DNA of 64,000 nucleotides, taken from contig NZ_SBIV01000004.1 of NCBI RefSeq assembly GCF_004765795.1, positions 186,001 through 250,000 of the forward strand. The letters run 5' to 3'. The DNA comes from Halorussus marinus. Its GTDB lineage: Archaea > Halobacteriota > Halobacteria > Halobacteriales > Haladaptataceae. The translations under genes were made by a program, and so were the position numbers. Each line of letters begins with the position of its first letter. The first letter of the stretch is position 1. The notes beneath the pieces are model-generated. The model made no database searches. It worked only from the letters and a program-made list of their open reading frames with translations, and was not told the origin of the DNA. Below are positions 1 through 64,000 of this stretch, one piece after another.

Positions 1-219
1 GCGGTTGTCGGCTGTCACGTACGCCCGGAGGTGGGTCTCGTCGGACTCCTCGCTGATACGGAGGCCGTCGGCCGCCGAGAGGGTGCCGATGCCGCGGTCG
101 CTCCCGACGGGGTCGGGCTCGATCCGCTCGAACGTGTCGCCCTCGTCGGCGGCGCCGTCCGCGGGATCGGACCCGGAGGCGTCGCCCTCGAAGCTCTCGA
201 AGTCGCCGAGGTCGGTCAT
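1..219 (-). CDS. N-terminus of an acidic haloarchaeal protein, partial (possibly a HerA-type ATPase)
   Basis: Partial gene on the minus strand. Its ATG is at 217-219 and the window edge cuts it after 73 codons. The visible part starts MTDLGDFESFEG, is rich in Asp and Glu, and then runs into a more structured stretch (GTLSAADGLRISE, then LRAYVTADNR). From memory this resembles the start of haloarchaeal ATP-binding proteins with a HerA/DUF87 domain, but the ATPase domain lies outside the window, so this is only a suggestion. It is divergent from the gene at 303. Confidence 0.6.
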   Translation of the reverse strand, partial: MTDLGDFESFEGDASGSDPADGAADEGDTFERIEPDPVGSDRGIGTLSAADGLRISEESDETHLRAYVTADNR

Positions 220-271
220 CGTTCCCGACGACGAACCCCTCGGTCAAACACGTTTCGCCGTCAGTCGCGCT

Positions 272-279
272 CCTTTTAC
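272..279 (+). promoter_or_regulatory. TATA-like box for the gene at 303
   Basis: A CCTTTTAC stretch lies about 27-30 bases before the ATG at 303, and no ribosome-binding site is visible between them. This spacing fits a leaderless transcript. It is inferred from position only. Confidence 0.4.
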
Positions 280-302
280 CTCCGGGCGCCCTATCGGAGG
301 CC

Positions 303-653
303 ATGTTACTCATCCGCGGCGAAGGCGGGGGGACGACCCTGACGGGGACGCTGTACGAGCGCGGGGAGCGCGCGCCGCGGTTCAAGGGCGCGCCCGACGA
401 GGACGCCCCCTACGTGTGGGTCTGCGACGAGTTCTACGAGGTCGAGAGCGGCGGGACCGTCCAGAAGGTCAACGGCGAGGAGGTCAACGTCGCGTTCGAG
501 TCGCCGATGCCCCGAGGGTTCGACACGAAAGAACAGGCGACCCAGGCCGCCCGCGAGCACGTCAAGACCCAGTTCGCCCGCATCGGGGTCGATCCCGAGG
601 ACGTGACCATCACCGTCGAGAAGTCCGAACACGAGGCCGCCGAGCCACAGTAG
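303..653 (+). CDS. Haloarchaeal conserved protein of unknown function (probably DUF7113)
   Basis: A 116-residue soluble protein beginning MLLIRGEGGG, with no signal peptide or membrane segment. The sequence is compact and looks well conserved (PDEDAPYVWVCDEFYEVE, FESPMPRGFDTKEQA). I recall this pattern from a haloarchaea-wide uncharacterised family, probably DUF7113, but no function is known to me. The ATG follows a TATA-like box by about 28 bases. The last ten residues are Glu/His-rich and look disordered. The next gene, a small membrane protein, starts about 50 bases downstream. Confidence 0.8.
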   Translation: MLLIRGEGGGTTLTGTLYERGERAPRFKGAPDEDAPYVWVCDEFYEVESGGTVQKVNGEEVNVAFESPMPRGFDTKEQATQAAREHVKTQFARIGVDPEDVTITVEKSEHEAAEPQ

Positions 654-704
654 TCGGGTCCGCGCGGGCCAAGCCTATTTTTGCCGGGCGACCCAAACGC
701 CGGC

Positions 705-845
705 GTGAAGCTATCCACGACGCTGATCGCGGTCGGCCTGCTGTTGATCGTGCTCCCGATCCCGATCCTGCCGCCGTTCGTCGGCGCGACGGTCGGGGTC
801 GTCCTCCTGCTCGGCGGGCTCGGCCTGCGGCTGTTCGGCCTCTGA
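705..845 (+). CDS. Small hydrophobic membrane protein, 46 aa
   Basis: A 46-codon ORF starting at GTG. The product is almost wholly hydrophobic: a segment at residues 6-22 ends in a Pro-rich turn (LPIPILPPFVG) and is followed by a second segment at residues 28-45, suggesting a helical hairpin. A TATTTTT box at 676-682 sits 27 bases before the GTG, so the start is well supported. Similar tiny proteins occur in many haloarchaea and are sometimes labelled 'transporter', without functional proof that I know of. Confidence 0.72.
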   Translation: MKLSTTLIAVGLLLIVLPIPILPPFVGATVGVVLLLGGLGLRLFGL

Positions 846-903
846 GCCCGGCCGCGGGGCGGCGACCATTTATCTCGGCTCGGCCCGAACCGGGAGCCAG
901 ACA

Positions 904-1365
904 GTGACGCTCGCTCTTCCCGACGACGTCCGCGAGGAGATACTCGCACACGCCCGCGAGGGCGCGCCCGAGGAGGTGTGTGGCATCCTCGCGGGCAGGC
1001 GCGACGGCGACGACGCGGAGGTCCTCGCGCGCCATCCGGCCGCAAACGCCGCCGCCGACCCGCGGACGCGCTACGAGATCGCCGCGCGCGAACAGCTCGA
1101 ACTGCTGGAGGCGATCGACGAGGCCGGCCGCGAGGTGGTCGGGTTCTACCACTCGCACCCGCGCGGGCCGGCCGAGCCGAGCGCGACCGACGCCGCCGAG
1201 GCGACCTGGCCCGGCCGGTCGTACGTCATCGCCGTCCCCGGAGAGTCGGGCGGCGGCGAGGCCGACGATCCGACCCCGAGCGCTCTCAGATCGTGGCGCT
1301 GGACGGGCGAGCGCTTCGTCGCCGAGGACGTCCGGTCGACCGAGGCCTCGGACCCGGACGCCTGA
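904..1365 (+). CDS. JAMM/MPN+ metalloprotease, desampylase-like
   Basis: A 153-residue single-domain JAMM protease. The zinc motif is complete: Glu24 in PEEVCG, then His83 and His85 in FYHSHPRG, Ser93 and Asp96 (H-x-H-x7-S-x2-D). The Haloferax homologue HvJAMM1 is known to remove SAMP modifiers from protein conjugates and release free SAMP. The GTG start follows a TTTAT-type box by about 32 bases and is preferred because the coding pattern begins there. A SAMP1-type substrate gene lies at 14727-14999 in the same window. JAMM enzymes acting on other substrates cannot be excluded. Confidence 0.9.
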   Translation: MTLALPDDVREEILAHAREGAPEEVCGILAGRRDGDDAEVLARHPAANAAADPRTRYEIAAREQLELLEAIDEAGREVVGFYHSHPRGPAEPSATDAAEATWPGRSYVIAVPGESGGGEADDPTPSALRSWRWTGERFVAEDVRSTEASDPDA

Positions 1366-1409
1366 GCCGTTGAGGTACAGTTTTACCCCCGGAACCCCAC
1401 GCTTCGACT

Positions 1410-2459
1410 ATGCAAGCCGTCCAGTTCACCGACCACGGTGACCGCGACGTCATCGAGTACGGCGACTTCCCGGACCCGACGCCGGACCGCGACGAAGTGC
1501 TCGTGGACGTGAAGGCGGGCGCGCTCAACCACCTCGACGTCTGGACCCGGAAGGGGCTCCCGGGCGTCGACCTCGAACTGCCCCACGTCCCCGGTAGCGA
1601 CGCGGCGGGCGTCGTGCTCGAAGTCGGCGAGGACGTGACCCGGTTCGAGCCCGGCGACCGGGTGGCGCTGTCGGCCGGCGTCTCCTGTGGCCACTGCGAG
1701 TTCTGCCGGCACGGCGAACACTCGCTGTGTGAGAACTACCACATCATCGGCGAACACGTCCGGGGGGTCCACGGCGAGATGGCCGCGGTGCCCGCCGCCA
1801 ACCTCGTCTCGGTCCCGCAGGGCGTGTCGTGGAACGTCGCGGCGGCCGCCCCGCTGGTGTTCCAGACCGCGTGGCGGATGCTGGTGACCCGGGCGGACGT
1901 CGACCCCGGCGAGAAAGTCCTCGTGCTCGGGGCGTCGGGCGGCGTGGGCCACGCCGCGGTCCAGATCGCCGACTACCTCGGCGCGACCGTCTTCGCGACC
2001 GGGAGCACCGACGAGAAACTCGACCACGCCCGCGAACTGGGCGCCGACCACGCGATCAACTACGCCGAAGACGACTTCGCCGACCGGGTCTACGACCTGA
2101 CCGACGGCCGGGGCGTCGACGTGGTCGTCGACCACGTCGGCGAGCAGACCTACCCCGACTCGCTCAAGAGCCTCGCGAAGGGCGGTCGACTGGTCACATG
2201 CGGGGCCACCACCGGTCCGAACCCCAACGCCGGGCTCAACCGCATCTTCTGGAACCAACTGTCGGTGATCGGCTCCACGATGGCGACCCGCGGCGAGGTC
2301 GACGACGTGCTCGAACTGGTGTGGGACGGCGAGTTCGAGCCCGCGATCAGGGAGGTCCTGCCGATGAGCGAGACCGCCCGCGCCCACGAACTGCTCGAAG
2401 AGCGCGAGGGGTTCGGCAAGGTCGTGGTCGTCCCGGACAGCGAGTACGGCCGCCAATGA
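1410..2459 (+). CDS. Zinc-type medium-chain dehydrogenase/quinone oxidoreductase
   Basis: A 349-residue MDR-family NAD(P)-dependent oxidoreductase. The N-terminal GroES-like domain carries the structural zinc cluster CGHCEFCRHGEHSLC near residues 94-108 (four Cys). The C-terminal Rossmann fold has the nucleotide motif GASGGVGHAAVQ. The catalytic-zinc Cys typical of alcohol dehydrogenases is not obvious (ALNHLDVWTRKG at that place), so a quinone-oxidoreductase-like role is as likely as alcohol dehydrogenase. The substrate cannot be told. The stop overlaps the next gene's ATG, implying coupled translation. Confidence 0.88.
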   Translation: MQAVQFTDHGDRDVIEYGDFPDPTPDRDEVLVDVKAGALNHLDVWTRKGLPGVDLELPHVPGSDAAGVVLEVGEDVTRFEPGDRVALSAGVSCGHCEFCRHGEHSLCENYHIIGEHVRGVHGEMAAVPAANLVSVPQGVSWNVAAAAPLVFQTAWRMLVTRADVDPGEKVLVLGASGGVGHAAVQIADYLGATVFATGSTDEKLDHARELGADHAINYAEDDFADRVYDLTDGRGVDVVVDHVGEQTYPDSLKSLAKGGRLVTCGATTGPNPNAGLNRIFWNQLSVIGSTMATRGEVDDVLELVWDGEFEPAIREVLPMSETARAHELLEEREGFGKVVVVPDSEYGRQ

Positions 2460-2740
2460 GCGACGACACCTACACCCACCGGCCCGGCGCCGTCGAGGGC
2501 GGGGACGCCGACGCGGAGGTCTCCGACCCCGCCGCGCCCGTCGAGCGAGGTACCGAGGAGTGGGACTGGCGCGGGTGGGTGCTGGTCGGCGTCATCGTCG
2601 TCTGCTTTCTGGTGGTCCCGGCGACGATCCTGCTGATCCCGCCGGGCGGGCCGTTCAAGGCGGCCTACCTCGTGTTGCCCCTGCTTCCGGCGTTCCTGCT
2701 CGGCGCGACCGCGGTGTGGTCGGCCCAGCGCTCGTCCTGA
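2456..2740 (+). CDS. Small two-helix membrane protein, unknown function
   Basis: A 94-residue protein whose ATG overlaps the stop of the upstream dehydrogenase, so the two are co-transcribed. Residues 1-40 are acidic and probably cytosolic. Two membrane helices follow, around residues 43-61 (WVLVGVIVVCFLVVPATIL) and 69-88 (AYLVLPLLPAFLLGATAVW), separated by a short PPGGP turn. I do not recognise the family. The operon context suggests a membrane partner for the oxidoreductase, but this is inference. Confidence 0.8.
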   Translation: MSDDTYTHRPGAVEGGDADAEVSDPAAPVERGTEEWDWRGWVLVGVIVVCFLVVPATILLIPPGGPFKAAYLVLPLLPAFLLGATAVWSAQRSS

Positions 2741-2775
2741 CGTATCGGTGTCACTATCGACGGTGTGCGGCGTTG

Positions 2776-2781
2776 TTTTAA
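2776..2781 (+). promoter_or_regulatory. TATA-like box for moaB
   Basis: TTTTAA centred about 28 bases before the ATG at 2807. It supports the ATG start over an upstream in-frame ATG at 2765, which would lie ahead of this box. Confidence 0.5.
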
Positions 2782-2806
2782 GGTGCTGTCGGCCGAACGC
2801 CGACGT

Positions 2807-3439
2807 ATGGTCGATTTCCAGTCTCGCGACACGAGCCGCGGCTTCGACGACGGGGACGACGAGAGCGATCCGGACCGCGAGGAGCCCCACGGCGAGGAGT
2901 CGGGCGACGACGAGAGCCACGACCACCACGATCACGACGACCACGACCACCACGCCCACGACGTCGAGTCGCTCGGGGCCGCCGTCGTCACGGTGTCGTC
3001 CTCGCGGTCGCTCTCGGACGATCCGGCGGGCGACGCCATCGTCGCGGCGTTCGAGGCGGCGGGTCACAGCGTCGTGAGCCGCGACCTGATCGGCGACGAC
3101 TACGACGGCGTCCAGGGGTCGGTCAACGCGCTGGTCCGGCGCGGCGACGTCGACGTGGTCGTGACGACCGGCGGGACCGGCGTCACGCCCGACGACGTGA
3201 CCGTCGAAGCGATCGAGCCCCTGTTCGACAAGCACCTGCCCGGGTTCGGCGAACTGTTCCGTTCGCTGTCGTTCGAGGAGATCGGGACGAAGATCGTCGG
3301 CACGCGTGCGGCCGCGGGGATCGCCGAGGGGACGCCCGTCTTCTGCCTCCCGGGGAGCGAGAACGCCGCCCGGCTCGGTGCAGAGGAGATCATCGTCGAG
3401 GAGGCGGGCCACCTCGCGGGGCTGTCGGATCGCGAGTAA
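2807..3439 (+). CDS. moaB: MoaB/MogA family molybdopterin biosynthesis protein
   Basis: A 210-residue protein. The conserved MoaB/Mog core starts near residue 53 ([14 protein letters not shown]) and carries the family's [11 protein letters not shown] substrate-binding motif and FCLPGS near the C-terminus. Members adenylate molybdopterin during molybdenum/tungsten cofactor synthesis. Residues 1-50 form an unusual extension: acidic first, then a run of His and Asp ([15 protein letters not shown]) that could bind metal. The ATG at 2807 is chosen over 2765 because of the TATA-like box at 2776. It converges on the idi-like gene. Confidence 0.88.
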
Positions 3440-3528
3440 CGCGATTCGGTAAGAATCGCGAGAAGACGAGCGGGGAGAACCGACCCGCGAGTAGCGCGAT
3501 TACGTAGGAATCGCGAGAAGACGAGCGG
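3431..3528. repeat. Two 43-bp near-identical hairpin units between convergent genes
   Basis: Unit 1 spans 3431-3473 and unit 2 spans 3486-3528; they differ at only a few positions. Each contains an inverted repeat: GCGATTC/GAATCGC with a 5-base loop in unit 1 (3441-3459), and GCGATT/AATCGC with a 7-base loop in unit 2 (3496-3514). Unit 1 includes the moaB stop codon. The placement between two convergent genes suggests a bidirectional terminator or a REP-like element. Confidence 0.6.
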
Positions 3529-3537
3529 AGCGACAGA

Positions 3538-4122
3538 TCAGTCGAAGTCCCGGCGCATCGCGATCTCGAACCACGGGCACAGCCGGAGCTGGCGGTACCA
3601 CTCGGGGTGCTCGTGGAGGCGCTCGTAGGGCACCCACATCAGGCCCGCGACCTCCGCCTCGTCGGGGTCGAGCGAGACGTCGTCGAGAGTGAGCTTGAGG
3701 ACCGCACAGACCTCGTGTTCGACGCCAGCGTTCTCGAAGTAGCGCTTGTACTCGAAGCGGTCGGTGACCCGGAGGTCGTCGTACTGGTCGGGCGTGATTC
3801 CGAGTTCTTCGTCGAGGCGCTGGCGGGTGGCCTCCTCCTGTGACTGACCCTGCACCGGGTGGGAGGCGACGGTGCCGTCCCACCACGTCCCCCACAGGCG
3901 CTTGTCGGGGGCCCGCTGGGCCAGCAGGATGTTGCCCTCGCCGTCGAACACCAGCGAGGTGAACGCGCGGTGGCGCGTGCCGTCGCCGGTGTGTGCGTCG
4001 AGGCGGTTGATCGTCTCCTGCTCGTTGTCGTCGGCGTCGACCGCGACGACGTGCTGGCGGGCGTTCTCGTGCTCTGCGGTCTCGGGCGCGTCGGCGTCCG
4101 GGGCCGTGTCGTCCGTGCTCAT
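3538..4122 (-). CDS. idi: Nudix protein of the type-1 isopentenyl-diphosphate isomerase family
   Basis: A 194-residue protein with a disordered acidic N-terminus (about 22 residues) and a Nudix core matching type-1 IPP isomerases, which interconvert IPP and DMAPP for lipid synthesis. The RFEYKRYF and EHEVCAV motifs keep the catalytic Glu (Glu137). At the position of the catalytic Cys of the E. coli enzyme (SVCGHP), this protein reads TVASHP, with Ala86. That casts doubt on classical isomerase activity, and a diphosphate hydrolase role is possible. It converges on moaB. HMG-CoA reductase, from the same pathway, lies 11 kb away. Confidence 0.75.
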   Translation of the reverse strand: MSTDDTAPDADAPETAEHENARQHVVAVDADDNEQETINRLDAHTGDGTRHRAFTSLVFDGEGNILLAQRAPDKRLWGTWWDGTVASHPVQGQSQEEATRQRLDEELGITPDQYDDLRVTDRFEYKRYFENAGVEHEVCAVLKLTLDDVSLDPDEAEVAGLMWVPYERLHEHPEWYRQLRLCPWFEIAMRRDFD

Positions 4123-4288
4123 TGGACGGCCATTACCGTGGGTCGGTAAAACGCTCTTCGATAGTTCGCGGCGAAACGCGCGCGACCGCCGCGAACGACC
4201 GTACTCCCGGGGACCGTCGGCGCGCCCGTCGCTCCGGGGCGAATTCGAATTTCGAAATTTGGCCCCGGAACTCGTAATCTATCGTCGG

Positions 4289-4296
4289 ATTTATTA
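4289..4296 (+). promoter_or_regulatory. TATA-like box for carB
   Basis: ATTTATTA lies about 32 bases before the ATG at 4325, in an AT-rich pocket. It supports the ATG as start rather than the long upstream extension of the same reading frame. Confidence 0.5.
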
Positions 4297-4324
4297 CGAT
4301 GAGCGAACTCTCTCCTACCAACGA

Positions 4325-7300
4325 ATGACCGAGGAGACCACAGCCGACGGACGGACGATCCTACTCATCGGCAGCGGACCCATCCAGATCGGGCAGGCCG
4401 CGGAGTTCGACTACTCCGGGGCGCAGGCCTGCCGCGCGCTCCAGGAAGAGGGAGCGCGAGTCGTGCTGGTCAACTCGAACCCAGCGACCATCATGACCGA
4501 TCCGGAGATGGCCGACGAGGTGTACATCGAGCCGATCACCACCGAAGCCATCGCCGAGATCATCCGGACGGAGAACCCCGACGGCGTCATCGCGGGGCTC
4601 GGGGGCCAGACCGGGCTGAACGTCACCGCCGAGCTCTCCGAGGAGGGCGTCCTCGAAGCGCACGACGTCGAGATCATGGGCACGCCCCTGGAGACCATCT
4701 ACGCCACCGAGGACCGGGACCTGTTCCGCCAGCGGATGGAGGAGCTTGGCCAGCCGGTCCCGGCGTCGACGACCATCGCGCTCGACGAGGGCGAGGCGGT
4801 CGCCGATCTGACCGAGGAGTCGCTTCGCGAGCGCGTCGAGGCGGCGGTCGAGGCGGTCGGCGGCCTCCCGGTCATCGCCCGCACCACCTACACGCTCGGC
4901 GGATCGGGCTCGGGCGTCGTCTCGGAGATGGACGAGCTCTTCGACCGCGTCCGGAAGGGCCTGCGGCTCTCCCGGAACAGCGAGGTGCTCATCACCGAGT
5001 CGATCTCCGGGTGGGTCGAACTGGAGTACGAGGTGATGCGCGACGCCGGGGACTCGACGATCATCATCTGCAACATGGAGAACATCGACCCGATGGGTAT
5101 CCACACGGGCGAGTCGACGGTCGTCACGCCCTCGCAGGTCATCCCCGACGACGGCCACCAGGAGATGCGCGACGCCGCCCTCGAAGTGATCCGTGATCTG
5201 GGCATTCAGGGCGGCTGTAACATCCAGTTCGCGTGGCGCGACGACGGCACCCCCGGCGGGGAGTACCGCGTGGTCGAGGTCAACCCCCGCGTCTCGCGGT
5301 CGTCGGCGCTCGCCTCGAAGGCGACTGGCTACCCGATCGCCCGCGTGACCGCGAAGGTCGCGCTCGGCAAGCGCCTCCACGAGATCGAAAACGAGATCAC
5401 CGGCGAGACCACCGCCGCCTTCGAGCCCGCGATCGACTACGTCGTCACGAAGGTGCCCCGGTGGCCCAAAGACAAGTTCCCCGACGTGGACTTCGAGCTG
5501 GGCACCGCGATGAAGTCGACCGGCGAGGCGATGGCGATCGGCCGGACGTTCGAGGAGAGCCTGCTGAAGGCGCTTCGCTCCTCGGAGTACGACCCCGAGG
5601 CCGACTGGGCCGAGGTCGACGACCAGACCCTCGAAACCGACTACCTCGAAGCCCCGACGCCCGACCGCCCGTACGCGATGTTCGAGGCGTTCGACCGCGG
5701 GTACACCGTCGCCGAGGTCGTCGAGCTCACCGGCATCTACGAGTGGTACGTCGAGCGCTACCGGAACGTCGCCGACGCGGCGGTCGCGGCCCAGGAAGGC
5801 GAGTTCGAGTCCGCCGCCGAGGCCGGGTTCACCGACCACGAGATCACGGCGCTCGCGGGCGGCGAGTTCGAGGACACCCACTCGTCGTGGCTCCCCGCCG
5901 AGTCCGACGACGGCGCGGCCACCGACGGCGCGGGCGTCACGGTCGACGACGTCGAGGCGGCCGCCCCCGACCGGGACTTCAAGCAGGTCGACACCTGCGC
6001 GGGCGAGTTCGCGGCGTCGACCCCGTACTACTACTCCTCGCGCCGGCCGGGCGCCGGGCTCGGCCGCGACGAGGTGCAGGTCGACCCCGACGTCGAGAGC
6101 GTGGTCGTGGTCGGCGGCGGCCCGATCCGGATCGGACAGGGCGTGGAGTTCGACTACTGCTCGGTCCACGCGGTCCGGGCGCTCCGCGAGCAGGGCATCG
6201 AGGCCCACGTCGTCAACAACAACCCCGAGACCGTCTCGACCGACTACGACACCTCCGACGGACTGTTCTTCGAGCCGATCACCGCCGAGGAGGTCGCGGA
6301 CGTGATCGAGGCCACTGGCGCCGACGGCGTGATGGTCCAGTTCGGCGGCCAGACCTCCGTCGACATCGGCGAGCCCCTCGAAGACGAGCTCGCGCGCCGG
6401 GAGCTCGACTGCGATATCCTCGGCACGTCGGTCGAGGCGATGGATCTGGCGGAGGACCGCGACCGGTTCAACCGCCTGATGGACGATCTGGGCGTCGCCC
6501 AGCCCGAGGGCGGCTCGGCGACCAGCGAGGCCGAGGCGCTCGATCTCGCCCACGACATCGGCTACCCGGTACTCGTCCGGCCCTCCTACGTGCTCGGCGG
6601 ACGCGCGATGGACGTGGTCGGCGACGACGAGGAGCTCAAAGAGTACATGGCTGAGGCGGTCAGGGTGAGCCCCGACAAGCCGATCCTCATCGACGAGTTC
6701 CTCGCCGACGCCGTCGAGCTCGACGTGGACGCGGTCGCCGACGGCGAGGACGTGCTGATCGGCGGCATCATGGAGCACGTCGAGTCCGCGGGGGTCCACT
6801 CGGGCGACTCCGCGTGCATGATCCCGACCCGGGCGCTCGACGAGGCGACCCTCGGCCGGGTCCGGGACGTGGTCGAGGACATCGCGGTAGCGCTCGACAC
6901 GGTCGGCCTGCTGAACGTCCAGCTCGCGGTCCAAGACGGCGAGGTGTACGTGCTCGAAGCCAACCCGCGCTCGTCGCGGACCGTCCCGTTCGTCTCGAAG
7001 GCGACCGGCGTCCCGATCGCCAAGCTCGCCGCGAAGGTGATGGCCGGCGAGTCGCTGGCCGCCCTCGATACCGACGAGCAGGTCCCCGAGCAGGTCAGCG
7101 TCAAGGAGGTCGTCCTGCCGTTCGACCGCCTGCCGGGGTCGGACCCGCGGCTCGGTCCGGAGATGAAATCGACCGGCGAGGTCATGGGCACCGCCGACAC
7201 CTTCGGGAAGGCCTACGACAAGGCTCAGGACTCGACCGGCAAGCCGATTCCCGGCGAGGGAACCGCGCTCGTCGACCTGACCGACGACTTCGGCGAGTAC

Positions 7301-7594
7301 TTCAGCACCGAGGAGTTCGCCACCCACTTCGAGGTGGTCACCCCCGACCAGTTCGCCGACGACGCCGCGGCGTGGACCGACCGCGCGAAGGAGGCTGTGC
7401 GGTCGGGCGACGTCGACCTCATCGTCTCGCGCAACCGCGACGTGCTCGAAACCGCGGTCGAGGAGGAAGTGACCTACTTCTCGACGGAGGCCAGCGCGAG
7501 CGCCGCGCTGGAGGCCCTCGACGCCCGCGAGGAGCCCCTCGACGTACTGCCGGTCGGGGACCGCCCAAAGCAGGTCCGCGAGTGGGGTCGCTGA
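4325..7594 (+). CDS. carB: Carbamoyl-phosphate synthase large subunit
   Basis: A 1089-residue protein that makes carbamoyl phosphate for arginine and pyrimidine synthesis from ammonia (supplied by CarA), bicarbonate and two ATP. The two homologous halves are clear: each begins with a GPIQIGQAAEFDYSGAQA / GPIRIGQGVEFDYCS motif and contains an ATP-grasp domain (NIQFAWRDD; NVQLAVQDGEVYVLEANPR). An acidic linker rich in Ala/Asp separates the halves near residues 520-560, and the C-terminal MGS-like allosteric domain is short. The start follows a TATA-like box; reading further upstream would run antisense into the idi-like gene. carA is not in this window. Confidence 0.96.
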   Translation: MTEETTADGRTILLIGSGPIQIGQAAEFDYSGAQACRALQEEGARVVLVNSNPATIMTDPEMADEVYIEPITTEAIAEIIRTENPDGVIAGLGGQTGLNVTAELSEEGVLEAHDVEIMGTPLETIYATEDRDLFRQRMEELGQPVPASTTIALDEGEAVADLTEESLRERVEAAVEAVGGLPVIARTTYTLGGSGSGVVSEMDELFDRVRKGLRLSRNSEVLITESISGWVELEYEVMRDAGDSTIIICNMENIDPMGIHTGESTVVTPSQVIPDDGHQEMRDAALEVIRDLGIQGGCNIQFAWRDDGTPGGEYRVVEVNPRVSRSSALASKATGYPIARVTAKVALGKRLHEIENEITGETTAAFEPAIDYVVTKVPRWPKDKFPDVDFELGTAMKSTGEAMAIGRTFEESLLKALRSSEYDPEADWAEVDDQTLETDYLEAPTPDRPYAMFEAFDRGYTVAEVVELTGIYEWYVERYRNVADAAVAAQEGEFESAAEAGFTDHEITALAGGEFEDTHSSWLPAESDDGAATDGAGVTVDDVEAAAPDRDFKQVDTCAGEFAASTPYYYSSRRPGAGLGRDEVQVDPDVESVVVVGGGPIRIGQGVEFDYCSVHAVRALREQGIEAHVVNNNPETVSTDYDTSDGLFFEPITAEEVADVIEATGADGVMVQFGGQTSVDIGEPLEDELARRELDCDILGTSVEAMDLAEDRDRFNRLMDDLGVAQPEGGSATSEAEALDLAHDIGYPVLVRPSYVLGGRAMDVVGDDEELKEYMAEAVRVSPDKPILIDEFLADAVELDVDAVADGEDVLIGGIMEHVESAGVHSGDSACMIPTRALDEATLGRVRDVVEDIAVALDTVGLLNVQLAVQDGEVYVLEANPRSSRTVPFVSKATGVPIAKLAAKVMAGESLAALDTDEQVPEQVSVKEVVLPFDRLPGSDPRLGPEMKSTGEVMGTADTFGKAYDKAQDSTGKPIPGEGTALVDLTDDFGEYFSTEEFATHFEVVTPDQFADDAAAWTDRAKEAVRSGDVDLIVSRNRDVLETAVEEEVTYFSTEASASAALEALDAREEPLDVLPVGDRPKQVREWGR

Positions 7595-7607
7595 CCGCTC
7601 CGGCCGC

Positions 7608-7964
7608 TCACGTCCCGACGCCCGGGACCTGTTTTTGACATTCGAGTAGCTGTGCCGCCCGGTCGGCTTTCGCCAACAGGACTTGCTTCAGGGTCGGCGG
7701 GTTCCGGATTCGGGTGTCGTCGAGAACGTTTTCGGGGAGCGCCAGCGTCCCTTCGGGGATGTCGTCTTCGCCCCGGACCGCGAGGTGGTGGCTGTCGACT
7801 TTCATCACGAGCGGGTTGTCGAGCCGTTCGACGCCCTCGCCGGTCGCGTAGAGTTGCTCGTTGATGTGTTCGTGCTGGTCGCGACGCATCGCGGCCCGGT
7901 CGCCGTCGTGGGGTTCGACGTAGAGCCGACCCAGGTAGTAGCCGCTCGAAAACTCCTCGAACAT
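7608..7964 (-). CDS. Haloarchaeal DUF5802 family protein
   Basis: A 118-residue soluble acidic protein starting MFEEFSSGYYLGRLYVEPH, which I recognise as the DUF5802 family found across haloarchaea; no function is known to me. The middle part reads like a small alpha/beta domain (HEHINEQLY, LVMKVDSHHLAVRG). The start is supported by an upstream AT-rich promoter on the minus strand. It converges on carB with only 13 bases between the two stops, so the transcripts must end within or across each other. Confidence 0.85.
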   Translation of the reverse strand: MFEEFSSGYYLGRLYVEPHDGDRAAMRRDQHEHINEQLYATGEGVERLDNPLVMKVDSHHLAVRGEDDIPEGTLALPENVLDDTRIRNPPTLKQVLLAKADRAAQLLECQKQVPGVGT

Positions 7965-8012
7965 GAGACACGCTAACGTATCCCACGATAGGACATAAAC
8001 GTTTCGGATAGA

Positions 8013-8020
8013 TTTATATA
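8013..8020 (-). promoter_or_regulatory. TATA box for the DUF5802 gene
   Basis: Read on the minus strand this is TATATAAA, the clearest TATA box in the window, lying about 50 bases upstream of the ATG at 7964. Allowing about 26 bases from box to transcription start leaves a leader of roughly 25 nt. Confidence 0.55.
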
Positions 8021-8114
8021 GTATTGCAATAACAGATTTTAATCGTTCGCCCGCGTCGGTCCGAGGTCGCCGCGATCCGACAAGACCTTTGTCGCTGGCG
8101 GTCCGCGAGTCGGT

Positions 8115-8765
8115 ATGGCGATCCCCGACCGCTACGCCCGGACGTTCCTCGAAGACGGCCCGAACCTCGCGTGGCTGCTCTCGGTGAACGTGCTGGCGAT
8201 GCTGGTCGGGGTGCGTTTCTACGTCGAGACGCTCCCCGAGGTGCCGATCTACCTCTGGCCGCTGTACGCCGACTCGCCGGCGGCGCTGTTTCTCGTCACC
8301 CTGTCGCTGGCCACGTTGGTCCCGAATCTGGGCCGTCGACTCGACGCCGCGCCCCGGAACCGGCCGCTGGCGTACCTCCACACGTTCGCGTTCGCGTGGC
8401 TGGTCAAGTACGGCCTCTGGACCGCGGTCTCGCTCAATCTCGGGTTCGGCGCGTACTTCGGGCCGCCGTGGGACCCCGACGCCCTGTGGTCGTACTGGTT
8501 CATCGTCCTCACTCACCTCGGGTTCGTCGCCGAGGCGTACCTGCTTCCGCGCTACGGCGCGACGACGCGGGGGGCACTGGCGGCGACGCTGTTCGCACTC
8601 CTCGCGAACGACGCCCTCGACTACCTGCTCGGGTTCCATCCGCCCCTGCGGTACGAACCGGGACTGGTACTACCGGTGGCGACGGTCGGGCTCTCGGCGC
8701 TCTCGGTCGCCGCGGCGGCCCGTGCGTTCGACCGCCTCGGCCCCGACGACAGACCGAGCGCGTAG
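8115..8765 (+). CDS. DUF1405 family integral membrane protein
   Basis: A 216-residue membrane protein with about six hydrophobic segments. Conserved-looking patterns include VLAMLVGVRFYVETL, PIYLWPLYADSPAALFL, FAWLVKYGLWT and LFALLANDALDYLLGFHP, matching the DUF1405 family (Bacillus YpjA-like). No reaction is known. Charged residues kept inside helices (KYG, NDALDY) suggest more than a structural role. The ATG follows a CCTTTGTC box by about 26 bases. It stands alone between two unrelated transcripts. Confidence 0.85.
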   Translation: MAIPDRYARTFLEDGPNLAWLLSVNVLAMLVGVRFYVETLPEVPIYLWPLYADSPAALFLVTLSLATLVPNLGRRLDAAPRNRPLAYLHTFAFAWLVKYGLWTAVSLNLGFGAYFGPPWDPDALWSYWFIVLTHLGFVAEAYLLPRYGATTRGALAATLFALLANDALDYLLGFHPPLRYEPGLVLPVATVGLSALSVAAAARAFDRLGPDDRPSA

Positions 8766-8849
8766 ACGACATCTAATCGGGTTTTAAACTCTAATACGCC
8801 GTTTTGGGCGCTAAAAGCCGAATATGAACGGAACGAACGAATGTCTGTA

Positions 8850-8857
8850 TTTTTAAA
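8850..8857 (+). promoter_or_regulatory. TATA box for the gene at 8881
   Basis: TTTTTAAA lies 24-31 bases before the ATG at 8881, in a clear AT-rich island, consistent with leaderless transcription. Confidence 0.55.
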
Positions 8858-8880
8858 CGGCGGCGCTATATGACGACCCG

Positions 8881-9966
8881 ATGAGTGCCTATCGAGCCGT
8901 CCTGTTGGCGCTGGTCGTCGGCAGTTCGCTCGCGATCGCCGCCCCGGCGACAGCGGCCCCCGACCTGAGCCCGGACTCCCCCGACCCCGTCGGCTCGGCG
9001 ACCGCCGACCCGCCGGTCGCCCAGAGCGACGACGGAAACGAGAGCGAGAGCGAAAATCAGTCCGCGAGCCCGTCGCTGGGCGCGGATATCTCCTCGTTCA
9101 TGCAGTCGAGCGCGGCCGAGATGAGCGGTGCGGTCGAGACCGGCATGTGGTCGGCGTCGTTCAACGCGACGGACAACGAGACCAAGCGCAAACGGCTGGT
9201 GGAGCGTCGGACCGGCGACCTGCGCGCCGAGCTCGCGGACCTCCGCGATCGGAAGGCCGAACTCGAATCCGAGCGCGAGGCCGGCAACCTCAGTGGGGCC
9301 GCGTACAAGGCGCAGGTCGGCCAGTTGGTCGGACGGATCAACGCGTTGCAGTCGACGATCGACGCCACCGCGCCGCGAGCCAGACAGGCCAACGCCGACG
9401 TGGACGCCATCGCGGGGCTCGAAACCGACGCCCGGAACCTGACCGGCCCGGCGGTCGCCGCGGTCGCCCGGAACACCTCCGGCGTCGGCGTTCCCGGCCC
9501 GCCCGACGACGTCGGAGGCGGTCCGCCCGAGGACGCCGGCATCGACGACTCCGGGAACGCAAACGAGAGCGCCGCGTCCGCTCGATCGGGGACCGACGGC
9601 GCTTCGAACGGCGAGGGCGATCCCGGGCCGCCAGAGGACGGCGGTCCCGAGGCCGGCCCGAGCGAGGAGAAAGCGGTCGCGGATCCGAGCGACAACCGGA
9701 CCGACGCGGCGGGTCCCGACAACGGTGCCGACGGCGAGGCGTCGGGTGAGGAAGGGGCCGACGGCAAAGCCGCCGGCGGAAACGGGGAGAAGGGAGCCGA
9801 CGGCAAAGCCGCTGGCGGAAACGGGGAGAAGGGAGCCGACGGCAAAGCCACGACGACCGACTCGCCCGACGAGACGAGCCAGCGCGCGAGGACCTCGATC
9901 CCGGATGGCGCCGACGATTCGACAACCGAGACGGGGAGCCCGCCAAAAACGACGGCGGTCGAGTGA
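8881..9966 (+). CDS. Exported coiled-coil protein with low-complexity C-terminus (DUF7096-like)
   Basis: A 361-residue protein with a Sec-type signal peptide (residues 1-25, ending in AAPATAA). Residues 60-185 are folded and helical, with a heptad-like stretch around RRTGDLRAELADLRDRKAELE that probably forms a coiled coil. Residues 190-361 are Gly/Asp/Glu-rich, include PPDD/PPED patches and perfect 13-residue repeats (GADGKAAGGNGEK), and are probably unstructured. No C-terminal anchor is seen. The next gene is an HTH regulator on the same strand; I recall these two as neighbours in other haloarchaea. Function unknown. Confidence 0.78.
   Translation: MSAYRAVLLALVVGSSLAIAAPATAAPDLSPDSPDPVGSATADPPVAQSDDGNESESENQSASPSLGADISSFMQSSAAEMSGAVETGMWSASFNATDNETKRKRLVERRTGDLRAELADLRDRKAELESEREAGNLSGAAYKAQVGQLVGRINALQSTIDATAPRARQANADVDAIAGLETDARNLTGPAVAAVARNTSGVGVPGPPDDVGGGPPEDAGIDDSGNANESAASARSGTDGASNGEGDPGPPEDGGPEAGPSEEKAVADPSDNRTDAAGPDNGADGEASGEEGADGKAAGGNGEKGADGKAAGGNGEKGADGKATTTDSPDETSQRARTSIPDGADDSTTETGSPPKTTAVE
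9754..9852 (+). repeat. 39-bp in-frame tandem repeat (2.5 copies)
   Basis: Two full 39-base units (9754-9792 and 9793-9831) and a partial third encode GADGKAAGGNGEK repeats in the exported protein. The copies differ by two bases, pointing to recent duplication. Confidence 0.8.
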
Positions 9967-10029
9967 TCGCCGGCGGGGCGAAATCGAGAGACACCCTTTT
10001 GAGCGCGCGATGCCTACCATCGCCCCTGA

Positions 10030-10812
10030 ATGGACTCCGCCGAGCTACTCGACATCCTCGGGAACGAGAACCGACGGCGCATCCTCCGTCTGCTGGCGCG
10101 CAAGCCGTGTTACGTCACAGAAATCAGCGAGTACCTCGGCGTCAGCCCCAAGGCCGTCATCGACCACCTCCGGACGCTCGAAGACGCCGGGCTCGTCGAA
10201 AGCCGCACCGACGACCAGCGCCGCAAGTACTTCAGCATCTCGCGCAACCTCCGGCTCGAAGTGAGCGTCTCGCCCTACGAGTTCGGGATGAAAAGCGCCT
10301 ACCCCGCGAGCGCCAACCTCGACGTGAGCACCTGCCGGTACGTCTCGCTGAACGTCCAGTTCGAGGACGACGCGGGGGTCGAGCCGGAGGAGGGCGCGGC
10401 GATCGACGGCGAACGACCCGACGACACCGCAGGGGACGCGGGAGAACTCGGGCCGCCCGAGGCGTCCGACGCGCAAACCCACGAAACGCCCGCCGACGCC
10501 GAGGGGCCGACCGACCTCGCCGCGGAGCTCGATCGGCTCCAACAGCTCCAGAGCGAACTGTCGCTGGCCCAGCGGTGGGTCCACGGCCGCATCGCCGACG
10601 TCCAGACCCGGCTCGGCGAGGCGCTTGACGCCGACGGCGAGGACCGAATCCACGCCCAGGTGCTCGCGGCGGTCGCGGGCGGGGCGAGCACCGTCGGGCG
10701 GGTGAGCCGCGCGGTCGAGGCGCCCGAACCGGTCGTCGAGGACTGTCTCGGCGAACTCGAAGCGCGAGAACTGCTCGAACGCACCGACGACGGGTGGACG
10801 CTCGCCGATTAG
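10030..10812 (+). CDS. ArsR-type winged-helix transcriptional regulator
   Basis: A 260-residue protein. Residues 1-80 are a winged helix-turn-helix (ILGNENRRRILRLLARKP, ITEISEYLGVSPKAVIDHL-type recognition region, then the wing DDQRRKYFSI). Residues 90-115 keep a conserved core, followed by a long acidic linker and a second helical domain (residues 165-260) with another HTH-like segment (AGGASTVGRVSRAVEAPEPV). It probably binds DNA as a dimer; no metal-binding Cys cluster is visible. It is 63 bases downstream of the exported coiled-coil gene and may regulate it. Its stop overlaps the convergent gene by 4 bases. Confidence 0.85.
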   Translation: MDSAELLDILGNENRRRILRLLARKPCYVTEISEYLGVSPKAVIDHLRTLEDAGLVESRTDDQRRKYFSISRNLRLEVSVSPYEFGMKSAYPASANLDVSTCRYVSLNVQFEDDAGVEPEEGAAIDGERPDDTAGDAGELGPPEASDAQTHETPADAEGPTDLAAELDRLQQLQSELSLAQRWVHGRIADVQTRLGEALDADGEDRIHAQVLAAVAGGASTVGRVSRAVEAPEPVVEDCLGELEARELLERTDDGWTLAD

Positions 10813-11288
10813 ATGTCCTGAGTCAGTCCCTCGCGGAGGTCCCCGCCGAAGTGGGCGCCGAGCCCGCCCGCGATCGCGCCTGCCCCCGCGCCGACGGCCG
10901 CGAGCGGAACGCCCGCGCCGCCGAACGCGGTCAGCGCGAGGTGACTGAGCACCGTCGCGAGCCCGGCCGCGAGCGCGCCGGCGGCCGCCGATTCGAGGAC
11001 CGTGCCGCGCTCGACCGCGAGTCCGAGCGCGAACGCGCCGGCGAACGCGCCCACGAGCCCGGCGAGGCTGTCGACGAACGGAAGCGGGATGAAGGCGTTG
11101 CCCGCGAACAGTCCCGCCCCGACGAGCAGGACGGCGTACACGAACGTCCGCGGCGAGAAGACCCCGCCCGCACGCCGTTTGAGCCGCTGGCGGGTGGACG
11201 GCTGGGGGCTCTCGGCATCGTCGTCCAGGGGGGCGTTCAGGTCGTCCGCGACGGCGTCGCGGGTGCGCTGGTCGGAGCGCTGGGGCAT
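10809..11288 (-). CDS. Membrane protein, four hydrophobic segments, unknown
   Basis: A 159-residue protein with a charged N-terminal tail (residues 1-45) followed by about four hydrophobic, Ala/Gly-rich segments: FVYAVLLVGAGLFAGNAF, LAGLVGAFAGAFALGLAV, AAAGALAAGLATVLSHLAL and VGAGAGAIAGGLGAHFGG. The Gly-rich last segment resembles Gly-zipper membrane domains. I do not recognise a family with known function. It converges on the HTH regulator with a 4-base overlap and is divergent from gatD. Confidence 0.78.
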   Translation of the reverse strand: MPQRSDQRTRDAVADDLNAPLDDDAESPQPSTRQRLKRRAGGVFSPRTFVYAVLLVGAGLFAGNAFIPLPFVDSLAGLVGAFAGAFALGLAVERGTVLESAAAGALAAGLATVLSHLALTAFGGAGVPLAAVGAGAGAIAGGLGAHFGGDLREGLTQDI

Positions 11289-11377
11289 ACGAGTGGGTGG
11301 AACCCGGACGCTAATGGGTCTTTGGTCGGTCCGGGCGAAAAGATGGTTTCAAGTCCGGCCCGCCGGTACTCGGTGAT

Positions 11378-12622
11378 ATGAATCCCGGCGATCGCGTCCG
11401 CGTCGAGCGGGCAGACCAGACCTACGAAGGGGTACTGCTCCCCTCCTCGACGGCCCAGAACCTCGTCGTCAAACTCGACGGCGGCTACAACGTCGGCGTC
11501 GACCGCGACGCCGCCGACGTGGACGTCCTCGAAACCGACGTGTACGACATCGACTCGGGCGGGGCCGACGACGGGTCGGCGGTCGAGTTCGACGACGACC
11601 TCCCGACGATCTCGCTCATCTCGACCGGCGGCACCATCGCCTCGACGATCGACTACCGGACCGGCGCGGTGACCGCCCAGTTCGACGCCGAGGACGTGCT
11701 CCGGGCGGTGCCCGACCTCGCGGGCCGGGCGAACTACCGCGGGCGCGTGGTCGCAAACATCCTCAGCGAGAACATGACCACCGACGTGTGGCAGGACCTC
11801 GCCCGCGCGGTGGCCGAGGAGATCGAGGCCGGCGCCGACGGCGTGGTCGTGATGCACGGTACCGACACCATGCAGTTCACCGCGTCGGCGCTGGCGTTCA
11901 TGCTCGATACGCCCGTCCCGGTGGTGTTCACCGGGAGCCAGCGATCGGCCGACCGGCCCTCCTCGGACAACGTGATGAACGCGGTCTGTGCGGTCGAGGC
12001 CGCCAAGGCCGACGCCGCCGAGGTCATGGTCTGTATGCACGCCTCCGAGAGCGACGACGTCTGTGCGCTCCACCGCGGGACGCGGGTCCGGAAGAACCAC
12101 ACCTCCCGGCGAGACGCCTTCGAGACGGTCGGCGCCGAACCGCTCGGCACGGTCGCGTACGGCGACGACGTCGAGGTCGCCTTCGACGGCGAGTACGCCG
12201 AGCGCGGCGGGACCGACCTCGCGATCGAGTCGGCGCTCGAATCCGAGGTGGAACTGCTGAAGTTCACCCCCGGCACGGACGAGTCGGCCCTCGACGTGGC
12301 CGAGGGCAAGGCGGGGCTCGTGCTCGAAGGCACCGGACTCGGGCACGTCCACTCCGACTGGGTCGATCGCATCGCCGAGCTGGTCGACGACGGGACGACG
12401 GTCGTGATGACGAGCCAGTGCATCGAGGGCCGGGTCTGTGATCGGGTGTACGACACCGGCCGAGACCTGCTCGACGCCGGCGTCGTGGAGGGCGAGGACA
12501 TGCTCCCCGGCACCGCCAAGGTCAAACTGATGTGGGCGCTCGCCAACAGCGACGACCCCGCGGCGACCGTCCGCGAGCCGATCGCGGGCGAGATCACCGA
12601 CCGGTCGGTGCCGTGGGAATGA
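11378..12622 (+). CDS. gatD: Glu-tRNA(Gln) amidotransferase subunit D
   Basis: A 414-residue protein that, with GatE, converts misacylated Glu-tRNA(Gln) to Gln-tRNA(Gln) in archaea; GatD is the asparaginase-like subunit that releases ammonia from an amide donor. The N-terminal beta-barrel (residues 1-70) precedes the asparaginase core with both catalytic threonine motifs: STGGTIAST (around residue 83) and MHGTDTMQFT. GSQRSADRPSSDNVMNA is also typical. gatE is not in this window, as is common. The stop overlaps the ATG of the following GNAT gene, so the two are translated together. Confidence 0.95.
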   Translation: MNPGDRVRVERADQTYEGVLLPSSTAQNLVVKLDGGYNVGVDRDAADVDVLETDVYDIDSGGADDGSAVEFDDDLPTISLISTGGTIASTIDYRTGAVTAQFDAEDVLRAVPDLAGRANYRGRVVANILSENMTTDVWQDLARAVAEEIEAGADGVVVMHGTDTMQFTASALAFMLDTPVPVVFTGSQRSADRPSSDNVMNAVCAVEAAKADAAEVMVCMHASESDDVCALHRGTRVRKNHTSRRDAFETVGAEPLGTVAYGDDVEVAFDGEYAERGGTDLAIESALESEVELLKFTPGTDESALDVAEGKAGLVLEGTGLGHVHSDWVDRIAELVDDGTTVVMTSQCIEGRVCDRVYDTGRDLLDAGVVEGEDMLPGTAKVKLMWALANSDDPAATVREPIAGEITDRSVPWE

Positions 12623-13524
12623 GCGGCGCGGCGATCCAGCTCCGGCCGGCCCGCCACGACGACTACGAGGACGTGGCGGCGTTCACCGCCGAGACGTGGC
12701 CCGATCGGGACGGCGGCGACTACATCCCGGACGTCTACCACGACTGGATCGACGGCGAGGACCGCCACACCGTGGTCGCCGACGCGGGCGACGAGATCGC
12801 GGGCATCGTGCAGGCGGTCGCGCTCTCGGAGTGGGAGGCGTGGGGTCAGGGGATGCGGGTCAACCCCGCGTTCCGCGGGCCCGGGGTCGCCAACCGCATG
12901 ACCGAGGCGCTGTTCGACTGGGCGCGCGACCGGGGCGCGACCGCGATGCGAAACATGGTGTTCTCGTGGAACGAGGCCGGACTGGGCCAGTCGCGGGCGA
13001 TGGGTTACGACCCCGCGACCGAGTTCCGGTGGGCCCACCCCGAGCCGGACCCCGACGCCGACCCGGCCGCCGAGATCACGGCGAATCCCGACGCCGCATG
13101 GCGGTTCTGGACCGACAGCGACGCCGGAGAACACCTCCGTGGGCTCGCGCTCGACCCCGAGGAGACGTGGGCGGTCTCCCGGCTCACCCGCGAGCGCCTC
13201 GCGGCCGCGGCCGACGACGACGGTCTGTTCGTGGTTCAGAACGGCGGAACGAAGGGGTTCGCACACCGGGTCCGGAAGTACGACCGCGAGACGGACGCGG
13301 ACGGGCCCGAGACGTGGGTCGAGTACGGCGTCGCCGCGTGGGCCGACTCCGCGAGCGCCGAGGCGCTGTTCGAGGCGCTGGCTCGCGACGCCGCCGACCG
13401 CGGCGCGGACCGCGTGCGGGCGCTGATCCCCGAGACCGTCCGGACCGTGAGCGACGCCGCGTACTGTCGAGTCGACGTGGCCGACGACCCCGACTTCGTG
13501 CTGGCGGCCGATCTGACCGCCTAG
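12619..13524 (+). CDS. GNAT family acetyltransferase, two-domain
   Basis: A 301-residue protein starting MSGAAIQLRPARHDDYED. The N-terminal GNAT fold (about residues 6-155) has the acetyl-CoA-binding pattern GMRVNPAFRGPGVANRMTEA, followed by NMVFSWNEAGLGQSRAMGY. The C-terminal half (160-301) looks like a second, degenerate GNAT-like domain without a clear acetyl-CoA loop. Substrate unknown. The ATG sits inside the gatD stop (4-base overlap), so expression is tied to tRNA amidation, though a functional link is unproven. Confidence 0.85.
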   Translation: MSGAAIQLRPARHDDYEDVAAFTAETWPDRDGGDYIPDVYHDWIDGEDRHTVVADAGDEIAGIVQAVALSEWEAWGQGMRVNPAFRGPGVANRMTEALFDWARDRGATAMRNMVFSWNEAGLGQSRAMGYDPATEFRWAHPEPDPDADPAAEITANPDAAWRFWTDSDAGEHLRGLALDPEETWAVSRLTRERLAAAADDDGLFVVQNGGTKGFAHRVRKYDRETDADGPETWVEYGVAAWADSASAEALFEALARDAADRGADRVRALIPETVRTVSDAAYCRVDVADDPDFVLAADLTA

Positions 13525-14681
13525 TCGTCGGCGCGTTGCTTTCCGTCGCCGGTCTGGAGCTCGCGGTCCGACACCTCGATGTCGGACTCGTCCCAGTCGA
13601 ACTCGTCGAGTTCGCTCCCGCGTTCGAGGACGAACGGCCCCGACGCCAGCGTCCGGAGGGTCACCGTCATCGCCCGGAGGACGAAGGCGGTCAGCATCAC
13701 GTACGGCGTGAGCGCGATCGTGTACGCGACGGTTACGAACACCGCCAGTGGCGTCAGCGTGAGAAACGTCACCTCCGGAAAGAGGTTGCTGTCGAGCGCG
13801 AGTAACACGTAGGAGGTGACGACGATCGTCGGCAACGAGACGTACAGTAGCCTGCTCGACAGCCGGGCGAACTCCCGCTTGTAGTACAGCGACTTGAAGT
13901 ACTCCCGGCCGGTGGCGTATATCTTGAGCGACTCCACGAGGTCGTCGATCGCCGCCTGCTGGTCGTCGGTGAGTTCCTCGCCGTACGTTCGGTCGAACCG
14001 CCGGGCGACGTGGAGTTGCCACGAGTAGTCGTAGTTGAGCCCGGCGAGCAACACTTTGAACGACCCGAACCGGGCGCCGCTCAGGATCTCGCCGGCGCGC
14101 TCGGCTTCGGCGGTGACTTCGTCGGCGAACGTCCGGGCGTCCTCGGCGAACTCCTCGCTCTCGCCGTCGGCGGCGATGTCCGCGATGGTCGAGGCCTGCT
14201 GGTCGATGATCCGGAGGATGGTCCGGAGGAAGTCGGCGGGGCGGGCCGGGCTCACGTCGGACTCGATGAACTCCTCGATCTCGCCGCGGTAGTCGATCGA
14301 GCCGTCGATGCGCTGGCGCTGGGATTCGATGTCGGTGATCTCCTCGGACAGGACGATCGAGGTGACCGACACGACGACCGAGACGAGCAGGATGGTCCCG
14401 CTCAACAGCGTGTTGAAAAGCGTCTGGGCCGTGTTGGTGTCCTGCAACAGCGAGTACATGTCGACGGGCCGGATCATCGACAAAACGATTAACCCCGTCA
14501 GAACCCCGAGCAGGAGGCCGGCAGTCACCGATTCGCGGCGCCCCTCGAGCAGGACCCAGTGGCTCACGCGCTCGCGGAGCGTGTCCGGCTCGCCGTCCCC
14601 GCCGGGGACGATCGAGTTGAGCGACCGATGGTTCTCCATCACCGACTCTACCGACGACCGCCCCGGATCTCCGGACCCCAT
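13521..14681 (-). CDS. Membrane protein with four helices and large internal helical loop
   Basis: A 386-residue protein. Two hydrophobic segments lie near residues 52-72 (VTAGLLLGVLTGLIVLSMI) and 90-112 (LLSGTILLVSVVVSVTSIVL). A mostly helical soluble region of about 150 residues follows, then two more segments around residues 286-305 and 311-340. The tail is acidic. Conserved pieces include LAGLNYDYSWQLH and KSLYYKREFARLS. I do not recognise a characterised family. An ATG at residue 15 (start 14639) is an equally good start. It converges on the GNAT gene with a 4-base overlap. Confidence 0.78.
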   Translation of the reverse strand: MGSGDPGRSSVESVMENHRSLNSIVPGGDGEPDTLRERVSHWVLLEGRRESVTAGLLLGVLTGLIVLSMIRPVDMYSLLQDTNTAQTLFNTLLSGTILLVSVVVSVTSIVLSEEITDIESQRQRIDGSIDYRGEIEEFIESDVSPARPADFLRTILRIIDQQASTIADIAADGESEEFAEDARTFADEVTAEAERAGEILSGARFGSFKVLLAGLNYDYSWQLHVARRFDRTYGEELTDDQQAAIDDLVESLKIYATGREYFKSLYYKREFARLSSRLLYVSLPTIVVTSYVLLALDSNLFPEVTFLTLTPLAVFVTVAYTIALTPYVMLTAFVLRAMTVTLRTLASGPFVLERGSELDEFDWDESDIEVSDRELQTGDGKQRADD

Positions 14682-14726
14682 TCCGAACGTAGTATCACCC
14701 CGCGGTGCTAAGGCCTTCTGGCTGAT

Positions 14727-14999
14727 TCACCCGCCGCTGACCGGCGGGAACAGCGCGAGTTCGTCGCCGGCGTCGAGTTCGGTGTCCAGTCCGTCCTCGG
14801 CGGAGACGTTCGTCCCGTTTCGGAGGACGTTGATGTGCTCGCGGAGGTCTCCGTCGTCGTAGATGCGGTCTTCGAGCGCCGGGTGGTCCTCGACCAGCGC
14901 CGAGAGCGCCGCCCCGACCGTGTCGCCGGGTTCGGCGTCGACCGCGATCTCCTTGCCGCCGGTCACCTCGGCGAGGTCAGCGAACAGCTTCCACTTCAT
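14727..14999 (-). CDS. samp1: Ubiquitin-like small archaeal modifier protein, SAMP1/MoaD type
   Basis: A 90-residue beta-grasp protein starting MKWKLFADLAEVTGG and ending FPPVSGG, with the terminal di-glycine needed for adenylation by the E1-like UbaA. The sequence is very close to Haloferax SAMP1, which is known both to attach to proteins and to serve as MoaD sulfur carrier for molybdopterin synthesis. The ATG at 14999 gives the usual family length. A desampylase gene (904) and moaB (2807) are in the same window. It lies 106 bases downstream of hmgA on the same strand. Confidence 0.93.
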   Translation of the reverse strand: MKWKLFADLAEVTGGKEIAVDAEPGDTVGAALSALVEDHPALEDRIYDDGDLREHINVLRNGTNVSAEDGLDTELDAGDELALFPPVSGG

Positions 15000-15105
15000 G
15001 GTCGGCCCGAGGGACGGGAGGGCAAAGAGCGTTGCTGGTCGGTCGGTCCGTCGCGCCGCCACGAGCGGGGTCTGCCCGTCGCGCCGGCGCCCCCGGTCGA
15101 CCGCG

Positions 15106-16347
15106 CTACCGGCCGAGGTCCTCGTGGGCCGACGAGAGGTGCCGGGAGGCCAGCGCCGCCAAAAGCGATAGCTCGCCGGCGAGCGCGCCGACCGCGATGA
15201 TCTCGGCGAGCGCGTCGGCGTTGTCCCCCGCGGGGTCGCCGCCGCCCCGGAGTCCGAGCACGTCGAGGGCCTCCGACTGGGTCGGGAGCTTGGTGCCCCC
15301 GCCGACCGTGCCGACTTCGAGGCTGGCGAGGCTCACGCTGGCGTACAGCTCGTCTTGGCGGGCCTCGACGGTGGTGATCGCGTTCGAACCCTCCACGACC
15401 TGCGCGGCGTCCTGGCCGGTGGCGAGGAAGGCGGCCGCGACCACGTTCGCGGCGTGGGCGTTGAACCCCAGACTGCCGGCCTTCGCGCTCCCGACGAGGT
15501 TCTTTCGGGTGTTGGCCTCCTCGATGGCCTCGGGCGTGGTGTGGAGTCGCTCCTCGACGGTCTCGCGCGGGATCGTCACGTCGGCGGTCACGCTCCGGCC
15601 CCGACCCTCGACGGCGTTGATCGCGGCGGGCTTCTTGTCGGTACAGAGGTTCCCCGAGAGCGCGACCAGCGACGCCGGCGTCTCGTCTTCGACGACCTGT
15701 GCGGCCTCGCGGGTCGCGATGGTGGCCATGTTCATCCCCATCGCGTCTTTGGTGTCGTAGACGAACCGCAGGAAGACCGAGTCGCCGACCACGTAGGTGT
15801 CCACGTCGAGCAGTTCGCCGTGGCTGGTGGTCGACTCGGCGGCCTCCCGGAGGCGCTCGCGGTGGTCGCCGACCCACGAGACGACCTCCTCGGCCTCGGC
15901 GACGCCCGACACCCGGAAGACGGGCGCGCGGGTCATCCCCGACTTCGTCACCCGGGCGTCCGCGCCGCCCGCGGTCGCGACGACCGAACAGCCGCGGTTC
16001 ACGCTCGCGACCAGCGCGCCCTCGGTGGTCGCCAGCGGGAGGTAGTAGTCGCCGTCGGCCGACCCGCCGGCCACCGCCACGGGGCCGGCGACGCCCATCG
16101 GGATCTGGGCCGCCCCGACCATGTTCTCGACGTTGGCGTCGCTGGCCTGCGCGGCGTCGATACCGTAGTCGCCGACGGCGTCGAAGTCGGCGTCGGTCTC
16201 GGCTTCGAGCAGGCGGCGACGGGCCGCCGCGGCCGTCTCGGCGTCGACCCGGTCGTCCAGTTCGTGGAGTCGCAACTCGCCCGTGCGGACGCGTTCGGCG
16301 AGCGCCTCGGGATCGCCGGCCTCCGCGTCGGAATCGGCGTCGGTCAT
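15106..16347 (-). CDS. hmgA: HMG-CoA reductase (NADPH), class I
   Basis: A 413-residue enzyme reducing HMG-CoA to mevalonate, the committed step of archaeal lipid synthesis. Family motifs are intact: ENMVGAAQIPMGVAGP, the catalytic Glu in LATTEGALVASVNRG, DAMGMNMA for NADPH binding, the Asp/Lys in GNLCTDKKPAAIN, and the catalytic His near the C-terminus (LSSAHEDLG). The ATG at 16347 is chosen because upstream codons look non-coding. Residues 1-15 are acidic and disordered. An AT-rich TATA-like stretch lies about 65-75 bases upstream, so a short leader is likely. Confidence 0.96.
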   Translation of the reverse strand: MTDADSDAEAGDPEALAERVRTGELRLHELDDRVDAETAAAARRRLLEAETDADFDAVGDYGIDAAQASDANVENMVGAAQIPMGVAGPVAVAGGSADGDYYLPLATTEGALVASVNRGCSVVATAGGADARVTKSGMTRAPVFRVSGVAEAEEVVSWVGDHRERLREAAESTTSHGELLDVDTYVVGDSVFLRFVYDTKDAMGMNMATIATREAAQVVEDETPASLVALSGNLCTDKKPAAINAVEGRGRSVTADVTIPRETVEERLHTTPEAIEEANTRKNLVGSAKAGSLGFNAHAANVVAAAFLATGQDAAQVVEGSNAITTVEARQDELYASVSLASLEVGTVGGGTKLPTQSEALDVLGLRGGGDPAGDNADALAEIIAVGALAGELSLLAALASRHLSSAHEDLGR

Positions 16348-16410
16348 ACCCGGGTGGTCGGCCGGCCGGCCCCTAACAGTTCCCATTCACGGCGCGCCGG
16401 CGAGTCGCGA

Positions 16411-16425
16411 TTATAAATTATACTT
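16411..16425 (-). promoter_or_regulatory. AT-rich promoter element upstream of hmgA
   Basis: An ATTATAAATTATACT stretch is the only strongly AT-rich sequence ahead of hmgA. On the minus strand it contains TATAATTTATAAT. It marks the border between the GC-rich core and the AT-richer segment to its right. Confidence 0.45.
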
Positions 16426-16521
16426 TTGAGAGTTCTTGCTGGGTCAGCTCGCGTCAGGTCAGGGCCGAGGATTCTTAGGGAGTCACAGACAGCAGACTGA
16501 AAGCTGATAGCACTGAACGAG

Positions 16522-16540
16522 TCGTTCGGCATGCGAACGA
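16522..16540. repeat. 19-bp palindrome upstream of the MCP gene
   Basis: TCGTTCG, 5 central bases, CGAACGA: a perfect 7-bp inverted repeat about 85 bases before the chosen MCP start. It could be an operator or a hairpin in a leader; no factor can be assigned. Confidence 0.5.
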
Positions 16541-16624
16541 TTCTATGACACCGCGGTAAAGACGGGGAAAGGCGTGAAAGCCGTTAGGAAAGAATTGAAC
16601 TATACCTGCCAGAAACACGGCAGC

Positions 16625-17947
16625 ATGGCAATGAAAGAGGGCGGTTCGACGGCAGAAAAAGACTTCTCACAGCCTATTTCGGGAGGAAAAGAACTACCAG
16701 AGGACGAACTCTGGGACGTCCTTACAAAAAACCTCCGTCAGGTGATGGAATCGACGGGTGCGGCGATGCGTATGCTCGATTTGAATTTCAACGTCGTGGT
16801 CGAGAACGAGCAGATGAAAGAACTGGGCGGCGTAGATGCCGAGGAGAGCGAGTTCGTCAAGTGCTACGACCAGTTCTGTAATCCGGAGGTGTGCGGAACT
16901 GGAAACTGTACACTGAAACAGATCGTCGATGAAGAGAGCGAAGAGATCCGCGTCGAGGTAGAAAAAGAGAGTTACGACGGGCGTGTCATCCCAACAGAAC
17001 TAGTCGTCAGGCCGATCTATGACGCCGAAGGCGATATCGTCGCTATTAGTGAGACGTTCCAGGATATTTCAGCTCGTAAGACCGCCGTCAGCGATATCAA
17101 AACGGCTGTTGACGATCTCGAAGAATCGTCGGAGGAAGTGGCCGAAAACTCCCAAACGATCAGCGACCAAGCGTCCCACCAACTTGAGTCGATTACCGAG
17201 ATCTCCGAAGAGATCGCCTCGCTCACCGCAACGGTCGAGGAAATCGCCGCGACAACAGATCAGGTCGAATCCACCAGCCAGCGAGCCCGTGAAGAAGCTG
17301 AATCCGGGAAGACCGAAGCCGAAGAAACGATCGATATCATGGAAAGTATCGAGCGCGCGGCGGCCGACGTGACCGCAGATATTCGCGACCTCGACGAGAG
17401 CGTCCAGCAGATCGACGAACTCGTCGATGTTATCAACGACATTGCCGACCAGACGAACATGCTCGCGCTGAACGCCTCGATCGAAGCAGCCAACGCAGGT
17501 CAAGCTGGCGACGGCTTTGCAGTCGTCGCTGATGAGGTGAAATCGCTGGCCGAGGAGTCACAGCAACGCGCATCTGAGATCGAATCGATCGTCACTGATG
17601 TCCGGGAAAACACTTCCGAGACGGTCAAGAGCCTCGAAGAAACCAACGACGTTGTTCAGCAGGGTGCAGAGAAGATAGAAAGCTCCAGCGAGACGTTCAC
17701 GCAGATCGCTGACGTCGTCGAAGACGTATCTGACGGCGTCACAGAGGTCGCGGATGCGACGGACGATCAAGCCGCAAGCACCGAAGAGATCGCCAGTATG
17801 GTCGACCAGACTGCGGCGGACTTCGAACGGGTCGTCGACAAAGCAGAGGCCATCGCAGCCGCAAACGAACAACAGACCGAGCGTATTCGAGATATCAGTG
17901 CCGACGTGGATTCGATGGACTCGCTCGACGTGCAGAGCGAACTGTAA
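16625..17947 (+). CDS. Soluble methyl-accepting chemotaxis transducer with PAS domain
   Basis: A 440-residue cytosolic transducer with no membrane segment. A PAS-like domain (about residues 32-150) carries four evenly spaced cysteines, Cys80, 85, 90 and 95, suggesting metal, haem or redox sensing. The coiled-coil signalling domain follows, with the CheW/CheA-binding hairpin tip around residues 275-315 ([18 protein letters not shown]). ATG 16625 is preferred; an in-frame GTG at 16574 would add 17 residues including CQKH. Base use is clearly more AT-rich than the flanks, suggesting transfer. No che genes are in the window. Confidence 0.9.
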
Positions 17948-18003
17948 AAGTTCTGTTGCTATAGCGGTCTAGTCAAGTATTGTGAGTGATTTGAATACAT
18001 CTG

Positions 18004-18153
18004 GTGGTGGCCGCGTATCTCAGTTGCTCTCGCGACGAATTCGAGACAGTGCGTGACTGCCTTGACGAAATCGAACCCGTGGCCACGTCCGACGAACGAG
18101 CGGCTACTCAGGCCGTATCGATACGGCGTCTACGGACTGCACTGCTCCGTTGA
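18004..18153 (+). pseudogene. Short acidic ORF, possible 3' remnant of a lost gene
   Basis: This frame reads 49 codons from a GTG and encodes an acidic, protein-like sequence with RDEFETVRDCLDEIEP and a basic end RRLRTALLR. A stop lies just upstream, so if it was once part of a longer gene the 5' part is gone. Its stop falls inside the left arm of the inverted repeat. No family recognised; it may be a chance ORF. Confidence 0.3.
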
Positions 18154-18259
18154 ATAGCAGTGGTCGTGTAGATAAGTGAACTGAGTCACACTGTGAGTGG
18201 CTGTGAAAGGAGGTCTCAAATGTGGTGTCGCTTCACCCTCTCACAGGGGGCTATTCAAC
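18149..18259. mobile_element. Possible IS end or MITE relic with 10-bp inverted repeat
   Basis: GTTGAATAGC at 18149-18158 is matched by its exact reverse complement GCTATTCAAC at 18250-18259, enclosing about 91 bases with no coding content. The arrangement resembles a miniature transposable element or the fused ends of a deleted IS. No target duplication is obvious, and the family is not identified. Confidence 0.35.
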
Positions 18260-18295
18260 AGGGCCCCGCCAACAGACATCGAATGGCTGTCGGTT

Positions 18296-18811
18296 CTACC
18301 AGTGAACTTCGAAAGTCGTCTCGGGGCCGTCGTCATCGACCCTCGCGTGGGCGTATTCGGCTTCGAAGTGTTGGGCTGTGCCTTTGAGAAAGCCTTTCTC
18401 CCACTGCGTCGGGTAGGGTGTCGTCGAGGTGATCTCGGCTTGGTTCTCACCCGTCTTTTCGTACGTGTACTCGCCCGGTGCCTGGCGGTGTTCGGTTTCG
18501 TACATTTCGGGGAGGTGGTTCAGTCCCTCGTGTGGCGAGTCGATAGTCGATGTCCAATCGAGAAACCGCGGCGTGGACTCGCCGATCTTAGCCAGGGCGC
18601 TCTCGCCGGTGTTGCGTTCGACCGCCGTCAGTACGTGGAGAAACTTCGCAAGTGGATACCACTCGTCGGGTTGGGGATCGGGTCTGTCGATTCCCTCCTC
18701 GTCGAGCATATCCCGCATCCGACTCTGATACACGGACATCACTCCGTCGATGCAAACCTGTACCATCTCACCGCGTACGGTACCACTCGGCTCGTTGGCT
18801 GTGAGTGTCAT
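18296..18811 (-). CDS. Unknown protein coupled to the rhodanese
   Basis: A 171-residue soluble protein. It has a helical N-terminal part (SVYQSRMRDMLDEEGID, DEWYPLAKFLHVL) and a C-terminal part with PGEYTYEKTGENQAEITST and a TPYPTQWEKGFLKG segment. This layout reminds me of small haem-NO-binding-like or TIGR02265-like sensory domains, but similarity is only at pattern level and no ligand residue can be named. Its ATG overlaps the rhodanese stop by one base (TAATG), so the two are translationally coupled. It sits in the AT-richer segment. Confidence 0.75.
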   Translation of the reverse strand: MTLTANEPSGTVRGEMVQVCIDGVMSVYQSRMRDMLDEEGIDRPDPQPDEWYPLAKFLHVLTAVERNTGESALAKIGESTPRFLDWTSTIDSPHEGLNHLPEMYETEHRQAPGEYTYEKTGENQAEITSTTPYPTQWEKGFLKGTAQHFEAEYAHARVDDDGPETTFEVHW

Positions 18812-19686
18812 TAGAAATCGCCCTCCTTGAGTGCAGGCTCAGTGGCCTTCTCTACTGGCGCCGCGTCGTCGGCCGCCCATTCCGTCCACGACCCGTCGTA
18901 GTTGACAGCATCGACACCGAGGAGTTCCGAAAGAACGAACCACGTGATCGATGAGCGCTCCCCGATACGGCAATACGCGACCGTGGATCTGTCCGGGTCG
19001 ATGTACTCGCCGTAAATCTCTCGGAGTTCCGACTCTGACTTGAATGTGCCATCGGCGTTGACCGCTTTTCCCCACGGGACGTTTGCCGCGGTTGGAATGT
19101 GACCCTCGCGATCGGTGGTATTCGGGATCTCCGCTGGTGGCTTTTCACCACGGTACTCCTGTGGGTTTCGGACGTCGATAATCGGCCTGTCTCCGTCGAG
19201 ACTATCCATGATGTCTTCTTTGTACCCGCGGATGTCTTCGTTGGTCCCGTCGATCTCGTATTCGCGGGACGGGTACTCGACGTCGCCCTGCGTCTGTTCG
19301 TAGCCTTCGAGTCGCCAGTGCCGGCGGCCACCATCCAGCAACTGGATGTTGTCGTGCTGGTAGTAGTTAAGCACCCAGTAGGCGTGGCCGGCGAACCAGT
19401 TCGCTTGGTCGCCGTAGACGACGACCGTGGTGTCTCGCGTGATTCCCAGATCGCCGAACAATGATTCGGCCTCGCTCGGAGCAACGACGTTGCCGCCGAG
19501 CCCGTCGATGATGTCTTCTTCCCAGTCGATCTGCACGGCCCCCGGTATGTGCCAGTCGTCGTACACGTCCGGGTCCATATCGACTTCGACGAGCCGATAG
19601 TCGGGGTCGTCGGTCCGGAACCGGTCCAGGTGGTTACGAACCCATTCGGCCGATCGTACCGCGTCACTGTCGAGATGAGATGTCAC
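18811..19686 (-). CDS. Sulfurtransferase, tandem rhodanese domains
   Basis: A 291-residue thiosulfate/3-mercaptopyruvate sulfurtransferase type protein. An inactive N-terminal rhodanese domain (about residues 10-140; the active-site position reads VYGDQANWFAGH, without Cys) is followed by a C-terminal domain (about 165-280) with the catalytic loop CRIGERSS, active-site Cys239. Such enzymes move sulfane sulfur from thiosulfate to cyanide or thiols. The start is GTG at 19684-19686, just after the AT-rich upstream region. It forms a two-gene operon with the unknown protein downstream. Confidence 0.9.
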   Translation of the reverse strand: MTSHLDSDAVRSAEWVRNHLDRFRTDDPDYRLVEVDMDPDVYDDWHIPGAVQIDWEEDIIDGLGGNVVAPSEAESLFGDLGITRDTTVVVYGDQANWFAGHAYWVLNYYQHDNIQLLDGGRRHWRLEGYEQTQGDVEYPSREYEIDGTNEDIRGYKEDIMDSLDGDRPIIDVRNPQEYRGEKPPAEIPNTTDREGHIPTAANVPWGKAVNADGTFKSESELREIYGEYIDPDRSTVAYCRIGERSSITWFVLSELLGVDAVNYDGSWTEWAADDAAPVEKATEPALKEGDF

Positions 19687-19940
19687 AGGCAGAGATACTC
19701 AGTATCGGTACAAGTAACCGCCAACATCTTCTCAGAAAGTGAAAACTGCGTTCTTAATATTAATGCTCGTATTCTCATATACATAGTCGATCAACGAGCA
19801 CGCCCACCGTCCGACGCACAGTCCGATCTTTCCTCTGTGATTGCGCGAGTGCGATAATCGGGCGAGAGCACCAAGCCCAATAACAGCCGAGCCCGTCTCA
19901 GAAACCGTCCGGAATACGGAATCTGCGCTAACAACTACTG

Positions 19941-20468
19941 CTACAGTAGCCGGTACTCCCCGCGGCTCTCGGTGACCTCGCCACGGCGGACCAGTTTACC
20001 GAGCGCGTCACGGACGTAGTCGGCCGGGACGCCGCGCTCGTCGGCGTACGCGATCACCTCGTCTTCGGTCGGTCGGTCGAGCGCCCGGAGCGCGTCGAGG
20101 ACGGTGTCCTTGCGCGAGCGTCCCGAACCGGCCGTTCGGTTTTCGGCTCGCTCGCCGGCGGCCGCCACTTCGTCGGCGTCGATTCCCGAGGCTTCGAGGA
20201 ACGTCTCGTCGTCGACGACCGCCTCCTCAACGCGGGCCTCCATCTCCGAGAACGAGTCCAGTTGCGCGAACGACTCGCCCTCGCCTTGCCGGTTGGCGAG
20301 CATCGACGCCCGGACCTCCCGAGCGTGATCCTCGTCGTCGGTCTCGACGAACTTCTTTAGCTTCTCGAACTTCCTGCGCGTGCCACACCGCGGGCACTCG
20401 GTCGTCTCGGGCCGGCCCTCGACGAGCTTGAGCGCCCCGCAGTCGCTACAGCCGACGACGGCGTACAT
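19941..20468 (-). CDS. DUF5817 zinc-ribbon / winged-helix protein
   Basis: A 175-residue protein that begins with a zinc ribbon (CSDCGALKLVEGRPETTECPRCG; two CxxC pairs, residues 7-26). A helical middle follows, and the C-terminal domain (about residues 115-175) looks like a winged helix (LDALRALDRPTEDEVIAYA, LGKLVRRGEVTESRGEYRLL). I recognise the DUF5817 family of haloarchaea. The two nucleic-acid-binding-type modules suggest a DNA- or RNA-binding role, inferred only. Starting at 20468 puts the first CxxC at the expected place. It is divergent from icd. Confidence 0.85.
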   Translation of the reverse strand: MYAVVGCSDCGALKLVEGRPETTECPRCGTRRKFEKLKKFVETDDEDHAREVRASMLANRQGEGESFAQLDSFSEMEARVEEAVVDDETFLEASGIDADEVAAAGERAENRTAGSGRSRKDTVLDALRALDRPTEDEVIAYADERGVPADYVRDALGKLVRRGEVTESRGEYRLL

Positions 20469-20650
20469 ACCTCTCCGTCGGGCGCGTTCGTACCTGAATC
20501 TTCGGGACCGCCCCCGGTCAGAGTCGACAGTCGAGGGAGAAAAGCGCCCGAACGCCGCGGGCGTGCTCGTGTCCGAACGACTACTCTCTTCGGGGCGTAT
20601 TTTAGGAATATAAGTGCGTACGCGTCCCACACGCGACGAAACGGCAGGCC

Positions 20651-20656
20651 TTTTAT
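20651..20656 (+). promoter_or_regulatory. TATA-like box for icd
   Basis: TTTTAT lies 28-33 bases before the icd ATG at 20684, as for leaderless transcripts. Confidence 0.5.
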
Positions 20657-20683
20657 CCTCCTCGCTCGCACGTTTGAACGTTC

Positions 20684-21955
<1,272 letters not shown>

Positions 21956-22041
21956 ACCGTTTTCCGAGCGGTCGGTCGACGACGCCACGAACGGTTCCCG
22001 ACCGTCCACAGTCTCCGTTTTTTGGGGTTCGCGCCCGAGAG

Positions 22042-22380
22042 CTACTCCTGCCAGTCGGGGTTCTCGCGGGGCGGACTGAACACGTCGACGCCGGTCACCG
22101 GCTCGTCGCCGCGGTTCTCGGCGGCGTGGGGCTCCTCGCCCGGGATCGCATAGGAGTCGCCGTCGGTGACTTCGATCTCCTCGCCGTCGACGACGAACGT
22201 GAGCGTCCCGCCGGTGAGGTAGCCGGTCTGCTCGTGGGGGTGGTCGTGCTCGGGGACCGTCGCGCCGGGCTCGATACGGAAGTGCTGGACGTTCATCTCG
22301 TCGCCGCCCGCGAGGATCGAGAGGTGGACGCCCTCGACGGCCTCGGTCGATTCCTCCTCGTCTGTGGGTACGACTTCCAT
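22042..22380 (-). CDS. Cupin-domain protein
   Basis: A 112-residue single-domain cupin. Both motifs are present: PGATVPEHDHPHEQTGYLTGG (His residues and Glu as metal ligands) and DGDSYAIPGEEPHAAENRG (final His ligand). The fold is a small double-stranded beta-helix, usually a metal-bound sugar- or hormone-like ligand binder or a dioxygenase; the substrate cannot be told. ATG 22380 is chosen because the upstream codons are basic and not haloarchaeal in style. It lies downstream of, and on the strand opposite to, icd. Confidence 0.88.
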   Translation of the reverse strand: MEVVPTDEEESTEAVEGVHLSILAGGDEMNVQHFRIEPGATVPEHDHPHEQTGYLTGGTLTFVVDGEEIEVTDGDSYAIPGEEPHAAENRGDEPVTGVDVFSPPRENPDWQE

Positions 22381-22447
22381 ACCGGCCCGACGCGGGCGAG
22401 CCACCTAAAGGTTCGAGTGGGGGCAAGGCCGAGTCCCGGCGAGGGAC

Positions 22448-22837
22448 TCACTCGACGGGTTCGCGCCAGTGGACCGTGACGGTGTTCACCGCGAAGCTGT
22501 CGTCGGTCGTCTCGTCGCGGACCACCCGTATCGCGTTGGTCCCCTCCCGGAGTTCGGCGTCGGTGAGCAGGTCCTCCCAGTACTGCCAGCCGTCGGCCGG
22601 CGGCAGGTCGAAGCCGCTCAGGGGCTCGCCGTTCACCTCGATCTCGTGGCCGTAGGCCCCGACGCGGAACGCCCGCAGACCGAGGTAGGCGTCGGTCGAG
22701 TCCGCGGTCGGAACCTCGAACTCGTACTCGGGCGTGGCGTCGCCCACGTAGTCGGCCCACGGCACGTCGATGGCTTCCCGGTTCGGGCCGAGGTGCGCGC
22801 TGACGGCCACCGGCGCGTAGTTTGCGCGGTAGGACAT
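22448..22837 (-). CDS. Haloarchaeal conserved protein, likely beta-sandwich (DUF7383-like)
   Basis: A 129-residue soluble protein starting MSYRANYAPVAVSAHLGP, full of short beta strands (PEYEFEVPT, YLGLRAFRVGAYGHEIEVNG, TNAIRVVRDE) and ending with VNTVTVHWREPVE. This layout resembles small carbohydrate-binding-like beta-sandwiches. I recall it as a haloarchaea-specific family, probably DUF7383. No signal peptide, so it acts inside the cell. Function unknown. It is on the same strand as the cupin gene, about 70 bases upstream of it. Confidence 0.75.
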   Translation of the reverse strand: MSYRANYAPVAVSAHLGPNREAIDVPWADYVGDATPEYEFEVPTADSTDAYLGLRAFRVGAYGHEIEVNGEPLSGFDLPPADGWQYWEDLLTDAELREGTNAIRVVRDETTDDSFAVNTVTVHWREPVE

Positions 22838-22952
22838 GACAGGACCGACGCAGTCCGGCCACTAAATCGTGGGGGCCCGCCGACCCGACGCGGGCCGCCC
22901 GCCGAAATCCACAACAGTTGAGTACCCCGACTGAGCACCGCCGGCACCGTCG

Positions 22953-23417
22953 ATGTCCCTCCCGCTCGACTGGCTCGTGGCCGCCGTCGTCGGCCTCGGC
23001 GCGCTCGCGGTCGGGGTCTGTGCCCACGAGCTCCTCCACGTCGTCCCGCTTCGGCTCCTCGGCGCGGACTACACCGTCACGCTCCTGCCGGGCGAAGCCA
23101 GCACCGAGACTCCCGCGCTCGCCGCGCTCCCCGACGCTCTCTCCGGGGGACTCGTCCGAGTCGAGGTCACCGATCTGCCGCCCGACGCCCCGGAGTGGGC
23201 GGTCCGGGTCGCCGCCGCGCTCCCGGTCGTGCTGGCGCTCCCGCTCGTGCTGGCCGCCGCGGGCGTCCTCCCCGACCCGACCGCGACCGGCGACCGCGTG
23301 GGAACCGCCCTCCTCGTCGCGGCGGGCGCGAGCGGCCTCCCGAGCCCGGCCGACTGGTCGGTGGTCTGGCACGGCGCGGCGGGCTACCGGGCGTCCGGCG
23401 CCGACCCGTCCGAATGA
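22953..23417 (+). CDS. Integral membrane protein with HELLH zinc-protease motif
   Basis: A 154-residue protein with an N-terminal membrane helix (residues 6-24) that runs straight into His25-Glu-Leu-Leu-His29, the HExxH zinc signature. Further hydrophobic segments lie around residues 82-105 and 118-130. The arrangement (HExxH at the end of helix 1, then VVPLRLLGADY) resembles DUF3267/M50-like membrane peptidases, but the protein is short and the third ligand is uncertain; WHGAAGYRASGAD near the C-terminus could supply it. It lies 36 bases before pus10 on the same strand. Confidence 0.72.
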   Translation: MSLPLDWLVAAVVGLGALAVGVCAHELLHVVPLRLLGADYTVTLLPGEASTETPALAALPDALSGGLVRVEVTDLPPDAPEWAVRVAAALPVVLALPLVLAAAGVLPDPTATGDRVGTALLVAAGASGLPSPADWSVVWHGAAGYRASGADPSE

Positions 23418-23453
23418 GAAACCCGTTTACCGCCCGAACCCCACGGATCAGAT

Positions 23454-24776
23454 ATGACCATCCTCGCCGACGCCCGCCGGGTCATCGAGAACGGCCCGGT
23501 GTGTGAGGCCTGCCTCGGTCGGTGTTTCGCCGACCGGAGCTTCGGACTGACGAACCGCGAGCGCGGCTCGGCCCTCCGGGTCGCGGTCGCGCTGGAGGAC
23601 GACGACCCCTACGAGGAGCCGGGCGCGGAGTGTTGGGTCTGTGAGGGCGAGAGCCGGCGGTTCGACGCGTGGGCCCAGACGGTCGCCGACGCGCTGGAGG
23701 GCTGGTCGTTCGACACCTACCAGGTCGGCACCCGGACGCCCCCGCTGGTCGAGGAAAACGAGGTCCTGCTCCGGGAGTCTGCGGGCCTCCCCGAGGACGC
23801 CGGCGAGCTGTTCAAATCGGAGTTCAACCGCGAGGTCGGCAAGCGCGTCGGCCGGCTCACCGACACCGAGGTCGACTTCGAGCGTCCCGACGTGCTGGCG
23901 CTCCTGAACGTCGACCCCGAGCGCGAGGAGATCTCCGAGCACGCCGTCGAGGTGCAGGTGAACTCGGCGTTCGTCTACGGCCGGTACCGGAAGCTCGAAC
24001 GCGACATCCCCCAGACGGAGTGGCCCTGCCGGGAGTGTGGGGGCTCGGGCAAACAGCTCGCGAGCGACGGCGGCGAGGAACCCTGCGAGTACTGTGGCGG
24101 GTCGGGGTACCTCTACGACGAGAGCGTCGAGGAGCTCACCACGCCGCCGGTCCGTGAGGCGATGGACGGCGAGGAGGCGCTTTTCCACGGCGCGGGCCGC
24201 GAGGACGTCGACGCGCTGATGCTCGACACCGGCCGGCCGTTCGTGATCGAGGTCAAACAGCCCCGAGTCCGGAGCGTCGACACCGACGCGCTCGAAGCCG
24301 AGATCAACGAGTTCGCCGACGGGAAGGCCGAGGTCACCGACCTCGCGCTGGCGACCCACGAGATGGTCGAGCGCGTCAAGGAACTCGACGCCTCGAAGAC
24401 CTACCGGATGGACGTCGCGTTCGACGACGACGTGACCGAGCCGGCCCTCGAGGAGGCGCTCGCGGAGCTCGACGGGACGACGGTCGAGCAGGACACGCCT
24501 AACCGCGTCGACCACCGGCGCGCGAGCAAGACCCGGACCCGGACCGTCTACGACATCTCCGGCGACCTCGAAGGGCCGCGCCGCGCCGAACTACGGATCC
24601 ACGGCGAGGGCGGCCTCTACGTCAAAGAGCTCGTGAGCGGCGACGAGGGCCGGACCACCCCGAGCCTCGCGGGCCTGCTCGGGGTCGGGGCGGAGGTCAC
24701 CGCGCTCGACGTGCTGGCTGTCGAGGGAGAGGACGAGCCCTTCGCCGACCCCGAGTACCTCCGAGAGGCGATCTGA
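23454..24776 (+). CDS. pus10: tRNA pseudouridine synthase Pus10
   Basis: A 440-residue archaeal-type enzyme that makes pseudouridine 54 and 55 in the T-loop of tRNA. The N-terminal accessory domain has zinc-binding CEACLGRC and CWVC pairs, plus a second, Cys-rich insertion near residues 190-220 (CRECGGSGKQ and CEYCGGSGYL, like DnaJ zinc repeats). The catalytic domain carries HGAGREDVDALMLDTGRPF with the catalytic Asp, then VIEVKQPR. ATG 23454 lies about 28 bases after a GTTTACC box. The extra DnaJ-like zinc insert is worth noting. Confidence 0.93.
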   Translation: MTILADARRVIENGPVCEACLGRCFADRSFGLTNRERGSALRVAVALEDDDPYEEPGAECWVCEGESRRFDAWAQTVADALEGWSFDTYQVGTRTPPLVEENEVLLRESAGLPEDAGELFKSEFNREVGKRVGRLTDTEVDFERPDVLALLNVDPEREEISEHAVEVQVNSAFVYGRYRKLERDIPQTEWPCRECGGSGKQLASDGGEEPCEYCGGSGYLYDESVEELTTPPVREAMDGEEALFHGAGREDVDALMLDTGRPFVIEVKQPRVRSVDTDALEAEINEFADGKAEVTDLALATHEMVERVKELDASKTYRMDVAFDDDVTEPALEEALAELDGTTVEQDTPNRVDHRRASKTRTRTVYDISGDLEGPRRAELRIHGEGGLYVKELVSGDEGRTTPSLAGLLGVGAEVTALDVLAVEGEDEPFADPEYLREAI

Positions 24777-25286
24777 CGCCGGCGACAGCGACTCTCGGCG
24801 TGGCGACTGACGACGAACGCGATCGGTTCCGACCCGACCGCGACCCCGGTACGCGGAGCCTAACTGCCTTTTCTCTGTCTCTGTGGGCGTGTAGCGGCCG
24901 GTACCCGTCGACGCACGGACGATCCCCGACCGCTCTCGGTTCGAGACGTTTCGTCTGCTCGACCCCGATTCCGTCGGTCGTTCGGTCGCTGTCAGTCCCC
25001 GCCTGAAACGACGTAGGAGCTCCTTGTGTGGCGCTCTCTGTCGTCCAGATATCACACAGCCGACTCATAACAAAGTCGGTACGTGTCGGCTCGGTGGACG
25101 ATGGCACCGTATCGGCCGTTAGGCCCCGAGAAACGGAAGTTAAGCTCGGTCGGAGCGACGTTAGCTCTCGTTTTGTCGTCAGTTAGCCGCCTCGTACGCG
25201 TGGCGGCGCGGGGACGCGAAACCGGCGGCCGGTCGGCGCCCGCACAGACACATGAGTCCACACACACCACGAGCGGGAGGCGTCGG
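24777..25286. other. 510-bp intergenic region before the exported-protein cluster
   Basis: No credible gene, tRNA or rRNA is seen. The region contains a 10-bp perfect palindrome AGGAGCTCCT at 25015-25024 and modest AT-rich pockets (for example CTCATAACAAAG near 25066). The frame of the large downstream gene stays open back to 25083, but those codons are basic and do not look coding. It may hold the cluster's promoter and a leader; I cannot place a clear TATA box. Confidence 0.5.
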
Positions 25287-28200
25287 ATGAACAGTACGCG
25301 AAACGCGGCTCGGTTGCTTGCAGTCGTCTTCTCGGTGTTGCTGGTGACGTCGGCGGCCGGGGGCGGCGCGCTGTCGGTCATCGGGACCGCGCAAGCACAG
25401 GAGGCCAGCGACGTGTTGTATCGCGTGAACGCGGGCGGCGACGCGGTGGAATCGCCGAGCGGTCCCGACTGGTCGGGGACCGGCGACCAGTACGTGACCG
25501 GCGGATCCGCGTACGGGGACTACTCGGGGACCGTCTCTCTCGACGGCTCGGTCCCGGCGGGGACGCCCACGGAGATATTCGGCACCGAAGTGTACGGCGA
25601 CCAGCAGTGGACCTTCTCGGAGAACGTCCAGAGCGACCAGCAGTACGAGGTCCGCCTGTACTTCGCCGAGGTCTACCACGGCGTGTCCAACGATAACGGA
25701 GCGGGCGCGCGCGTCTTCGACGTCGCCATCGAAGACGAGACGGCACTGAGCGCCTACGACATCTTCGAGGAGGTCGGCGCGGAGACCGGCGTGATGAAGT
25801 CGTTCACGGTCACCCCCTCGGACGGCTCCATCGACGTCAACTTCACGACGATCGAAGACAACGCGAAGGTCTCGGCCATCGAGATCGTCGAATCCGAACC
25901 GGAGCCGAACGCGCTCGGCGGGCCCTCGAACGTCGACTTCGGAACCGTCCTCACGGGCGAGTCGGCGACCGAGACGGTCACGGTCACGAACCTCGGCGAC
26001 GACGGCGACCCGGCGATCGACGTTTCGGGCGTCTCGGTCACCGGCGCGGACGCCGACGCGTTCTCGGTCGGGTCGGCGTCCCAGACGACGCTCGCCCCCG
26101 GCGAGTCTGCCGACCTGCCGGTGACGTTCTCGCCCGCGGACGCGCAGGCGAAGCAGGCCACGCTCGAAGTCGCCCACACCGGCGACGACTCCCCGCTGGC
26201 GATCGACCTCGCCGGCGAGGGTGCGAGCTCGGCGAACCCCGCGTTCTCGAAGAGCACCTTGCAGGGGTTCAGCGCGGGTAGTCCGACGGCCGTCGACTTC
26301 GGTCCCGACGGTCGGGCGTACGTCTCCACGCAGGGCGGGACGGTCTACGCGCTGAACGTCACCCGGACCGGCGAGAACAGCTACGCGGTCGAAAACGAGG
26401 TCGAGATCGGCGCGATCGAGGCGATTCCGAACCACGACGACGCCGGCGACTACACCCCCGGCGAGACCGACCGCCAGATCACGGGGCTGACGGCCGCCGG
26501 AACCGCCGACCAGCCGGTCGTCTACGTCTCCTCGTCGGACCCCTCGATCGACGTCGGGCAAGACGACGACGACACCGACACCAACTCCGGGGCGATCTCC
26601 CGGCTGACGCTCACGCCGGGGAGCGACGGCGTGCTCCAGACCGGCGAGATCGACCACGACGTGCTGGTGATGGGCCTGCCTCGCTCCGAGGAGAACCACG
26701 CCACCAACGGTCTGGACCTCTCGGCGGACGGCGAGACGCTGTACGTCGCCCAGGGCGGCCACACCAACAAGGGCGCGCCCGGCGACAACTTCGGCCACAC
26801 GCCCGAGTACGCGCTCTCGGCCGCGATCCTCGAGATCGACCTCGCCCAGATCGAGGCCGAGTATCAGGCCAAGAACCTCCAGAGCTACGACCCACAGGGC
26901 GCCAGCCAGTCGTACCCCGATCTGGAGTTCTACTACGCCGTTCCGACGATTCAGAACGACGACGCCACCGACGGCGACGACCTGCCGTTCGGCGGCAACG
27001 ACGGGATCAATCAGGCGAAACTCGTCGAGGGCAGTCCGGTTCAGATCTACTCGCCGGGCTACCGGAACCCCTACGATCTGGTCGTGACCCAGACCGGACA
27101 GGTGTACGCCGCGGATCACGGGCCAAACGGCGGCTGGGGCGGTCAGCCGGCCGACGCGGACGGCGCCGTCACGGCCGACGCCGCGTCGGTGACCAACCAC
27201 CCCAACGAGGCCGGTAGCTTCTCGACCAGCGACCAGCTCGCGAAGGTCGACGAGGGCGACTACGGCGGACACGCCGCGCCGATCCGGGCGAACCCGACCG
27301 GCGCGGACATCTACGACGCCGACGGGGAGATGGTGTTCGACATCACCGAGTCGAACTCCCCCGTGGCGCCGAGTCAGGTGAACCCGGTGGAGGCCGACTA
27401 CATTCCGCCGACCGGCGGCTCGCCCGACCCGGGCGCTCCCGCGGGCACCGCCAACACGATGGAGTTCGAAGACGGCCAGCACGTCCTCTTCGGCCCGACG
27501 GGCGGTCTCGACGAGTACACAGCCTCGAACTTCGGCGGCGCGATGGCGGGCGACCTCCTCCAAGTCGAGCTCAGCGGCGACGTCGAGCGCGTCGAACTGA
27601 GCGCCGACGGCGAGACGGTCGTGAACGTCGAGACCATCTTCAACACCGGCGGCCCGCTCGGGATCGACGCGGTCGGCGACGACGGCCCGTTCCCGGGCAC
27701 CGTCTGGACCGCGAACCACGGCGGCAACGACGTCACCGTCTTCGAGCCGGTCGACTACGGCGACACCGGTGGCGGCGACGGCGAGCAGTGTACCGGCGCC
27801 GACGACGCGACACTCGACGAGGACGGCGACGGCTACGACAACGCAGACGAGATCGACGCGGGCTCGGACCCGTGCTCGGCGGCCTCGACGCCCGCAGACT
27901 TCGACGGCGACGGGACCTCGAACCTCAACGACCCCGACGACGACGGCGACGGGCTCGACGACACCGAGGACCCGTTCGCGCTCGACCCGGCAAACGGCCT
28001 CGAGACGACCCCGCCGGTCCAGCACGACCTCTCGGAGCTCAGCCTGTTCGGCGAGAACGGGCAGGGCTGGACGGGGCTGATGACCAACGGGAGCGACTAC
28101 CGGGAGCGCTACGACCCGACCCAGATGACGGTCGGCGGCGCAGCCGAGGTCCTGACGGTCGAGGGCGTGCCCGCGGGCGACGCCTACGCGGACACGAACA

Positions 28201-31200
28201 CCCAGCAGTACGGGTTCCAGTTCGGCGTCGACCCGCCCGCGGAACCGTTCGTCGTCGAGACGACGGTCGCCTCCTTCCCGGAGAATCCCGAGGACTTCCA
28301 GTCGGCCGGCGTGTTCGTCGGCACCGGCGACCAGTCGAACTACGTCAAGCTCGTCGCCGCGGCCAACGGCGGCGACGGCGGCGTCGAGTTCGCGCAGGAA
28401 GTCGGCGACGAGTTCGAGGGGGAGATGACCGACGAGAGCGCGGTCACGGGGAACGACGTCACGCTCGGGCTGACGGTCGACCCGACGACCGACCCGGCGC
28501 CGGACAACGATATCGACGAGGTCGCTGTGACAGCCGAGTACGAGGTCGACGGGACGACCGCCGAGGTCGGAACCGCCGCGATGCCGGCGAACTGGCTCGA
28601 CACCGCGGACGGCGTCGCGCCCGCGGTCGGCGTCGTCTCGACGTCGAACGGTGCGAGTTCGACGTTCGACGCGACGTGGACCGATATCTCGGTCGAGTAC
28701 GTGACCCCGCCGAACGAGGCTCCCGGCGCCGCGTTCACCTACTCGCCGAGCCAGCCGACCGCGACCGAACAGGTGGCCTTCGACGCGTCGGGATCGAGCG
28801 ACGCCGACGGCTCGATCGCGAGCTACGAGTGGGACTTCGACGGCGACGGCGAGACCGACGCGACCGGCCAGAGCGTCACCCACGCGTTCGACGCGGCGGG
28901 CGAGTACGACGCGACCCTGACCGTCACCGACGACGAGGGCGCGACGAACGCGACGATCAAGACCGTCGCGGTGGCCGAGCCGGAGACCGAGACGCTCGCG
29001 GAGGCGGTCGCGAGCTACGGCGAGGACGACGACTCGACGATCAGTCTGGCGGAGATCCAGACCGCCATCAACTGGTGGTCGACCGGTGCAGAAGTGCCCA
29101 ACACCGGCGGGGAGACGTTCTCGCTTGAGGAGATCCAGCAGTTGATCAACCTCTGGTCGACCGGCGCGACCGTCGGCGACGGGTCCGACGGCGGAAGCGA
29201 GCAGACCGGCTCCGCGCTGGTCGAGATCACGCCCGACTCGGGCGTCGAGACCAGCACCTACGGCGGCGATACCTATCAGGTCACCAACACCGGCGAGAAG
29301 AACATCACGTCGGTGTCGTTCGACCTGAGCAGTTCGTCCCTTCCCGACATGGTGTTCGACCCGCAGGGCACCGCGGGCGATCCGACCGGCGAGGGGCTCA
29401 ACGTCGCCAGCGACGGCGGTACCGGGATCGTCACCGAACCCGGCACGGGCGAGGCGTTCGCCGCGCCGCACAACGGCCAGAACGCCGACGACGGCTACGA
29501 CGTGATGACCGTCGAGTTCGACGACTTCGAGCCGGGCGAACAGGCGACCTTCTGGGCCGACAACGACCCGACCACGATCAAAGGCGCGACGATCGCCTCC
29601 CAAGAGGCCGGCCCGGTTTCGGGGCTCGAACTCGCGCGCTCGACCGTGACGGTGACGTACGCCGACGGGACGACCCAGACCACCCAGCTGATGGGCGACG
29701 GGAGCGCCGGCGGCGCGACCGCCGTCGTGAACGCCACCGAGGCCCCCGCGCCGACCGTCGACGTGGCGGGCGTCTCGCTCGACGACGCCGCGCTCGAGGA
29801 CTACCACAGCGCGGCGACCGTCTCGGAGGCGAGCCAGACCGTGGCGGTCTCGGGCCAACCCGGCGAGACGGTCACGCTGGTCCGGGTCGAGGCCGAACTC
29901 GCGCTGAGTAACGTCCCGGACGCCGACGGCGACGGCGAGCCGGGGTACGACGTCGAACCCTACGAGGCGAACAACGCCCAGAACGTCGCGTACTACACGG
30001 CGACGATCGGGTCCGACGGGACCGCGACGATCCCGGTGACGCTGACGAACACGACCGGGGACGGCGACGACGCGGGCTACAACTACTTCGTGGCCGCCCA
30101 CGGCGAGGCCGCCGGCGACATGGGGCTCGCGTCCGACGTGGTCGTGCTGAAGTACGACCAGAACGCCGGCGACGGCGGCGACGCCGGCGGTGGCGGCGAC
30201 ACCGTGTTCGCGCTGAACGCCGGCGGCTCGGCGTACACCGCCGCCGACGGGACGGTGTACCAGGCCGACACCAACTTCGACGGCGGCACCGCGTACGATA
30301 CGACCGAGCAGATCGGCGACACGCAAGACGACCCGCTGTACCAGACCGAGCGGTACGGAAACTTCACCTACGACGTCCCGCTCGAGGACGGCGAGTACGA
30401 GGTCACCCTGCAGTTCGCCGAGATCTTCCAGGGCGTCGCGGCGAGCGACTCGCCCGACTCGACCGGGCCGACCGACGGCACGAACGAGAACGACCGCGTG
30501 TTCGACGCCTCGATCGAGGGCGAGGAGGTCCTGTCGAACTACGACATCTTCGCGGAGGTCGGGCCGCTGAACGCGACCGAGGAGACGTTCACCGCGACCG
30601 TCTCGGACGGCGAACTGTCAGTCGAGTTCAGCACCGTCTACGACAACGCGAAGGTGAGCGCGATCGAGGTCGCCGAGGTCGACGACGGCTCCGCCACCAA
30701 CGCCGCGCCGACGATCGACTCGATCGCAGACCAGACGCTCACCGTGGGCGACTCGACGACCGTTCCGGTGAGCGCCGACGACGCCGACGGCGACGACGTG
30801 TCGGTGTCGGTGACCGGCCCGGACTTCCTCACGCTCGCGAACGGTGAACTGACCGTCGCCCCGCAATCGGGCGACGCCGGCACGTACACCGTCGACGTCA
30901 CCGCCGCCGACGGTAACGGCGGAACGGCGACCGAGACGTTTCAGGTGACCGTCGAGCAAGCGGCCGGCGGCGACGCCAGCTCGGCCGACTTCGCGGTCAA
31001 CACCGGCGGCGCCATCGACGCGAGCACGTACGGCGCGGGCTCGTTCGAGATCACCAACACCGGCGACGGGCAGATCGCGTCGGTCACCTACGACCTGAGC
31101 TCCGCGGCGTTCCCCGACGTAGTGTTCGATCCCGAGGGGACCGCGGGCGACTCGGGCGCAAAGGGCTTCACGCCCGACGGCGGCGCGAGCGCGGTCGACC

Positions 31201-32456
31201 CCTCGGGGTCGTTCGCCGCCCCGCACAACGGCCAGAACGGCGAGGACGGCTACGACAAACTCGCCATCGACTTCGACGACTTCGAGGGCGGCGAAACGTT
31301 CGCCTTCTCGGCCGACGTCGACCCGACCAGCATCAAGAACGCCGACGGGACCGGCGCGGCGGGTTCGGTCTCGGGGCTGGAGCTGTCGGGCGCGACGGTG
31401 ACCGTCGAGTACGCCGACGGGGCGACCCAGACGACCCATCTGTTCGGCGACGCGAGCGCGGGCGGCTCGCAGGCCACCTCGAAGGCCGACGCCGCCGGCG
31501 CGCCGACGATCGGCGTCGAGGCCGTCTCGCTCGATTCGAGCGCGCTCGACGACTATCACAGCGCGGCGACCGTCTCGGAGCCGACCCAGACCGTGACTGT
31601 CTCCGGGCCGGCCGGCGGGACCGTCGAACTGCTCCGAATCGAGGGACAGCTCGAACTCGCCAATCAGGCCGACGGCTACGATCTGGAGGCCTACGAGGCC
31701 AACACCGCCGAGAGCGTCGCGTACCAGACCGTCGAACTCGACGCCGACGGGCAGGCCGCGGTCGAGGTGTCGCTGACCAACACGTCGAGTAGCGGCGTCG
31801 AAGGCGGGTTCAACTACCTCCTCGCCGCGGTGGAGGACGGCGGCGACACCGGCCAGCCCTCGAACGTGGCCGTGCTGAAGTACGACCAGAACGCGGGCGC
31901 CGACGACCCCGACACCGCGGGGCCGCAGGCGCTCCACCGCGTGAACGCGGGCGAGAGCGCGACTATTTCTGCGACCGACGACGGCCCGAACTGGACCGGC
32001 GTCGCGAACGCGAGTTCGCAGTACCTCGCCTCGGTCGCAGAGGAGGACGGCGGGACCTACTGTGGCGGCGACGCCCTCACGCCCGACGACACCGTCCCCG
32101 AGTCCACGCCCGACGGCGTGTGGAACTGCGAGCGCTACGGGGACATGTCCTGGGAGTTCCCGGTCGACCCCGGTCAGGACGTCGAGGTTCGACTCTCCCT
32201 CGCCAACTCCTACCCGGGCGCGAGCGCGCAGGGCGACCGGCAGTTCAACGTCTCCATCGAGGGGTCGCAGGTCCTGACGCAGTACGACCCGGTGGCCGAC
32301 GTCGGACACGCGACCGCCACGACCAAGAGCGTCACCGTCACCGACGACGGGGACGGCACCATCGCGGTCGACTTCGAGCAGGGCGCCGCCGAGAACCCGG
32401 AGGTCAGAGCCATCGAGATTCTGACGGTCGAGGACGGCACCGACGGGGGGAGCTGA
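25287..32456 (+). CDS. Giant exported malectin / sugar-dehydrogenase-like propeller protein with dockerin-like module
   Basis: A 2389-residue secreted protein with a signal peptide (1-37). Modules in order, rough residues: malectin-like 43-200; choice-of-anchor-D Ig-like 215-312; beta-propeller like glucose/sorbosone dehydrogenase 315-825 (GYRNPYDLVVTQTGQVYAAD); thrombospondin type-3 Ca-binding repeats 838-902; concanavalin/laminin-G-like 912-1143; PKD 1142-1233; duplicated dockerin-like WW module 1235-1297; unknown modules A and B 1309-1625; malectin-like 1638-1800; Ig/cadherin-like 1805-1890; second A and B 1900-2206; malectin-like 2213-2383. Malectins bind carbohydrate. No C-terminal anchor. 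It heads a four-gene cluster; function inferred as surface glycan binding/oxidation. Confidence 0.85.
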   Translation: MNSTRNAARLLAVVFSVLLVTSAAGGGALSVIGTAQAQEASDVLYRVNAGGDAVESPSGPDWSGTGDQYVTGGSAYGDYSGTVSLDGSVPAGTPTEIFGTEVYGDQQWTFSENVQSDQQYEVRLYFAEVYHGVSNDNGAGARVFDVAIEDETALSAYDIFEEVGAETGVMKSFTVTPSDGSIDVNFTTIEDNAKVSAIEIVESEPEPNALGGPSNVDFGTVLTGESATETVTVTNLGDDGDPAIDVSGVSVTGADADAFSVGSASQTTLAPGESADLPVTFSPADAQAKQATLEVAHTGDDSPLAIDLAGEGASSANPAFSKSTLQGFSAGSPTAVDFGPDGRAYVSTQGGTVYALNVTRTGENSYAVENEVEIGAIEAIPNHDDAGDYTPGETDRQITGLTAAGTADQPVVYVSSSDPSIDVGQDDDDTDTNSGAISRLTLTPGSDGVLQTGEIDHDVLVMGLPRSEENHATNGLDLSADGETLYVAQGGHTNKGAPGDNFGHTPEYALSAAILEIDLAQIEAEYQAKNLQSYDPQGASQSYPDLEFYYAVPTIQNDDATDGDDLPFGGNDGINQAKLVEGSPVQIYSPGYRNPYDLVVTQTGQVYAADHGPNGGWGGQPADADGAVTADAASVTNHPNEAGSFSTSDQLAKVDEGDYGGHAAPIRANPTGADIYDADGEMVFDITESNSPVAPSQVNPVEADYIPPTGGSPDPGAPAGTANTMEFEDGQHVLFGPTGGLDEYTASNFGGAMAGDLLQVELSGDVERVELSADGETVVNVETIFNTGGPLGIDAVGDDGPFPGTVWTANHGGNDVTVFEPVDYGDTGGGDGEQCTGADDATLDEDGDGYDNADEIDAGSDPCSAASTPADFDGDGTSNLNDPDDDGDGLDDTEDPFALDPANGLETTPPVQHDLSELSLFGENGQGWTGLMTNGSDYRERYDPTQMTVGGAAEVLTVEGVPAGDAYADTNTQQYGFQFGVDPPAEPFVVETTVASFPENPEDFQSAGVFVGTGDQSNYVKLVAAANGGDGGVEFAQEVGDEFEGEMTDESAVTGNDVTLGLTVDPTTDPAPDNDIDEVAVTAEYEVDGTTAEVGTAAMPANWLDTADGVAPAVGVVSTSNGASSTFDATWTDISVEYVTPPNEAPGAAFTYSPSQPTATEQVAFDASGSSDADGSIASYEWDFDGDGETDATGQSVTHAFDAAGEYDATLTVTDDEGATNATIKTVAVAEPETETLAEAVASYGEDDDSTISLAEIQTAINWWSTGAEVPNTGGETFSLEEIQQLINLWSTGATVGDGSDGGSEQTGSALVEITPDSGVETSTYGGDTYQVTNTGEKNITSVSFDLSSSSLPDMVFDPQGTAGDPTGEGLNVASDGGTGIVTEPGTGEAFAAPHNGQNADDGYDVMTVEFDDFEPGEQATFWADNDPTTIKGATIASQEAGPVSGLELARSTVTVTYADGTTQTTQLMGDGSAGGATAVVNATEAPAPTVDVAGVSLDDAALEDYHSAATVSEASQTVAVSGQPGETVTLVRVEAELALSNVPDADGDGEPGYDVEPYEANNAQNVAYYTATIGSDGTATIPVTLTNTTGDGDDAGYNYFVAAHGEAAGDMGLASDVVVLKYDQNAGDGGDAGGGGDTVFALNAGGSAYTAADGTVYQADTNFDGGTAYDTTEQIGDTQDDPLYQTERYGNFTYDVPLEDGEYEVTLQFAEIFQGVAASDSPDSTGPTDGTNENDRVFDASIEGEEVLSNYDIFAEVGPLNATEETFTATVSDGELSVEFSTVYDNAKVSAIEVAEVDDGSATNAAPTIDSIADQTLTVGDSTTVPVSADDADGDDVSVSVTGPDFLTLANGELTVAPQSGDAGTYTVDVTAADGNGGTATETFQVTVEQAAGGDASSADFAVNTGGAIDASTYGAGSFEITNTGDGQIASVTYDLSSAAFPDVVFDPEGTAGDSGAKGFTPDGGASAVDPSGSFAAPHNGQNGEDGYDKLAIDFDDFEGGETFAFSADVDPTSIKNADGTGAAGSVSGLELSGATVTVEYADGATQTTHLFGDASAGGSQATSKADAAGAPTIGVEAVSLDSSALDDYHSAATVSEPTQTVTVSGPAGGTVELLRIEGQLELANQADGYDLEAYEANTAESVAYQTVELDADGQAAVEVSLTNTSSSGVEGGFNYLLAAVEDGGDTGQPSNVAVLKYDQNAGADDPDTAGPQALHRVNAGESATISATDDGPNWTGVANASSQYLASVAEEDGGTYCGGDALTPDDTVPESTPDGVWNCERYGDMSWEFPVDPGQDVEVRLSLANSYPGASAQGDRQFNVSIEGSQVLTQYDPVADVGHATATTKSVTVTDDGDGTIAVDFEQGAAENPEVRAIEILTVEDGTDGGS
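29212..31905 (+). repeat. Internal duplication of modules A+B around the second malectin
   Basis: The A+B pair at 29212-30162 is repeated at 30985-31905. Shared landmarks include VFDP.GTAGD, FAAPHNGQN..DGYD, GSVSGLEL/GPVSGLEL, DYHSAATVSE and VLKYDQNAG. The copies have diverged at protein level, so the duplication is old. Confidence 0.8.
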
Positions 32457-32458
32457 CG

Positions 32459-32677
32459 ATGCGAGCGACGATCGACTCCCGGCCTCGGCCGAACGCCGGC
32501 CGACGGTCGCCCGAGCCCGATGCGAGCGGTCCCGAGCCGAGCGCACGCCCGACGATCGCCGACGCCAGCGCCCCGCCGACGCCGACCGCGCTCGTCGGGA
32601 CGGCGGCGAACCACTCGATCGCGACACCGCGCGTCGCGATCACACCTCACACCACCGCGGAGGGTGGTCGACAATGA
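32459..32677 (+). CDS. Short bridging ORF between two exported-protein genes (doubtful)
   Basis: A 72-codon ORF starting two bases after the stop of the giant gene and ending with a TGA that overlaps the next gene's ATG (ATGA). The product is basic and Pro/Ala/Arg-rich (SRPRPNAGRRSPEP), unlike haloarchaeal proteins, and I recognise no family. It may be only a device for translational coupling across the gap, or a chance ORF. Confidence 0.3.
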   Translation: MRATIDSRPRPNAGRRSPEPDASGPEPSARPTIADASAPPTPTALVGTAANHSIATPRVAITPHTTAEGGRQ

Positions 32678-34983
32678 ACACGAAAAACACCCAGAGGTCA
32701 ACGCGGTTCACCGCCGCGAGCCTCGCGTTGCTGGTCCTGCTCTCGGCGTTCGCGCCGGTGGGGATCGGCGGCGCCCAGCAGGCAGGCGTATCGATAGCTC
32801 AATCGGTCGAGGGCGACGCGACGGTCGCGCCCGGCGACGTCGTCACCGTCGAGGCGACGGTGACTGCACCGGGCCTCAACGGCCCGGCCATCGACGTCGG
32901 CGCGCCCGACGGCTGGACAGTCACCAGCCAGTCGGCCGACGGCGGAAACTTCAAACCCGCCGAGAGCCAGTGGGTCTGGCTCTCAGGCGACCACACGGTG
33001 ACCTACACCGTGGCGGTCCCCGCCGACGCTTCGGAGGGCGATTACGCCCTCTCGACAGAGGGTTCGGGGATCGTCCCGGACACCGGCGAGCGCGTGACCG
33101 AAACGACCGAGACGACGATCACGGTCCAGCAAAACGAGGCGCCGAACGCGGACGCGGGGAGCGACCAGACCGTCGAGGAGGGCGCGACGATCAGCCTCGA
33201 CGCCTCGGGATCGAGCGATCCCGACGGCGACGACCTGACCTACGCGTGGACCCAGACCGGCGGTCCCAGCGTCTCGCTGACCGGGGCCGACACCCCCACG
33301 CCGTCGTTCGACGCGCCCGACGAGCCCCAGCAGACCCAGACGTACGCCTTCGAGGTCGCGGTCTCGGACGGTCAGACGACGACCACCGACGCGGTGACCG
33401 TGACGGTCGAACCGGTCGACGATCCGCCGACCGCCGACGCGGGCGACGACCAGACCGTCGCGGAAGGGAGCACGGTCCAGCTATCCGGGTCGGGAACCGA
33501 CGTCGACGACGCGACCCTGTCGTACGCGTGGACTCAGACCGGCGGTCCCGACGTCTCGCTGAGCGACGCCGACGTCCCGGCGCCGTCGTTCACCGCGCCG
33601 GACGTCGAGAGCCCGACCGACGTCGTCTTCGAGCTGACAGTCTCGGACGGCGAGACCGCGGTCGCCGACGCGGTGACGGTCACCGTCGAGCCGACCGCGC
33701 CCGCGAACGAGCCGCCGACCGCCGACGCGGGCGACGACCAGACGGTCCCGGCGGGTGAGACAGTCGCGCTCGACGCCTCGGGATCGAGCGACCCCGACGG
33801 CGACGACCTGACCTACGCGTGGACCCAGACGGGCGGTCCCAGCGTCTCGCTGATCGGGGCCGACACCCCCACGCCGTCTTTCACCGCGTCGGGCCTCGAC
33901 GGCGACGCGACGCTGACCTTCGAGGTCGAAGTCGGCGACGGGCAGGCGACCGACACCGATTCGGTGGCCGTGACCGTGACCGCGAGCGCCGACAACCAGC
34001 CGCCGACCGCCGACTTCGCAGTCGACCCGAGTTCGCCCGTCCCGGGCGAATCGGTCAGCTTCGACGCCTCGGGGTCGAGCGACCCCGACGACGACCTGAG
34101 CTACGAGTGGACGATCGAGGGTGCCACCGCAGGTCCCGAGGAGTCGACGCTACTCGACTCGGACTTCGAGAGCGGGTCGCTCGCGACCGACGGGTGGACC
34201 CACGACGCAATCGAGAGCGGTGCCACCGCGGGCGTCGACGACGCAACCGCGAACTCCGGGAGCCAGTCGGCCTCCCACTACGGCGGTGAGGGCGCGCTCG
34301 TCTCGCCCGCGCTCGACGCGAGCGAGGCCGACTCGCTGACGGTGAGCTACTGGATCCAGAAGGGCTCTGACGCGTTCAGCGAGAACCCCGACCCGAACAC
34401 CGGCGAGGACCTGATCGTCGAGTACCTCGACCAGAACGGCGACTGGGTCGAACTCGACCGCGTCGAGGACACCGTCGAGTCCGGCGCCGAGTTCACGACG
34501 AACTTCACCGTCGAGGCCGACGCCGCGCTCCACGACGGCTTCCAACTCCGATTCCGGCAAGAGGGCGCGTCGGTCACGTCCGGCGACTACTGGCACGTCG
34601 ACGACGTGTCGGTCGCCGCGACCGACGGGGCCGAGACCGCCCCAATCCAGAAGTCGGGCCAGACGGTCTCGCACGCGTTCGATCAGGCCGGTACCTACGA
34701 CGTGACCCTGACGGTCGCCGACGGCGACGGCGCGACCGACGCGGTGACGAAGCCCGTCGAGGTGATCGAGGACCAACAACAGCCCCAGTCGATTCCGGAG
34801 GCGGTCGCGGGTCAGGACGGCACGGTCGACACCGGCGAGATCCAGCAGGCGATCAGCTGGTGGGTGAACGACGAGCCGGTTCCGGACACCGACGGCGAGA
34901 CCATAGACACCCAGACGATACAGACGCTCATCGACCTGTGGGTCGAGAACGCGACGGTCGCAAACGGGGGTGAGTCCCCGTGA
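32674..34983 (+). CDS. Exported PKD-repeat protein with jelly-roll and dockerin-like modules
   Basis: A 769-residue secreted protein with a signal peptide (1-34). An NEW3-like beta domain (about 38-150, GWTVTSQSADGGNFKP) is followed by three PKD/REJ-type Ig domains (150-440, each with DASGSSDPDGDDLTYAW-like or related motifs). A fourth PKD is split by a jelly-roll/MAM-like domain of about 150 residues (FESGSLATDGWTHDA to YWHVDDVSVAA). The C-terminus (707-763) is the same dockerin-like WW module seen in the upstream giant protein. No enzyme signature. Likely an adhesion or matrix component docked to a scaffold. Its stop overlaps the next gene's GTG. Confidence 0.85.
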   Translation: MNTKNTQRSTRFTAASLALLVLLSAFAPVGIGGAQQAGVSIAQSVEGDATVAPGDVVTVEATVTAPGLNGPAIDVGAPDGWTVTSQSADGGNFKPAESQWVWLSGDHTVTYTVAVPADASEGDYALSTEGSGIVPDTGERVTETTETTITVQQNEAPNADAGSDQTVEEGATISLDASGSSDPDGDDLTYAWTQTGGPSVSLTGADTPTPSFDAPDEPQQTQTYAFEVAVSDGQTTTTDAVTVTVEPVDDPPTADAGDDQTVAEGSTVQLSGSGTDVDDATLSYAWTQTGGPDVSLSDADVPAPSFTAPDVESPTDVVFELTVSDGETAVADAVTVTVEPTAPANEPPTADAGDDQTVPAGETVALDASGSSDPDGDDLTYAWTQTGGPSVSLIGADTPTPSFTASGLDGDATLTFEVEVGDGQATDTDSVAVTVTASADNQPPTADFAVDPSSPVPGESVSFDASGSSDPDDDLSYEWTIEGATAGPEESTLLDSDFESGSLATDGWTHDAIESGATAGVDDATANSGSQSASHYGGEGALVSPALDASEADSLTVSYWIQKGSDAFSENPDPNTGEDLIVEYLDQNGDWVELDRVEDTVESGAEFTTNFTVEADAALHDGFQLRFRQEGASVTSGDYWHVDDVSVAATDGAETAPIQKSGQTVSHAFDQAGTYDVTLTVADGDGATDAVTKPVEVIEDQQQPQSIPEAVAGQDGTVDTGEIQQAISWWVNDEPVPDTDGETIDTQTIQTLIDLWVENATVANGGESP

Positions 34984-36500
34984 CCCGCGAGGTCGGCGCC
35001 ACGTTCGGGCGAGCGCTCGCGCTCGCCGTCGCCGCGCTGGTGGCGGTCGCCGCGATCGGCCCCGCGGCCGCGATCCCCCAACCCGCCGGCGCAATCGGAC
35101 TCGCACAGACGCCCGAGACCACGACTGTCGCCCCCGGTGAGACGGTCACCCTTGAAACGACGATCAACGCGACGGGCTACAACGCGCCCGGGCTCGCGGT
35201 GAGCCTGCCCGACGGCTGGAGCGTCCAGAGCCAGTCGACCGACGGGCCGTTCACGTACAAGTCCGCCACCGACGAGTGGGTCGGGCTCTCGGGCGGCGAG
35301 TACACCGTGACCTACACCGTCGCCGTCCCCGACGACGCCGCGGCCGGCGAGTACACCGTGAGTGCCGACGGCTCGGCTATCGACCCCGAGACCGACGCGT
35401 TCGTCGAGGCCACCGACGGCTCCACGGTGACGGTCCAGGACGACTCCACGACCGATCCCGAGCCGGAGCCCGATCCCGACCCGACGACCGTGTCGGTGAG
35501 CCAGTCAGCGAGCGGTCAGGTCGCGCCCGGCGGAACGGTGACGATGACCGCGCAGGTCGACGCGACCGGACTCGACGCGCCCGCGCTCGCGGTGGACCTG
35601 CCCGACGGCTGGAGCGTTCAGAGCCAGACCGCCGACGGCCCCGCGAGCTACAAGCCGGCCACCGGCGAGTGGGTCTGGCTCGCCGGCGACGTCGATGCCG
35701 TCTACACCGTCGAGTACGTGGTGGCGGTCCCCTCGAACGTGCCCGCGGGCGAGTACACCCTCACGGCTGAGGCGTCGGCGCTCGACGCCGAGGACACGCA
35801 GGTGACCGACGCGGCCGAGACGACCGTCACCGTCGCCGAGGACGACGGCCAACAGCCCGCCGGACCGTCGACGGCCGCCCGTCTCTCGCCGTCGAGCGAG
35901 TTCGCAGGCGTCGATCAGATGGCGACATTTGACGTGGTCGTCGACGCCGCAGACGGCGGCATCGGAGTCACCGACTTCACCGTGTCGGTCGCCGACACCG
36001 AGGTCGCCGCCATCACCGACGCGTCGCTCGCGGAGAACGGCACGGAGGGTCTCAGCGACGTCGAGATCGCCGAGGACGGCTCGTCGGTGAGCGTCGAGTC
36101 AGTACTCATGGACACCGGCGACACCGGGTCGGTGACCCTCGCGACTGTCACCGTCGAGACGGCCGCGGAGGGCGCGACCGACCTCGATCTCACCGTCTCG
36201 GCGCTCGGGACCGAGGGCGGGACCGCCTACGTGGTGACCGAGACCGTCGGCGCGACGCTCGACGTCTCGGAGCTGGTGGTCGGCGACGCGGCGAATCCGG
36301 CCGCCGACCCCGACGGCGACGGCGTCTACGAGGACGTCAACGGCGACGGCGCCGTCGACATCACCGACGTGCAAGCGCTCTGGAGCGCCCGAAACGACCC
36401 GACGGTCGCGAACAACCCCGGCGCGTTCGACTTCAACGGCGACGGGTCGTTCAGCATCCTCGACGTGCAGGCGCTCTACAGCCAGGAGCTGGGGGCCTGA
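34980..36500 (+). CDS. Exported scaffoldin-like protein: two NEW3-like, cohesin-like and dockerin domains
   Basis: A 506-residue secreted protein, GTG start overlapping the upstream stop (GTGA), signal peptide 1-32. Two NEW3-like repeats (about 40-155 and 170-285) share DGWSVQSQ with the upstream protein. Residues 297-432 match a cohesin-like beta-sandwich (ATFDVVVDAADGGIGVTDF, GSVTLATVTVE). Residues 443-506 form a textbook type-I dockerin: two Ca-binding repeats, DVNGDGAVDITDVQALW and DFNGDGSFSILDVQALY. Cohesin plus dockerin in one chain is the architecture of an adaptor scaffoldin. Partner specificity cannot be read from sequence. Confidence 0.85.
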   Translation: MTREVGATFGRALALAVAALVAVAAIGPAAAIPQPAGAIGLAQTPETTTVAPGETVTLETTINATGYNAPGLAVSLPDGWSVQSQSTDGPFTYKSATDEWVGLSGGEYTVTYTVAVPDDAAAGEYTVSADGSAIDPETDAFVEATDGSTVTVQDDSTTDPEPEPDPDPTTVSVSQSASGQVAPGGTVTMTAQVDATGLDAPALAVDLPDGWSVQSQTADGPASYKPATGEWVWLAGDVDAVYTVEYVVAVPSNVPAGEYTLTAEASALDAEDTQVTDAAETTVTVAEDDGQQPAGPSTAARLSPSSEFAGVDQMATFDVVVDAADGGIGVTDFTVSVADTEVAAITDASLAENGTEGLSDVEIAEDGSSVSVESVLMDTGDTGSVTLATVTVETAAEGATDLDLTVSALGTEGGTAYVVTETVGATLDVSELVVGDAANPAADPDGDGVYEDVNGDGAVDITDVQALWSARNDPTVANNPGAFDFNGDGSFSILDVQALYSQELGA

Positions 36501-36505
36501 CCCTC

Positions 36506-37381
36506 ATGACGAGAACGATCGAGACGCGACCCGCGACGATCGCGGTCGCGGGGCTCGTGGCGCTCGTGCTGGCGGTGCCGGCGGTCGGCGCCGCGGGCGG
36601 GGCGGCGGTCGGCCTCTCGTCGGCCGCCGAGCGGACCGCGGTCGGCCAGACCGCGACGTTCGACGTGGTCGTCGACAGCGCAGACGGCGGCGTCGGCGCC
36701 TACACCGCGACCGTCTCGGTGGCGGACCCCGACGTCGCGGCGATCACGGGCGTCGAACTCGCCGGCGATCCCGTCGAGTCGGTCGAAGTCGCCGAGGACG
36801 GCTCGTCGGCCGACATCGAGGCCGCGCTGATGAACACCAGCGACGCCGGATCGGTGGTCGTCGCGACCGTCACGGTCGAAGGCGAGGCGGCGGGTGCGAC
36901 CGATCTGGCCCTCTCGGTGTCCGAACTCGGCGACGAGGACGGCACCGCGTACACGGTGACCGACGAGACCGGCGCGACGCTCGACGTTCGAGCGAACGAC
37001 GCCGAAGGCGACGGTGCACAAGAAAACAGTGAGGACGCGAACGGCGACGGCGACGCCGACGTCGTCGGCGCCGACGGTGAGAGCAGTGGCGACCCCGACA
37101 GCGACGACGACACCGACGCCGCTACCAGCGACGGCGACGGGGCCGACTCGACGTCGCTCGCGACCACGACGACCGTCGCCGACGGGTCGGCCGACACCGC
37201 GTCGACGGCGACTGAGACGACGGTCGACCGAACGTCGGCTCAGACCGATCCGGGATCGGCCGACGACGGCGACGGGGGCGCCGACCGCTCGGACGGTCCG
37301 GCCCTCTCGGCCGTGTTCCTGCTCGTCGCGGTCCTCGCGGCGCTCGCGGCCGGCGCGGTCGTCGCGTTCCGCGACCGATAG
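36506..37381 (+). CDS. Cell-anchored cohesin-like protein
   Basis: A 291-residue protein with a signal peptide (1-28), one cohesin-like domain (32-162) closely similar to that of the upstream protein (shared ATFDVVVD, DPDVAAIT/DTEVAAIT, VAEDGSS/IAEDGSS, GATLDV), a Thr/Asp/Ser-rich linker (163-262) typical of O-glycosylated cell-wall spans, and a C-terminal membrane helix (265-287, ALSAVFLLVAVLAALAAG) ending in Arg-Asp-Arg. No PGF-CTERM motif. It starts 5 bases after the upstream stop. It probably anchors dockerin-bearing partners to the cell surface. Confidence 0.83.
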   Translation: MTRTIETRPATIAVAGLVALVLAVPAVGAAGGAAVGLSSAAERTAVGQTATFDVVVDSADGGVGAYTATVSVADPDVAAITGVELAGDPVESVEVAEDGSSADIEAALMNTSDAGSVVVATVTVEGEAAGATDLALSVSELGDEDGTAYTVTDETGATLDVRANDAEGDGAQENSEDANGDGDADVVGADGESSGDPDSDDDTDAATSDGDGADSTSLATTTTVADGSADTASTATETTVDRTSAQTDPGSADDGDGGADRSDGPALSAVFLLVAVLAALAAGAVVAFRDR

Positions 37382-37557
37382 CGCCGGCTATCGTCCCGGA
37401 GCTCTCACGCCGGGACTCAGGTCGGCGCTAACGCGTGATCGTGTGAGCGTAACGTCCATAGGCGCTCAACAACCAAGTTCGTGCGAGCCGTCGTCGGTCA
37501 CGCGACGACGGCGCCAGCGGAGTCCCCCGCCGCGACGCCGATCGCGCGATACGCGCC

Positions 37558-37797
37558 ATGACCGACACCGCCCGCCTCAAGGACGTGGTCGAGATTCTGG
37601 GCATCTTCTCGATGTTCGGGCTGAGCGTCTTCGCCTACCTCGCGTGGTGGCTCGCGTTTCACAACGGCGGGACCGTCCGGATCGACGTGACCGCGTTCGG
37701 CGAACTGTGGCTCGAATACCTGCTCTGGCTGGTCGTCACGCCGCTGATCACCCTCGGGCTGTACTACTACGTCGAACGGGGCGGGCGCTCGGGGTGA
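37558..37797 (+). CDS. Small two-helix membrane protein
   Basis: A 79-residue protein with two hydrophobic helices (about residues 12-33, LGIFSMFGLSVFAYLAWWLA, and 51-71, YLLWLVVTPLITLGLYYYV). Positive and negative charges flank the helices; no signal peptide cleavage site. Aromatic-rich segments are typical of small haloarchaeal membrane proteins of unknown role. It precedes rnhB by about 50 bases on the same strand. Confidence 0.75.
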   Translation: MTDTARLKDVVEILGIFSMFGLSVFAYLAWWLAFHNGGTVRIDVTAFGELWLEYLLWLVVTPLITLGLYYYVERGGRSG

Positions 37798-37848
37798 GAC
37801 GCCGGCGAACGGAAACGATTTTGCCGGGTGTCGTCCAACTCGGCGAGC

Positions 37849-38487
37849 GTGTTCGGCGTAGACGAGGCGGGCAAGGGTCCGGTGTTGGGGTCGATGTTCG
37901 CGGCCGCGGTCGCGGTCGCCGACCCCGCGGTCCTGCCCGCTGACGTGGACGACTCGAAGCGCATCGCGCCCGACCGCCGCGAGGCGCTCGCGGCGGGTCT
38001 CCGGGCCGACGACCGGGTCGCCGTCGGCGTCGCGGAGGTCCCGACCGACCGGATCGACGACCCCGAGACCGACATGAACACCCTGACCGTCGCGGCCCAG
38101 GCAGAGGCGCTCTCGGCGGTCGCCGCCGACGGCGCGTCGGGGGTCGTCGACGCGGGCGACACCAGCGAGCGACGGTTCGCCCGACGGGTCGCCGACCGGG
38201 TCGACGCCGACGTCGATCTGACCGCGGAACACGGCGCCGACGAGCGTCACGCGGTCGTCGGCGCGGCGAGCGTCCTCGCCAAGGTGGCCCGCGATGCCCA
38301 CGTCGCGGAGCTCGCCGCCGAGTACGGCGAGGTCGGATCGGGCTACCCGAGCGACCCGACGACCCGCGAGTTCCTCGCGAGCTACGTCGCAGAGCACGCC
38401 GAACTGCCCGAATGTGCGCGCCGGAGCTGGTCGACCTGCGAGGACGTGCTGGCGGCCCACGAGCAGTCGGGGCTGGCGGAGTTCTAA
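37849..38487 (+). CDS. rnhB: Ribonuclease HII
   Basis: A 212-residue enzyme that removes RNA from RNA/DNA hybrids, including Okazaki primers. The catalytic DEAGKG motif (GVDEAGKGPVLG) is at the extreme N-terminus, followed by DDSKRIAPDRRE, VVDAGD and AEHGADERHAVVGAASVLAKVARD. The GTG at 37849 is chosen because it gives the usual two residues before GVDEAG and lies about 29 bases after a GATTTT box; a GTG at 37828 would add seven residues. The stop overlaps the convergent histidine kinase gene by 4 bases. Confidence 0.92.
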   Translation: MFGVDEAGKGPVLGSMFAAAVAVADPAVLPADVDDSKRIAPDRREALAAGLRADDRVAVGVAEVPTDRIDDPETDMNTLTVAAQAEALSAVAADGASGVVDAGDTSERRFARRVADRVDADVDLTAEHGADERHAVVGAASVLAKVARDAHVAELAAEYGEVGSGYPSDPTTREFLASYVAEHAELPECARRSWSTCEDVLAAHEQSGLAEF

Positions 38488-39677
38488 GCGGGGTCGGGAG
38501 AGACCCGGTCGCGGTCGCCCGAGACGAACCGATCCCCGCCGGTCGATTCGGCCCGGTCGTCCGAGAGGGGGAGTTCGACCGCGAACGCGGTCCCGTCGGG
38601 GCCGGTCTCGACCAGTTCGACCGTCCCGCCGTAGCGCTCGACCAGCGTCCGAACGAGGTAGAGCCCGAGGCCGTGGGTGCCGCCGGTGTTGTCGCTTCGC
38701 TCGAACAGCGCGTCGCGCTCGTCGGCGGGGATTCCGGGGCCGTTGTCGGCGACCCGGACCGTCACCGTCTCCGCCGACTCCTCGACGATAACCTCGACCC
38801 GCGGCGTCTCGCTGTCGTTGTGCTCGACCGCGTTCGTGAGCAGGTTCGAGAACACCCGGGGCAGGAGGTCGTCGGCCTCGACGCGAACGTCGGCCGGGAC
38901 CGACGCTTCGATTTCGACCGACTCGGCGGTGGCTCGGAGGTCCGCCACCTCGGCGAGAACTATCGCCGAGAGGTTCTCGTCTCGCAACTCGACGGTGCCC
39001 CGAGTCGCGGCTATCAGCACCTTCACGTCCCGGATGACGCCCGTCATGTCCCGGCCCTGCCGGTGAATCGTTTCGAGGCGTTCGCGGGCGTCGTCGTCGA
39101 GGTCGGCGTCGTCGAGGACCATCGAGGCGTAGCCCGTGATGACGTTGGCGGTGTTGAGCACCTCGTGTCGGAGGAGGCTGTTGAGGTAATCGAGGTGCTG
39201 GTGGTGCATCTCGGCCTGCTCGGCGCGGACGGTGGCACGCTCGGCGGCGCGCTCGCGCTGGATGGAGCGGGCCTCCACGACGCCCACGAGGAGGCCTCCG
39301 ATGCCGCCGACGGTCACCGTAAAGCGCACCCACCCGGCCAGGACCAGGGCGGAGTCCGGCGACCAGACCGCCATTATCGGGGCGTTTATGCCGAGGTAGA
39401 ATCCCATCCCGCCGAAGAACCACGTTTCGATGCGCGGATACCGGTCGGGAGTGAGTTCACTCCGGTGGAGCCAGTACCCGCCGTACAGAATCACCGCACT
39501 GGCCAAGAGGGTGATCGAGAGGCTGACGAGAAACCCCGTCGAGAGGTACGCGTTCACGTTCACTCCCTTGAACACCACCCACTCCGCAGCGAAGATGAGA
39601 ACGAACAGTACCCCGGAACCCGATATCATCGCGGGCGTTCGATTCGAAGAGAAAAACCGAGACGAGATGGCGTCCAT
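38484..39677 (-). CDS. Membrane sensor histidine kinase
   Basis: A 397-residue kinase. Four membrane helices (about 17-35, 48-70, 88-106, 110-135) form an N-terminal sensor with little exposed loop, so a membrane-embedded or small-molecule signal is likely. The H-box is SLLRHEVLN (His171); the ATPase part has the N-box NLLTNAVEHND, G1 VADNGPGIP and G2 GTHGLGLYLV. The tail is acidic. No response regulator is nearby, as often in haloarchaea. It converges on rnhB. Confidence 0.92.
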   Translation of the reverse strand: MDAISSRFFSSNRTPAMISGSGVLFVLIFAAEWVVFKGVNVNAYLSTGFLVSLSITLLASAVILYGGYWLHRSELTPDRYPRIETWFFGGMGFYLGINAPIMAVWSPDSALVLAGWVRFTVTVGGIGGLLVGVVEARSIQRERAAERATVRAEQAEMHHQHLDYLNSLLRHEVLNTANVITGYASMVLDDADLDDDARERLETIHRQGRDMTGVIRDVKVLIAATRGTVELRDENLSAIVLAEVADLRATAESVEIEASVPADVRVEADDLLPRVFSNLLTNAVEHNDSETPRVEVIVEESAETVTVRVADNGPGIPADERDALFERSDNTGGTHGLGLYLVRTLVERYGGTVELVETGPDGTAFAVELPLSDDRAESTGGDRFVSGDRDRVSPDPA

Positions 39678-39759
39678 ACCCTTTGGTTCGAAACGCGAAT
39701 TAAATAAGTTGACACCAATTACCAGCGCTGATAACGAGGCGGGAGGCGCGGTGGCGTTC

Positions 39760-41337
39760 TTACGTGTCGGTCATCAGTCGCCGGAGGATGTCGCCGTACG
39801 CCGGCCGCGTGATCAACACCCCGACGAGGACGCCGAGGATGGTCACGATGGCGAAGCCCTGGAGGTCGCCGAGCGACAGCACGGCGAGCGGGCTCATCGC
39901 GATGATGGTGGTCGCCGCCGCGGCACCGATGACCCAGAACGCCTTCCGGAACCGGCTCTGGAAGACGCGGTTGGAGTTGACGTCGCCCTCGGCCATCACC
40001 TCGTCGGCGATGATGATGAGGTCGTCGACCCCGGTCCCGATGACCGCGATGAAACCCGCGATGTGACTCAGGTCCAGCGGCAACTGGACCGCCGCCGCGA
40101 ACCCGAGCAGGATGACGACCTCCGAGAGCGCGGTCACCAGCATCGGCGCGGCGACCTTCGGATCGCCGTACCGGAAGAAGACGGTGAGGGCGACCGCGAG
40201 CACCGCGACCAGCCCGGTGATCAGCGAGTAGAGCTTGAACTCCTCGGCGAGGCTGGGCGCGAGGAAGTACGAGGTGCCGTCGTCGAGGTTCAGCGCCGCC
40301 GGGAGCGACCCCGCGTTCAGGTGGATCTGGAGCTCGCGGGCCTCGGACATGTTCGTCGTCTGCATGATGAATCCGGGGTCCTGGACGAACTCGCCGCTCT
40401 GCATCGTTCTGGCGAGACCCGAGCCCATGCTCGCGGCGTAGACGGTCTCGTTGTCGACCACGGTGTACAGGCAGTAGCCGGGGTTCTCGGGGTCGTCGCG
40501 GTACCGACAGGACTCGACGCCCTCGCCGGTGAACCCGAACTCGTTCATCGCGTTCGAGTAGTTCCGGGCGGCGTCTTCTTCCAGCGTGAGCGGGACGTGG
40601 GGTCCCCGGCGAGCCGAGTCCTGGGCCGAACTGATCCGGCTGAAGTCACCCTGCGTGAGCAGGGGTACTCGGCGGTACTCGGTTCCGTTGTCGCCCTGAA
40701 CCGGGAAGCCGGCGACGACCTGGACCTTCCCGCGTTCGGTGACGAGGTCCTCGACCTGACTCTGGTTGGCGTTTGGCATCTCGATGACCACGAAGTTCTC
40801 GCCGTCGGCGGTCTGGACCTCCTGGACCCGGCCGCCGGCGAGCCCGGCTTGGGAGATCTTGTCGCGGAGGATCCGGACGATGGTGTTACGGGTCGCGTCG
40901 GTGACGCCGGCCTGGATCCGGTCGTACTCGTAGCCCGCCGCATCGAGCGCCGAGCCGAACCGCTCGGTTGAGACGTTGCCCACGAGGAGTTCGACCGTCG
41001 TCGTCTCGTTGGCCGACTGGGCGAGCCGGACGGTCACGTCCGAGGCGTCGGCGGCCGAGATGTTCGCGGCCACCCGTCGCTCGATCTGTCCGGGCGAGGT
41101 CTCGCGGGGCACGTCGACTTCGTAGGCGGTCTGGCCGTCGACGGGCGCCCGAATCCGGGTCCCGCCCGACAGTTCGAGCCCGAACGCGAGGTTCGTCGGG
41201 CCGCCGGCCTCCGCGACCAGCGACTCGTTGGTCGCGGCGTCGTCGCTACCGCCGACGCCGGGCGCGACCAGCGCGTAGACGCTGACCGCGATGAAGATCG
41301 CGAGCAGGATGACCCGCCAGTTGTCGCGCCAGTTCAT
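39760..41337 (-). CDS. secD: Preprotein translocase subunit SecD
   Basis: A 525-residue membrane protein. An N-terminal helix (about 8-28) is followed by a large external domain containing the archaeal SecD signature GLELSGGTRI near residue 60, and then by five C-terminal helices with DLSHIAGFIAVIGTGVDDLIIIADEV, the conserved RND-type region. With SecF it aids protein export through SecYEG. ATG 41337 overlaps the secF stop by 3 bases, fixing the start. Transcribed after secF. Confidence 0.96.
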   Translation of the reverse strand: MNWRDNWRVILLAIFIAVSVYALVAPGVGGSDDAATNESLVAEAGGPTNLAFGLELSGGTRIRAPVDGQTAYEVDVPRETSPGQIERRVAANISAADASDVTVRLAQSANETTTVELLVGNVSTERFGSALDAAGYEYDRIQAGVTDATRNTIVRILRDKISQAGLAGGRVQEVQTADGENFVVIEMPNANQSQVEDLVTERGKVQVVAGFPVQGDNGTEYRRVPLLTQGDFSRISSAQDSARRGPHVPLTLEEDAARNYSNAMNEFGFTGEGVESCRYRDDPENPGYCLYTVVDNETVYAASMGSGLARTMQSGEFVQDPGFIMQTTNMSEARELQIHLNAGSLPAALNLDDGTSYFLAPSLAEEFKLYSLITGLVAVLAVALTVFFRYGDPKVAAPMLVTALSEVVILLGFAAAVQLPLDLSHIAGFIAVIGTGVDDLIIIADEVMAEGDVNSNRVFQSRFRKAFWVIGAAAATTIIAMSPLAVLSLGDLQGFAIVTILGVLVGVLITRPAYGDILRRLMTDT

Positions 41338-42227
41338 CGGGCCACCCCCTCGAACTTCCACCAGCGAAGCAGACTCAGGTTCAACATGTAGGTGTTCATC
41401 AGGTCGGTCGCGAGCCCGAGCACGAGCACGAGCCCGATCGACGCCAGCAGATCGATGCCGAACAGGTACGCGACGAGCGCCATCACCGCCATCGCCGACA
41501 GCGAGGTGAGCGTCATCGTCACGCCGGTCCGCATCGCCCGGTAGGTGCTCTCGTAGAAGCCGCCCGACCGGCGGATGATGTGGTTGTTCAGCAGGATGTC
41601 GGAGTCGACCGAGTACCCGATCAACATCAGCAGGGCCGCGACGGTGCCCAGCGAGAGCTCGATCCCGAGGAGGTTCATCAGCGCGAGCGGGATCACGATG
41701 TCGCTGAACGCCGAGAGCACGACGGCGATCGAGGGGACGAACGTCCGGAACATCAGGAACACGAGCACGCTCATCCCGGCGAACGCGAGCCCGAGGCCGT
41801 AGAGGGCGAGCTGTTGGGTCGAGGACCCGAAGCTCGCGGAGGTCCCCTGCACCGACTTGACGGGGTCGCAGTCGGGGTTCTGGGCGCAGGCCTGGGTGGG
41901 CTCTAAGTTAGAACGCGCCTGCTCGGCGATGTTCTCGGCCTCCGGCGGGAACGTGACGATGTACGTGTTCGCCTCCGACCGGACCGGACTGACCGACACG
42001 ACGTCGGCGTCGAACTGGTCGGGGAGTTCGGAGGACGGCGTCGCGGTCTGGACTCTGAGCTCGGTACCGCCGGTGAACTCGGTGCCGAGCTGTACGGGCG
42101 CACCGGTGGTGACGTACCACCCGGCGAGCACCAACAGCGCGACGGCGAGCAGGGCGAGAGGGATCGCCGCGAGCTGTCGGTTCGTGTACCGGGTGTAGTC
42201 GACCTCCGGCACTTCGAACGCTACCAT
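41334..42227 (-). CDS. secF: Preprotein translocase subunit SecF
   Basis: A 297-residue partner of SecD. First helix about 21-40, then an external domain with GTEFTGGTELRV, then five helices with FSDIVIPLALMNLLG and GYSVDSDILLNNHIIR, the typical SecF signature. Minus-strand start at 42227; about 30 bases upstream is a CTTATC box, fitting a leaderless transcript. It forms an operon with secD, with secF first. Confidence 0.96.
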   Translation of the reverse strand: MVAFEVPEVDYTRYTNRQLAAIPLALLAVALLVLAGWYVTTGAPVQLGTEFTGGTELRVQTATPSSELPDQFDADVVSVSPVRSEANTYIVTFPPEAENIAEQARSNLEPTQACAQNPDCDPVKSVQGTSASFGSSTQQLALYGLGLAFAGMSVLVFLMFRTFVPSIAVVLSAFSDIVIPLALMNLLGIELSLGTVAALLMLIGYSVDSDILLNNHIIRRSGGFYESTYRAMRTGVTMTLTSLSAMAVMALVAYLFGIDLLASIGLVLVLGLATDLMNTYMLNLSLLRWWKFEGVAR

Positions 42228-42338
42228 ATGGGAGAGGAATGTGGGTCGGCCGTGGATAAGTGTTCTTATCGCCGCTCACGGCACGCAACGTATCCCACGG
42301 GAACAAGGCTCAAAGCGTTCGCGCGCGTAGTCCCGAGC

Positions 42339-42707
42339 ATGGGAACCGAGACCGACTCCGAGGCCGACCTGCGTGACCGCCACAGCGACCTCTCGCCGGC
42401 CGACCGGGTGGTCGTCTCCTACCCGGAGGACCTGAGCGACTGGGGCCGATTTCAGGTCGAGAAGCCCTCCTTCCGAGGGTTCCTCCGGAAGACCAAGACC
42501 GACCGCGTCAGGCAGGGCGACGTCTGGGAGGAGTTCGTCGGCGTCGGCTGTTGTGGCAACACGTTAGACGTGCCGCTTCGCGTCGAGCGAATCGAAGGCG
42601 GCGAGACGTTCGGCCCGGACACCGAGATCACCTACGAGGTGCGAGAGGCCTGCGACATCGCCGGCGGCTGGCAGGTCCAGAGCGAGGGCGGCCCGAACGA
42701 GGTGTAA
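42339..42707 (+). CDS. Haloarchaeal conserved protein with CCGN motif, unknown
   Basis: A 122-residue soluble protein starting MGTETDSEADLRDRHSD. The middle is strongly patterned: RVVVSYPEDLSDWGRFQVEK, FRGFLRKTKTDRVR, and a GVGCCGNTLDVPLRVER segment with adjacent cysteines, then YEVREACDIAGGWQVQ. The three Cys could bind metal or form a redox pair. I recall similar haloarchaeal proteins with no known function. It is divergent from secF, separated by 111 bases. Confidence 0.75.
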   Translation: MGTETDSEADLRDRHSDLSPADRVVVSYPEDLSDWGRFQVEKPSFRGFLRKTKTDRVRQGDVWEEFVGVGCCGNTLDVPLRVERIEGGETFGPDTEITYEVREACDIAGGWQVQSEGGPNEV

Positions 42708-42762
42708 GCCCGGCGTCCGGGGATCGTCGAGATCGGGTGTCCCGCCCGCGCCGACCCGGCCC

Positions 42763-42816
42763 CGTCCCACTCGGAGTGGCGACGCAATCTCCGTCCCACT
42801 CGGAGTGGCGACGCAA
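42763..42816. repeat. Two exact 25-bp direct repeats, each containing a palindrome
   Basis: The 25-base unit at 42763-42787 is repeated exactly at 42792-42816, 4 bases apart. Each unit contains the perfect palindrome CCACTCGGAGTGG (6-bp arms, 1-base centre). The pair lies between convergent genes. It could be a terminator pair, a dimeric protein-binding site, or a small repeat family. Confidence 0.75.
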
Positions 42817-42867
42817 CCCTCGGCCCGGTCGTGAGTCGTTCTCCGACGACCGGATCGCCGCCGACCG

Positions 42868-43374
42868 CTACTCGGCCGCGTGGTTCTCGACGGCCTCGTC
42901 GAGGCGGAACTCGGTCCGGAGTCGGAGCCGGGGGACGGATCCGACGGTCCCTTTCGTGCCCGGCTTGCGCGTGGTCGCGCGTTCGACGGTAGCCGAAACG
43001 TCGGCGCCGAGGCGGTCCCGAAGCTCCGCTTCGAGCCGACGGCCGCTCTCCTCGGCGTCGAGCAACACGTCGACGGCGTCGGATCGCGGGCGCACGTCGA
43101 CGACCTCGGGACGGCGTTCGACCCACGCCGTGAGTTCGGGGTACGCCGTCTCGCCCAGCGTGTCGCCGATCGCGGCGTACGTGCCCGTGAGGTCGGCGAG
43201 CCGCCAGTATCTGGTGAGCGCGTACGGGTCGATGACGTTCTGGCGGCGGGTCTCGGAATACGCGTTCGCGACGACGTCGGCGTCGGCGAGTCGGTCGTAG
43301 TCGGCTTCGAACACGACCCGGCGCTCGTCGGTCGAGTCGCCGTCGGGGGTCCACGTCGCCTGCCACTGATACAT
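42868..43374 (-). CDS. Unknown haloarchaeal protein, 168 aa
   Basis: A 168-residue soluble alpha/beta protein starting MYQWQATWTPDGDST. Two halves are visible: one with FEADYDRLADADVVANAYSE and YALTRYWRLADLTGTYA, and a C-terminal half with EVVDVRPRSDAVDVLLDAEES and a basic stretch (TTRKPGTKG). No signal peptide, membrane segment or known motif. ATG 43374 is chosen over an upstream ATG at 43404, where the extra residues are Gly/Ile-rich and unlike the rest. It converges on the gene at 42339. Confidence 0.7.
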   Translation of the reverse strand: MYQWQATWTPDGDSTDERRVVFEADYDRLADADVVANAYSETRRQNVIDPYALTRYWRLADLTGTYAAIGDTLGETAYPELTAWVERRPEVVDVRPRSDAVDVLLDAEESGRRLEAELRDRLGADVSATVERATTRKPGTKGTVGSVPRLRLRTEFRLDEAVENHAAE

Positions 43375-43537
43375 GGCGGCGGGTATTCGACCCCCTCCTA
43401 TCAACTTTCACCTTTCGGCCGTCTCGGATCGAACTCGCTCGACATCCCGGATCGACGGCGGCGGCGAACAGCTCGACCGGACCACTGCCGGCGAACCGGT
43501 GGCTCACGCGGTCGAAAAACAGATTCTCGCGGTCTGT

Positions 43538-44011
43538 TCACGGCATGTAGCGGACGCTCACCACGCCCGCCTCCGACCGGACCTCGACGCGCGAGACCCC
43601 GAGCCGGGCGGCCCGCGTGAGCGTCGCTTCGTCGTCGAGGACGTCTTCGACCGCGCTCTCGGTGTCCTCGGGCGGCACGGTCAGGACGTGAATCTCACCG
43701 GTCCCGGCCCGCTCCTCGCGGGCGACCTCCCCGACCGGCTGGGCGTCCGCGAGTTCGCGCTCTTGGACCGTCGGCGGCTCGTCGCTCCGCTCGGTCGCGA
43801 GCGGGCGCCGCTCGTCGACTTCGATCACCGACCACGTCAGGTTCATCGGCGGGTCGGGCGCGACCGTCGCCTCGACGGCGTCTCGCTCCTCGACGCCGGG
43901 GTTCGACGAGAGGGTGTGGACCTGTCCGCCCTCGACGTCCTTCAGCACCGCCGATTCGTTCTCGGCGTGAGTGACGAGGAAGGTGCTCGTCTTCTCGGAC
44001 TCGTCGGTCAT
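43538..44011 (-). CDS. DUF5812 family protein
   Basis: A 157-residue soluble acidic protein starting MTDESEKTSTFLVTHAENESAVL. The N-terminal half resembles a small OB-like or beta-barrel domain (VHTLSSNPGVEERDAVEATVAPDPPM, then VIEVDERRP); the C-terminal half has VLTVPPEDTESAVEDVLDDEATL and VEVRSEAGVVSVRY. I recognise the haloarchaeal DUF5812 family; no function known. It lies about 40 bases downstream of the 4-helix membrane protein gene on the same strand, likely one transcript. Confidence 0.83.
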   Translation of the reverse strand: MTDESEKTSTFLVTHAENESAVLKDVEGGQVHTLSSNPGVEERDAVEATVAPDPPMNLTWSVIEVDERRPLATERSDEPPTVQERELADAQPVGEVAREERAGTGEIHVLTVPPEDTESAVEDVLDDEATLTRAARLGVSRVEVRSEAGVVSVRYMP

Positions 44012-44052
44012 GGGCGTCGGTAGGCGCCGCGCGCTTTTCCCGATTGCGTTTG

Positions 44053-44598
44053 CTACCGCGCGAGCCGGTGGACCGCGAGGATCGCCGCGATCCCGAGCGC
44101 CGGCGGCGCGAGCGCGTAGACGGCCGGGAGTGCGTAGAGGAACTCCACCGCGGGCGCGAGGAGCGCCGGCGGCGCCTCGCGGGCGTCCGGCGGTGCGGAG
44201 ATCAAAAGCGAGACGTACAGCGAGGCGACGAACAGGTAGCCGGCGAGCGCCGCCAGCAGGTCGGCGCGGGCGCTCGCGGTGCCGCGGCGGTGCTTGCGGG
44301 CGGTCGAGAGGACGGGCCCGATCAGCACCGCGAGGAGCAAGGCTCCCCCGACGATCAGGAAGGCCCGCGAGAAGGTGGCGAACTCCGAGCCGCCCACGGT
44401 GGCGAAGATCCACACCGGGAGCGCGAGCACGACGAACGTCGCGAGCAGCGCCGACAGCAGTGCGGCGACGACCGCGTACGACTGGAGCAGTCGGGAGTCG
44501 GTCTCGGCGAACGCGGTCCGAAACGACCCCCTGATGAGGCTCCGGGAGTCGTCGGTCCGGGGCCGGGCGTCGGCCTCGACGTCGGGCTGGTCGGCCAT
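44053..44598 (-). CDS. Four-helix membrane protein, unknown
   Basis: A 181-residue protein with a charged N-terminal tail (1-38) followed by hydrophobic helices near 40-65 (SYAVVAALLSALLATFVVLALP), 77-98 (FLIVGGALLLAVLIGPVL), 115-130 and 150-175. Charged loops separate them. No recognised family. ATG 44598 is chosen because codons further upstream are Arg/Pro-rich and non-coding in style. It is divergent from pgi and co-directional with the DUF5812 gene. Confidence 0.75.
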   Translation of the reverse strand: MADQPDVEADARPRTDDSRSLIRGSFRTAFAETDSRLLQSYAVVAALLSALLATFVVLALPVWIFATVGGSEFATFSRAFLIVGGALLLAVLIGPVLSTARKHRRGTASARADLLAALAGYLFVASLYVSLLISAPPDAREAPPALLAPAVEFLYALPAVYALAPPALGIAAILAVHRLAR

Positions 44599-44714
44599 CT
44601 CGTCCGGACGTTGGGACGACGGGCTCAAAAGCGGTGCGATGGGTCGACCCGGCCGGCGGCGGGCCCGGACCACCGCACTTTTTGTCGGCGCCCGACGCGG
44701 ATTCGGACGACACC

Positions 44715-46007
44715 ATGCGCGTAGACCTCGGCAACGCACTCTCGGACGTCGCCGACCCCGGCGTCTCCCGCACAGCCCTCGAGGAGCTCGACGACCGCGT
44801 CGCGGACGCCAACGAGCGGATCGAGGCGGGCCGGGCGGACCGCGAGCACGGCTACGCCGCGCTGAACCTCCCCGAGACCGCAGACCCCGACGCGATCCGG
44901 GCGGCGGTCGAGCCGTTCGCGGACGCCGAGGCGGTGCTCACCGTCGGCATCGGCGGCTCCGCGCTCGGGGCGGCGACGATCGCCGACGCGCTCGACGCCG
45001 AGACCGAGGCGTACTTCCTCGACAACGTCGACCCCGAGCGCGTCTCGGCGCTACTCGACGATCTCCCGCTCGACGCCACTGCGGTCAACGTCGTCTCGCG
45101 GTCGGGCACCACCGCCGAGACGCTCGCGAACTTCCTCGTCGTCCGGGAGGCGATGGCCGACGCCGGCGTCGATTGGACCGACCGGACCTTCGTCACCACG
45201 GGCGAGGAGGGGAACCTCCGGCGGCTCGCCGCGAAGCACGATCTGCCCGCGCTCGACGTGCCCGAGGGCGTCCCCGGGCGATTCTCGGCGCTGTCGACCG
45301 TGGGGCTCGCGTGCGCGGCCATTCAGGGTCACGACCTCGACGCGATCCTCGCGGGCGCGAGCGAGGAGGCCGACCGGCTCGCGGGCTCGCTGTACGACTC
45401 GCCCGCCTACGCGTACGGCGCGGCGACCTACGCGCTCGAACAGCGGGGCGCGGCGGTCAACGCGATGATGCCCTACGCCGAGTCCCTGGAGACGTTCGCG
45501 GAGTGGTTCGCACAGCTGTGGGCCGAGAGTCTCGGGAAGGACGGTCGGGGCCAGACGCCGGCCCGCGCGCTCGGCGCGACCGACCAGCACTCCCAGCTTC
45601 AGCTCTATCGGGCCGGCCCGCGCGACAAGCTGGTCACGCTCGTCCGGCCCGCCAACCGCGACGACCGGGCGATCCCCGAGACCGACCTCGACGGGCTCTC
45701 GTACCTCGGGGGCTCGACGCTCGGCGAGCTCCTCGACGCCGAGTTCGAGGCGACCGAGGCAAGCCTCGCGGCGGCCGGCCGGCCCAGCGTCCGGCTCGAG
45801 ATCGACCGGGTCGACGAGCGGGGGCTCGGCGAGCTCCTCTACGGAATGGAGGCCGCTTGCGTCCTCTACGGCGAGCTCGCGGCGATCGAGACGTTCACAC
45901 AGCCGGCGGTCGAGTGGGGCAAGCGGGCCGCCCGGGGACTGCTGGGCGGGGGCGACTTCGAGGAGGTCGACGCCGTCGCCGACAAGACCCGACTGCTCGT
46001 CGAGTAG
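44715..46007 (+). CDS. pgi: Glucose-6-phosphate isomerase
   Basis: A 430-residue PGI-superfamily enzyme interconverting glucose-6-phosphate and fructose-6-phosphate. The SIS domains carry VGIGGSALGAATI and VVSRSGTTAET (phosphate-binding loops), and GRGQTPARALGATDQHSQLQL is the PGI signature with the catalytic residues. The YTFTQ-like C-terminal segment IETFTQPAVEWGK matches family pattern. ATG 44715 follows a CTTTTT stretch by about 31 bases. In this window it connects to GlmS through fructose-6-phosphate. Confidence 0.95.
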   Translation: MRVDLGNALSDVADPGVSRTALEELDDRVADANERIEAGRADREHGYAALNLPETADPDAIRAAVEPFADAEAVLTVGIGGSALGAATIADALDAETEAYFLDNVDPERVSALLDDLPLDATAVNVVSRSGTTAETLANFLVVREAMADAGVDWTDRTFVTTGEEGNLRRLAAKHDLPALDVPEGVPGRFSALSTVGLACAAIQGHDLDAILAGASEEADRLAGSLYDSPAYAYGAATYALEQRGAAVNAMMPYAESLETFAEWFAQLWAESLGKDGRGQTPARALGATDQHSQLQLYRAGPRDKLVTLVRPANRDDRAIPETDLDGLSYLGGSTLGELLDAEFEATEASLAAAGRPSVRLEIDRVDERGLGELLYGMEAACVLYGELAAIETFTQPAVEWGKRAARGLLGGGDFEEVDAVADKTRLLVE

Positions 46008-46052
46008 ACCGCAAACGCAGGGCCTTTAGCTCGGCCGTTCGTCCCCCGTGGC

Positions 46053-47141
46053 ATGGAAGAGCGTTCGTTCGCGACGGCGGGAGTCGCCCTCGGCGGCGTC
46101 GCGCTCGCGTCGGCGGGCCTGCCGTGGGACGCCGCGGGCGCCGGACCGGTCGAGAACGTCGTCCTCGCCGGGCTCGGCGCGGCCGTGACCGCGGCCTTCT
46201 CGCTCCGGCGCCACGGCCTGCTCGCCGCCGGCCCCGGCGGACTGCTCGCGGGCGTCGCCAGCCTCGCGGTGGTCGGCCACGCCGCGACCGCGGTCGGCGG
46301 CGTCGCGGCCGGCGTGACCTCGCCGCTCGGGGTGGCGCTCGCACTGATCGGCGGGGTCGGCGGCGCGGTCGCCGCCTACGGCGACGCTCGCGGGATTCCC
46401 GACCGCGCCGGCGCCGCCATGGGGGCGTTCGCCCGCGGTCTCGGGCTCGGGTTCGCCGGACTGGTGGCGATCAGCGCGTGGACGAGCGTCGCGGTGTCGC
46501 TGTGGGCCGCGGTCGTCCCCGGCGAGATCGGTCGGCTCCAACAGCTCGTCGTCGGCTCGGTCGCACTCGGGCTCGGTACCGCCACGGTCGCGCTGGTCTA
46601 CTTCGGGGCGACCGACCGCGAGTGGTCGTACGTCGACGTTCGAGCGCCGGATCTAACCGACGCGGGCTACGCGCTCGCCGGCGTCGCGATCCTGTTGGGG
46701 CTTCAGTACCTCCTGACCGTCGCGTTCGGACAGCTCGGCATCACTACCGCCAGCCACAGCATCGAGCGCGCGGCACGGCAGGGCAATCACGAGCTGTTGT
46801 TGTGGCTGATCCCGACGGCGTTTCTCGTCATCGGGCCGGGCGAGGAACTGCTGTACCGCAACATCGTCCAGAAGTCCTTCTACGAGACGTTCTCCGAACG
46901 GGGCGCGGTGGTGGCCGCGAGCGTGGTGTTCGCGATCGTCCACGTCCTCGCGTACCTCAGCCCCGACGTCGGCGCGACCCTCGCGACGCTCTCGGTCGTG
47001 TTCGTGCTGTCGCTGGTGCTCGGGGTCGCGTACCGCCGAACCGGGAACCTCGTCGTTCCGATCTTCATCCACGGCGCGTACGATGCGGTGACGTTCGGGG
47101 CGCTGTACCTCGAACTCGCCGGCCAGACGGGACTGGTGTGA
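46053..47141 (+). CDS. CPBP family intramembrane metalloprotease
   Basis: A 362-residue membrane protein with about ten hydrophobic segments. The C-terminal half has the CPBP (CaaX protease/bacteriocin-processing) motifs: GPGEELLYRNIVQKS (EExxxR), VVFAIVHVLAYLSPD (FxxxH), and FIHGAYDA. These residues bind the catalytic site inside the membrane. The substrate is unknown; in bacteria such proteins process prenylated proteins or peptides. The N-terminal half (1-150) is an extra five-helix Ala/Gly-rich region. ATG 46053 follows CTTTAG by about 27 bases. Confidence 0.9.
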   Translation: MEERSFATAGVALGGVALASAGLPWDAAGAGPVENVVLAGLGAAVTAAFSLRRHGLLAAGPGGLLAGVASLAVVGHAATAVGGVAAGVTSPLGVALALIGGVGGAVAAYGDARGIPDRAGAAMGAFARGLGLGFAGLVAISAWTSVAVSLWAAVVPGEIGRLQQLVVGSVALGLGTATVALVYFGATDREWSYVDVRAPDLTDAGYALAGVAILLGLQYLLTVAFGQLGITTASHSIERAARQGNHELLLWLIPTAFLVIGPGEELLYRNIVQKSFYETFSERGAVVAASVVFAIVHVLAYLSPDVGATLATLSVVFVLSLVLGVAYRRTGNLVVPIFIHGAYDAVTFGALYLELAGQTGLV

Positions 47142-47226
47142 GGGCGGCGGGCTCGCCGGCGTCCGCCCCGCGTCGGCTTCACGTCTGACGTAGCTTTAAC
47201 AACGACAGCTACATTTGGAAGAAGCG

Positions 47227-47370
47227 ATGGAGCGTAGTTACTCGATTACCTTCGATCCGGACCGCGCAAAGCGGGTCGAGGCGCTGGCTCGCGAGTACGA
47301 CCTCACGACTCAGGAGGTCCTCGAACAGCTCGTGGCGGTCGGGCTCGAAGAGATCGATCCCGAAAGTTAG
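47227..47370 (+). CDS. CopG-like ribbon-helix-helix small protein
   Basis: A 47-residue protein too small for most ORF callers. A short beta strand (RSYSITFD) is followed by two helices (DRAKRVEALAREYD and TTQEVLEQLVAVGLEEI), the ribbon-helix-helix layout of CopG/Arc DNA-binding dimers. A CTTTAAC box lies about 30 bases before the ATG. Its stop overlaps the convergent nob1 stop by 4 bases. A DNA-binding role is inferred from fold pattern only. Confidence 0.7.
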   Translation: MERSYSITFDPDRAKRVEALAREYDLTTQEVLEQLVAVGLEEIDPES

Positions 47371-47831
47371 GCGTTCGAGGGGTTCTTGCGCGAGAGTTCG
47401 CTCCCGCAGATCGGACACCGGTCTTTGTTCTCGTCGAACTCCCGACCACAGCCCTGACACTGGAACCGCCAGTCGCGCTGTTCGGAGATGCCCTCGCGGG
47501 CGATCACCTCGACCGCCACCTCCATGTGCTCGGCGACGTTCTGCATCGCGTAGTCGTCGGTCACGAGCGTCGCGTCGAGCTCGAACGCGGCCGCGATGAG
47601 TCGGATGTCGGTGGTCGACAGCTCCTCGCGGTCGCCGGTCTCCCCGGACGCCCGCCTGACCTTCTCGACGGTGTCGTCTCTGGGGATGTGGATGTGCATC
47701 CCCGATCCCTCCATCGCGTCGAAGCGATAGGCGCTCTCGTCTTCGAGCTCCTCGCGGACCATCGGGATGGTCGCGGTCTGCTCGTCGGTGTGGTACTCGT
47801 TGATAAACGTAGAGGAGTCTAGAACGTTCAT
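47367..47831 (-). CDS. nob1: NOB1 family endonuclease (PIN domain and zinc ribbon)
   Basis: A 154-residue protein. The PIN nuclease domain (1-118) has the first acidic residue in NVLDSSTFINEY, then STTDIRLIAAAFEL and TLVTDDYAMQNVA. The C-terminal zinc ribbon is FQCQGCGREF...CPICGSEL. NOB1 makes the final cut at the 3' end of 16S rRNA. It begins directly at the end of the PRC-barrel gene, so the two are translated as one unit, and aIF5B is divergent upstream. Confidence 0.92.
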   Translation of the reverse strand: MNVLDSSTFINEYHTDEQTATIPMVREELEDESAYRFDAMEGSGMHIHIPRDDTVEKVRRASGETGDREELSTTDIRLIAAAFELDATLVTDDYAMQNVAEHMEVAVEVIAREGISEQRDWRFQCQGCGREFDENKDRCPICGSELSRKNPSNA

Positions 47832-48077
47832 TTACCGCTGGACGACGATGTAGTCTTTGACTGCCTGCACGCGCGTGACCGGTACCTGAAAGCGGCCCCG
47901 GTCGTCGGCGTCGAACGCTACCGAGCCGGCGTCAAGCTCCTCGTCGGGCTCGACGAGGAGATCGGCGAGTTCGCCGGTCTTCAGGTCCATCGTGATGTTG
48001 TACAACATGCCGAGCTCTGTCCCGTCCGACCCCATGACTGCTTTCCCCGAGAGGTTTTCGGCGAGGATTTCGGGCAT
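47832..48077 (-). CDS. PRC-barrel domain protein
   Basis: An 81-residue protein made of a single PRC-barrel: LAENLSGKAVMGSDGTELGMLYNITMDLKTGELADLLVEP, ending VPVTRVQAVKDYIVVQR. PRC-barrels occur in the ribosome-maturation factor RimM and in photosynthetic reaction centre H subunit. Being abutted to nob1 with no gap and opposite aIF5B strongly suggests a role in small-subunit maturation; that is inference from context. Confidence 0.9.
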   Translation of the reverse strand: MPEILAENLSGKAVMGSDGTELGMLYNITMDLKTGELADLLVEPDEELDAGSVAFDADDRGRFQVPVTRVQAVKDYIVVQR

Positions 48078-48280
48078 ACCCGCCAGTTATTGAGCGCACC
48101 CACATAAACTGTTTGGGGTGCGGGCGGGGAGCGTCGCCCCGGCCAACGAGCGCCGTCGGGAGCGCAACCGCTCGATTTCCGGGGCGCGGTCGGATCGGGC
48201 GCCGAGCGGGGAGCCTCGCAAAAGTTAAATGCCGCGCCCGGTACCTTCACAGTAAGAGACCTTCTCTCCGGGTGGTATCC

Positions 48281-50083
48281 ATGTCTGACACCGACGCGCG
48301 CGAGAACGCGCAAGGACTTCGAACGCCTATCGTCGCGGTGCTGGGCCACGTCGACCACGGCAAGACTAGCCTGCTTGATAAGATTCGCGGCTCGACGGTG
48401 ATCGAGGGCGAGGCCGGCGCGATCACCCAGCACATCGGGGCGACCGCCATCCCGCTCGACGTGGTGTCGAAGGTCGCGGGGAGCCTCGTCGACCCCACCG
48501 ACTTCGACCTCCCCGGCCTGCTTTTCATCGACACGCCGGGCCACCACTCGTTTACGACCCTGCGCTCGCGGGGCGGGGCGCTGGCCGACATCGCCATCCT
48601 CGTGGTGGACGTCAACGACGGCTTCCAGCCCCAGACGCTCGAAGCGATCAACATCCTCAAGCAGTCCCAGACGCCGTTCGTGGTCGCCGCGAACAAGATC
48701 GACACGACGCCCGGGTGGAACCCGAACGAGGACACCCCCGTCCAGCAGACCTACGACGACCAGAGCGACCGGGTCCGGGGAGACCTCGACGAGAAGCTCT
48801 ACGAGATCATCGGCGAGCTCAGCGACGAGGGATTCTCGGCGGACATGTACTGGCGGGTCCAGGACTTCCGGGGCAACATCGGCGTGGTGCCGGTGAGCGC
48901 CGAGACCGGCGAGGGCGTCCCCGACCTCCTGACTGTGCTGATGGGGCTGGCCCAGCGGTATCTCAAAGAGGACATGGCGATCGACGTGACCGGCCCGGGC
49001 GCGGGCACGGTGCTCGAAGTCAAAGAGGAGAAGGGGTTCGGCACGACCCTCGACGTGGTGCTGTACGACGGCATCGTGCGCGAGGACGAGACCGTGGTGG
49101 TCGGCGGGAAGAACGAACCCATCGTGACCGACGTGCGCGCGCTACTCAAGCCGCGCCCGCTCGCCGAGATCCGGACCGAAGACCGGTTCGAGAAAGTCGA
49201 GGAGATCGCGGCCGCCGCCGGGGTGAAGATCGCCGCGCCCGAACTCGACGACGCGATGGCCGGCGCGCCGGTCCGGGTGGTCCGCGATCGGGACATCGGC
49301 GAGGTCATCGCCGAGGTCGAGGCCGAACTCTCCGAGATCGAGGTCGCCACCCAAGAGCAGGGCGTGGTCGTGAAAGCCGACACCCTCGGGAGCCTGGAGG
49401 CCATCGCCAACGCGATGGCGGAGGCCGAGATCCCGATCATGCGCGCGGAGGTCGGCGACGTCGCGCCCCGCGACATCAGCGTCGCCTCCACCGCGGCCGA
49501 GGACAAGCACAAGACCATCCTCGCGTTCAACGTCGACGTGCTGACCGACGCGGCCGAGCAGGCCGAGGAGTCGGACGTGAAGCTGTTCGAGAGCGACGTG
49601 ATCTACCGGCTCATCGAGGAGTACGAGGAGTACGTCGAGGAGCGCGAGCGCGCCCAGCAGGAGACGGTCCTCGACAACATCACCCGGCCCGCGCGCTTCC
49701 AGATCCTGCCCGATCACACGTTCCGCCAGAACGACCCCGCGGTGGTCGGCGTCGAGATCCTCTCGGGCACGATCCGGAAGAACAGCCACGTCGCGATGTT
49801 CGAGGGCAACGAGCCCACGCGCGTCGGCGAGCTCAAGGGGATCCAAGAGCAGGGCGACGACGTCGACGAGGCCCGAAGCGGCAACCGGGTCAGCGTCGCG
49901 ATCGACGGGCCGACTGTCGGTCGCCAGATCGAGGAGGGCGACGAGCTCTGGATCGAGATCCCCGAGAAACACGCCAAGATCCTCGAACAGGAGCTCTCGG
50001 AGGACATCCCGGGCGACGAACTCGAAGCGCTCCAGATGTACCTCGACAAACAGCGCAAGCGCGACCCCTTCTGGGGGAAGTGA
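48281..50083 (+). CDS. infB: Translation initiation factor aIF5B (IF-2 type GTPase)
   Basis: A 600-residue GTPase that promotes subunit joining. The G domain has G1 GHVDHGKTS (residues 22-30), G3 DTPGHHS and G4 NKID. It is followed by a beta-barrel domain II, a Rossmann-like domain III ([21 protein letters not shown]) and a beta-barrel domain IV ([21 protein letters not shown]). The helix ending DPFWGK is the conserved C-terminus. ATG 48281 fits; a TTAAAT box lies about 55 bases upstream, so this transcript probably has a short leader, unlike most neighbours. Confidence 0.96.
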
Positions 50084-50222
50084 TCGGGCCCCCGAGACCA
50101 CGTATTCCGGACTGTTTATAACCCGAATTAGTACTGGGCTGCCAGGTATTAAAAAAAATGCCATAAATCCGGTTTATTGGACTTCTGGGAACTTCTACTA
50201 CGTCTTTAAACGGTTTGAACGC

Positions 50223-50230
50223 CGAAAAAC
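50223..50230. repeat. Left copy of 8-bp target duplication
   Basis: CGAAAAAC directly left of the insertion sequence; the identical octamer is at 50928-50935. Eight base pairs is the usual target duplication of IS6-family elements. Confidence 0.55.
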
Positions 50231-50927
50231 GGTCGTGTTTAGTTAAGGCTGAAAAGTGAGGCGTGGTGATTTTATGCTGGTCTATGGCAGAAATCACACG
50301 CCTCAGTGGCTGTAGCGACTGGATCGAGTTAGATTTTGTGGAGCGAGAGCGGACACCGAGCGAGCTGATGAGCCTCGGTATTCGACTTCATTTAGCTGGA
50401 CTCTCGCTTTCGAATACCGTTAATGAACTTGAGAAGTTCGGTGTCCAACGGTCACGGAAAGCCGTTCATGATTGGGTGCAGAAAGCTAATCTACAGCCCG
50501 CCATCGACGCCAGTCCGGATCAGATTGCGGTGGACGAAACGGTGATCCGCATCGACGGCCAGCAGTACTGGCTGTACGCTGCCGTCAATCCCGACTCGAA
50601 CAAATTCCTGCACATGCGGTTGTTTTCGACGACAACAACGGCGTTGACTGAACGGTTTCTGCAGGAGTTACGCGAGAAACACGATGTTGAAGATGCGGTG
50701 TTTCTGGTTGATCACGCCCAGCATCTCAAAACAGCACTCCAGCGAGTCGGGCTCCGATTCCAGACCGTTCGGCATGGGAATCGGAATGCTGTCGAACGTG
50801 TTTTCCGAGAGATAAAACGCCGAACTTCCTCGTTTAGTAATAGTTTCAGCCATGTCGATCCAACAACAGCGGAATCGTGGCTCCAAGCCTTCGCCGTCTG
50901 GTGGAACTCGCTAAACTAAACACGATG
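50231..50927 (+). mobile_element. IS6-family insertion sequence (ISH type), about 697 bp
   Basis: The element is bounded by imperfect terminal inverted repeats: the left end reads GGTCGTGTTTAGTT and the right end, on the other strand, CATCGTGTTTAGTT (12 matching bases inside two mismatched tips). It encodes one transposase (50284-50919) whose stop lies in the right terminal repeat. Exact boundaries are my best fit from the inverted repeats and the flanking 8-bp direct repeats. The gene looks intact, so the element could be active. Confidence 0.75.
50284..50919 (+). CDS. IS6-family transposase
   Basis: A 211-residue DDE transposase. An N-terminal HTH region (TPSELMSLGIRLHLAGLSLS, SRKAVHDWVQKAN) is followed by the catalytic core: Asp in QIAVDETVIRIDG, Asp in VFLVDHAQHL, and Glu in GNRNAVERVFREIKRRTSSF. 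Length is typical of the compact haloarchaeal ISH members. Base composition is lower in GC than neighbours. ATG 50284 is chosen over an earlier in-frame ATG at 50263 since the family starts near MAEI. Confidence 0.92.
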   Translation: MAEITRLSGCSDWIELDFVERERTPSELMSLGIRLHLAGLSLSNTVNELEKFGVQRSRKAVHDWVQKANLQPAIDASPDQIAVDETVIRIDGQQYWLYAAVNPDSNKFLHMRLFSTTTTALTERFLQELREKHDVEDAVFLVDHAQHLKTALQRVGLRFQTVRHGNRNAVERVFREIKRRTSSFSNSFSHVDPTTAESWLQAFAVWWNSLN

Positions 50928-50935
50928 CGAAAAAC
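50928..50935. repeat. Right copy of 8-bp target duplication
   Basis: CGAAAAAC, identical to 50223-50230 on the other side of the IS. Confidence 0.55.
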
Positions 50936-51120
50936 GGGGCCGCCATTGAAGTGCGAGCCGTGGCTCACCGCCGAACGGTCCCGCCGGTAGCCGAATGACG
51001 CTCTGAAAACACGTCGGGGGCGTTCGGTTCTCGCTCGGGCGGGGGTCGTGCTGTCGGCGCTCGCGGTCGCCGAGCCGTCGGTTTCGACTCGACCACCGAA
51101 GCGGGTGAGTCGGCGGCCGG

Positions 51121-51513
51121 CTATCGAGCCGTCGGCGTGATGTCGTCGCCCATGGCCTGCTTGACCTGGAGAGCGGCGCTCGCGGCGAGGCCGCGGGCGA
51201 CTTCGGTCTCCTCGTGGGCAACGAGGTCGTCGCCGTCGAAGTCCTCGGCGTCGGGCTGGAACCCGGCGCTGACGGGGTGGCCGACCGGCGGCTGGACCGC
51301 CACCTGGGCCTGCGGGCCGTTCCCGTCGTTCGAGACCTGCGAGCCCACGACGTACTCGTCGGGCAGGAAGTCCCGCGTTCGGGCGGCGATGGAGGCGACG
51401 CTGGTGCGAAGCGACTCCTTCTGCTCGGCCGAGAGTTCGGGGACGTCCGTGTTCGCGCGATGCCCGGCCTGCGTCACGCCGGGGCTACCCGCGTAGGGGG
51501 TGTTGCCGTTCAT
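51121..51513 (-). CDS. DUF5811 family protein
   Basis: A 130-residue soluble protein starting MNGNTPYAGSPGVTQAGHRAN. The N-terminal 25 residues look disordered; then a helix (LSAEQKESLRTSVASIAARTRDFLP), a beta part (YVVGSQVSNDGNGPQAQVAVQPPVGHPVSAGF), and a C-terminal helix (EVARGLAASAALQVKQAMGDD). I recognise the haloarchaeal DUF5811 family; no function known. It lies next to the IS, which landed in the gap between it and aIF5B. Confidence 0.85.
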   Translation of the reverse strand: MNGNTPYAGSPGVTQAGHRANTDVPELSAEQKESLRTSVASIAARTRDFLPDEYVVGSQVSNDGNGPQAQVAVQPPVGHPVSAGFQPDAEDFDGDDLVAHEETEVARGLAASAALQVKQAMGDDITPTAR

Positions 51514-51571
51514 CTATCTGACGACAGTCCATTAGGGCCCCACCTAATAAAACCTCTCGACCGCGGAAGAT

Positions 51572-52045
51572 TCAACAGATCGGCTCGCTCTCGCCGTAGA
51601 CGGCGAGTACGACCGCCGTCGCGTACGTTCCCGGCTCGGCGTCGGCGCTCGCGGTCTCGATCCGCTCGTCGTCGAACGTCCACTCCCGGAGGTCTCGGCC
51701 GGCTTCCAGCCCCGCCCCGACGCGCTCGCGGACGTCCTCGGGGTCGGCCTCGCCCGCGACCTCGTAGAACAGCCCCGGGCCGGGGCCGGTCGTCCAGCCG
51801 AGTCCCGCGGTGACGCCGCCGGGACCCGCCCGGGTCGCGCGGGCCTCGACCACCGTGAGTCGCTCGCCCGCGGGCCCGAGGTCCGGGGCGGTCCCGACCG
51901 CCTCGACCGCCGCGTCCGCCGGGACGACCGACGAGACGGCCACGAGGTTGTAGTTGTGGACGTTGGCGTCCGCGAGCGCGGCGTCGTAGGAAGCCATCTC
52001 GGTTGGGCCGGTGGCGGTTCCCCACACGACCCGAATCGTGCTCAT
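51572..52045 (-). CDS. pdaD: Pyruvoyl-dependent arginine decarboxylase
   Basis: A 157-residue proenzyme that self-cleaves at a Ser to form a pyruvoyl group and then converts arginine to agmatine, needed for polyamine and for tRNA agmatidine synthesis in archaea. The cleavage region is NLVAVSSVVPADA (Ser38-Ser39); GGVTAGLGWTTGPGPGLFYEV is the typical core. The C-terminus is short. ATG 52045 gives the family length of about 155-165 residues. Confidence 0.92.
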   Translation of the reverse strand: MSTIRVVWGTATGPTEMASYDAALADANVHNYNLVAVSSVVPADAAVEAVGTAPDLGPAGERLTVVEARATRAGPGGVTAGLGWTTGPGPGLFYEVAGEADPEDVRERVGAGLEAGRDLREWTFDDERIETASADAEPGTYATAVVLAVYGESEPIC

Positions 52046-52156
52046 AGCCGGAGGGAGTCGTCGCGAGCGCTAAGGGATTGCGATTCGGGGAGCCCGTGGG
52101 GGCCGGCGTCGGGCGAACCGACGCCTACTTTCGGCCCGCACGCCAACGCCACGTCC

Positions 52157-52702
52157 ATGGCGATACGCTTCGTGACGAGCAACGAGGGGAAAGTTCGGGA
52201 GGCCCGCGAGTACCTGACCGACGAAGTCGAGCAGATCGACTACGACTACACCGAGATCCAGAGCGACGACCTCGCGGAGATCGCGGTCGCCGGCGCCCGG
52301 GAGGCCTTCGAGGCGACCGGAAGCGACGAGCCCGTCGTCGTCGACGACGCGGGCCTGTTCGTCGAGGCGCTGGGCGGATTTCCCGGGCCGTATTCGGCGT
52401 ACGTCGAGGACACCGTCGGCGTCGAGCGCGTCTGGCGGCTCGCAAAACCGGAGGACAACCGGCGGGCGCGATTCCGGGGCGTGGTGGCGTACTACGACGG
52501 CGAGCGCGCCGAGACGTTCGCGGGCGCGGTGCCCGGCCGCATCGTCGCGCCCCGCGGCGAAGGCGGGTTCGGCTACGACCCGATCTTCGAACACGAGGGC
52601 GAGACGCTGGCGGAGATGAGCACCGAACGCAAGAACGCCATCTCCCACCGCGGGCGCGCGCTGGCGAAGTTCGCCGACTGGCTGGCCGAGCGCGAGGACT
52701 GA
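52157..52702 (+). CDS. XTP/dITP diphosphatase (HAM1/ITPA family)
   Basis: A 181-residue enzyme that hydrolyses deaminated purine triphosphates to keep them out of nucleic acids. Motifs: TSNEGKVREAREYL at the N-terminus, VVDDAGLFVEALGGFPGPYSAYV in the middle, GRIVAPRGEGGFGYDPIF and AEMSTERKNAISHRGRAL. ATG 52157 lies 26 bases after an ACTTTC box. It is divergent from pdaD. Confidence 0.94.
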   Translation: MAIRFVTSNEGKVREAREYLTDEVEQIDYDYTEIQSDDLAEIAVAGAREAFEATGSDEPVVVDDAGLFVEALGGFPGPYSAYVEDTVGVERVWRLAKPEDNRRARFRGVVAYYDGERAETFAGAVPGRIVAPRGEGGFGYDPIFEHEGETLAEMSTERKNAISHRGRALAKFADWLAERED

Positions 52703-52819
52703 CCAGATCCGGGCGCGGCGGTCGACGCGGGCCGATTTCGAGGCGCGCTCGGCCCGGAATTGGGCCGTTACGCCGCCCGATATCCGAGTAATCGCGTGCT
52801 ACTTGGACAGCCAGCCCGT

Positions 52820-54364
52820 CTACCGCCGCCAGTACGACGGCGTGAACACGATCAGCACCGACAGTATCTCCAGCCGACCGATCCACATCAGAAACACCAT
52901 GTAGAGCTTCGCGGGAATCGAGAACGGCAGGAAGCTGTTCATCGGTCCGACGATGCCGACGCCGGGACCGATGTTGCCGAGGGTCGCGATGGTGACGCTG
53001 ATGGCTTCGAGCCCCGTGAGGTCGACGCCAGTCCGGAGCGCGTCGAGGAAGATGAGGACGGTCGAAACAGCGAAGATCGAGAAGAACGCGAGGACGAACA
53101 CGAACACGCCCCGGAGCGCCCCCTCGTCGATCACCGTCTCGGAGAGCCTGATCGGGCGGACCGCTTCGGGGTGGACCGTCGTGAACAGCTCCCGGCCGAT
53201 CGACTTGCGGATCAGGTACCACCGGACGATCTTGATCGAGCCCGCCGCCGACCCGGCCGATCCCCCGAGAAACATCGCGAGCAGGAGGACGACCTGCGCC
53301 GAGGCGTCCCACGTATTGAAGTCCATGCTCGCGTAGCCGGTGGTCGTCACCACCGCCGCGGTCTGAAAGAGGCTCTGGCGGAGCGCGTTCTCGAAGGCGC
53401 CCGGGATCGCGCCGACGTTCTCCGGTACCGATTCGAGGCCGAGTCCGCTGAACAACAACCCCCAGAGGAGCGCCCCGACGACGCCCATCGCGAACAGGTA
53501 CGATCGAAACTCGGCGTTGTCGGTGAGCCGGCGGGGCTCGCCGTTCAGAGCGTGCCAGAACAGCGCGAAGTTCGTCCCGGCGACGATCATAAAGGCGATC
53601 ATGGCCCACTGGATCGCGGCGCTGAACGCCTCCGCGCTCCGGGCTTCGGGCGAGAATCCGCCGGTGGGGAGTGTCGTCAGCGCGTGGGCGACGGCGTGGT
53701 AGAAGTCCATGTTCGGCGCGGCGCCCACGTAGCCGAGCGCGTAGTAGACCCCGATTGCGAGCACGGTGAACCCGGCGTAGATCTTCCAGAGCGCCCGGGC
53801 GGTGTCCTGAATCCGGGGTGTGAGCTTCTCGAGCGAGAGGCCCGGAGCCTCCTCTTTTATCACCTGTGCGCCACCGACCGACAGCTCCGGGAGGATAGCG
53901 ACCATGAGGACGATGATTCCCATCCCGCCGAGCCACTGGGTGAGCTGTCGCCACAGCAGTACCGACCGCGAGTGGGTCTCGAACGAGATGTCGCCGAGCA
54001 CGGTCGACCCCGTGGTGGTGAAACCGCTCATGCTCTCGAAGAGGGCGTTGACCGGGTGAGCGATCGTCCCGTCGCCCGCCACCAGATACGGGATCGTTCC
54101 CACGATCGGCACCGCCAGCCAGGTGAGCGCGACGAACAGGAACCCCTCACGACTCCCGAGTTCACGGTCCGAGCCGAGGCGTTCGAGCCCGGCACCGAGC
54201 ACGACCATCGCGGCGATAGTCACCAGAAACGGTACCGGGCTCTCGCGGTAGTAGAGGGCCGCGACCAACGGAAACAGCGGCGTCACCGCCAAGTACTTCA
54301 GAACACGTCCCAGAAGGCGTAGGGTCGCTTTGTAGTCGACGTAGACGCCGGATCGCATGCTCAT
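52820..54364 (-). CDS. trkH: Trk-type potassium uptake protein TrkH
   Basis: A 514-residue K+ channel/transporter subunit with about ten membrane helices. Four pore loops are visible: SGFTTTGSTVL, TTLPTGGFSP, VVTTTGYASMD and VTIATLGNIGPG, each with the selectivity-filter glycine. In haloarchaea it supports very high internal K+. A gating TrkA partner is not in the window. The start is MSMRSG at 54364; reading further upstream gives non-coding-like basic residues. Confidence 0.95.
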   Translation of the reverse strand: MSMRSGVYVDYKATLRLLGRVLKYLAVTPLFPLVAALYYRESPVPFLVTIAAMVVLGAGLERLGSDRELGSREGFLFVALTWLAVPIVGTIPYLVAGDGTIAHPVNALFESMSGFTTTGSTVLGDISFETHSRSVLLWRQLTQWLGGMGIIVLMVAILPELSVGGAQVIKEEAPGLSLEKLTPRIQDTARALWKIYAGFTVLAIGVYYALGYVGAAPNMDFYHAVAHALTTLPTGGFSPEARSAEAFSAAIQWAMIAFMIVAGTNFALFWHALNGEPRRLTDNAEFRSYLFAMGVVGALLWGLLFSGLGLESVPENVGAIPGAFENALRQSLFQTAAVVTTTGYASMDFNTWDASAQVVLLLAMFLGGSAGSAAGSIKIVRWYLIRKSIGRELFTTVHPEAVRPIRLSETVIDEGALRGVFVFVLAFFSIFAVSTVLIFLDALRTGVDLTGLEAISVTIATLGNIGPGVGIVGPMNSFLPFSIPAKLYMVFLMWIGRLEILSVLIVFTPSYWRR

Positions 54365-54831
54365 ACGGAGGAATGACGCCCCAGCACTGAATAGGCGATG
54401 CCTCTCGGCTCGCCTACCCGCCCACAGTCCGAACACCGCCGACCGGACACATACGCGAACCCGCAGTTCCGACTGGAACAACACCACGGTCTCTGGCCGG
54501 CGACCGCGAGGCCCCACCGCGGGCGTCGGCGTCGAGTCGCGCCGACCCCAAGCACGTCGGCGCCCGTCGAGACGGACTGACTCCCGCGTTGGCGCGAGCG
54601 GGGTGCGAAACGCCGAGGGAACCGATTCTACTATATAAATTGTTCGGCCGTTGCACCGGTTTTTTGTTTCATTACTCTCTCTAACCGTTCTATAAACGGT
54701 TTCACCGCTTCTCGGCCAATAATGAGTCATAATCGCGGTACGTGGCGCCGATGAACGATTCGAACGCCACCCAACAGAAGGGGGTTTTTATGCTCGTATC
54801 AGCGCAAGAGGAGACCGAGAGGAAAGTCACG
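54365..54831. other. 467-bp intergenic region with AT-rich regulatory pocket
   Basis: The GC-rich left part (54365-54620) shows only basic chance ORFs. The right part (54630-54740) is strikingly AT-rich, with a TATATAAAT stretch near 54634 and an inverted repeat at 54683-54701, and probably holds promoters for trkH (minus) and the zinc-ribbon gene (plus). No RNA gene recognised. Confidence 0.5.
54683..54701. promoter_or_regulatory. Perfect inverted repeat AACCGTT-N5-AACGGTT
   Basis: A 19-bp perfect dyad in the AT-rich stretch between trkH and the zinc-ribbon gene; its right side overlaps TATAAA (54691-54696). The location fits an operator for a dimeric repressor. Confidence 0.45.
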
Positions 54832-55032
54832 ATGGCTACACAAAACCAGGGGTTCGAGGCGATCTCGGAAACGTGCGATGAATGCGGCCGCGAGACGCCA
54901 CACGAGGTGTCCGTCCAGATTCGGACCGAGAGTCAAAAGCGCGAGAACGCGGAATTCTCCCGCGAACCGTACCGTGTCACTGAGTGTCAGGTCTGTGGCG
55001 CGTCGGCGAGCCAGCGGATGAACAACGCCTGA
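54832..55032 (+). CDS. Small zinc beta-ribbon protein (DUF7835-like)
   Basis: A 66-residue protein, MATQNQGFEAISETCDECGRETPH..., with two CxxC pairs (CDECG near residue 15 and CQVCG near residue 54) forming a zinc ribbon, plus a conserved FSREPYRVTECQVCG segment. I recognise it as a haloarchaeal family, probably DUF7835. ATG 54832 gives the family N-terminus; the frame extends upstream to 54742 but those codons look like leader. A GGTTTTTAT box lies about 43 bases upstream. Confidence 0.83.
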   Translation: MATQNQGFEAISETCDECGRETPHEVSVQIRTESQKRENAEFSREPYRVTECQVCGASASQRMNNA

Positions 55033-55091
55033 GAGCTTATCTCGGGGGGTGTCGTGCGTCGTGGTTCGGTGCGGCGCAGTTTTCACGCCGC

Positions 55092-55982
55092 CTACTTCGT
55101 CGTGATCTCACAGCCGTCCTCGGTCACGATGATGGTGTGTTCTTTCTGGCTGACCAGCGCGCCGTCCTCCTCTTTTAGCACCGGGTAGCCGTGGACGATG
55201 TCGTTCATCTTGAGCCGGCGCAACGCCATCTCCGCCCGCGAGACGTCGAGCCACCGGGTGGCGAACGGGAGCGTCCGGAACTCCTCGGTGATCTGTTCGA
55301 GCGCCTGGCGGGCCTGACGGTCACGGACCGACCCCTCGCGTTCGAGCGCGAAGATCTCCTCGTCGTTGCCCTCCGTCACCTTCCCGGTGCCGTCGGTTGC
55401 GAACGGCTCGATCGCGACCACGTCGCCGACTTCGAGCTCGACCCCCTGCGAGACCGCACGGTTCGGGATGTTGGGCGCGGTGTGTTGCTCGTAGTGGTCG
55501 AGGCCGTGGCCGGTGAGGTTCACCACGGGGTTGTAGCCGTAGCCGTCGATGACCGACTCGATCTCGGCGCCGATGTCGCCGGTCTCGACGCCGGGCTCGA
55601 CCATCTCGACCGCCGCCTCTAGGGCCTCCTCGCTGGCTTCGACGAGCTCGGGGGTGCCCGAGAGGTCCACCGTGATCGCGGTGTCGGCGATCCAGCCGTC
55701 GACGTGGACCCCGATGTCGAGGTTCACCATCTCCTCGCCGAACTCGGTGTCGTCGCCCGCCGCCGGGGTTGCGTGGGCCGCCTCCTCGTCGACGCTGATG
55801 TTGACCGGGAAGGCGGGCTCGCCGCCGAGTTCGCGGATGCGGTCTTCTGCGTACTGGGCGACGTCGAGTTGGGTCGCGCCGACTTCGACCCGTTCGGCGG
55901 TTTCGGCCCGCACCTGCGCGAGGATCTCGCCCGCCTCGCGGTGCTTCTCGTACTTCTCGGCCTCGAGATCTACGTGACTCAT
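55092..55982 (-). CDS. map: Methionine aminopeptidase, type II
   Basis: A 296-residue enzyme removing the initiator Met. The metal-binding residues are present: Asp residues in MVNLDIGVHVDGWIADTA, His in NLTGHGLDHYEQH, Glu in VAIEPFATDGTG, and Glu in SQKEHTIIVTEDG. The winged-helix-like insert of type II enzymes is around residues 190-250. ATG 55982 fits the archaeal family length. Confidence 0.95.
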   Translation of the reverse strand: MSHVDLEAEKYEKHREAGEILAQVRAETAERVEVGATQLDVAQYAEDRIRELGGEPAFPVNISVDEEAAHATPAAGDDTEFGEEMVNLDIGVHVDGWIADTAITVDLSGTPELVEASEEALEAAVEMVEPGVETGDIGAEIESVIDGYGYNPVVNLTGHGLDHYEQHTAPNIPNRAVSQGVELEVGDVVAIEPFATDGTGKVTEGNDEEIFALEREGSVRDRQARQALEQITEEFRTLPFATRWLDVSRAEMALRRLKMNDIVHGYPVLKEEDGALVSQKEHTIIVTEDGCEITTK

Positions 55983-56236
55983 GGCTGGTCGTTCGCCCGA
56001 CCGAGCAAAATGGTTTGCGTCTCGGCGCGTGTGTCCGAAAACGCGGCTCGCAGGGCGGGATCTGTGGCGACACCGCTGGCGATATTTGCGGGCGTTCACA
56101 TGTCACTAACTTATTAGGGGCCTCGTACCGGCCGCTTAATCCTCCTGTAACCCGGGTAATAGCCCGTCAACCCGCCAAACGGTGCGAAACGGTAGGCCCT
56201 GTTTATTGGCGGGTCCGGCGATATGATGGCACGCCT

Positions 56237-58447
56237 ATGCAACGAGAAACTGGCGCAGTAGTGATGGCGATGCTCCTGATGGTCGCCGGCGTCCCGCTGG
56301 CGACCGCCGGGGGGTCGTCGACGACTGACGCCGCGAGTCCGAACGGAGTTACCCTCCAAAACGCGACCGTAGATAGCCTCCAACTGGAGAACGTCACGGT
56401 CGAGAACGCGACGATCGAACAGTTGAACGTCGACACGGTCGAGGTAGAGAGTCGCGACGAGACCCTCGAAGACGCGACCCTCGAAAACGTCCGGCTCGGG
56501 GACCTCTCCTTCGAGAACGTGACGGTCGAGAGCCTCGAGACCGGCTCCGAGAGCCTCTCCCAGCAGTTGAGCGGGAACGCCTCCGTCGAGGCGGTCACCG
56601 TCTCGGAACTCACTATCGAGCAGATGAACGTCTCGGAGCTGACCGTCGACAGCCTCCGTCTCTCCAGCGGGGCCGGCGCGGAGACGGCCGAGGACACGGA
56701 CGCCGAGGCTGACGAAGGGACCACCGAGGAAGAAGCCGATGCCGCGGCTGACGAAGAGACCACCGAGGAAGACGCCGATGCCGCGGCTGACGAGGAAACG
56801 ACCGAAGCGGGCGCAGACGAAGAGACGACTGAGGCCGACGACGGCCTCGGTGCCGACGAAGAAACGACCGAAGAGGCCGACGCGCCGGAAGAGACGACCG
56901 AAGGCGCGGTCGGCGCGGACGAGGAGACGACAGAGGAGGCCGCGCTTCAGGAAGAGACCACGACCGACGAAGACGCGGCGGCCGACGAAGAAACGACTGA
57001 AGCAGACGCGGCGGCCGACGAAGAAACGACCGACGAAGACGCGCCAGAAGAGACGACCGAGGATGCTGACACGGCTGACGAGGAGACGACCGAAGAGGCA
57101 AACGCTACCGAGACCGCCGAGTCCGACCAGCAAATGGACTCCGTCGACCTCGATAGTGCGACCATCCAGACTGTGGACGTGCAGTCGATGAGCATCTCGA
57201 ATCTCGTCGTCCAGAACCTCGACACCGGCGACGTGGGGGCTGACACGGCCGGCGAGGAGGAGACGACAGAAGACGCCGAAACGACCGAGGAAGACGCCGA
57301 CGCGGCGGCCGACGAAGAGACGACTGAAGAGGCCGACGACGGACTCGGTGCTGACGAAGAAACGACCGACGAAGACGCGCCAGAAGAGACGGCCGAAGAC
57401 GCGGCCGAAACCGCTGAGGAGACGGCTGAAGCGGCCGGCGAGGAAGCCGAAGAGACCGCCGAAGACGCGGTCGGCGCGGACGAGGAGACGACCGAAGAGG
57501 CCGCACTCCAGGAAGAGACTACGACCGAGGCAGATGGGGCGGCCGACGAGGAGACGACCGAGGAAGACGCCGACGCGGCGGCTGAGGACGAAGCGACCAC
57601 CGAAGCCGATGACGGTCTCGGTGCTGACGAAGCGACCACCGAAGAAGCTGACGCGCCAGAAGAGACGGCCGAAGACGCGGCCGGCGGGGAGGACGCCGAG
57701 CAGGAAACGACCGCATCCGGCGAGACGATGATCGAGAGCGTCTCGGTCCAGAGCGTGAGCGTCGAGGACGCGACCGTCGGTAGCGCCACCAGCGACCGGT
57801 CGACGGCCGGCGACGGCGACATCACCATCCTGACGATTCAGGATCTCTCGGCGCCCTCGGAGGTCCAGACCGGTGACGACTACACCGTCGAGGCCACCGT
57901 CGTCAACAGCGGCCAGAGCCAGGCCGTCGAGCAGGTGTCCTACCGCATCGCGGGCAACGTCATCAAGTCCCAGTTGACCCAGATCCCGGCCGGCAACGCG
58001 ACCACCGTGACGTTCAACGTCTCGGAGATCTCGTTCCCCGGCGGCGAGTACACCCACGGGGTGTACACCCGCGGCACCAACCAGACGGGCACGCTGATGA
58101 TCAACGAATCCGAGCAGGCAGACGAGCAGATGAACGTCGACGAGGAGACCACGACCGAAGCGGCCGAGGAGACCACCGAGGACGGCGCTGAAGCGGAGGA
58201 GACGGCCGAAGAAGAAGCCGGCGGGGCTGAGGAGGAGACGACCGAAGAGGAAGCTGACGCGGCCGAAGAAGAAACGACCGAAGAAGACGCCGACGCCGCG
58301 GCCGACGAGGAAACGACTGAGGAAGAAGCTGACGCGGCCGACGAAGAAGAGACTACCGAGGAAGACGCCGACGCGGCGGCTGACGAGGAAACAACTGAGG
58401 GAGAAGCTGACGCGGCCGACGAAGAGACCACGACCGCAGAGGCCTGA
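56237..58447 (+). CDS. Secreted Glu/Asp/Thr-rich repeat protein with CARDB-like domain
   Basis: A 736-residue exported protein, signal peptide about 1-26. Residues 35-140 show a five-residue periodicity (LENVTVENATIEQLNV) like pentapeptide or beta-solenoid repeats. A long low-complexity region (about 150-295) of DEETTEE-type repeats follows; a short solenoid-like island (TIQTVDVQSMSISNLVVQNLD); more repeats (335-490); then VSVQSVSVEDATV and a CARDB-like Ig domain (about 533-630). A third repeat tract ends the protein. There is no anchor. The repeats are extremely acidic. Function unknown; a surface or matrix polymer is a guess. Confidence 0.75.
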   Translation: MQRETGAVVMAMLLMVAGVPLATAGGSSTTDAASPNGVTLQNATVDSLQLENVTVENATIEQLNVDTVEVESRDETLEDATLENVRLGDLSFENVTVESLETGSESLSQQLSGNASVEAVTVSELTIEQMNVSELTVDSLRLSSGAGAETAEDTDAEADEGTTEEEADAAADEETTEEDADAAADEETTEAGADEETTEADDGLGADEETTEEADAPEETTEGAVGADEETTEEAALQEETTTDEDAAADEETTEADAAADEETTDEDAPEETTEDADTADEETTEEANATETAESDQQMDSVDLDSATIQTVDVQSMSISNLVVQNLDTGDVGADTAGEEETTEDAETTEEDADAAADEETTEEADDGLGADEETTDEDAPEETAEDAAETAEETAEAAGEEAEETAEDAVGADEETTEEAALQEETTTEADGAADEETTEEDADAAAEDEATTEADDGLGADEATTEEADAPEETAEDAAGGEDAEQETTASGETMIESVSVQSVSVEDATVGSATSDRSTAGDGDITILTIQDLSAPSEVQTGDDYTVEATVVNSGQSQAVEQVSYRIAGNVIKSQLTQIPAGNATTVTFNVSEISFPGGEYTHGVYTRGTNQTGTLMINESEQADEQMNVDEETTTEAAEETTEDGAEAEETAEEEAGGAEEETTEEEADAAEEETTEEDADAAADEETTEEEADAADEEETTEEDADAAADEETTEGEADAADEETTTAEA
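56690..57110 (+). repeat. Low-complexity DEETTEE coding repeats, first tract
   Basis: Irregular units of 8-14 codons based on GACGAAGAGACGACTGA-like sequences; similar tracts occur at about 57250-57710 and 58130-58440. Slippage or recombination between copies would change the protein length in steps of whole codons. Confidence 0.8.
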
Positions 58448-58506
58448 GCCGCCACTGGACTCGCGGGCTTTTCTTTCTACGCAGTCCGACTCGCGTAGCG
58501 ACGCGG

Positions 58507-59361
58507 TCAGTCGCCGCTGTGTACCGCGGTCTGCATCCCGTCGCTGTTGAACGCGCTCCCGGCCTCGCCGTCGGCGTCGAGAACGATGACGCCCGCCGAC
58601 GCGCCGGTGAGCTCTGCGAACTCCTCGATGGCGCGGTCCGCGGCGCGCTGGGCGCCGAGCCCGGATTCGAGGTGACGGACCGCGCGTCGGGTGAGCGTCG
58701 CCTTCGCGATGTCTTCGCCCGCCCCCGTGGCGCTGGCCGCGCCCGCCGGGGCCGCGAAGAAGCCGCTACCGATCTGGGGGACGTCGCCGACTCGCCCCGC
58801 CAGCGCGAGCCACCGCCCGCCCGTGGAGGTGGCGGCGGCGAACGCCTCGCCGTCGGTGGCGACCGCGCCCACCGTGTCGGCGCCGCCGAACTTCTCGCGG
58901 AGCCACTCGAGGTGCTCGCTCGGGGAGCCCTCGGGCGTGTCGTAGCCCTCCCAGCGCTCGCGGGACGACTCGGTCCACAGGTCGACGCCGGTCTCGACGC
59001 CGAAGTCGGCCGCGAGATCGACCGCGCGGTCGCCCGAGACGAGGACGTGGGGGGTCTCTTCCAGCACGACGCGGGCCGCCGAGACGGCGTGTTCGACGCC
59101 CGGCATCGAGCAGGCCGCGCCCGCCCGGCGGTCGTCGGTCATCACGCCCGCGTCGGTCCGGACTTCGCCGTCGCTCTGGACGGCGCCGCCGACGCCCGCG
59201 TTGAACCGCGGCGACGATTCGAGGACTCGGACCGCGCTTTCGACCGCGTCGACGACCGACGACGCCTCGGCGCCGGTCGCGGCCGCGTCGTTCAGGACCT
59301 GCTGTCTGGGCTCGGGTTCGTCGGGGGTGTCGCCCGCACCGCCGTGTACGATGACCTTCAT
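58507..59361 (-). CDS. Isoaspartyl peptidase / plant-type L-asparaginase (Ntn hydrolase)
   Basis: A 284-residue precursor of an N-terminal nucleophile hydrolase. It begins MKVIVHGGAGD, and the autocleavage site is GGADTVGAVATDG with nucleophile Thr163; STGG and SGFFAAPAGAASATGAGED lie downstream, as in the family. Cleavage gives alpha and beta chains that hydrolyse isoaspartyl dipeptides or asparagine. ATG 59361 is chosen because upstream residues are basic and outside the fold. Confidence 0.9.
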   Translation of the reverse strand: MKVIVHGGAGDTPDEPEPRQQVLNDAAATGAEASSVVDAVESAVRVLESSPRFNAGVGGAVQSDGEVRTDAGVMTDDRRAGAACSMPGVEHAVSAARVVLEETPHVLVSGDRAVDLAADFGVETGVDLWTESSRERWEGYDTPEGSPSEHLEWLREKFGGADTVGAVATDGEAFAAATSTGGRWLALAGRVGDVPQIGSGFFAAPAGAASATGAGEDIAKATLTRRAVRHLESGLGAQRAADRAIEEFAELTGASAGVIVLDADGEAGSAFNSDGMQTAVHSGD

Positions 59362-59540
59362 GTCAGGGTGTGGCTCGGGAGACGATTTAAACCAACCGAA
59401 CCGGTGGCGCGGCGGTCCGGCGACCGATCGGGGTCGGCCGCGAGAATCCGACTCGAAAGCCCGCCGAACGCCGACGGCGTGAGGCGACGCGGGCGGACGG
59501 TATCGGTGGACATATGCCGGGGCGCTGACCCACCACCAGT

Positions 59541-60392
59541 ATGGATCGAGCAACGCTCGTCGCGGTCGTCGCCGGCGTTCTCCAGGGGATCTTCGAGTGG
59601 CTCCCCATCTCCAGCGAGGGCAACATCACCGTCTTTCTCACCGCGCTCGGATCGACGCCCGCGGCCGCGGTCCAGTTCTCGCTTTTCCTCCACGCCGGCA
59701 CCGCGATATCGGCGGCCGTCTACTACCGCGACGAACTTCGGAGCGTCCTCGCCGGGCTCTCGTCGTGGCGACCGCGCGAGGCGTTCGCCGACGGACACGC
59801 CACCCTCACGTTCCTCGCGGTCGCGACCCTCGCGTCGGGAGTCGTGGGGATCGCGGCGTACGCCACGCTTGAAACCGCCGTCTCGGCGCTGACCGGCGGG
59901 GCGTTCGTCGCGGTCGTCGGCGTCTTGCTCGTGGCGACTGGCGTCCTCCTCCGCGTGGCCGGCGACGGCGAGCGCGACTCGCGCCGGCCGCCGTCGGACG
60001 GCACCGGGTTCGGCACCCGCGACGACCCCGACCTCCTCGACGCCGTGCTCGTCGGCTCGCTCCAGGGGCTCGCTATTCTCCCGGGCGTCTCGCGGTCGGG
60101 GACGACCACCTCCGCCCTGCTGTTCCGGGGCCACGACGGCCCGTCGTCGTTCCGGCTCTCGTTTCTGCTGTCGATACCGGCGGCGCTCGGCGCGGGCGTG
60201 CTCACGCTCGCCGACGGCGGCGTCCCCGGGGTCGCGCCCGCCGCCGGCGCCGTCGCGCTCGCGACCGCGGCGGTCGTCGGCTACCTCACCATCGACGCGC
60301 TGATGCGGGTGGTCGAACGGGTCCCGTTCTGGGGGATCTGTGTGGGGCTGGGCGCGCTGGCGATGCTCGGGGGCGCGGCGCTGGCGGTCTGA
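59541..60392 (+). CDS. UppP/BacA-like polyprenyl-diphosphate phosphatase
   Basis: A 283-residue membrane protein with about eight helices. The UppP motifs are present: FEWLPISSEGN (Glu and the two Ser) near the N-terminus and ILPGVSRSGTTTSALLF near residue 185. In bacteria UppP recycles undecaprenyl diphosphate; haloarchaea lack murein and use dolichol-type carriers for glycosylation, so a dolichyl-diphosphate phosphatase role is likely but inferred. Confidence 0.88.
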   Translation: MDRATLVAVVAGVLQGIFEWLPISSEGNITVFLTALGSTPAAAVQFSLFLHAGTAISAAVYYRDELRSVLAGLSSWRPREAFADGHATLTFLAVATLASGVVGIAAYATLETAVSALTGGAFVAVVGVLLVATGVLLRVAGDGERDSRRPPSDGTGFGTRDDPDLLDAVLVGSLQGLAILPGVSRSGTTTSALLFRGHDGPSSFRLSFLLSIPAALGAGVLTLADGGVPGVAPAAGAVALATAAVVGYLTIDALMRVVERVPFWGICVGLGALAMLGGAALAV

Positions 60393-60505
60393 TCGCGGCG
60401 TCCCAGCCGATACACCCAGATCTCGTCGACTCCGCCCGACACAAAGGTTTTGTCGGCTCGATCCGTCACACCGGACGAGCCGCCCTGATTCGGCTCGGTG
60501 TAACG

Positions 60506-61159
60506 ATGGACATAGATAAATTCAGATCCGAACACGTCCCGACCGACTCCGACGAGACGTTCCAACTCGAAAACAGCTACACCCTCGACGTGGCCGTCGA
60601 CGGCTCCGTGATGGCGAAAGCCGGTTCGATGGTCGCCTACACGGGCGACCTCTCGTTCACCGGCCAAGCCTCGGCCGAGGGCGGCATCAAGGGGTTCCTC
60701 AAGGAGGCCGCCTCCGGCGAGGGCACGCCGGTGATGGCCGTCGAAGGCGAGGGCCACGTCTACCTCGCGGACCACCAGAAGAAAGTGCAGGTGCTCGAAC
60801 TCGGCGCCGACGACGCCATCACTGTCAACGGCGAGGACGTCCTCGCGTTCGAGTCGGGGCTCTCCTACGAGATCGACACCATCGACAGCCTTGCGGGGTC
60901 GTTCGCGGGCGGGCTCACGAACGTCTACCTCCAGGGGCCGGGCCACGTCGCGATCACGACCCACGGCGACCCGCTGGTTCTCGACCCGCCGGTATCGACC
61001 GACCCGAGCGCGACCGTCGCTTGGAGCGGGACCTCGCCCGACGTGGAGATCAACAAGAGCCTCTCCGATATGGTCGGTCAGGAGTCGGGCGAGCGCTTCC
61101 AGTTGAACTTCGACGGGCCGGACGGCTTCGTCGTCGTCCAGCCCTACGAGGAGCTGTAA
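60506..61159 (+). CDS. AIM24 family protein
   Basis: A 217-residue beta-rich protein matching the AIM24 family (DUF124): LENSYTLDVAVDGSVMAKAGSMVAY, then GQASAEGGIKGFLKEAASGEG, and GGLTNVYLQGPGHVAITTHGDP. The fold is a triple-stranded beta-helix-like sandwich. Biochemical role in prokaryotes is unknown. ATG 60506 is preferred. A TTTTG-like box lies near 60446, implying a longer leader than usual here. Confidence 0.9.
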   Translation: MDIDKFRSEHVPTDSDETFQLENSYTLDVAVDGSVMAKAGSMVAYTGDLSFTGQASAEGGIKGFLKEAASGEGTPVMAVEGEGHVYLADHQKKVQVLELGADDAITVNGEDVLAFESGLSYEIDTIDSLAGSFAGGLTNVYLQGPGHVAITTHGDPLVLDPPVSTDPSATVAWSGTSPDVEINKSLSDMVGQESGERFQLNFDGPDGFVVVQPYEEL

Positions 61160-61250
61160 TCGGGTCGCTCCGACCGCGGCTCGGGCCGTCGGCGAACCGT
61201 CGATCCGCGAAAGCCGAACCTTGATACGCCTTCTGCTTGTTGCACTACCT

Positions 61251-62453
61251 ATGACAGTTCGCGCCGCCGTCGTGTTGGCCGCGGGCGAGGGCACCCGACT
61301 CCGGCCTCTCACCCGCAACCGCCCGAAGCCGATGCTCCCGGCCGCAGACCGCCCCATCCTCGAACACGTCTTCGACGCGCTCATCGGGGCCGGGATCGAA
61401 CGCCTCCACGTCGTCGTCGGCTACAAGCGCGACCGCGTCCAGGACTACTTCGGCCCGACCTACCGGAACGTCCCGGTCAACTACGTGGCCCAGAACAAGC
61501 AACTCGGGAGCGGCCACGCCCTCCTCGAGGCTCGCGAGGCCGTCGCGAGCGAGGACGGCTTCCTGGTGGTCAACGGCGATCAGGTGATCGAACAGCGGAT
61601 GGTCGAGGACGTGCTCGACGCCTTCGAGGACGACGACGGGGGCGCGATGCTGGCGGTCACCGAGCAGTCCGACGTCTCTCACTACGGCGCGGTCCGCACC
61701 GAGGGCGACCGCGTGATCGAACTGGTCGAGAAGCCCGAGACCGACGAGTACCGCCTGCTCAACGCCGGCGTCTACGCCTTCGACGCCTCCATCTTCGACG
61801 CCGTCGACGAGACCCCCCGCGTGCGAGGCGAGCTCGCGCTGACCGACACGCTGTCGCGGCTGATCGACGAGGACGTGGCGGTCGGCGGGGTCACCACCGA
61901 GGGGCTCTGGGTCGACGCGACCTACCCGTGGGACCTGCTCGACGTGTCTCGGGAACTCCTCTTGGGGGGTCGGGTGACCGAGCCCGAGCGCGGGGAGGCG
62001 GTCTGGGTCGCCGACACCGCGAACGTCCACGAGGACGCGACCCTTCAGGGGCCGGTCGTCGTCGGGCCCGACTCGGAGGTCCGACCGGGCGCGGTCGTCG
62101 GTCCGTTCGCGGCGGTCGGTCGGAACGCGACCGTCGGCGCGAACGCGGTCGTCTCGCGGTCGGTGCTCGACACCGACACGCGCGTCGGGCCGAACGCCAC
62201 CCTGCTGGACTGCGTGACCGGACAGGCCGTCTCGCTGGGCGCCGGCACGACGGTGCCGGGCGGGCCGGGCGACGTGCGCGTCGAGGACTCCGTCTACGAA
62301 GGCCAGCGCCTCGGCACGCTGGTGGCCGACCGCGTCCGGGCGGCCGGCGACGTGAGCTTCGCGCCCGGCACGCTGGTCGGGCCGAACGCCACCCTCCACA
62401 CCGGCGTCTCGATTTCCGAAAACGTCACGGAGGGCGCGGAGGTGTTCCGGTAG
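61251..62453 (+). CDS. glmU: Sugar nucleotidyltransferase / acyltransferase (GlmU-like)
   Basis: A 400-residue bifunctional-type enzyme. The N-terminal nucleotidyltransferase domain has VLAAGEGTRLRPLTRNRPKPM, VNGDQVIE and VEKPETDEY; from about residue 240 a left-handed beta-helix begins (repeats such as GPVVVGPDSEVRPGAVVGPF), as in GlmU-type archaeal proteins that activate and acetylate glucosamine-1-phosphate. It is followed after one base by glmS, so both probably make UDP-N-acetylglucosamine. The exact sugar and nucleotide cannot be proved. Confidence 0.9.
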   Translation: MTVRAAVVLAAGEGTRLRPLTRNRPKPMLPAADRPILEHVFDALIGAGIERLHVVVGYKRDRVQDYFGPTYRNVPVNYVAQNKQLGSGHALLEAREAVASEDGFLVVNGDQVIEQRMVEDVLDAFEDDDGGAMLAVTEQSDVSHYGAVRTEGDRVIELVEKPETDEYRLLNAGVYAFDASIFDAVDETPRVRGELALTDTLSRLIDEDVAVGGVTTEGLWVDATYPWDLLDVSRELLLGGRVTEPERGEAVWVADTANVHEDATLQGPVVVGPDSEVRPGAVVGPFAAVGRNATVGANAVVSRSVLDTDTRVGPNATLLDCVTGQAVSLGAGTTVPGGPGDVRVEDSVYEGQRLGTLVADRVRAAGDVSFAPGTLVGPNATLHTGVSISENVTEGAEVFR

Positions 62454-62454
62454 C

Positions 62455-64000
62455 ATGTGCGGCATCATCGGGTGTACGGGCCGGGAGACCGAGACCCTCG
62501 ACGTCCTCCTCCACGGGCTCGACACCCTCGAGTACCGCGGCTACGACTCGGCGGGCGTCGCGCTCGCCAACGGGACGGTCGAGGTCTGCAAGCGCGAGGG
62601 CGAGATCGACCGCCTCCGGGCGGCGGTCGACCCCGCGATGGACGGCCCGGTCGGTATCGGCCACACGCGGTGGTCGACCCACGGGCCGCCGACCGACGAA
62701 AACGCCCACCCACACACAGACTGCACCGGCGACGTGGCCGTGGTTCACAACGGGATCATCGAGAACTACGACGAGCTCAAGGCCGAGCTGACGGCGGCGG
62801 GCCACGAGCTCGAGAGCGACACCGACACCGAGGTCGTCCCCCACTTCATCGAGGACGCGCTCGCCGACGGGATGAGCCGCGACGAGGCGTTCCGGTCGGC
62901 GGTCGCCCGCATCGAGGGGAGCTACGCGCTCGCGGCCGTGTTCGCCGGCTCCGAGGCGATTTTGGCGACCCGCGAGGGATCGCCGCTGGTGGTCGGAGTC
63001 GGCGACGACGCGGCGTACCTCGCGAGCGACGTCCCCGCCTTCCTCGAGTACACCGACCGCGTGGTGTACCTCGACGACGGCGAGTTCGCGCGGCTCGAAT
63101 CCGGCTCGTGGACCGTGACCGACGCCGAGGGCCGACTGCTCGAGAAGTCGATCTCGCAGGTCGAGTGGGACGCCGAGGAGACCGCAAAGAGCGGCTACGA
63201 CCACTACATGCTCAAGGAGATCCACGAACAGCCCCGGGCGCTCCGGAAGTGTCTGCGGGGCCGGGTCGACGAGCTGACCGGGACGGTCGACGTCGAGGCG
63301 CTCGAGGGGCTGACCGCCGAGTCGGTCCAGTTCGTCGCCTGCGGGACGAGCTACCACGCCGCCCTCTACGGCGCCCAGCGCCTCCAGGCGGCCGGCGTGC
63401 CCGCACAGGCGTTTCTCGCAAGCGAGTACGCGACCGCGCCCGCGCCGGTCACCGAGGGGACGCTCGTGGTCGGCGTGACCCAGAGCGGCGAGACCGCCGA
63501 CACGCTGGCGGCGCTCCGGCGTGCGCAGGCCCGAGGCGTCGAGACGCTCGCGATGACGAACGTCGTCGGCTCGACCGCCGCCCGCGACTGCGACCGGACG
63601 CTGTTGATCCGGGCCGGCCCCGAGATCGGGGTGGCGGCGACCAAGACCTTCTCCTCGCAGGTGGTCGCGTGCAACCTGCTGTCGGCGACGCTTGCCGACC
63701 GCGGCGACTCCCGAGAGATCGTACAGGCGCTCCGGGACCTGCCCGGACAGATCCAGGAGGTGCTCGACGCCTCGCGCGCGGAGGCGGTCGCCGAGCGGTT
63801 CGTCGACAGCGACGGCTACTTCTTCATCGGACGGGGCCACCAGCACCCCGTCGCGCTCGAGGGCGCGCTCAAGATGAAAGAGATCACCTACAAACACGCC
63901 GAGGGGTTCCCGGCGGGCGAGCTGAAACACGGGCCGCTCGCGCTCGTGACCGGCCGGACGCCCGTGTTCGCGATCGTCACCGGCACCGACGAGGAGGCGA
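62455..64000 (+). CDS. glmS: Glutamine-fructose-6-phosphate aminotransferase, 3' truncated by window
   Basis: The first 515 codons of GlmS, running off the window end. It starts MCGIIGC with the catalytic Cys2 of the glutaminase domain, followed by HTRWSTHGPPTDENAHPH and HNGIIENYDELK. The SIS isomerase domains follow: FVACGTSYHAALYGAQ, VTQSGETADTLAAL, then EGALKMKEITYKHAEGFPAGELKHGPLAL. It makes glucosamine-6-phosphate from fructose-6-phosphate (supplied by Pgi) and glutamine. Confidence 0.95.
   Translation, partial: MCGIIGCTGRETETLDVLLHGLDTLEYRGYDSAGVALANGTVEVCKREGEIDRLRAAVDPAMDGPVGIGHTRWSTHGPPTDENAHPHTDCTGDVAVVHNGIIENYDELKAELTAAGHELESDTDTEVVPHFIEDALADGMSRDEAFRSAVARIEGSYALAAVFAGSEAILATREGSPLVVGVGDDAAYLASDVPAFLEYTDRVVYLDDGEFARLESGSWTVTDAEGRLLEKSISQVEWDAEETAKSGYDHYMLKEIHEQPRALRKCLRGRVDELTGTVDVEALEGLTAESVQFVACGTSYHAALYGAQRLQAAGVPAQAFLASEYATAPAPVTEGTLVVGVTQSGETADTLAALRRAQARGVETLAMTNVVGSTAARDCDRTLLIRAGPEIGVAATKTFSSQVVACNLLSATLADRGDSREIVQALRDLPGQIQEVLDASRAEAVAERFVDSDGYFFIGRGHQHPVALEGALKMKEITYKHAEGFPAGELKHGPLALVTGRTPVFAIVTGTDEEA

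Follow-up and report, generated by a model that had tools for sequence, protein, structure and literature searches.

A candidate surface-anchoring gene pair of haloarchaea: cohesins and dockerins with interchangeable cargo

Ever since Archaeoglobus, archaeal cohesins and dockerins have been a curiosity in want of an explanation. In one array of these modules, the dockerin of Archaeoglobus fulgidus ORF2375 (residues 432–506) and the cohesin of ORF2376 (residues 29–162) formed the strongest and most specific pair (PMC9705933), and this binding is in trans, between the products of consecutively numbered ORFs. ANME archaea, in the passages of PMC9012536 that deal with their repertoire, have dockerin-plus-multi-cohesin proteins and S-layer-linked dockerins. 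The window analyzed here, a stretch of 64,000 nucleotides from the 3.76 Mb genome of Halorussus marinus, holds four consecutive exported genes on one strand (Table 1), as an earlier sequence-only reading had already reported. The third and fourth of these show the A. fulgidus type of layout: adjacent genes, with a terminal dockerin in one and an N-terminal cohesin in the other. We consider it probable that genes 3 and 4 form a two-gene surface-display module, in which gene 3 is held by gene 4 in trans, and this two-gene unit turns the old curiosity into a testable system.

Table 1. Features of the four-gene cluster (positions in the window; residues are those of the encoded protein)
Feature	Positions	Strand	Description
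Gene 1	25287..32456	+	2389 aa; exported malectin / ASH / propeller / PKD / malectin protein, internal WW module
Gene 1 beta-propeller	26229..27791	+	residues 315–835; weakly glucose/sorbosone-dehydrogenase-like
Gene 1 WW module	28998..29183	+	residues 1238–1299; putative docking module
Gene 1 malectin domain, top-scoring of three	30204..30665	+	residues 1640–1793; Pfam
72-aa ORF between genes 1 and 2	32459..32677	+	probably not a gene
Gene 2	32674..34983	+	769 aa; exported; NEW3-like N-domain, PKD repeats, C-terminal WW module
Gene 2 WW module	34792..34971	+	residues 707–766; C-terminal position as typical of dockerins
Gene 3	34980..36500	+	506 aa; GTG start overlaps gene 2 stop; two NEW3-like domains + cohesin + dockerin
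Gene 3 cohesin	35880..36266	+	residues about 301–429; aliphatic specificity class
Gene 3 type-I dockerin	36306..36479	+	residues about 443–500; two Ca2+ loops; positions 10/11 = IT / IL
Gene 4	36506..37381	+	291 aa; signal peptide, cohesin, acidic Ser/Thr linker, C-terminal membrane anchor
Gene 4 cohesin	36602..36988	+	residues about 33–161; same class as gene 3 cohesin
Gene 4 membrane anchor	37295..37369	+	C-terminal hydrophobic segment

The four genes had been described as separated by tiny or overlapping gaps. This is true of genes 2 and 3, which overlap by 4 bases, and of genes 3 and 4, which are 5 bases apart, but not of genes 1 and 2. Their gap is 217 bp unless the 72-aa ORF within it is counted, and this ORF is probably not a gene because it is unconserved: a syntenic Halobellus plasmid lacks it. 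Pfam recognizes PKD and the three predicted malectin stretches in gene 1 (PF11721, E 4e-66), PKD repeats in gene 2, NEW3-like domains and the expected two-repeat type-I dockerin in gene 3 (Dockerin_1, PF00404, E 1.4e-9, residues 450–499), and nothing at all in gene 4. Elsewhere in the window, the interval 16001–20000 has a GC content of 0.58, against about 0.69 in the remainder, which suggests an acquired segment, and 56237–58447 encodes an exported 736-aa protein of repetitive, ‘ENVTVENATI’-like sequence, around whose gene the 2-kb interval 56001–58000 has an AT skew of 0.40.

Are the cohesins real? The Pfam cohesin model, PF00963, matches neither gene 3 nor gene 4, and single-sequence searches of the PDB and Pfam with the window cohesin found nothing; we therefore used profile and fold methods. 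An iterated profile seeded with the two window cohesin domains gathers homologues from many haloarchaea, and 7 of the 46 anchored, gene 4-type homologous domains are matched by Pfam Cohesin itself (best E 3.7e-5). An AlphaFold model of the cohesin–dockerin part of gene 3, built on a 59-sequence alignment, has a mean pLDDT of 92 and a pTM of 0.81. Its best PDB match is 2xdh, a noncellulosomal cohesin from A. fulgidus (E 6e-9, TM 0.74), and the top 42 Foldseek matches to the gene 3 domain—2xdh and the next 41—are all cohesins. As modeled, the domain has the nine-stranded jelly-roll fold of cohesins, and the call of a cohesin in gene 3 stands, silent though PF00963 is. For gene 4, the orthologous pair of a congener (L062) was modeled as a read-through fusion, and this aligned best to a solved cohesin dyad, so both L062 cohesins have the fold. 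The homologues and the fused pair together support the gene 4 domain type as a cohesin, and the anchored cohesin proposed for this gene survives along with its linker, rich in Ser, Thr and Asp, and its hydrophobic C-terminus.

The dockerin is less of a puzzle. The C-terminus of gene 3 is a cohesin followed by a canonical type-I dockerin, and PF00404 matches all 59 of the aligned homologues of that dockerin (E up to 10). Across 156 dockerins, the Ca2+ ligand at loop position 1 is Asp in every first repeat and in 155 of the second repeats, and that at position 12 is Asp in all 156, in both repeats.

When 293 order-level genomes were searched with gene 3, 120 gave a match. We compared 156 distinct cohesin–dockerin (Coh-Doc) proteins, chosen for similarity to the Coh-Doc region rather than for their neighborhoods. 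A cohesin gene lies directly downstream, on the same strand, in 116 of the 154 cases with enough downstream sequence, and directly upstream in 15 of 144; the sample is rich in orthologues, and these counts are not counts of independent events. Most of the downstream partners (105 of 116) have no dockerin, and the median distance between the two genes of a pair is 25 bp. What precedes the Coh-Doc region varies widely: among the paired genes, the N-terminal cargo belongs to no fewer than eight families unrelated to one another. The partner adjoins in 62 of 68 cases where the cargo is PhoX, in 16 of 21 where it is of the window type, in 11 of 17 in a subtilase/PKD group outside Halobacteria, and in all six where it is a 5'-nucleotidase (UshA) and all six where it is an SNase; further cargo families are single cases. 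The pair extends beyond Halobacteria, to an ANME-2 genome (L252) among others. Archaeal cohesins and dockerins had been regarded as isolated cases; the Coh-Doc/anchored-cohesin pair is a widespread, cargo-swapping module, instead.

Two kinds of Coh-Doc gene have no adjoining partner: those of PhoD type (0 of 7) and those with a beta-helix (0 of 6). The PhoD-type phosphatases occur in L104, L107, L111, L114, L122, L129 and L237. Each of these seven genomes also has a PhoX pair whose dockerin class is that of the PhoD protein, which suggests that the PhoD proteins may share the anchor of the PhoX pair.

Of the 105 dockerin-free partners, 91 have a hydrophobic segment at the C-terminus; of the 156 Coh-Doc proteins, none has. 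To judge by these sequences, the downstream protein looks like an anchor and the Coh-Doc protein like its docked cargo. No sortase-type C-terminal signal scored over the NCBIfam cut-off in the halobacterial anchors tested. Our searches of the open-access literature turned up no publication on Coh-Doc pairs of haloarchaea. More elaborate arrangements can be found, too. One haloarchaeal protein (L151:3602-6700, minus strand) has five cohesins and a dockerin, a scaffoldin-like architecture, and the neighbors of its gene are a Coh-Doc gene and a small gene with a cohesin; and one haloarchaeal MAG, QS_4_69_34, encodes many dockerin-only proteins (L217, L222, L223, L232, L233, L235, L247).

The dockerins fall into two specificity classes according to the residues at positions 10/11: an aromatic class, with PhoX, PhoD, SNase and most others, and an aliphatic class, with the window, the 5'-nucleotidase and the beta-helix proteins. 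The class is usually identical in both repeats, and both cohesins of a system carry a class-matching motif, [LIFV][AS]G or [VI]G[AV], with few exceptions. Within a cargo protein, cohesin and dockerin almost always share one class. Seven columns separate the classes best in the anchor cohesins, and three of them align with Asn37, Gly123 and Ala125 of CipA (MAFFT, three modes in agreement), which are three of four residues named as contacting the dockerin recognition motif (PMC5772552). By a simple hypergeometric estimate, made post hoc, the chance of such an overlap is about 4e-4. Two of these three columns are among the top four in the cargo cohesins. Enrichment of class-switch columns on the canonical binding strands 8-3-6-5 as a whole is not significant. 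The class split is essentially one deep event (2–3 changes), below the minimum number of independent switches, and so does not amount to independent coevolution of cohesin and dockerin. On a joint cohesin tree, class changes 2 times versus 13 changes between anchor and cargo position: within a class, cohesins have moved between the cargo and the anchor, each taking the place of the other, and across classes they hardly ever have. That one dockerin class reads both kinds of cohesin fits this pattern.

How might the pair work? Anchoring in trans is the best-supported mechanism, by analogy, because the A. fulgidus ORF2375 dockerin binds the ORF2376 cohesin strongly, and we infer that the window pair binds likewise. 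The predicted cohesin of gene 4 would sit on the outside of the cell membrane; gene 3 would be exported with no anchor of its own; and its C-terminal dockerin, loaded with Ca2+, would plug into the gene 4 cohesin and so be kept at the surface. The genome offers a closed set of parts for this—one dockerin, in gene 3, two cohesins in two proteins, and two WW modules. Counting against it are the partnerless PhoD and beta-helix genes, the single deep origin of the class split and the lack of enrichment on the binding strands. What is displayed here would be NEW3 and PKD structural modules together with the malectin, propeller and PKD domains of genes 1 and 2, the latter perhaps joining through their WW modules. 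Such material suggests a glycan-binding or adhesive surface layer, and glycans would be its expected ligands.

Because dockerin and cohesin are present together in the cargo and agree in class, bound copies of gene 3 could accept further copies, or other dockerin-bearing partners. The module might then be self-extending, the anchored cohesin nucleating a head-to-tail string of cargo. We hold this extension only tentatively and would sooner bet against it; if true, archaea would possess surface filaments of phosphatases, nucleases and adhesive proteins, built with no scaffoldin.

The same pairing of modules can be turned inward. The gene 3 dockerin might bend back to its own chain's cohesin and so close or stiffen the C-terminus, which would leave the anchored cohesin of gene 4 to some other ligand. 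In most Coh-Doc proteins a same-class cohesin does lie only 12–20 residues upstream of the dockerin, and the pTM of 0.81 for the two-domain fragment of gene 3 implies a defined packing, one that fits contact in cis as well. The fused-pair model of L062, by comparison, reaches a pTM of 0.64 and does not position the anchor cohesin relative to the dockerin with confidence. We think this intramolecular clasp unlikely, nonetheless: it leaves unexplained the downstream cohesin gene, mostly anchored and dockerin-free, found in 116 of 154 cases, and the A. fulgidus dockerin binds the cohesin of the neighboring ORF in trans (PMC9705933).

Genes 1 and 2 bear on the more ambitious reading, the one first proposed for the locus, that genes 1, 2 and 3 all dock on cohesins in a cellulosome-like complex and attack polysaccharide. 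The domain order of gene 1 recurs in homologues from other genera. Its propeller occurs in 13 of the 293 order-level genomes, always alongside a Coh-Doc match, and 12 of these genomes have the two within about 10 kb of one another, so the suspected conservation of the cluster is real and, by gene neighborhood, genes 1 and 2 appear to belong to it in other genera, too. The congener, L062, and Halobellus sp. DFY28 both have a four-gene cluster in which each of the two upstream genes bears a WW module; the Halobellus annotation labels the anchored cohesin as hypothetical only. The glucose/sorbosone-dehydrogenase label for the propeller has proved a weak one: PDB entry 2ism matches with E 0.009, and Pfam GSDH scores one homologue at E 2.6e-5, just under the cut-off.

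The WW modules of genes 1 and 2 had been called dockerin-like. As dockerins they are not detectable: Pfam has no match for either, and a profile–profile comparison with dockerins (hhalign) gives P 0.02–0.03, which is not significant. The gene 1 homologues of L063 and L075 have a canonical dockerin at their end, instead, and this makes a docking role for the WW module plausible by analogy. WW-like modules also end proteins of roughly 330 aa that have no obvious signal peptide (L166, L167, L177), and its range therefore goes beyond proteins that are exported. One further WW-like module (L173:1369-1656), a weak match (E 0.0095), has an intact EF-hand-type loop in its first repeat (DLNGDGDLQKRE); it is possible, from this sequence, that it links WW modules to dockerins.

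A polysaccharide-degrading complex could thus claim the malectin and PKD modules, the dehydrogenase-like propeller, the four-gene clusters of other genera, and the dockerins of the L063 and L075 homologues. We nevertheless judge it very unlikely. The cluster has no glycoside hydrolase, lyase or other polysaccharide-degrading enzyme; the WW modules are not demonstrably dockerins and have relatives in proteins lacking an obvious export signal; and the genome holds one dockerin only. A cellulosome proper we reject outright: that single dockerin is on gene 3 and no plant cell wall hydrolase in the genome carries one, its two cohesins are in two proteins with no multi-cohesin scaffoldin, and the cluster has no hydrolase. 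That the modules are mere relics, or purely structural Ca2+ folds that bind no partner, strikes us as scarcely credible, even if a 1999 paper reportedly called those of A. fulgidus an ‘enigmatic vestige’ in its title, since the Ca2+ ligands are near-invariant over 156 dockerins and the pair is retained with different cargo families and throughout the phylum.

Anchoring of gene 3 by gene 4 is the reading we prefer, then, and if it is true the pair is a general, Ca2+-dependent way for archaea to keep secreted enzymes at the cell surface. Phosphorus-scavenging enzymes are among the paired cargoes—PhoX, 5'-nucleotidase and nuclease—and the two specificity classes would supply ready-made orthogonal plug-and-socket pairs from salt-loving organisms.

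Genes 3 and 4 resemble ORF2375 and ORF2376 of A. fulgidus in being consecutive, with a C-terminal dockerin in the one and a cohesin just after the N-terminus of the other. ORF2375, we take it, bears a cohesin as well. The A. fulgidus cohesin 2xdh is the closest structure to the window cohesin, and the gene pairs themselves are likened by their domain positions. They differ in cargo: that of the window is NEW3 modules, with malectin/PKD genes upstream. ANME archaea, as portrayed in the relevant passages of PMC9012536, are similar in exporting cohesin and dockerin proteins with varied cargo, and a cargo-swapping gene pair is absent from that portrayal. With the clostridial cellulosome (scaffoldins CipA and ScaA, type-I cohesin–dockerin), the window system shares the cohesin fold, the two-loop Ca2+ dockerin with its symmetric recognition positions, and an anchoring cohesin on the cell surface; it differs in having no scaffoldin of repeated cohesins, no cellulases and no SLH anchor, and in combining a cohesin and a dockerin of the same class within one protein. 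On balance, the locus is best read as a variant of the noncellulosomal cohesin–dockerin kind: a probable surface-anchoring pair, conserved among archaea, whose cargo can be exchanged.
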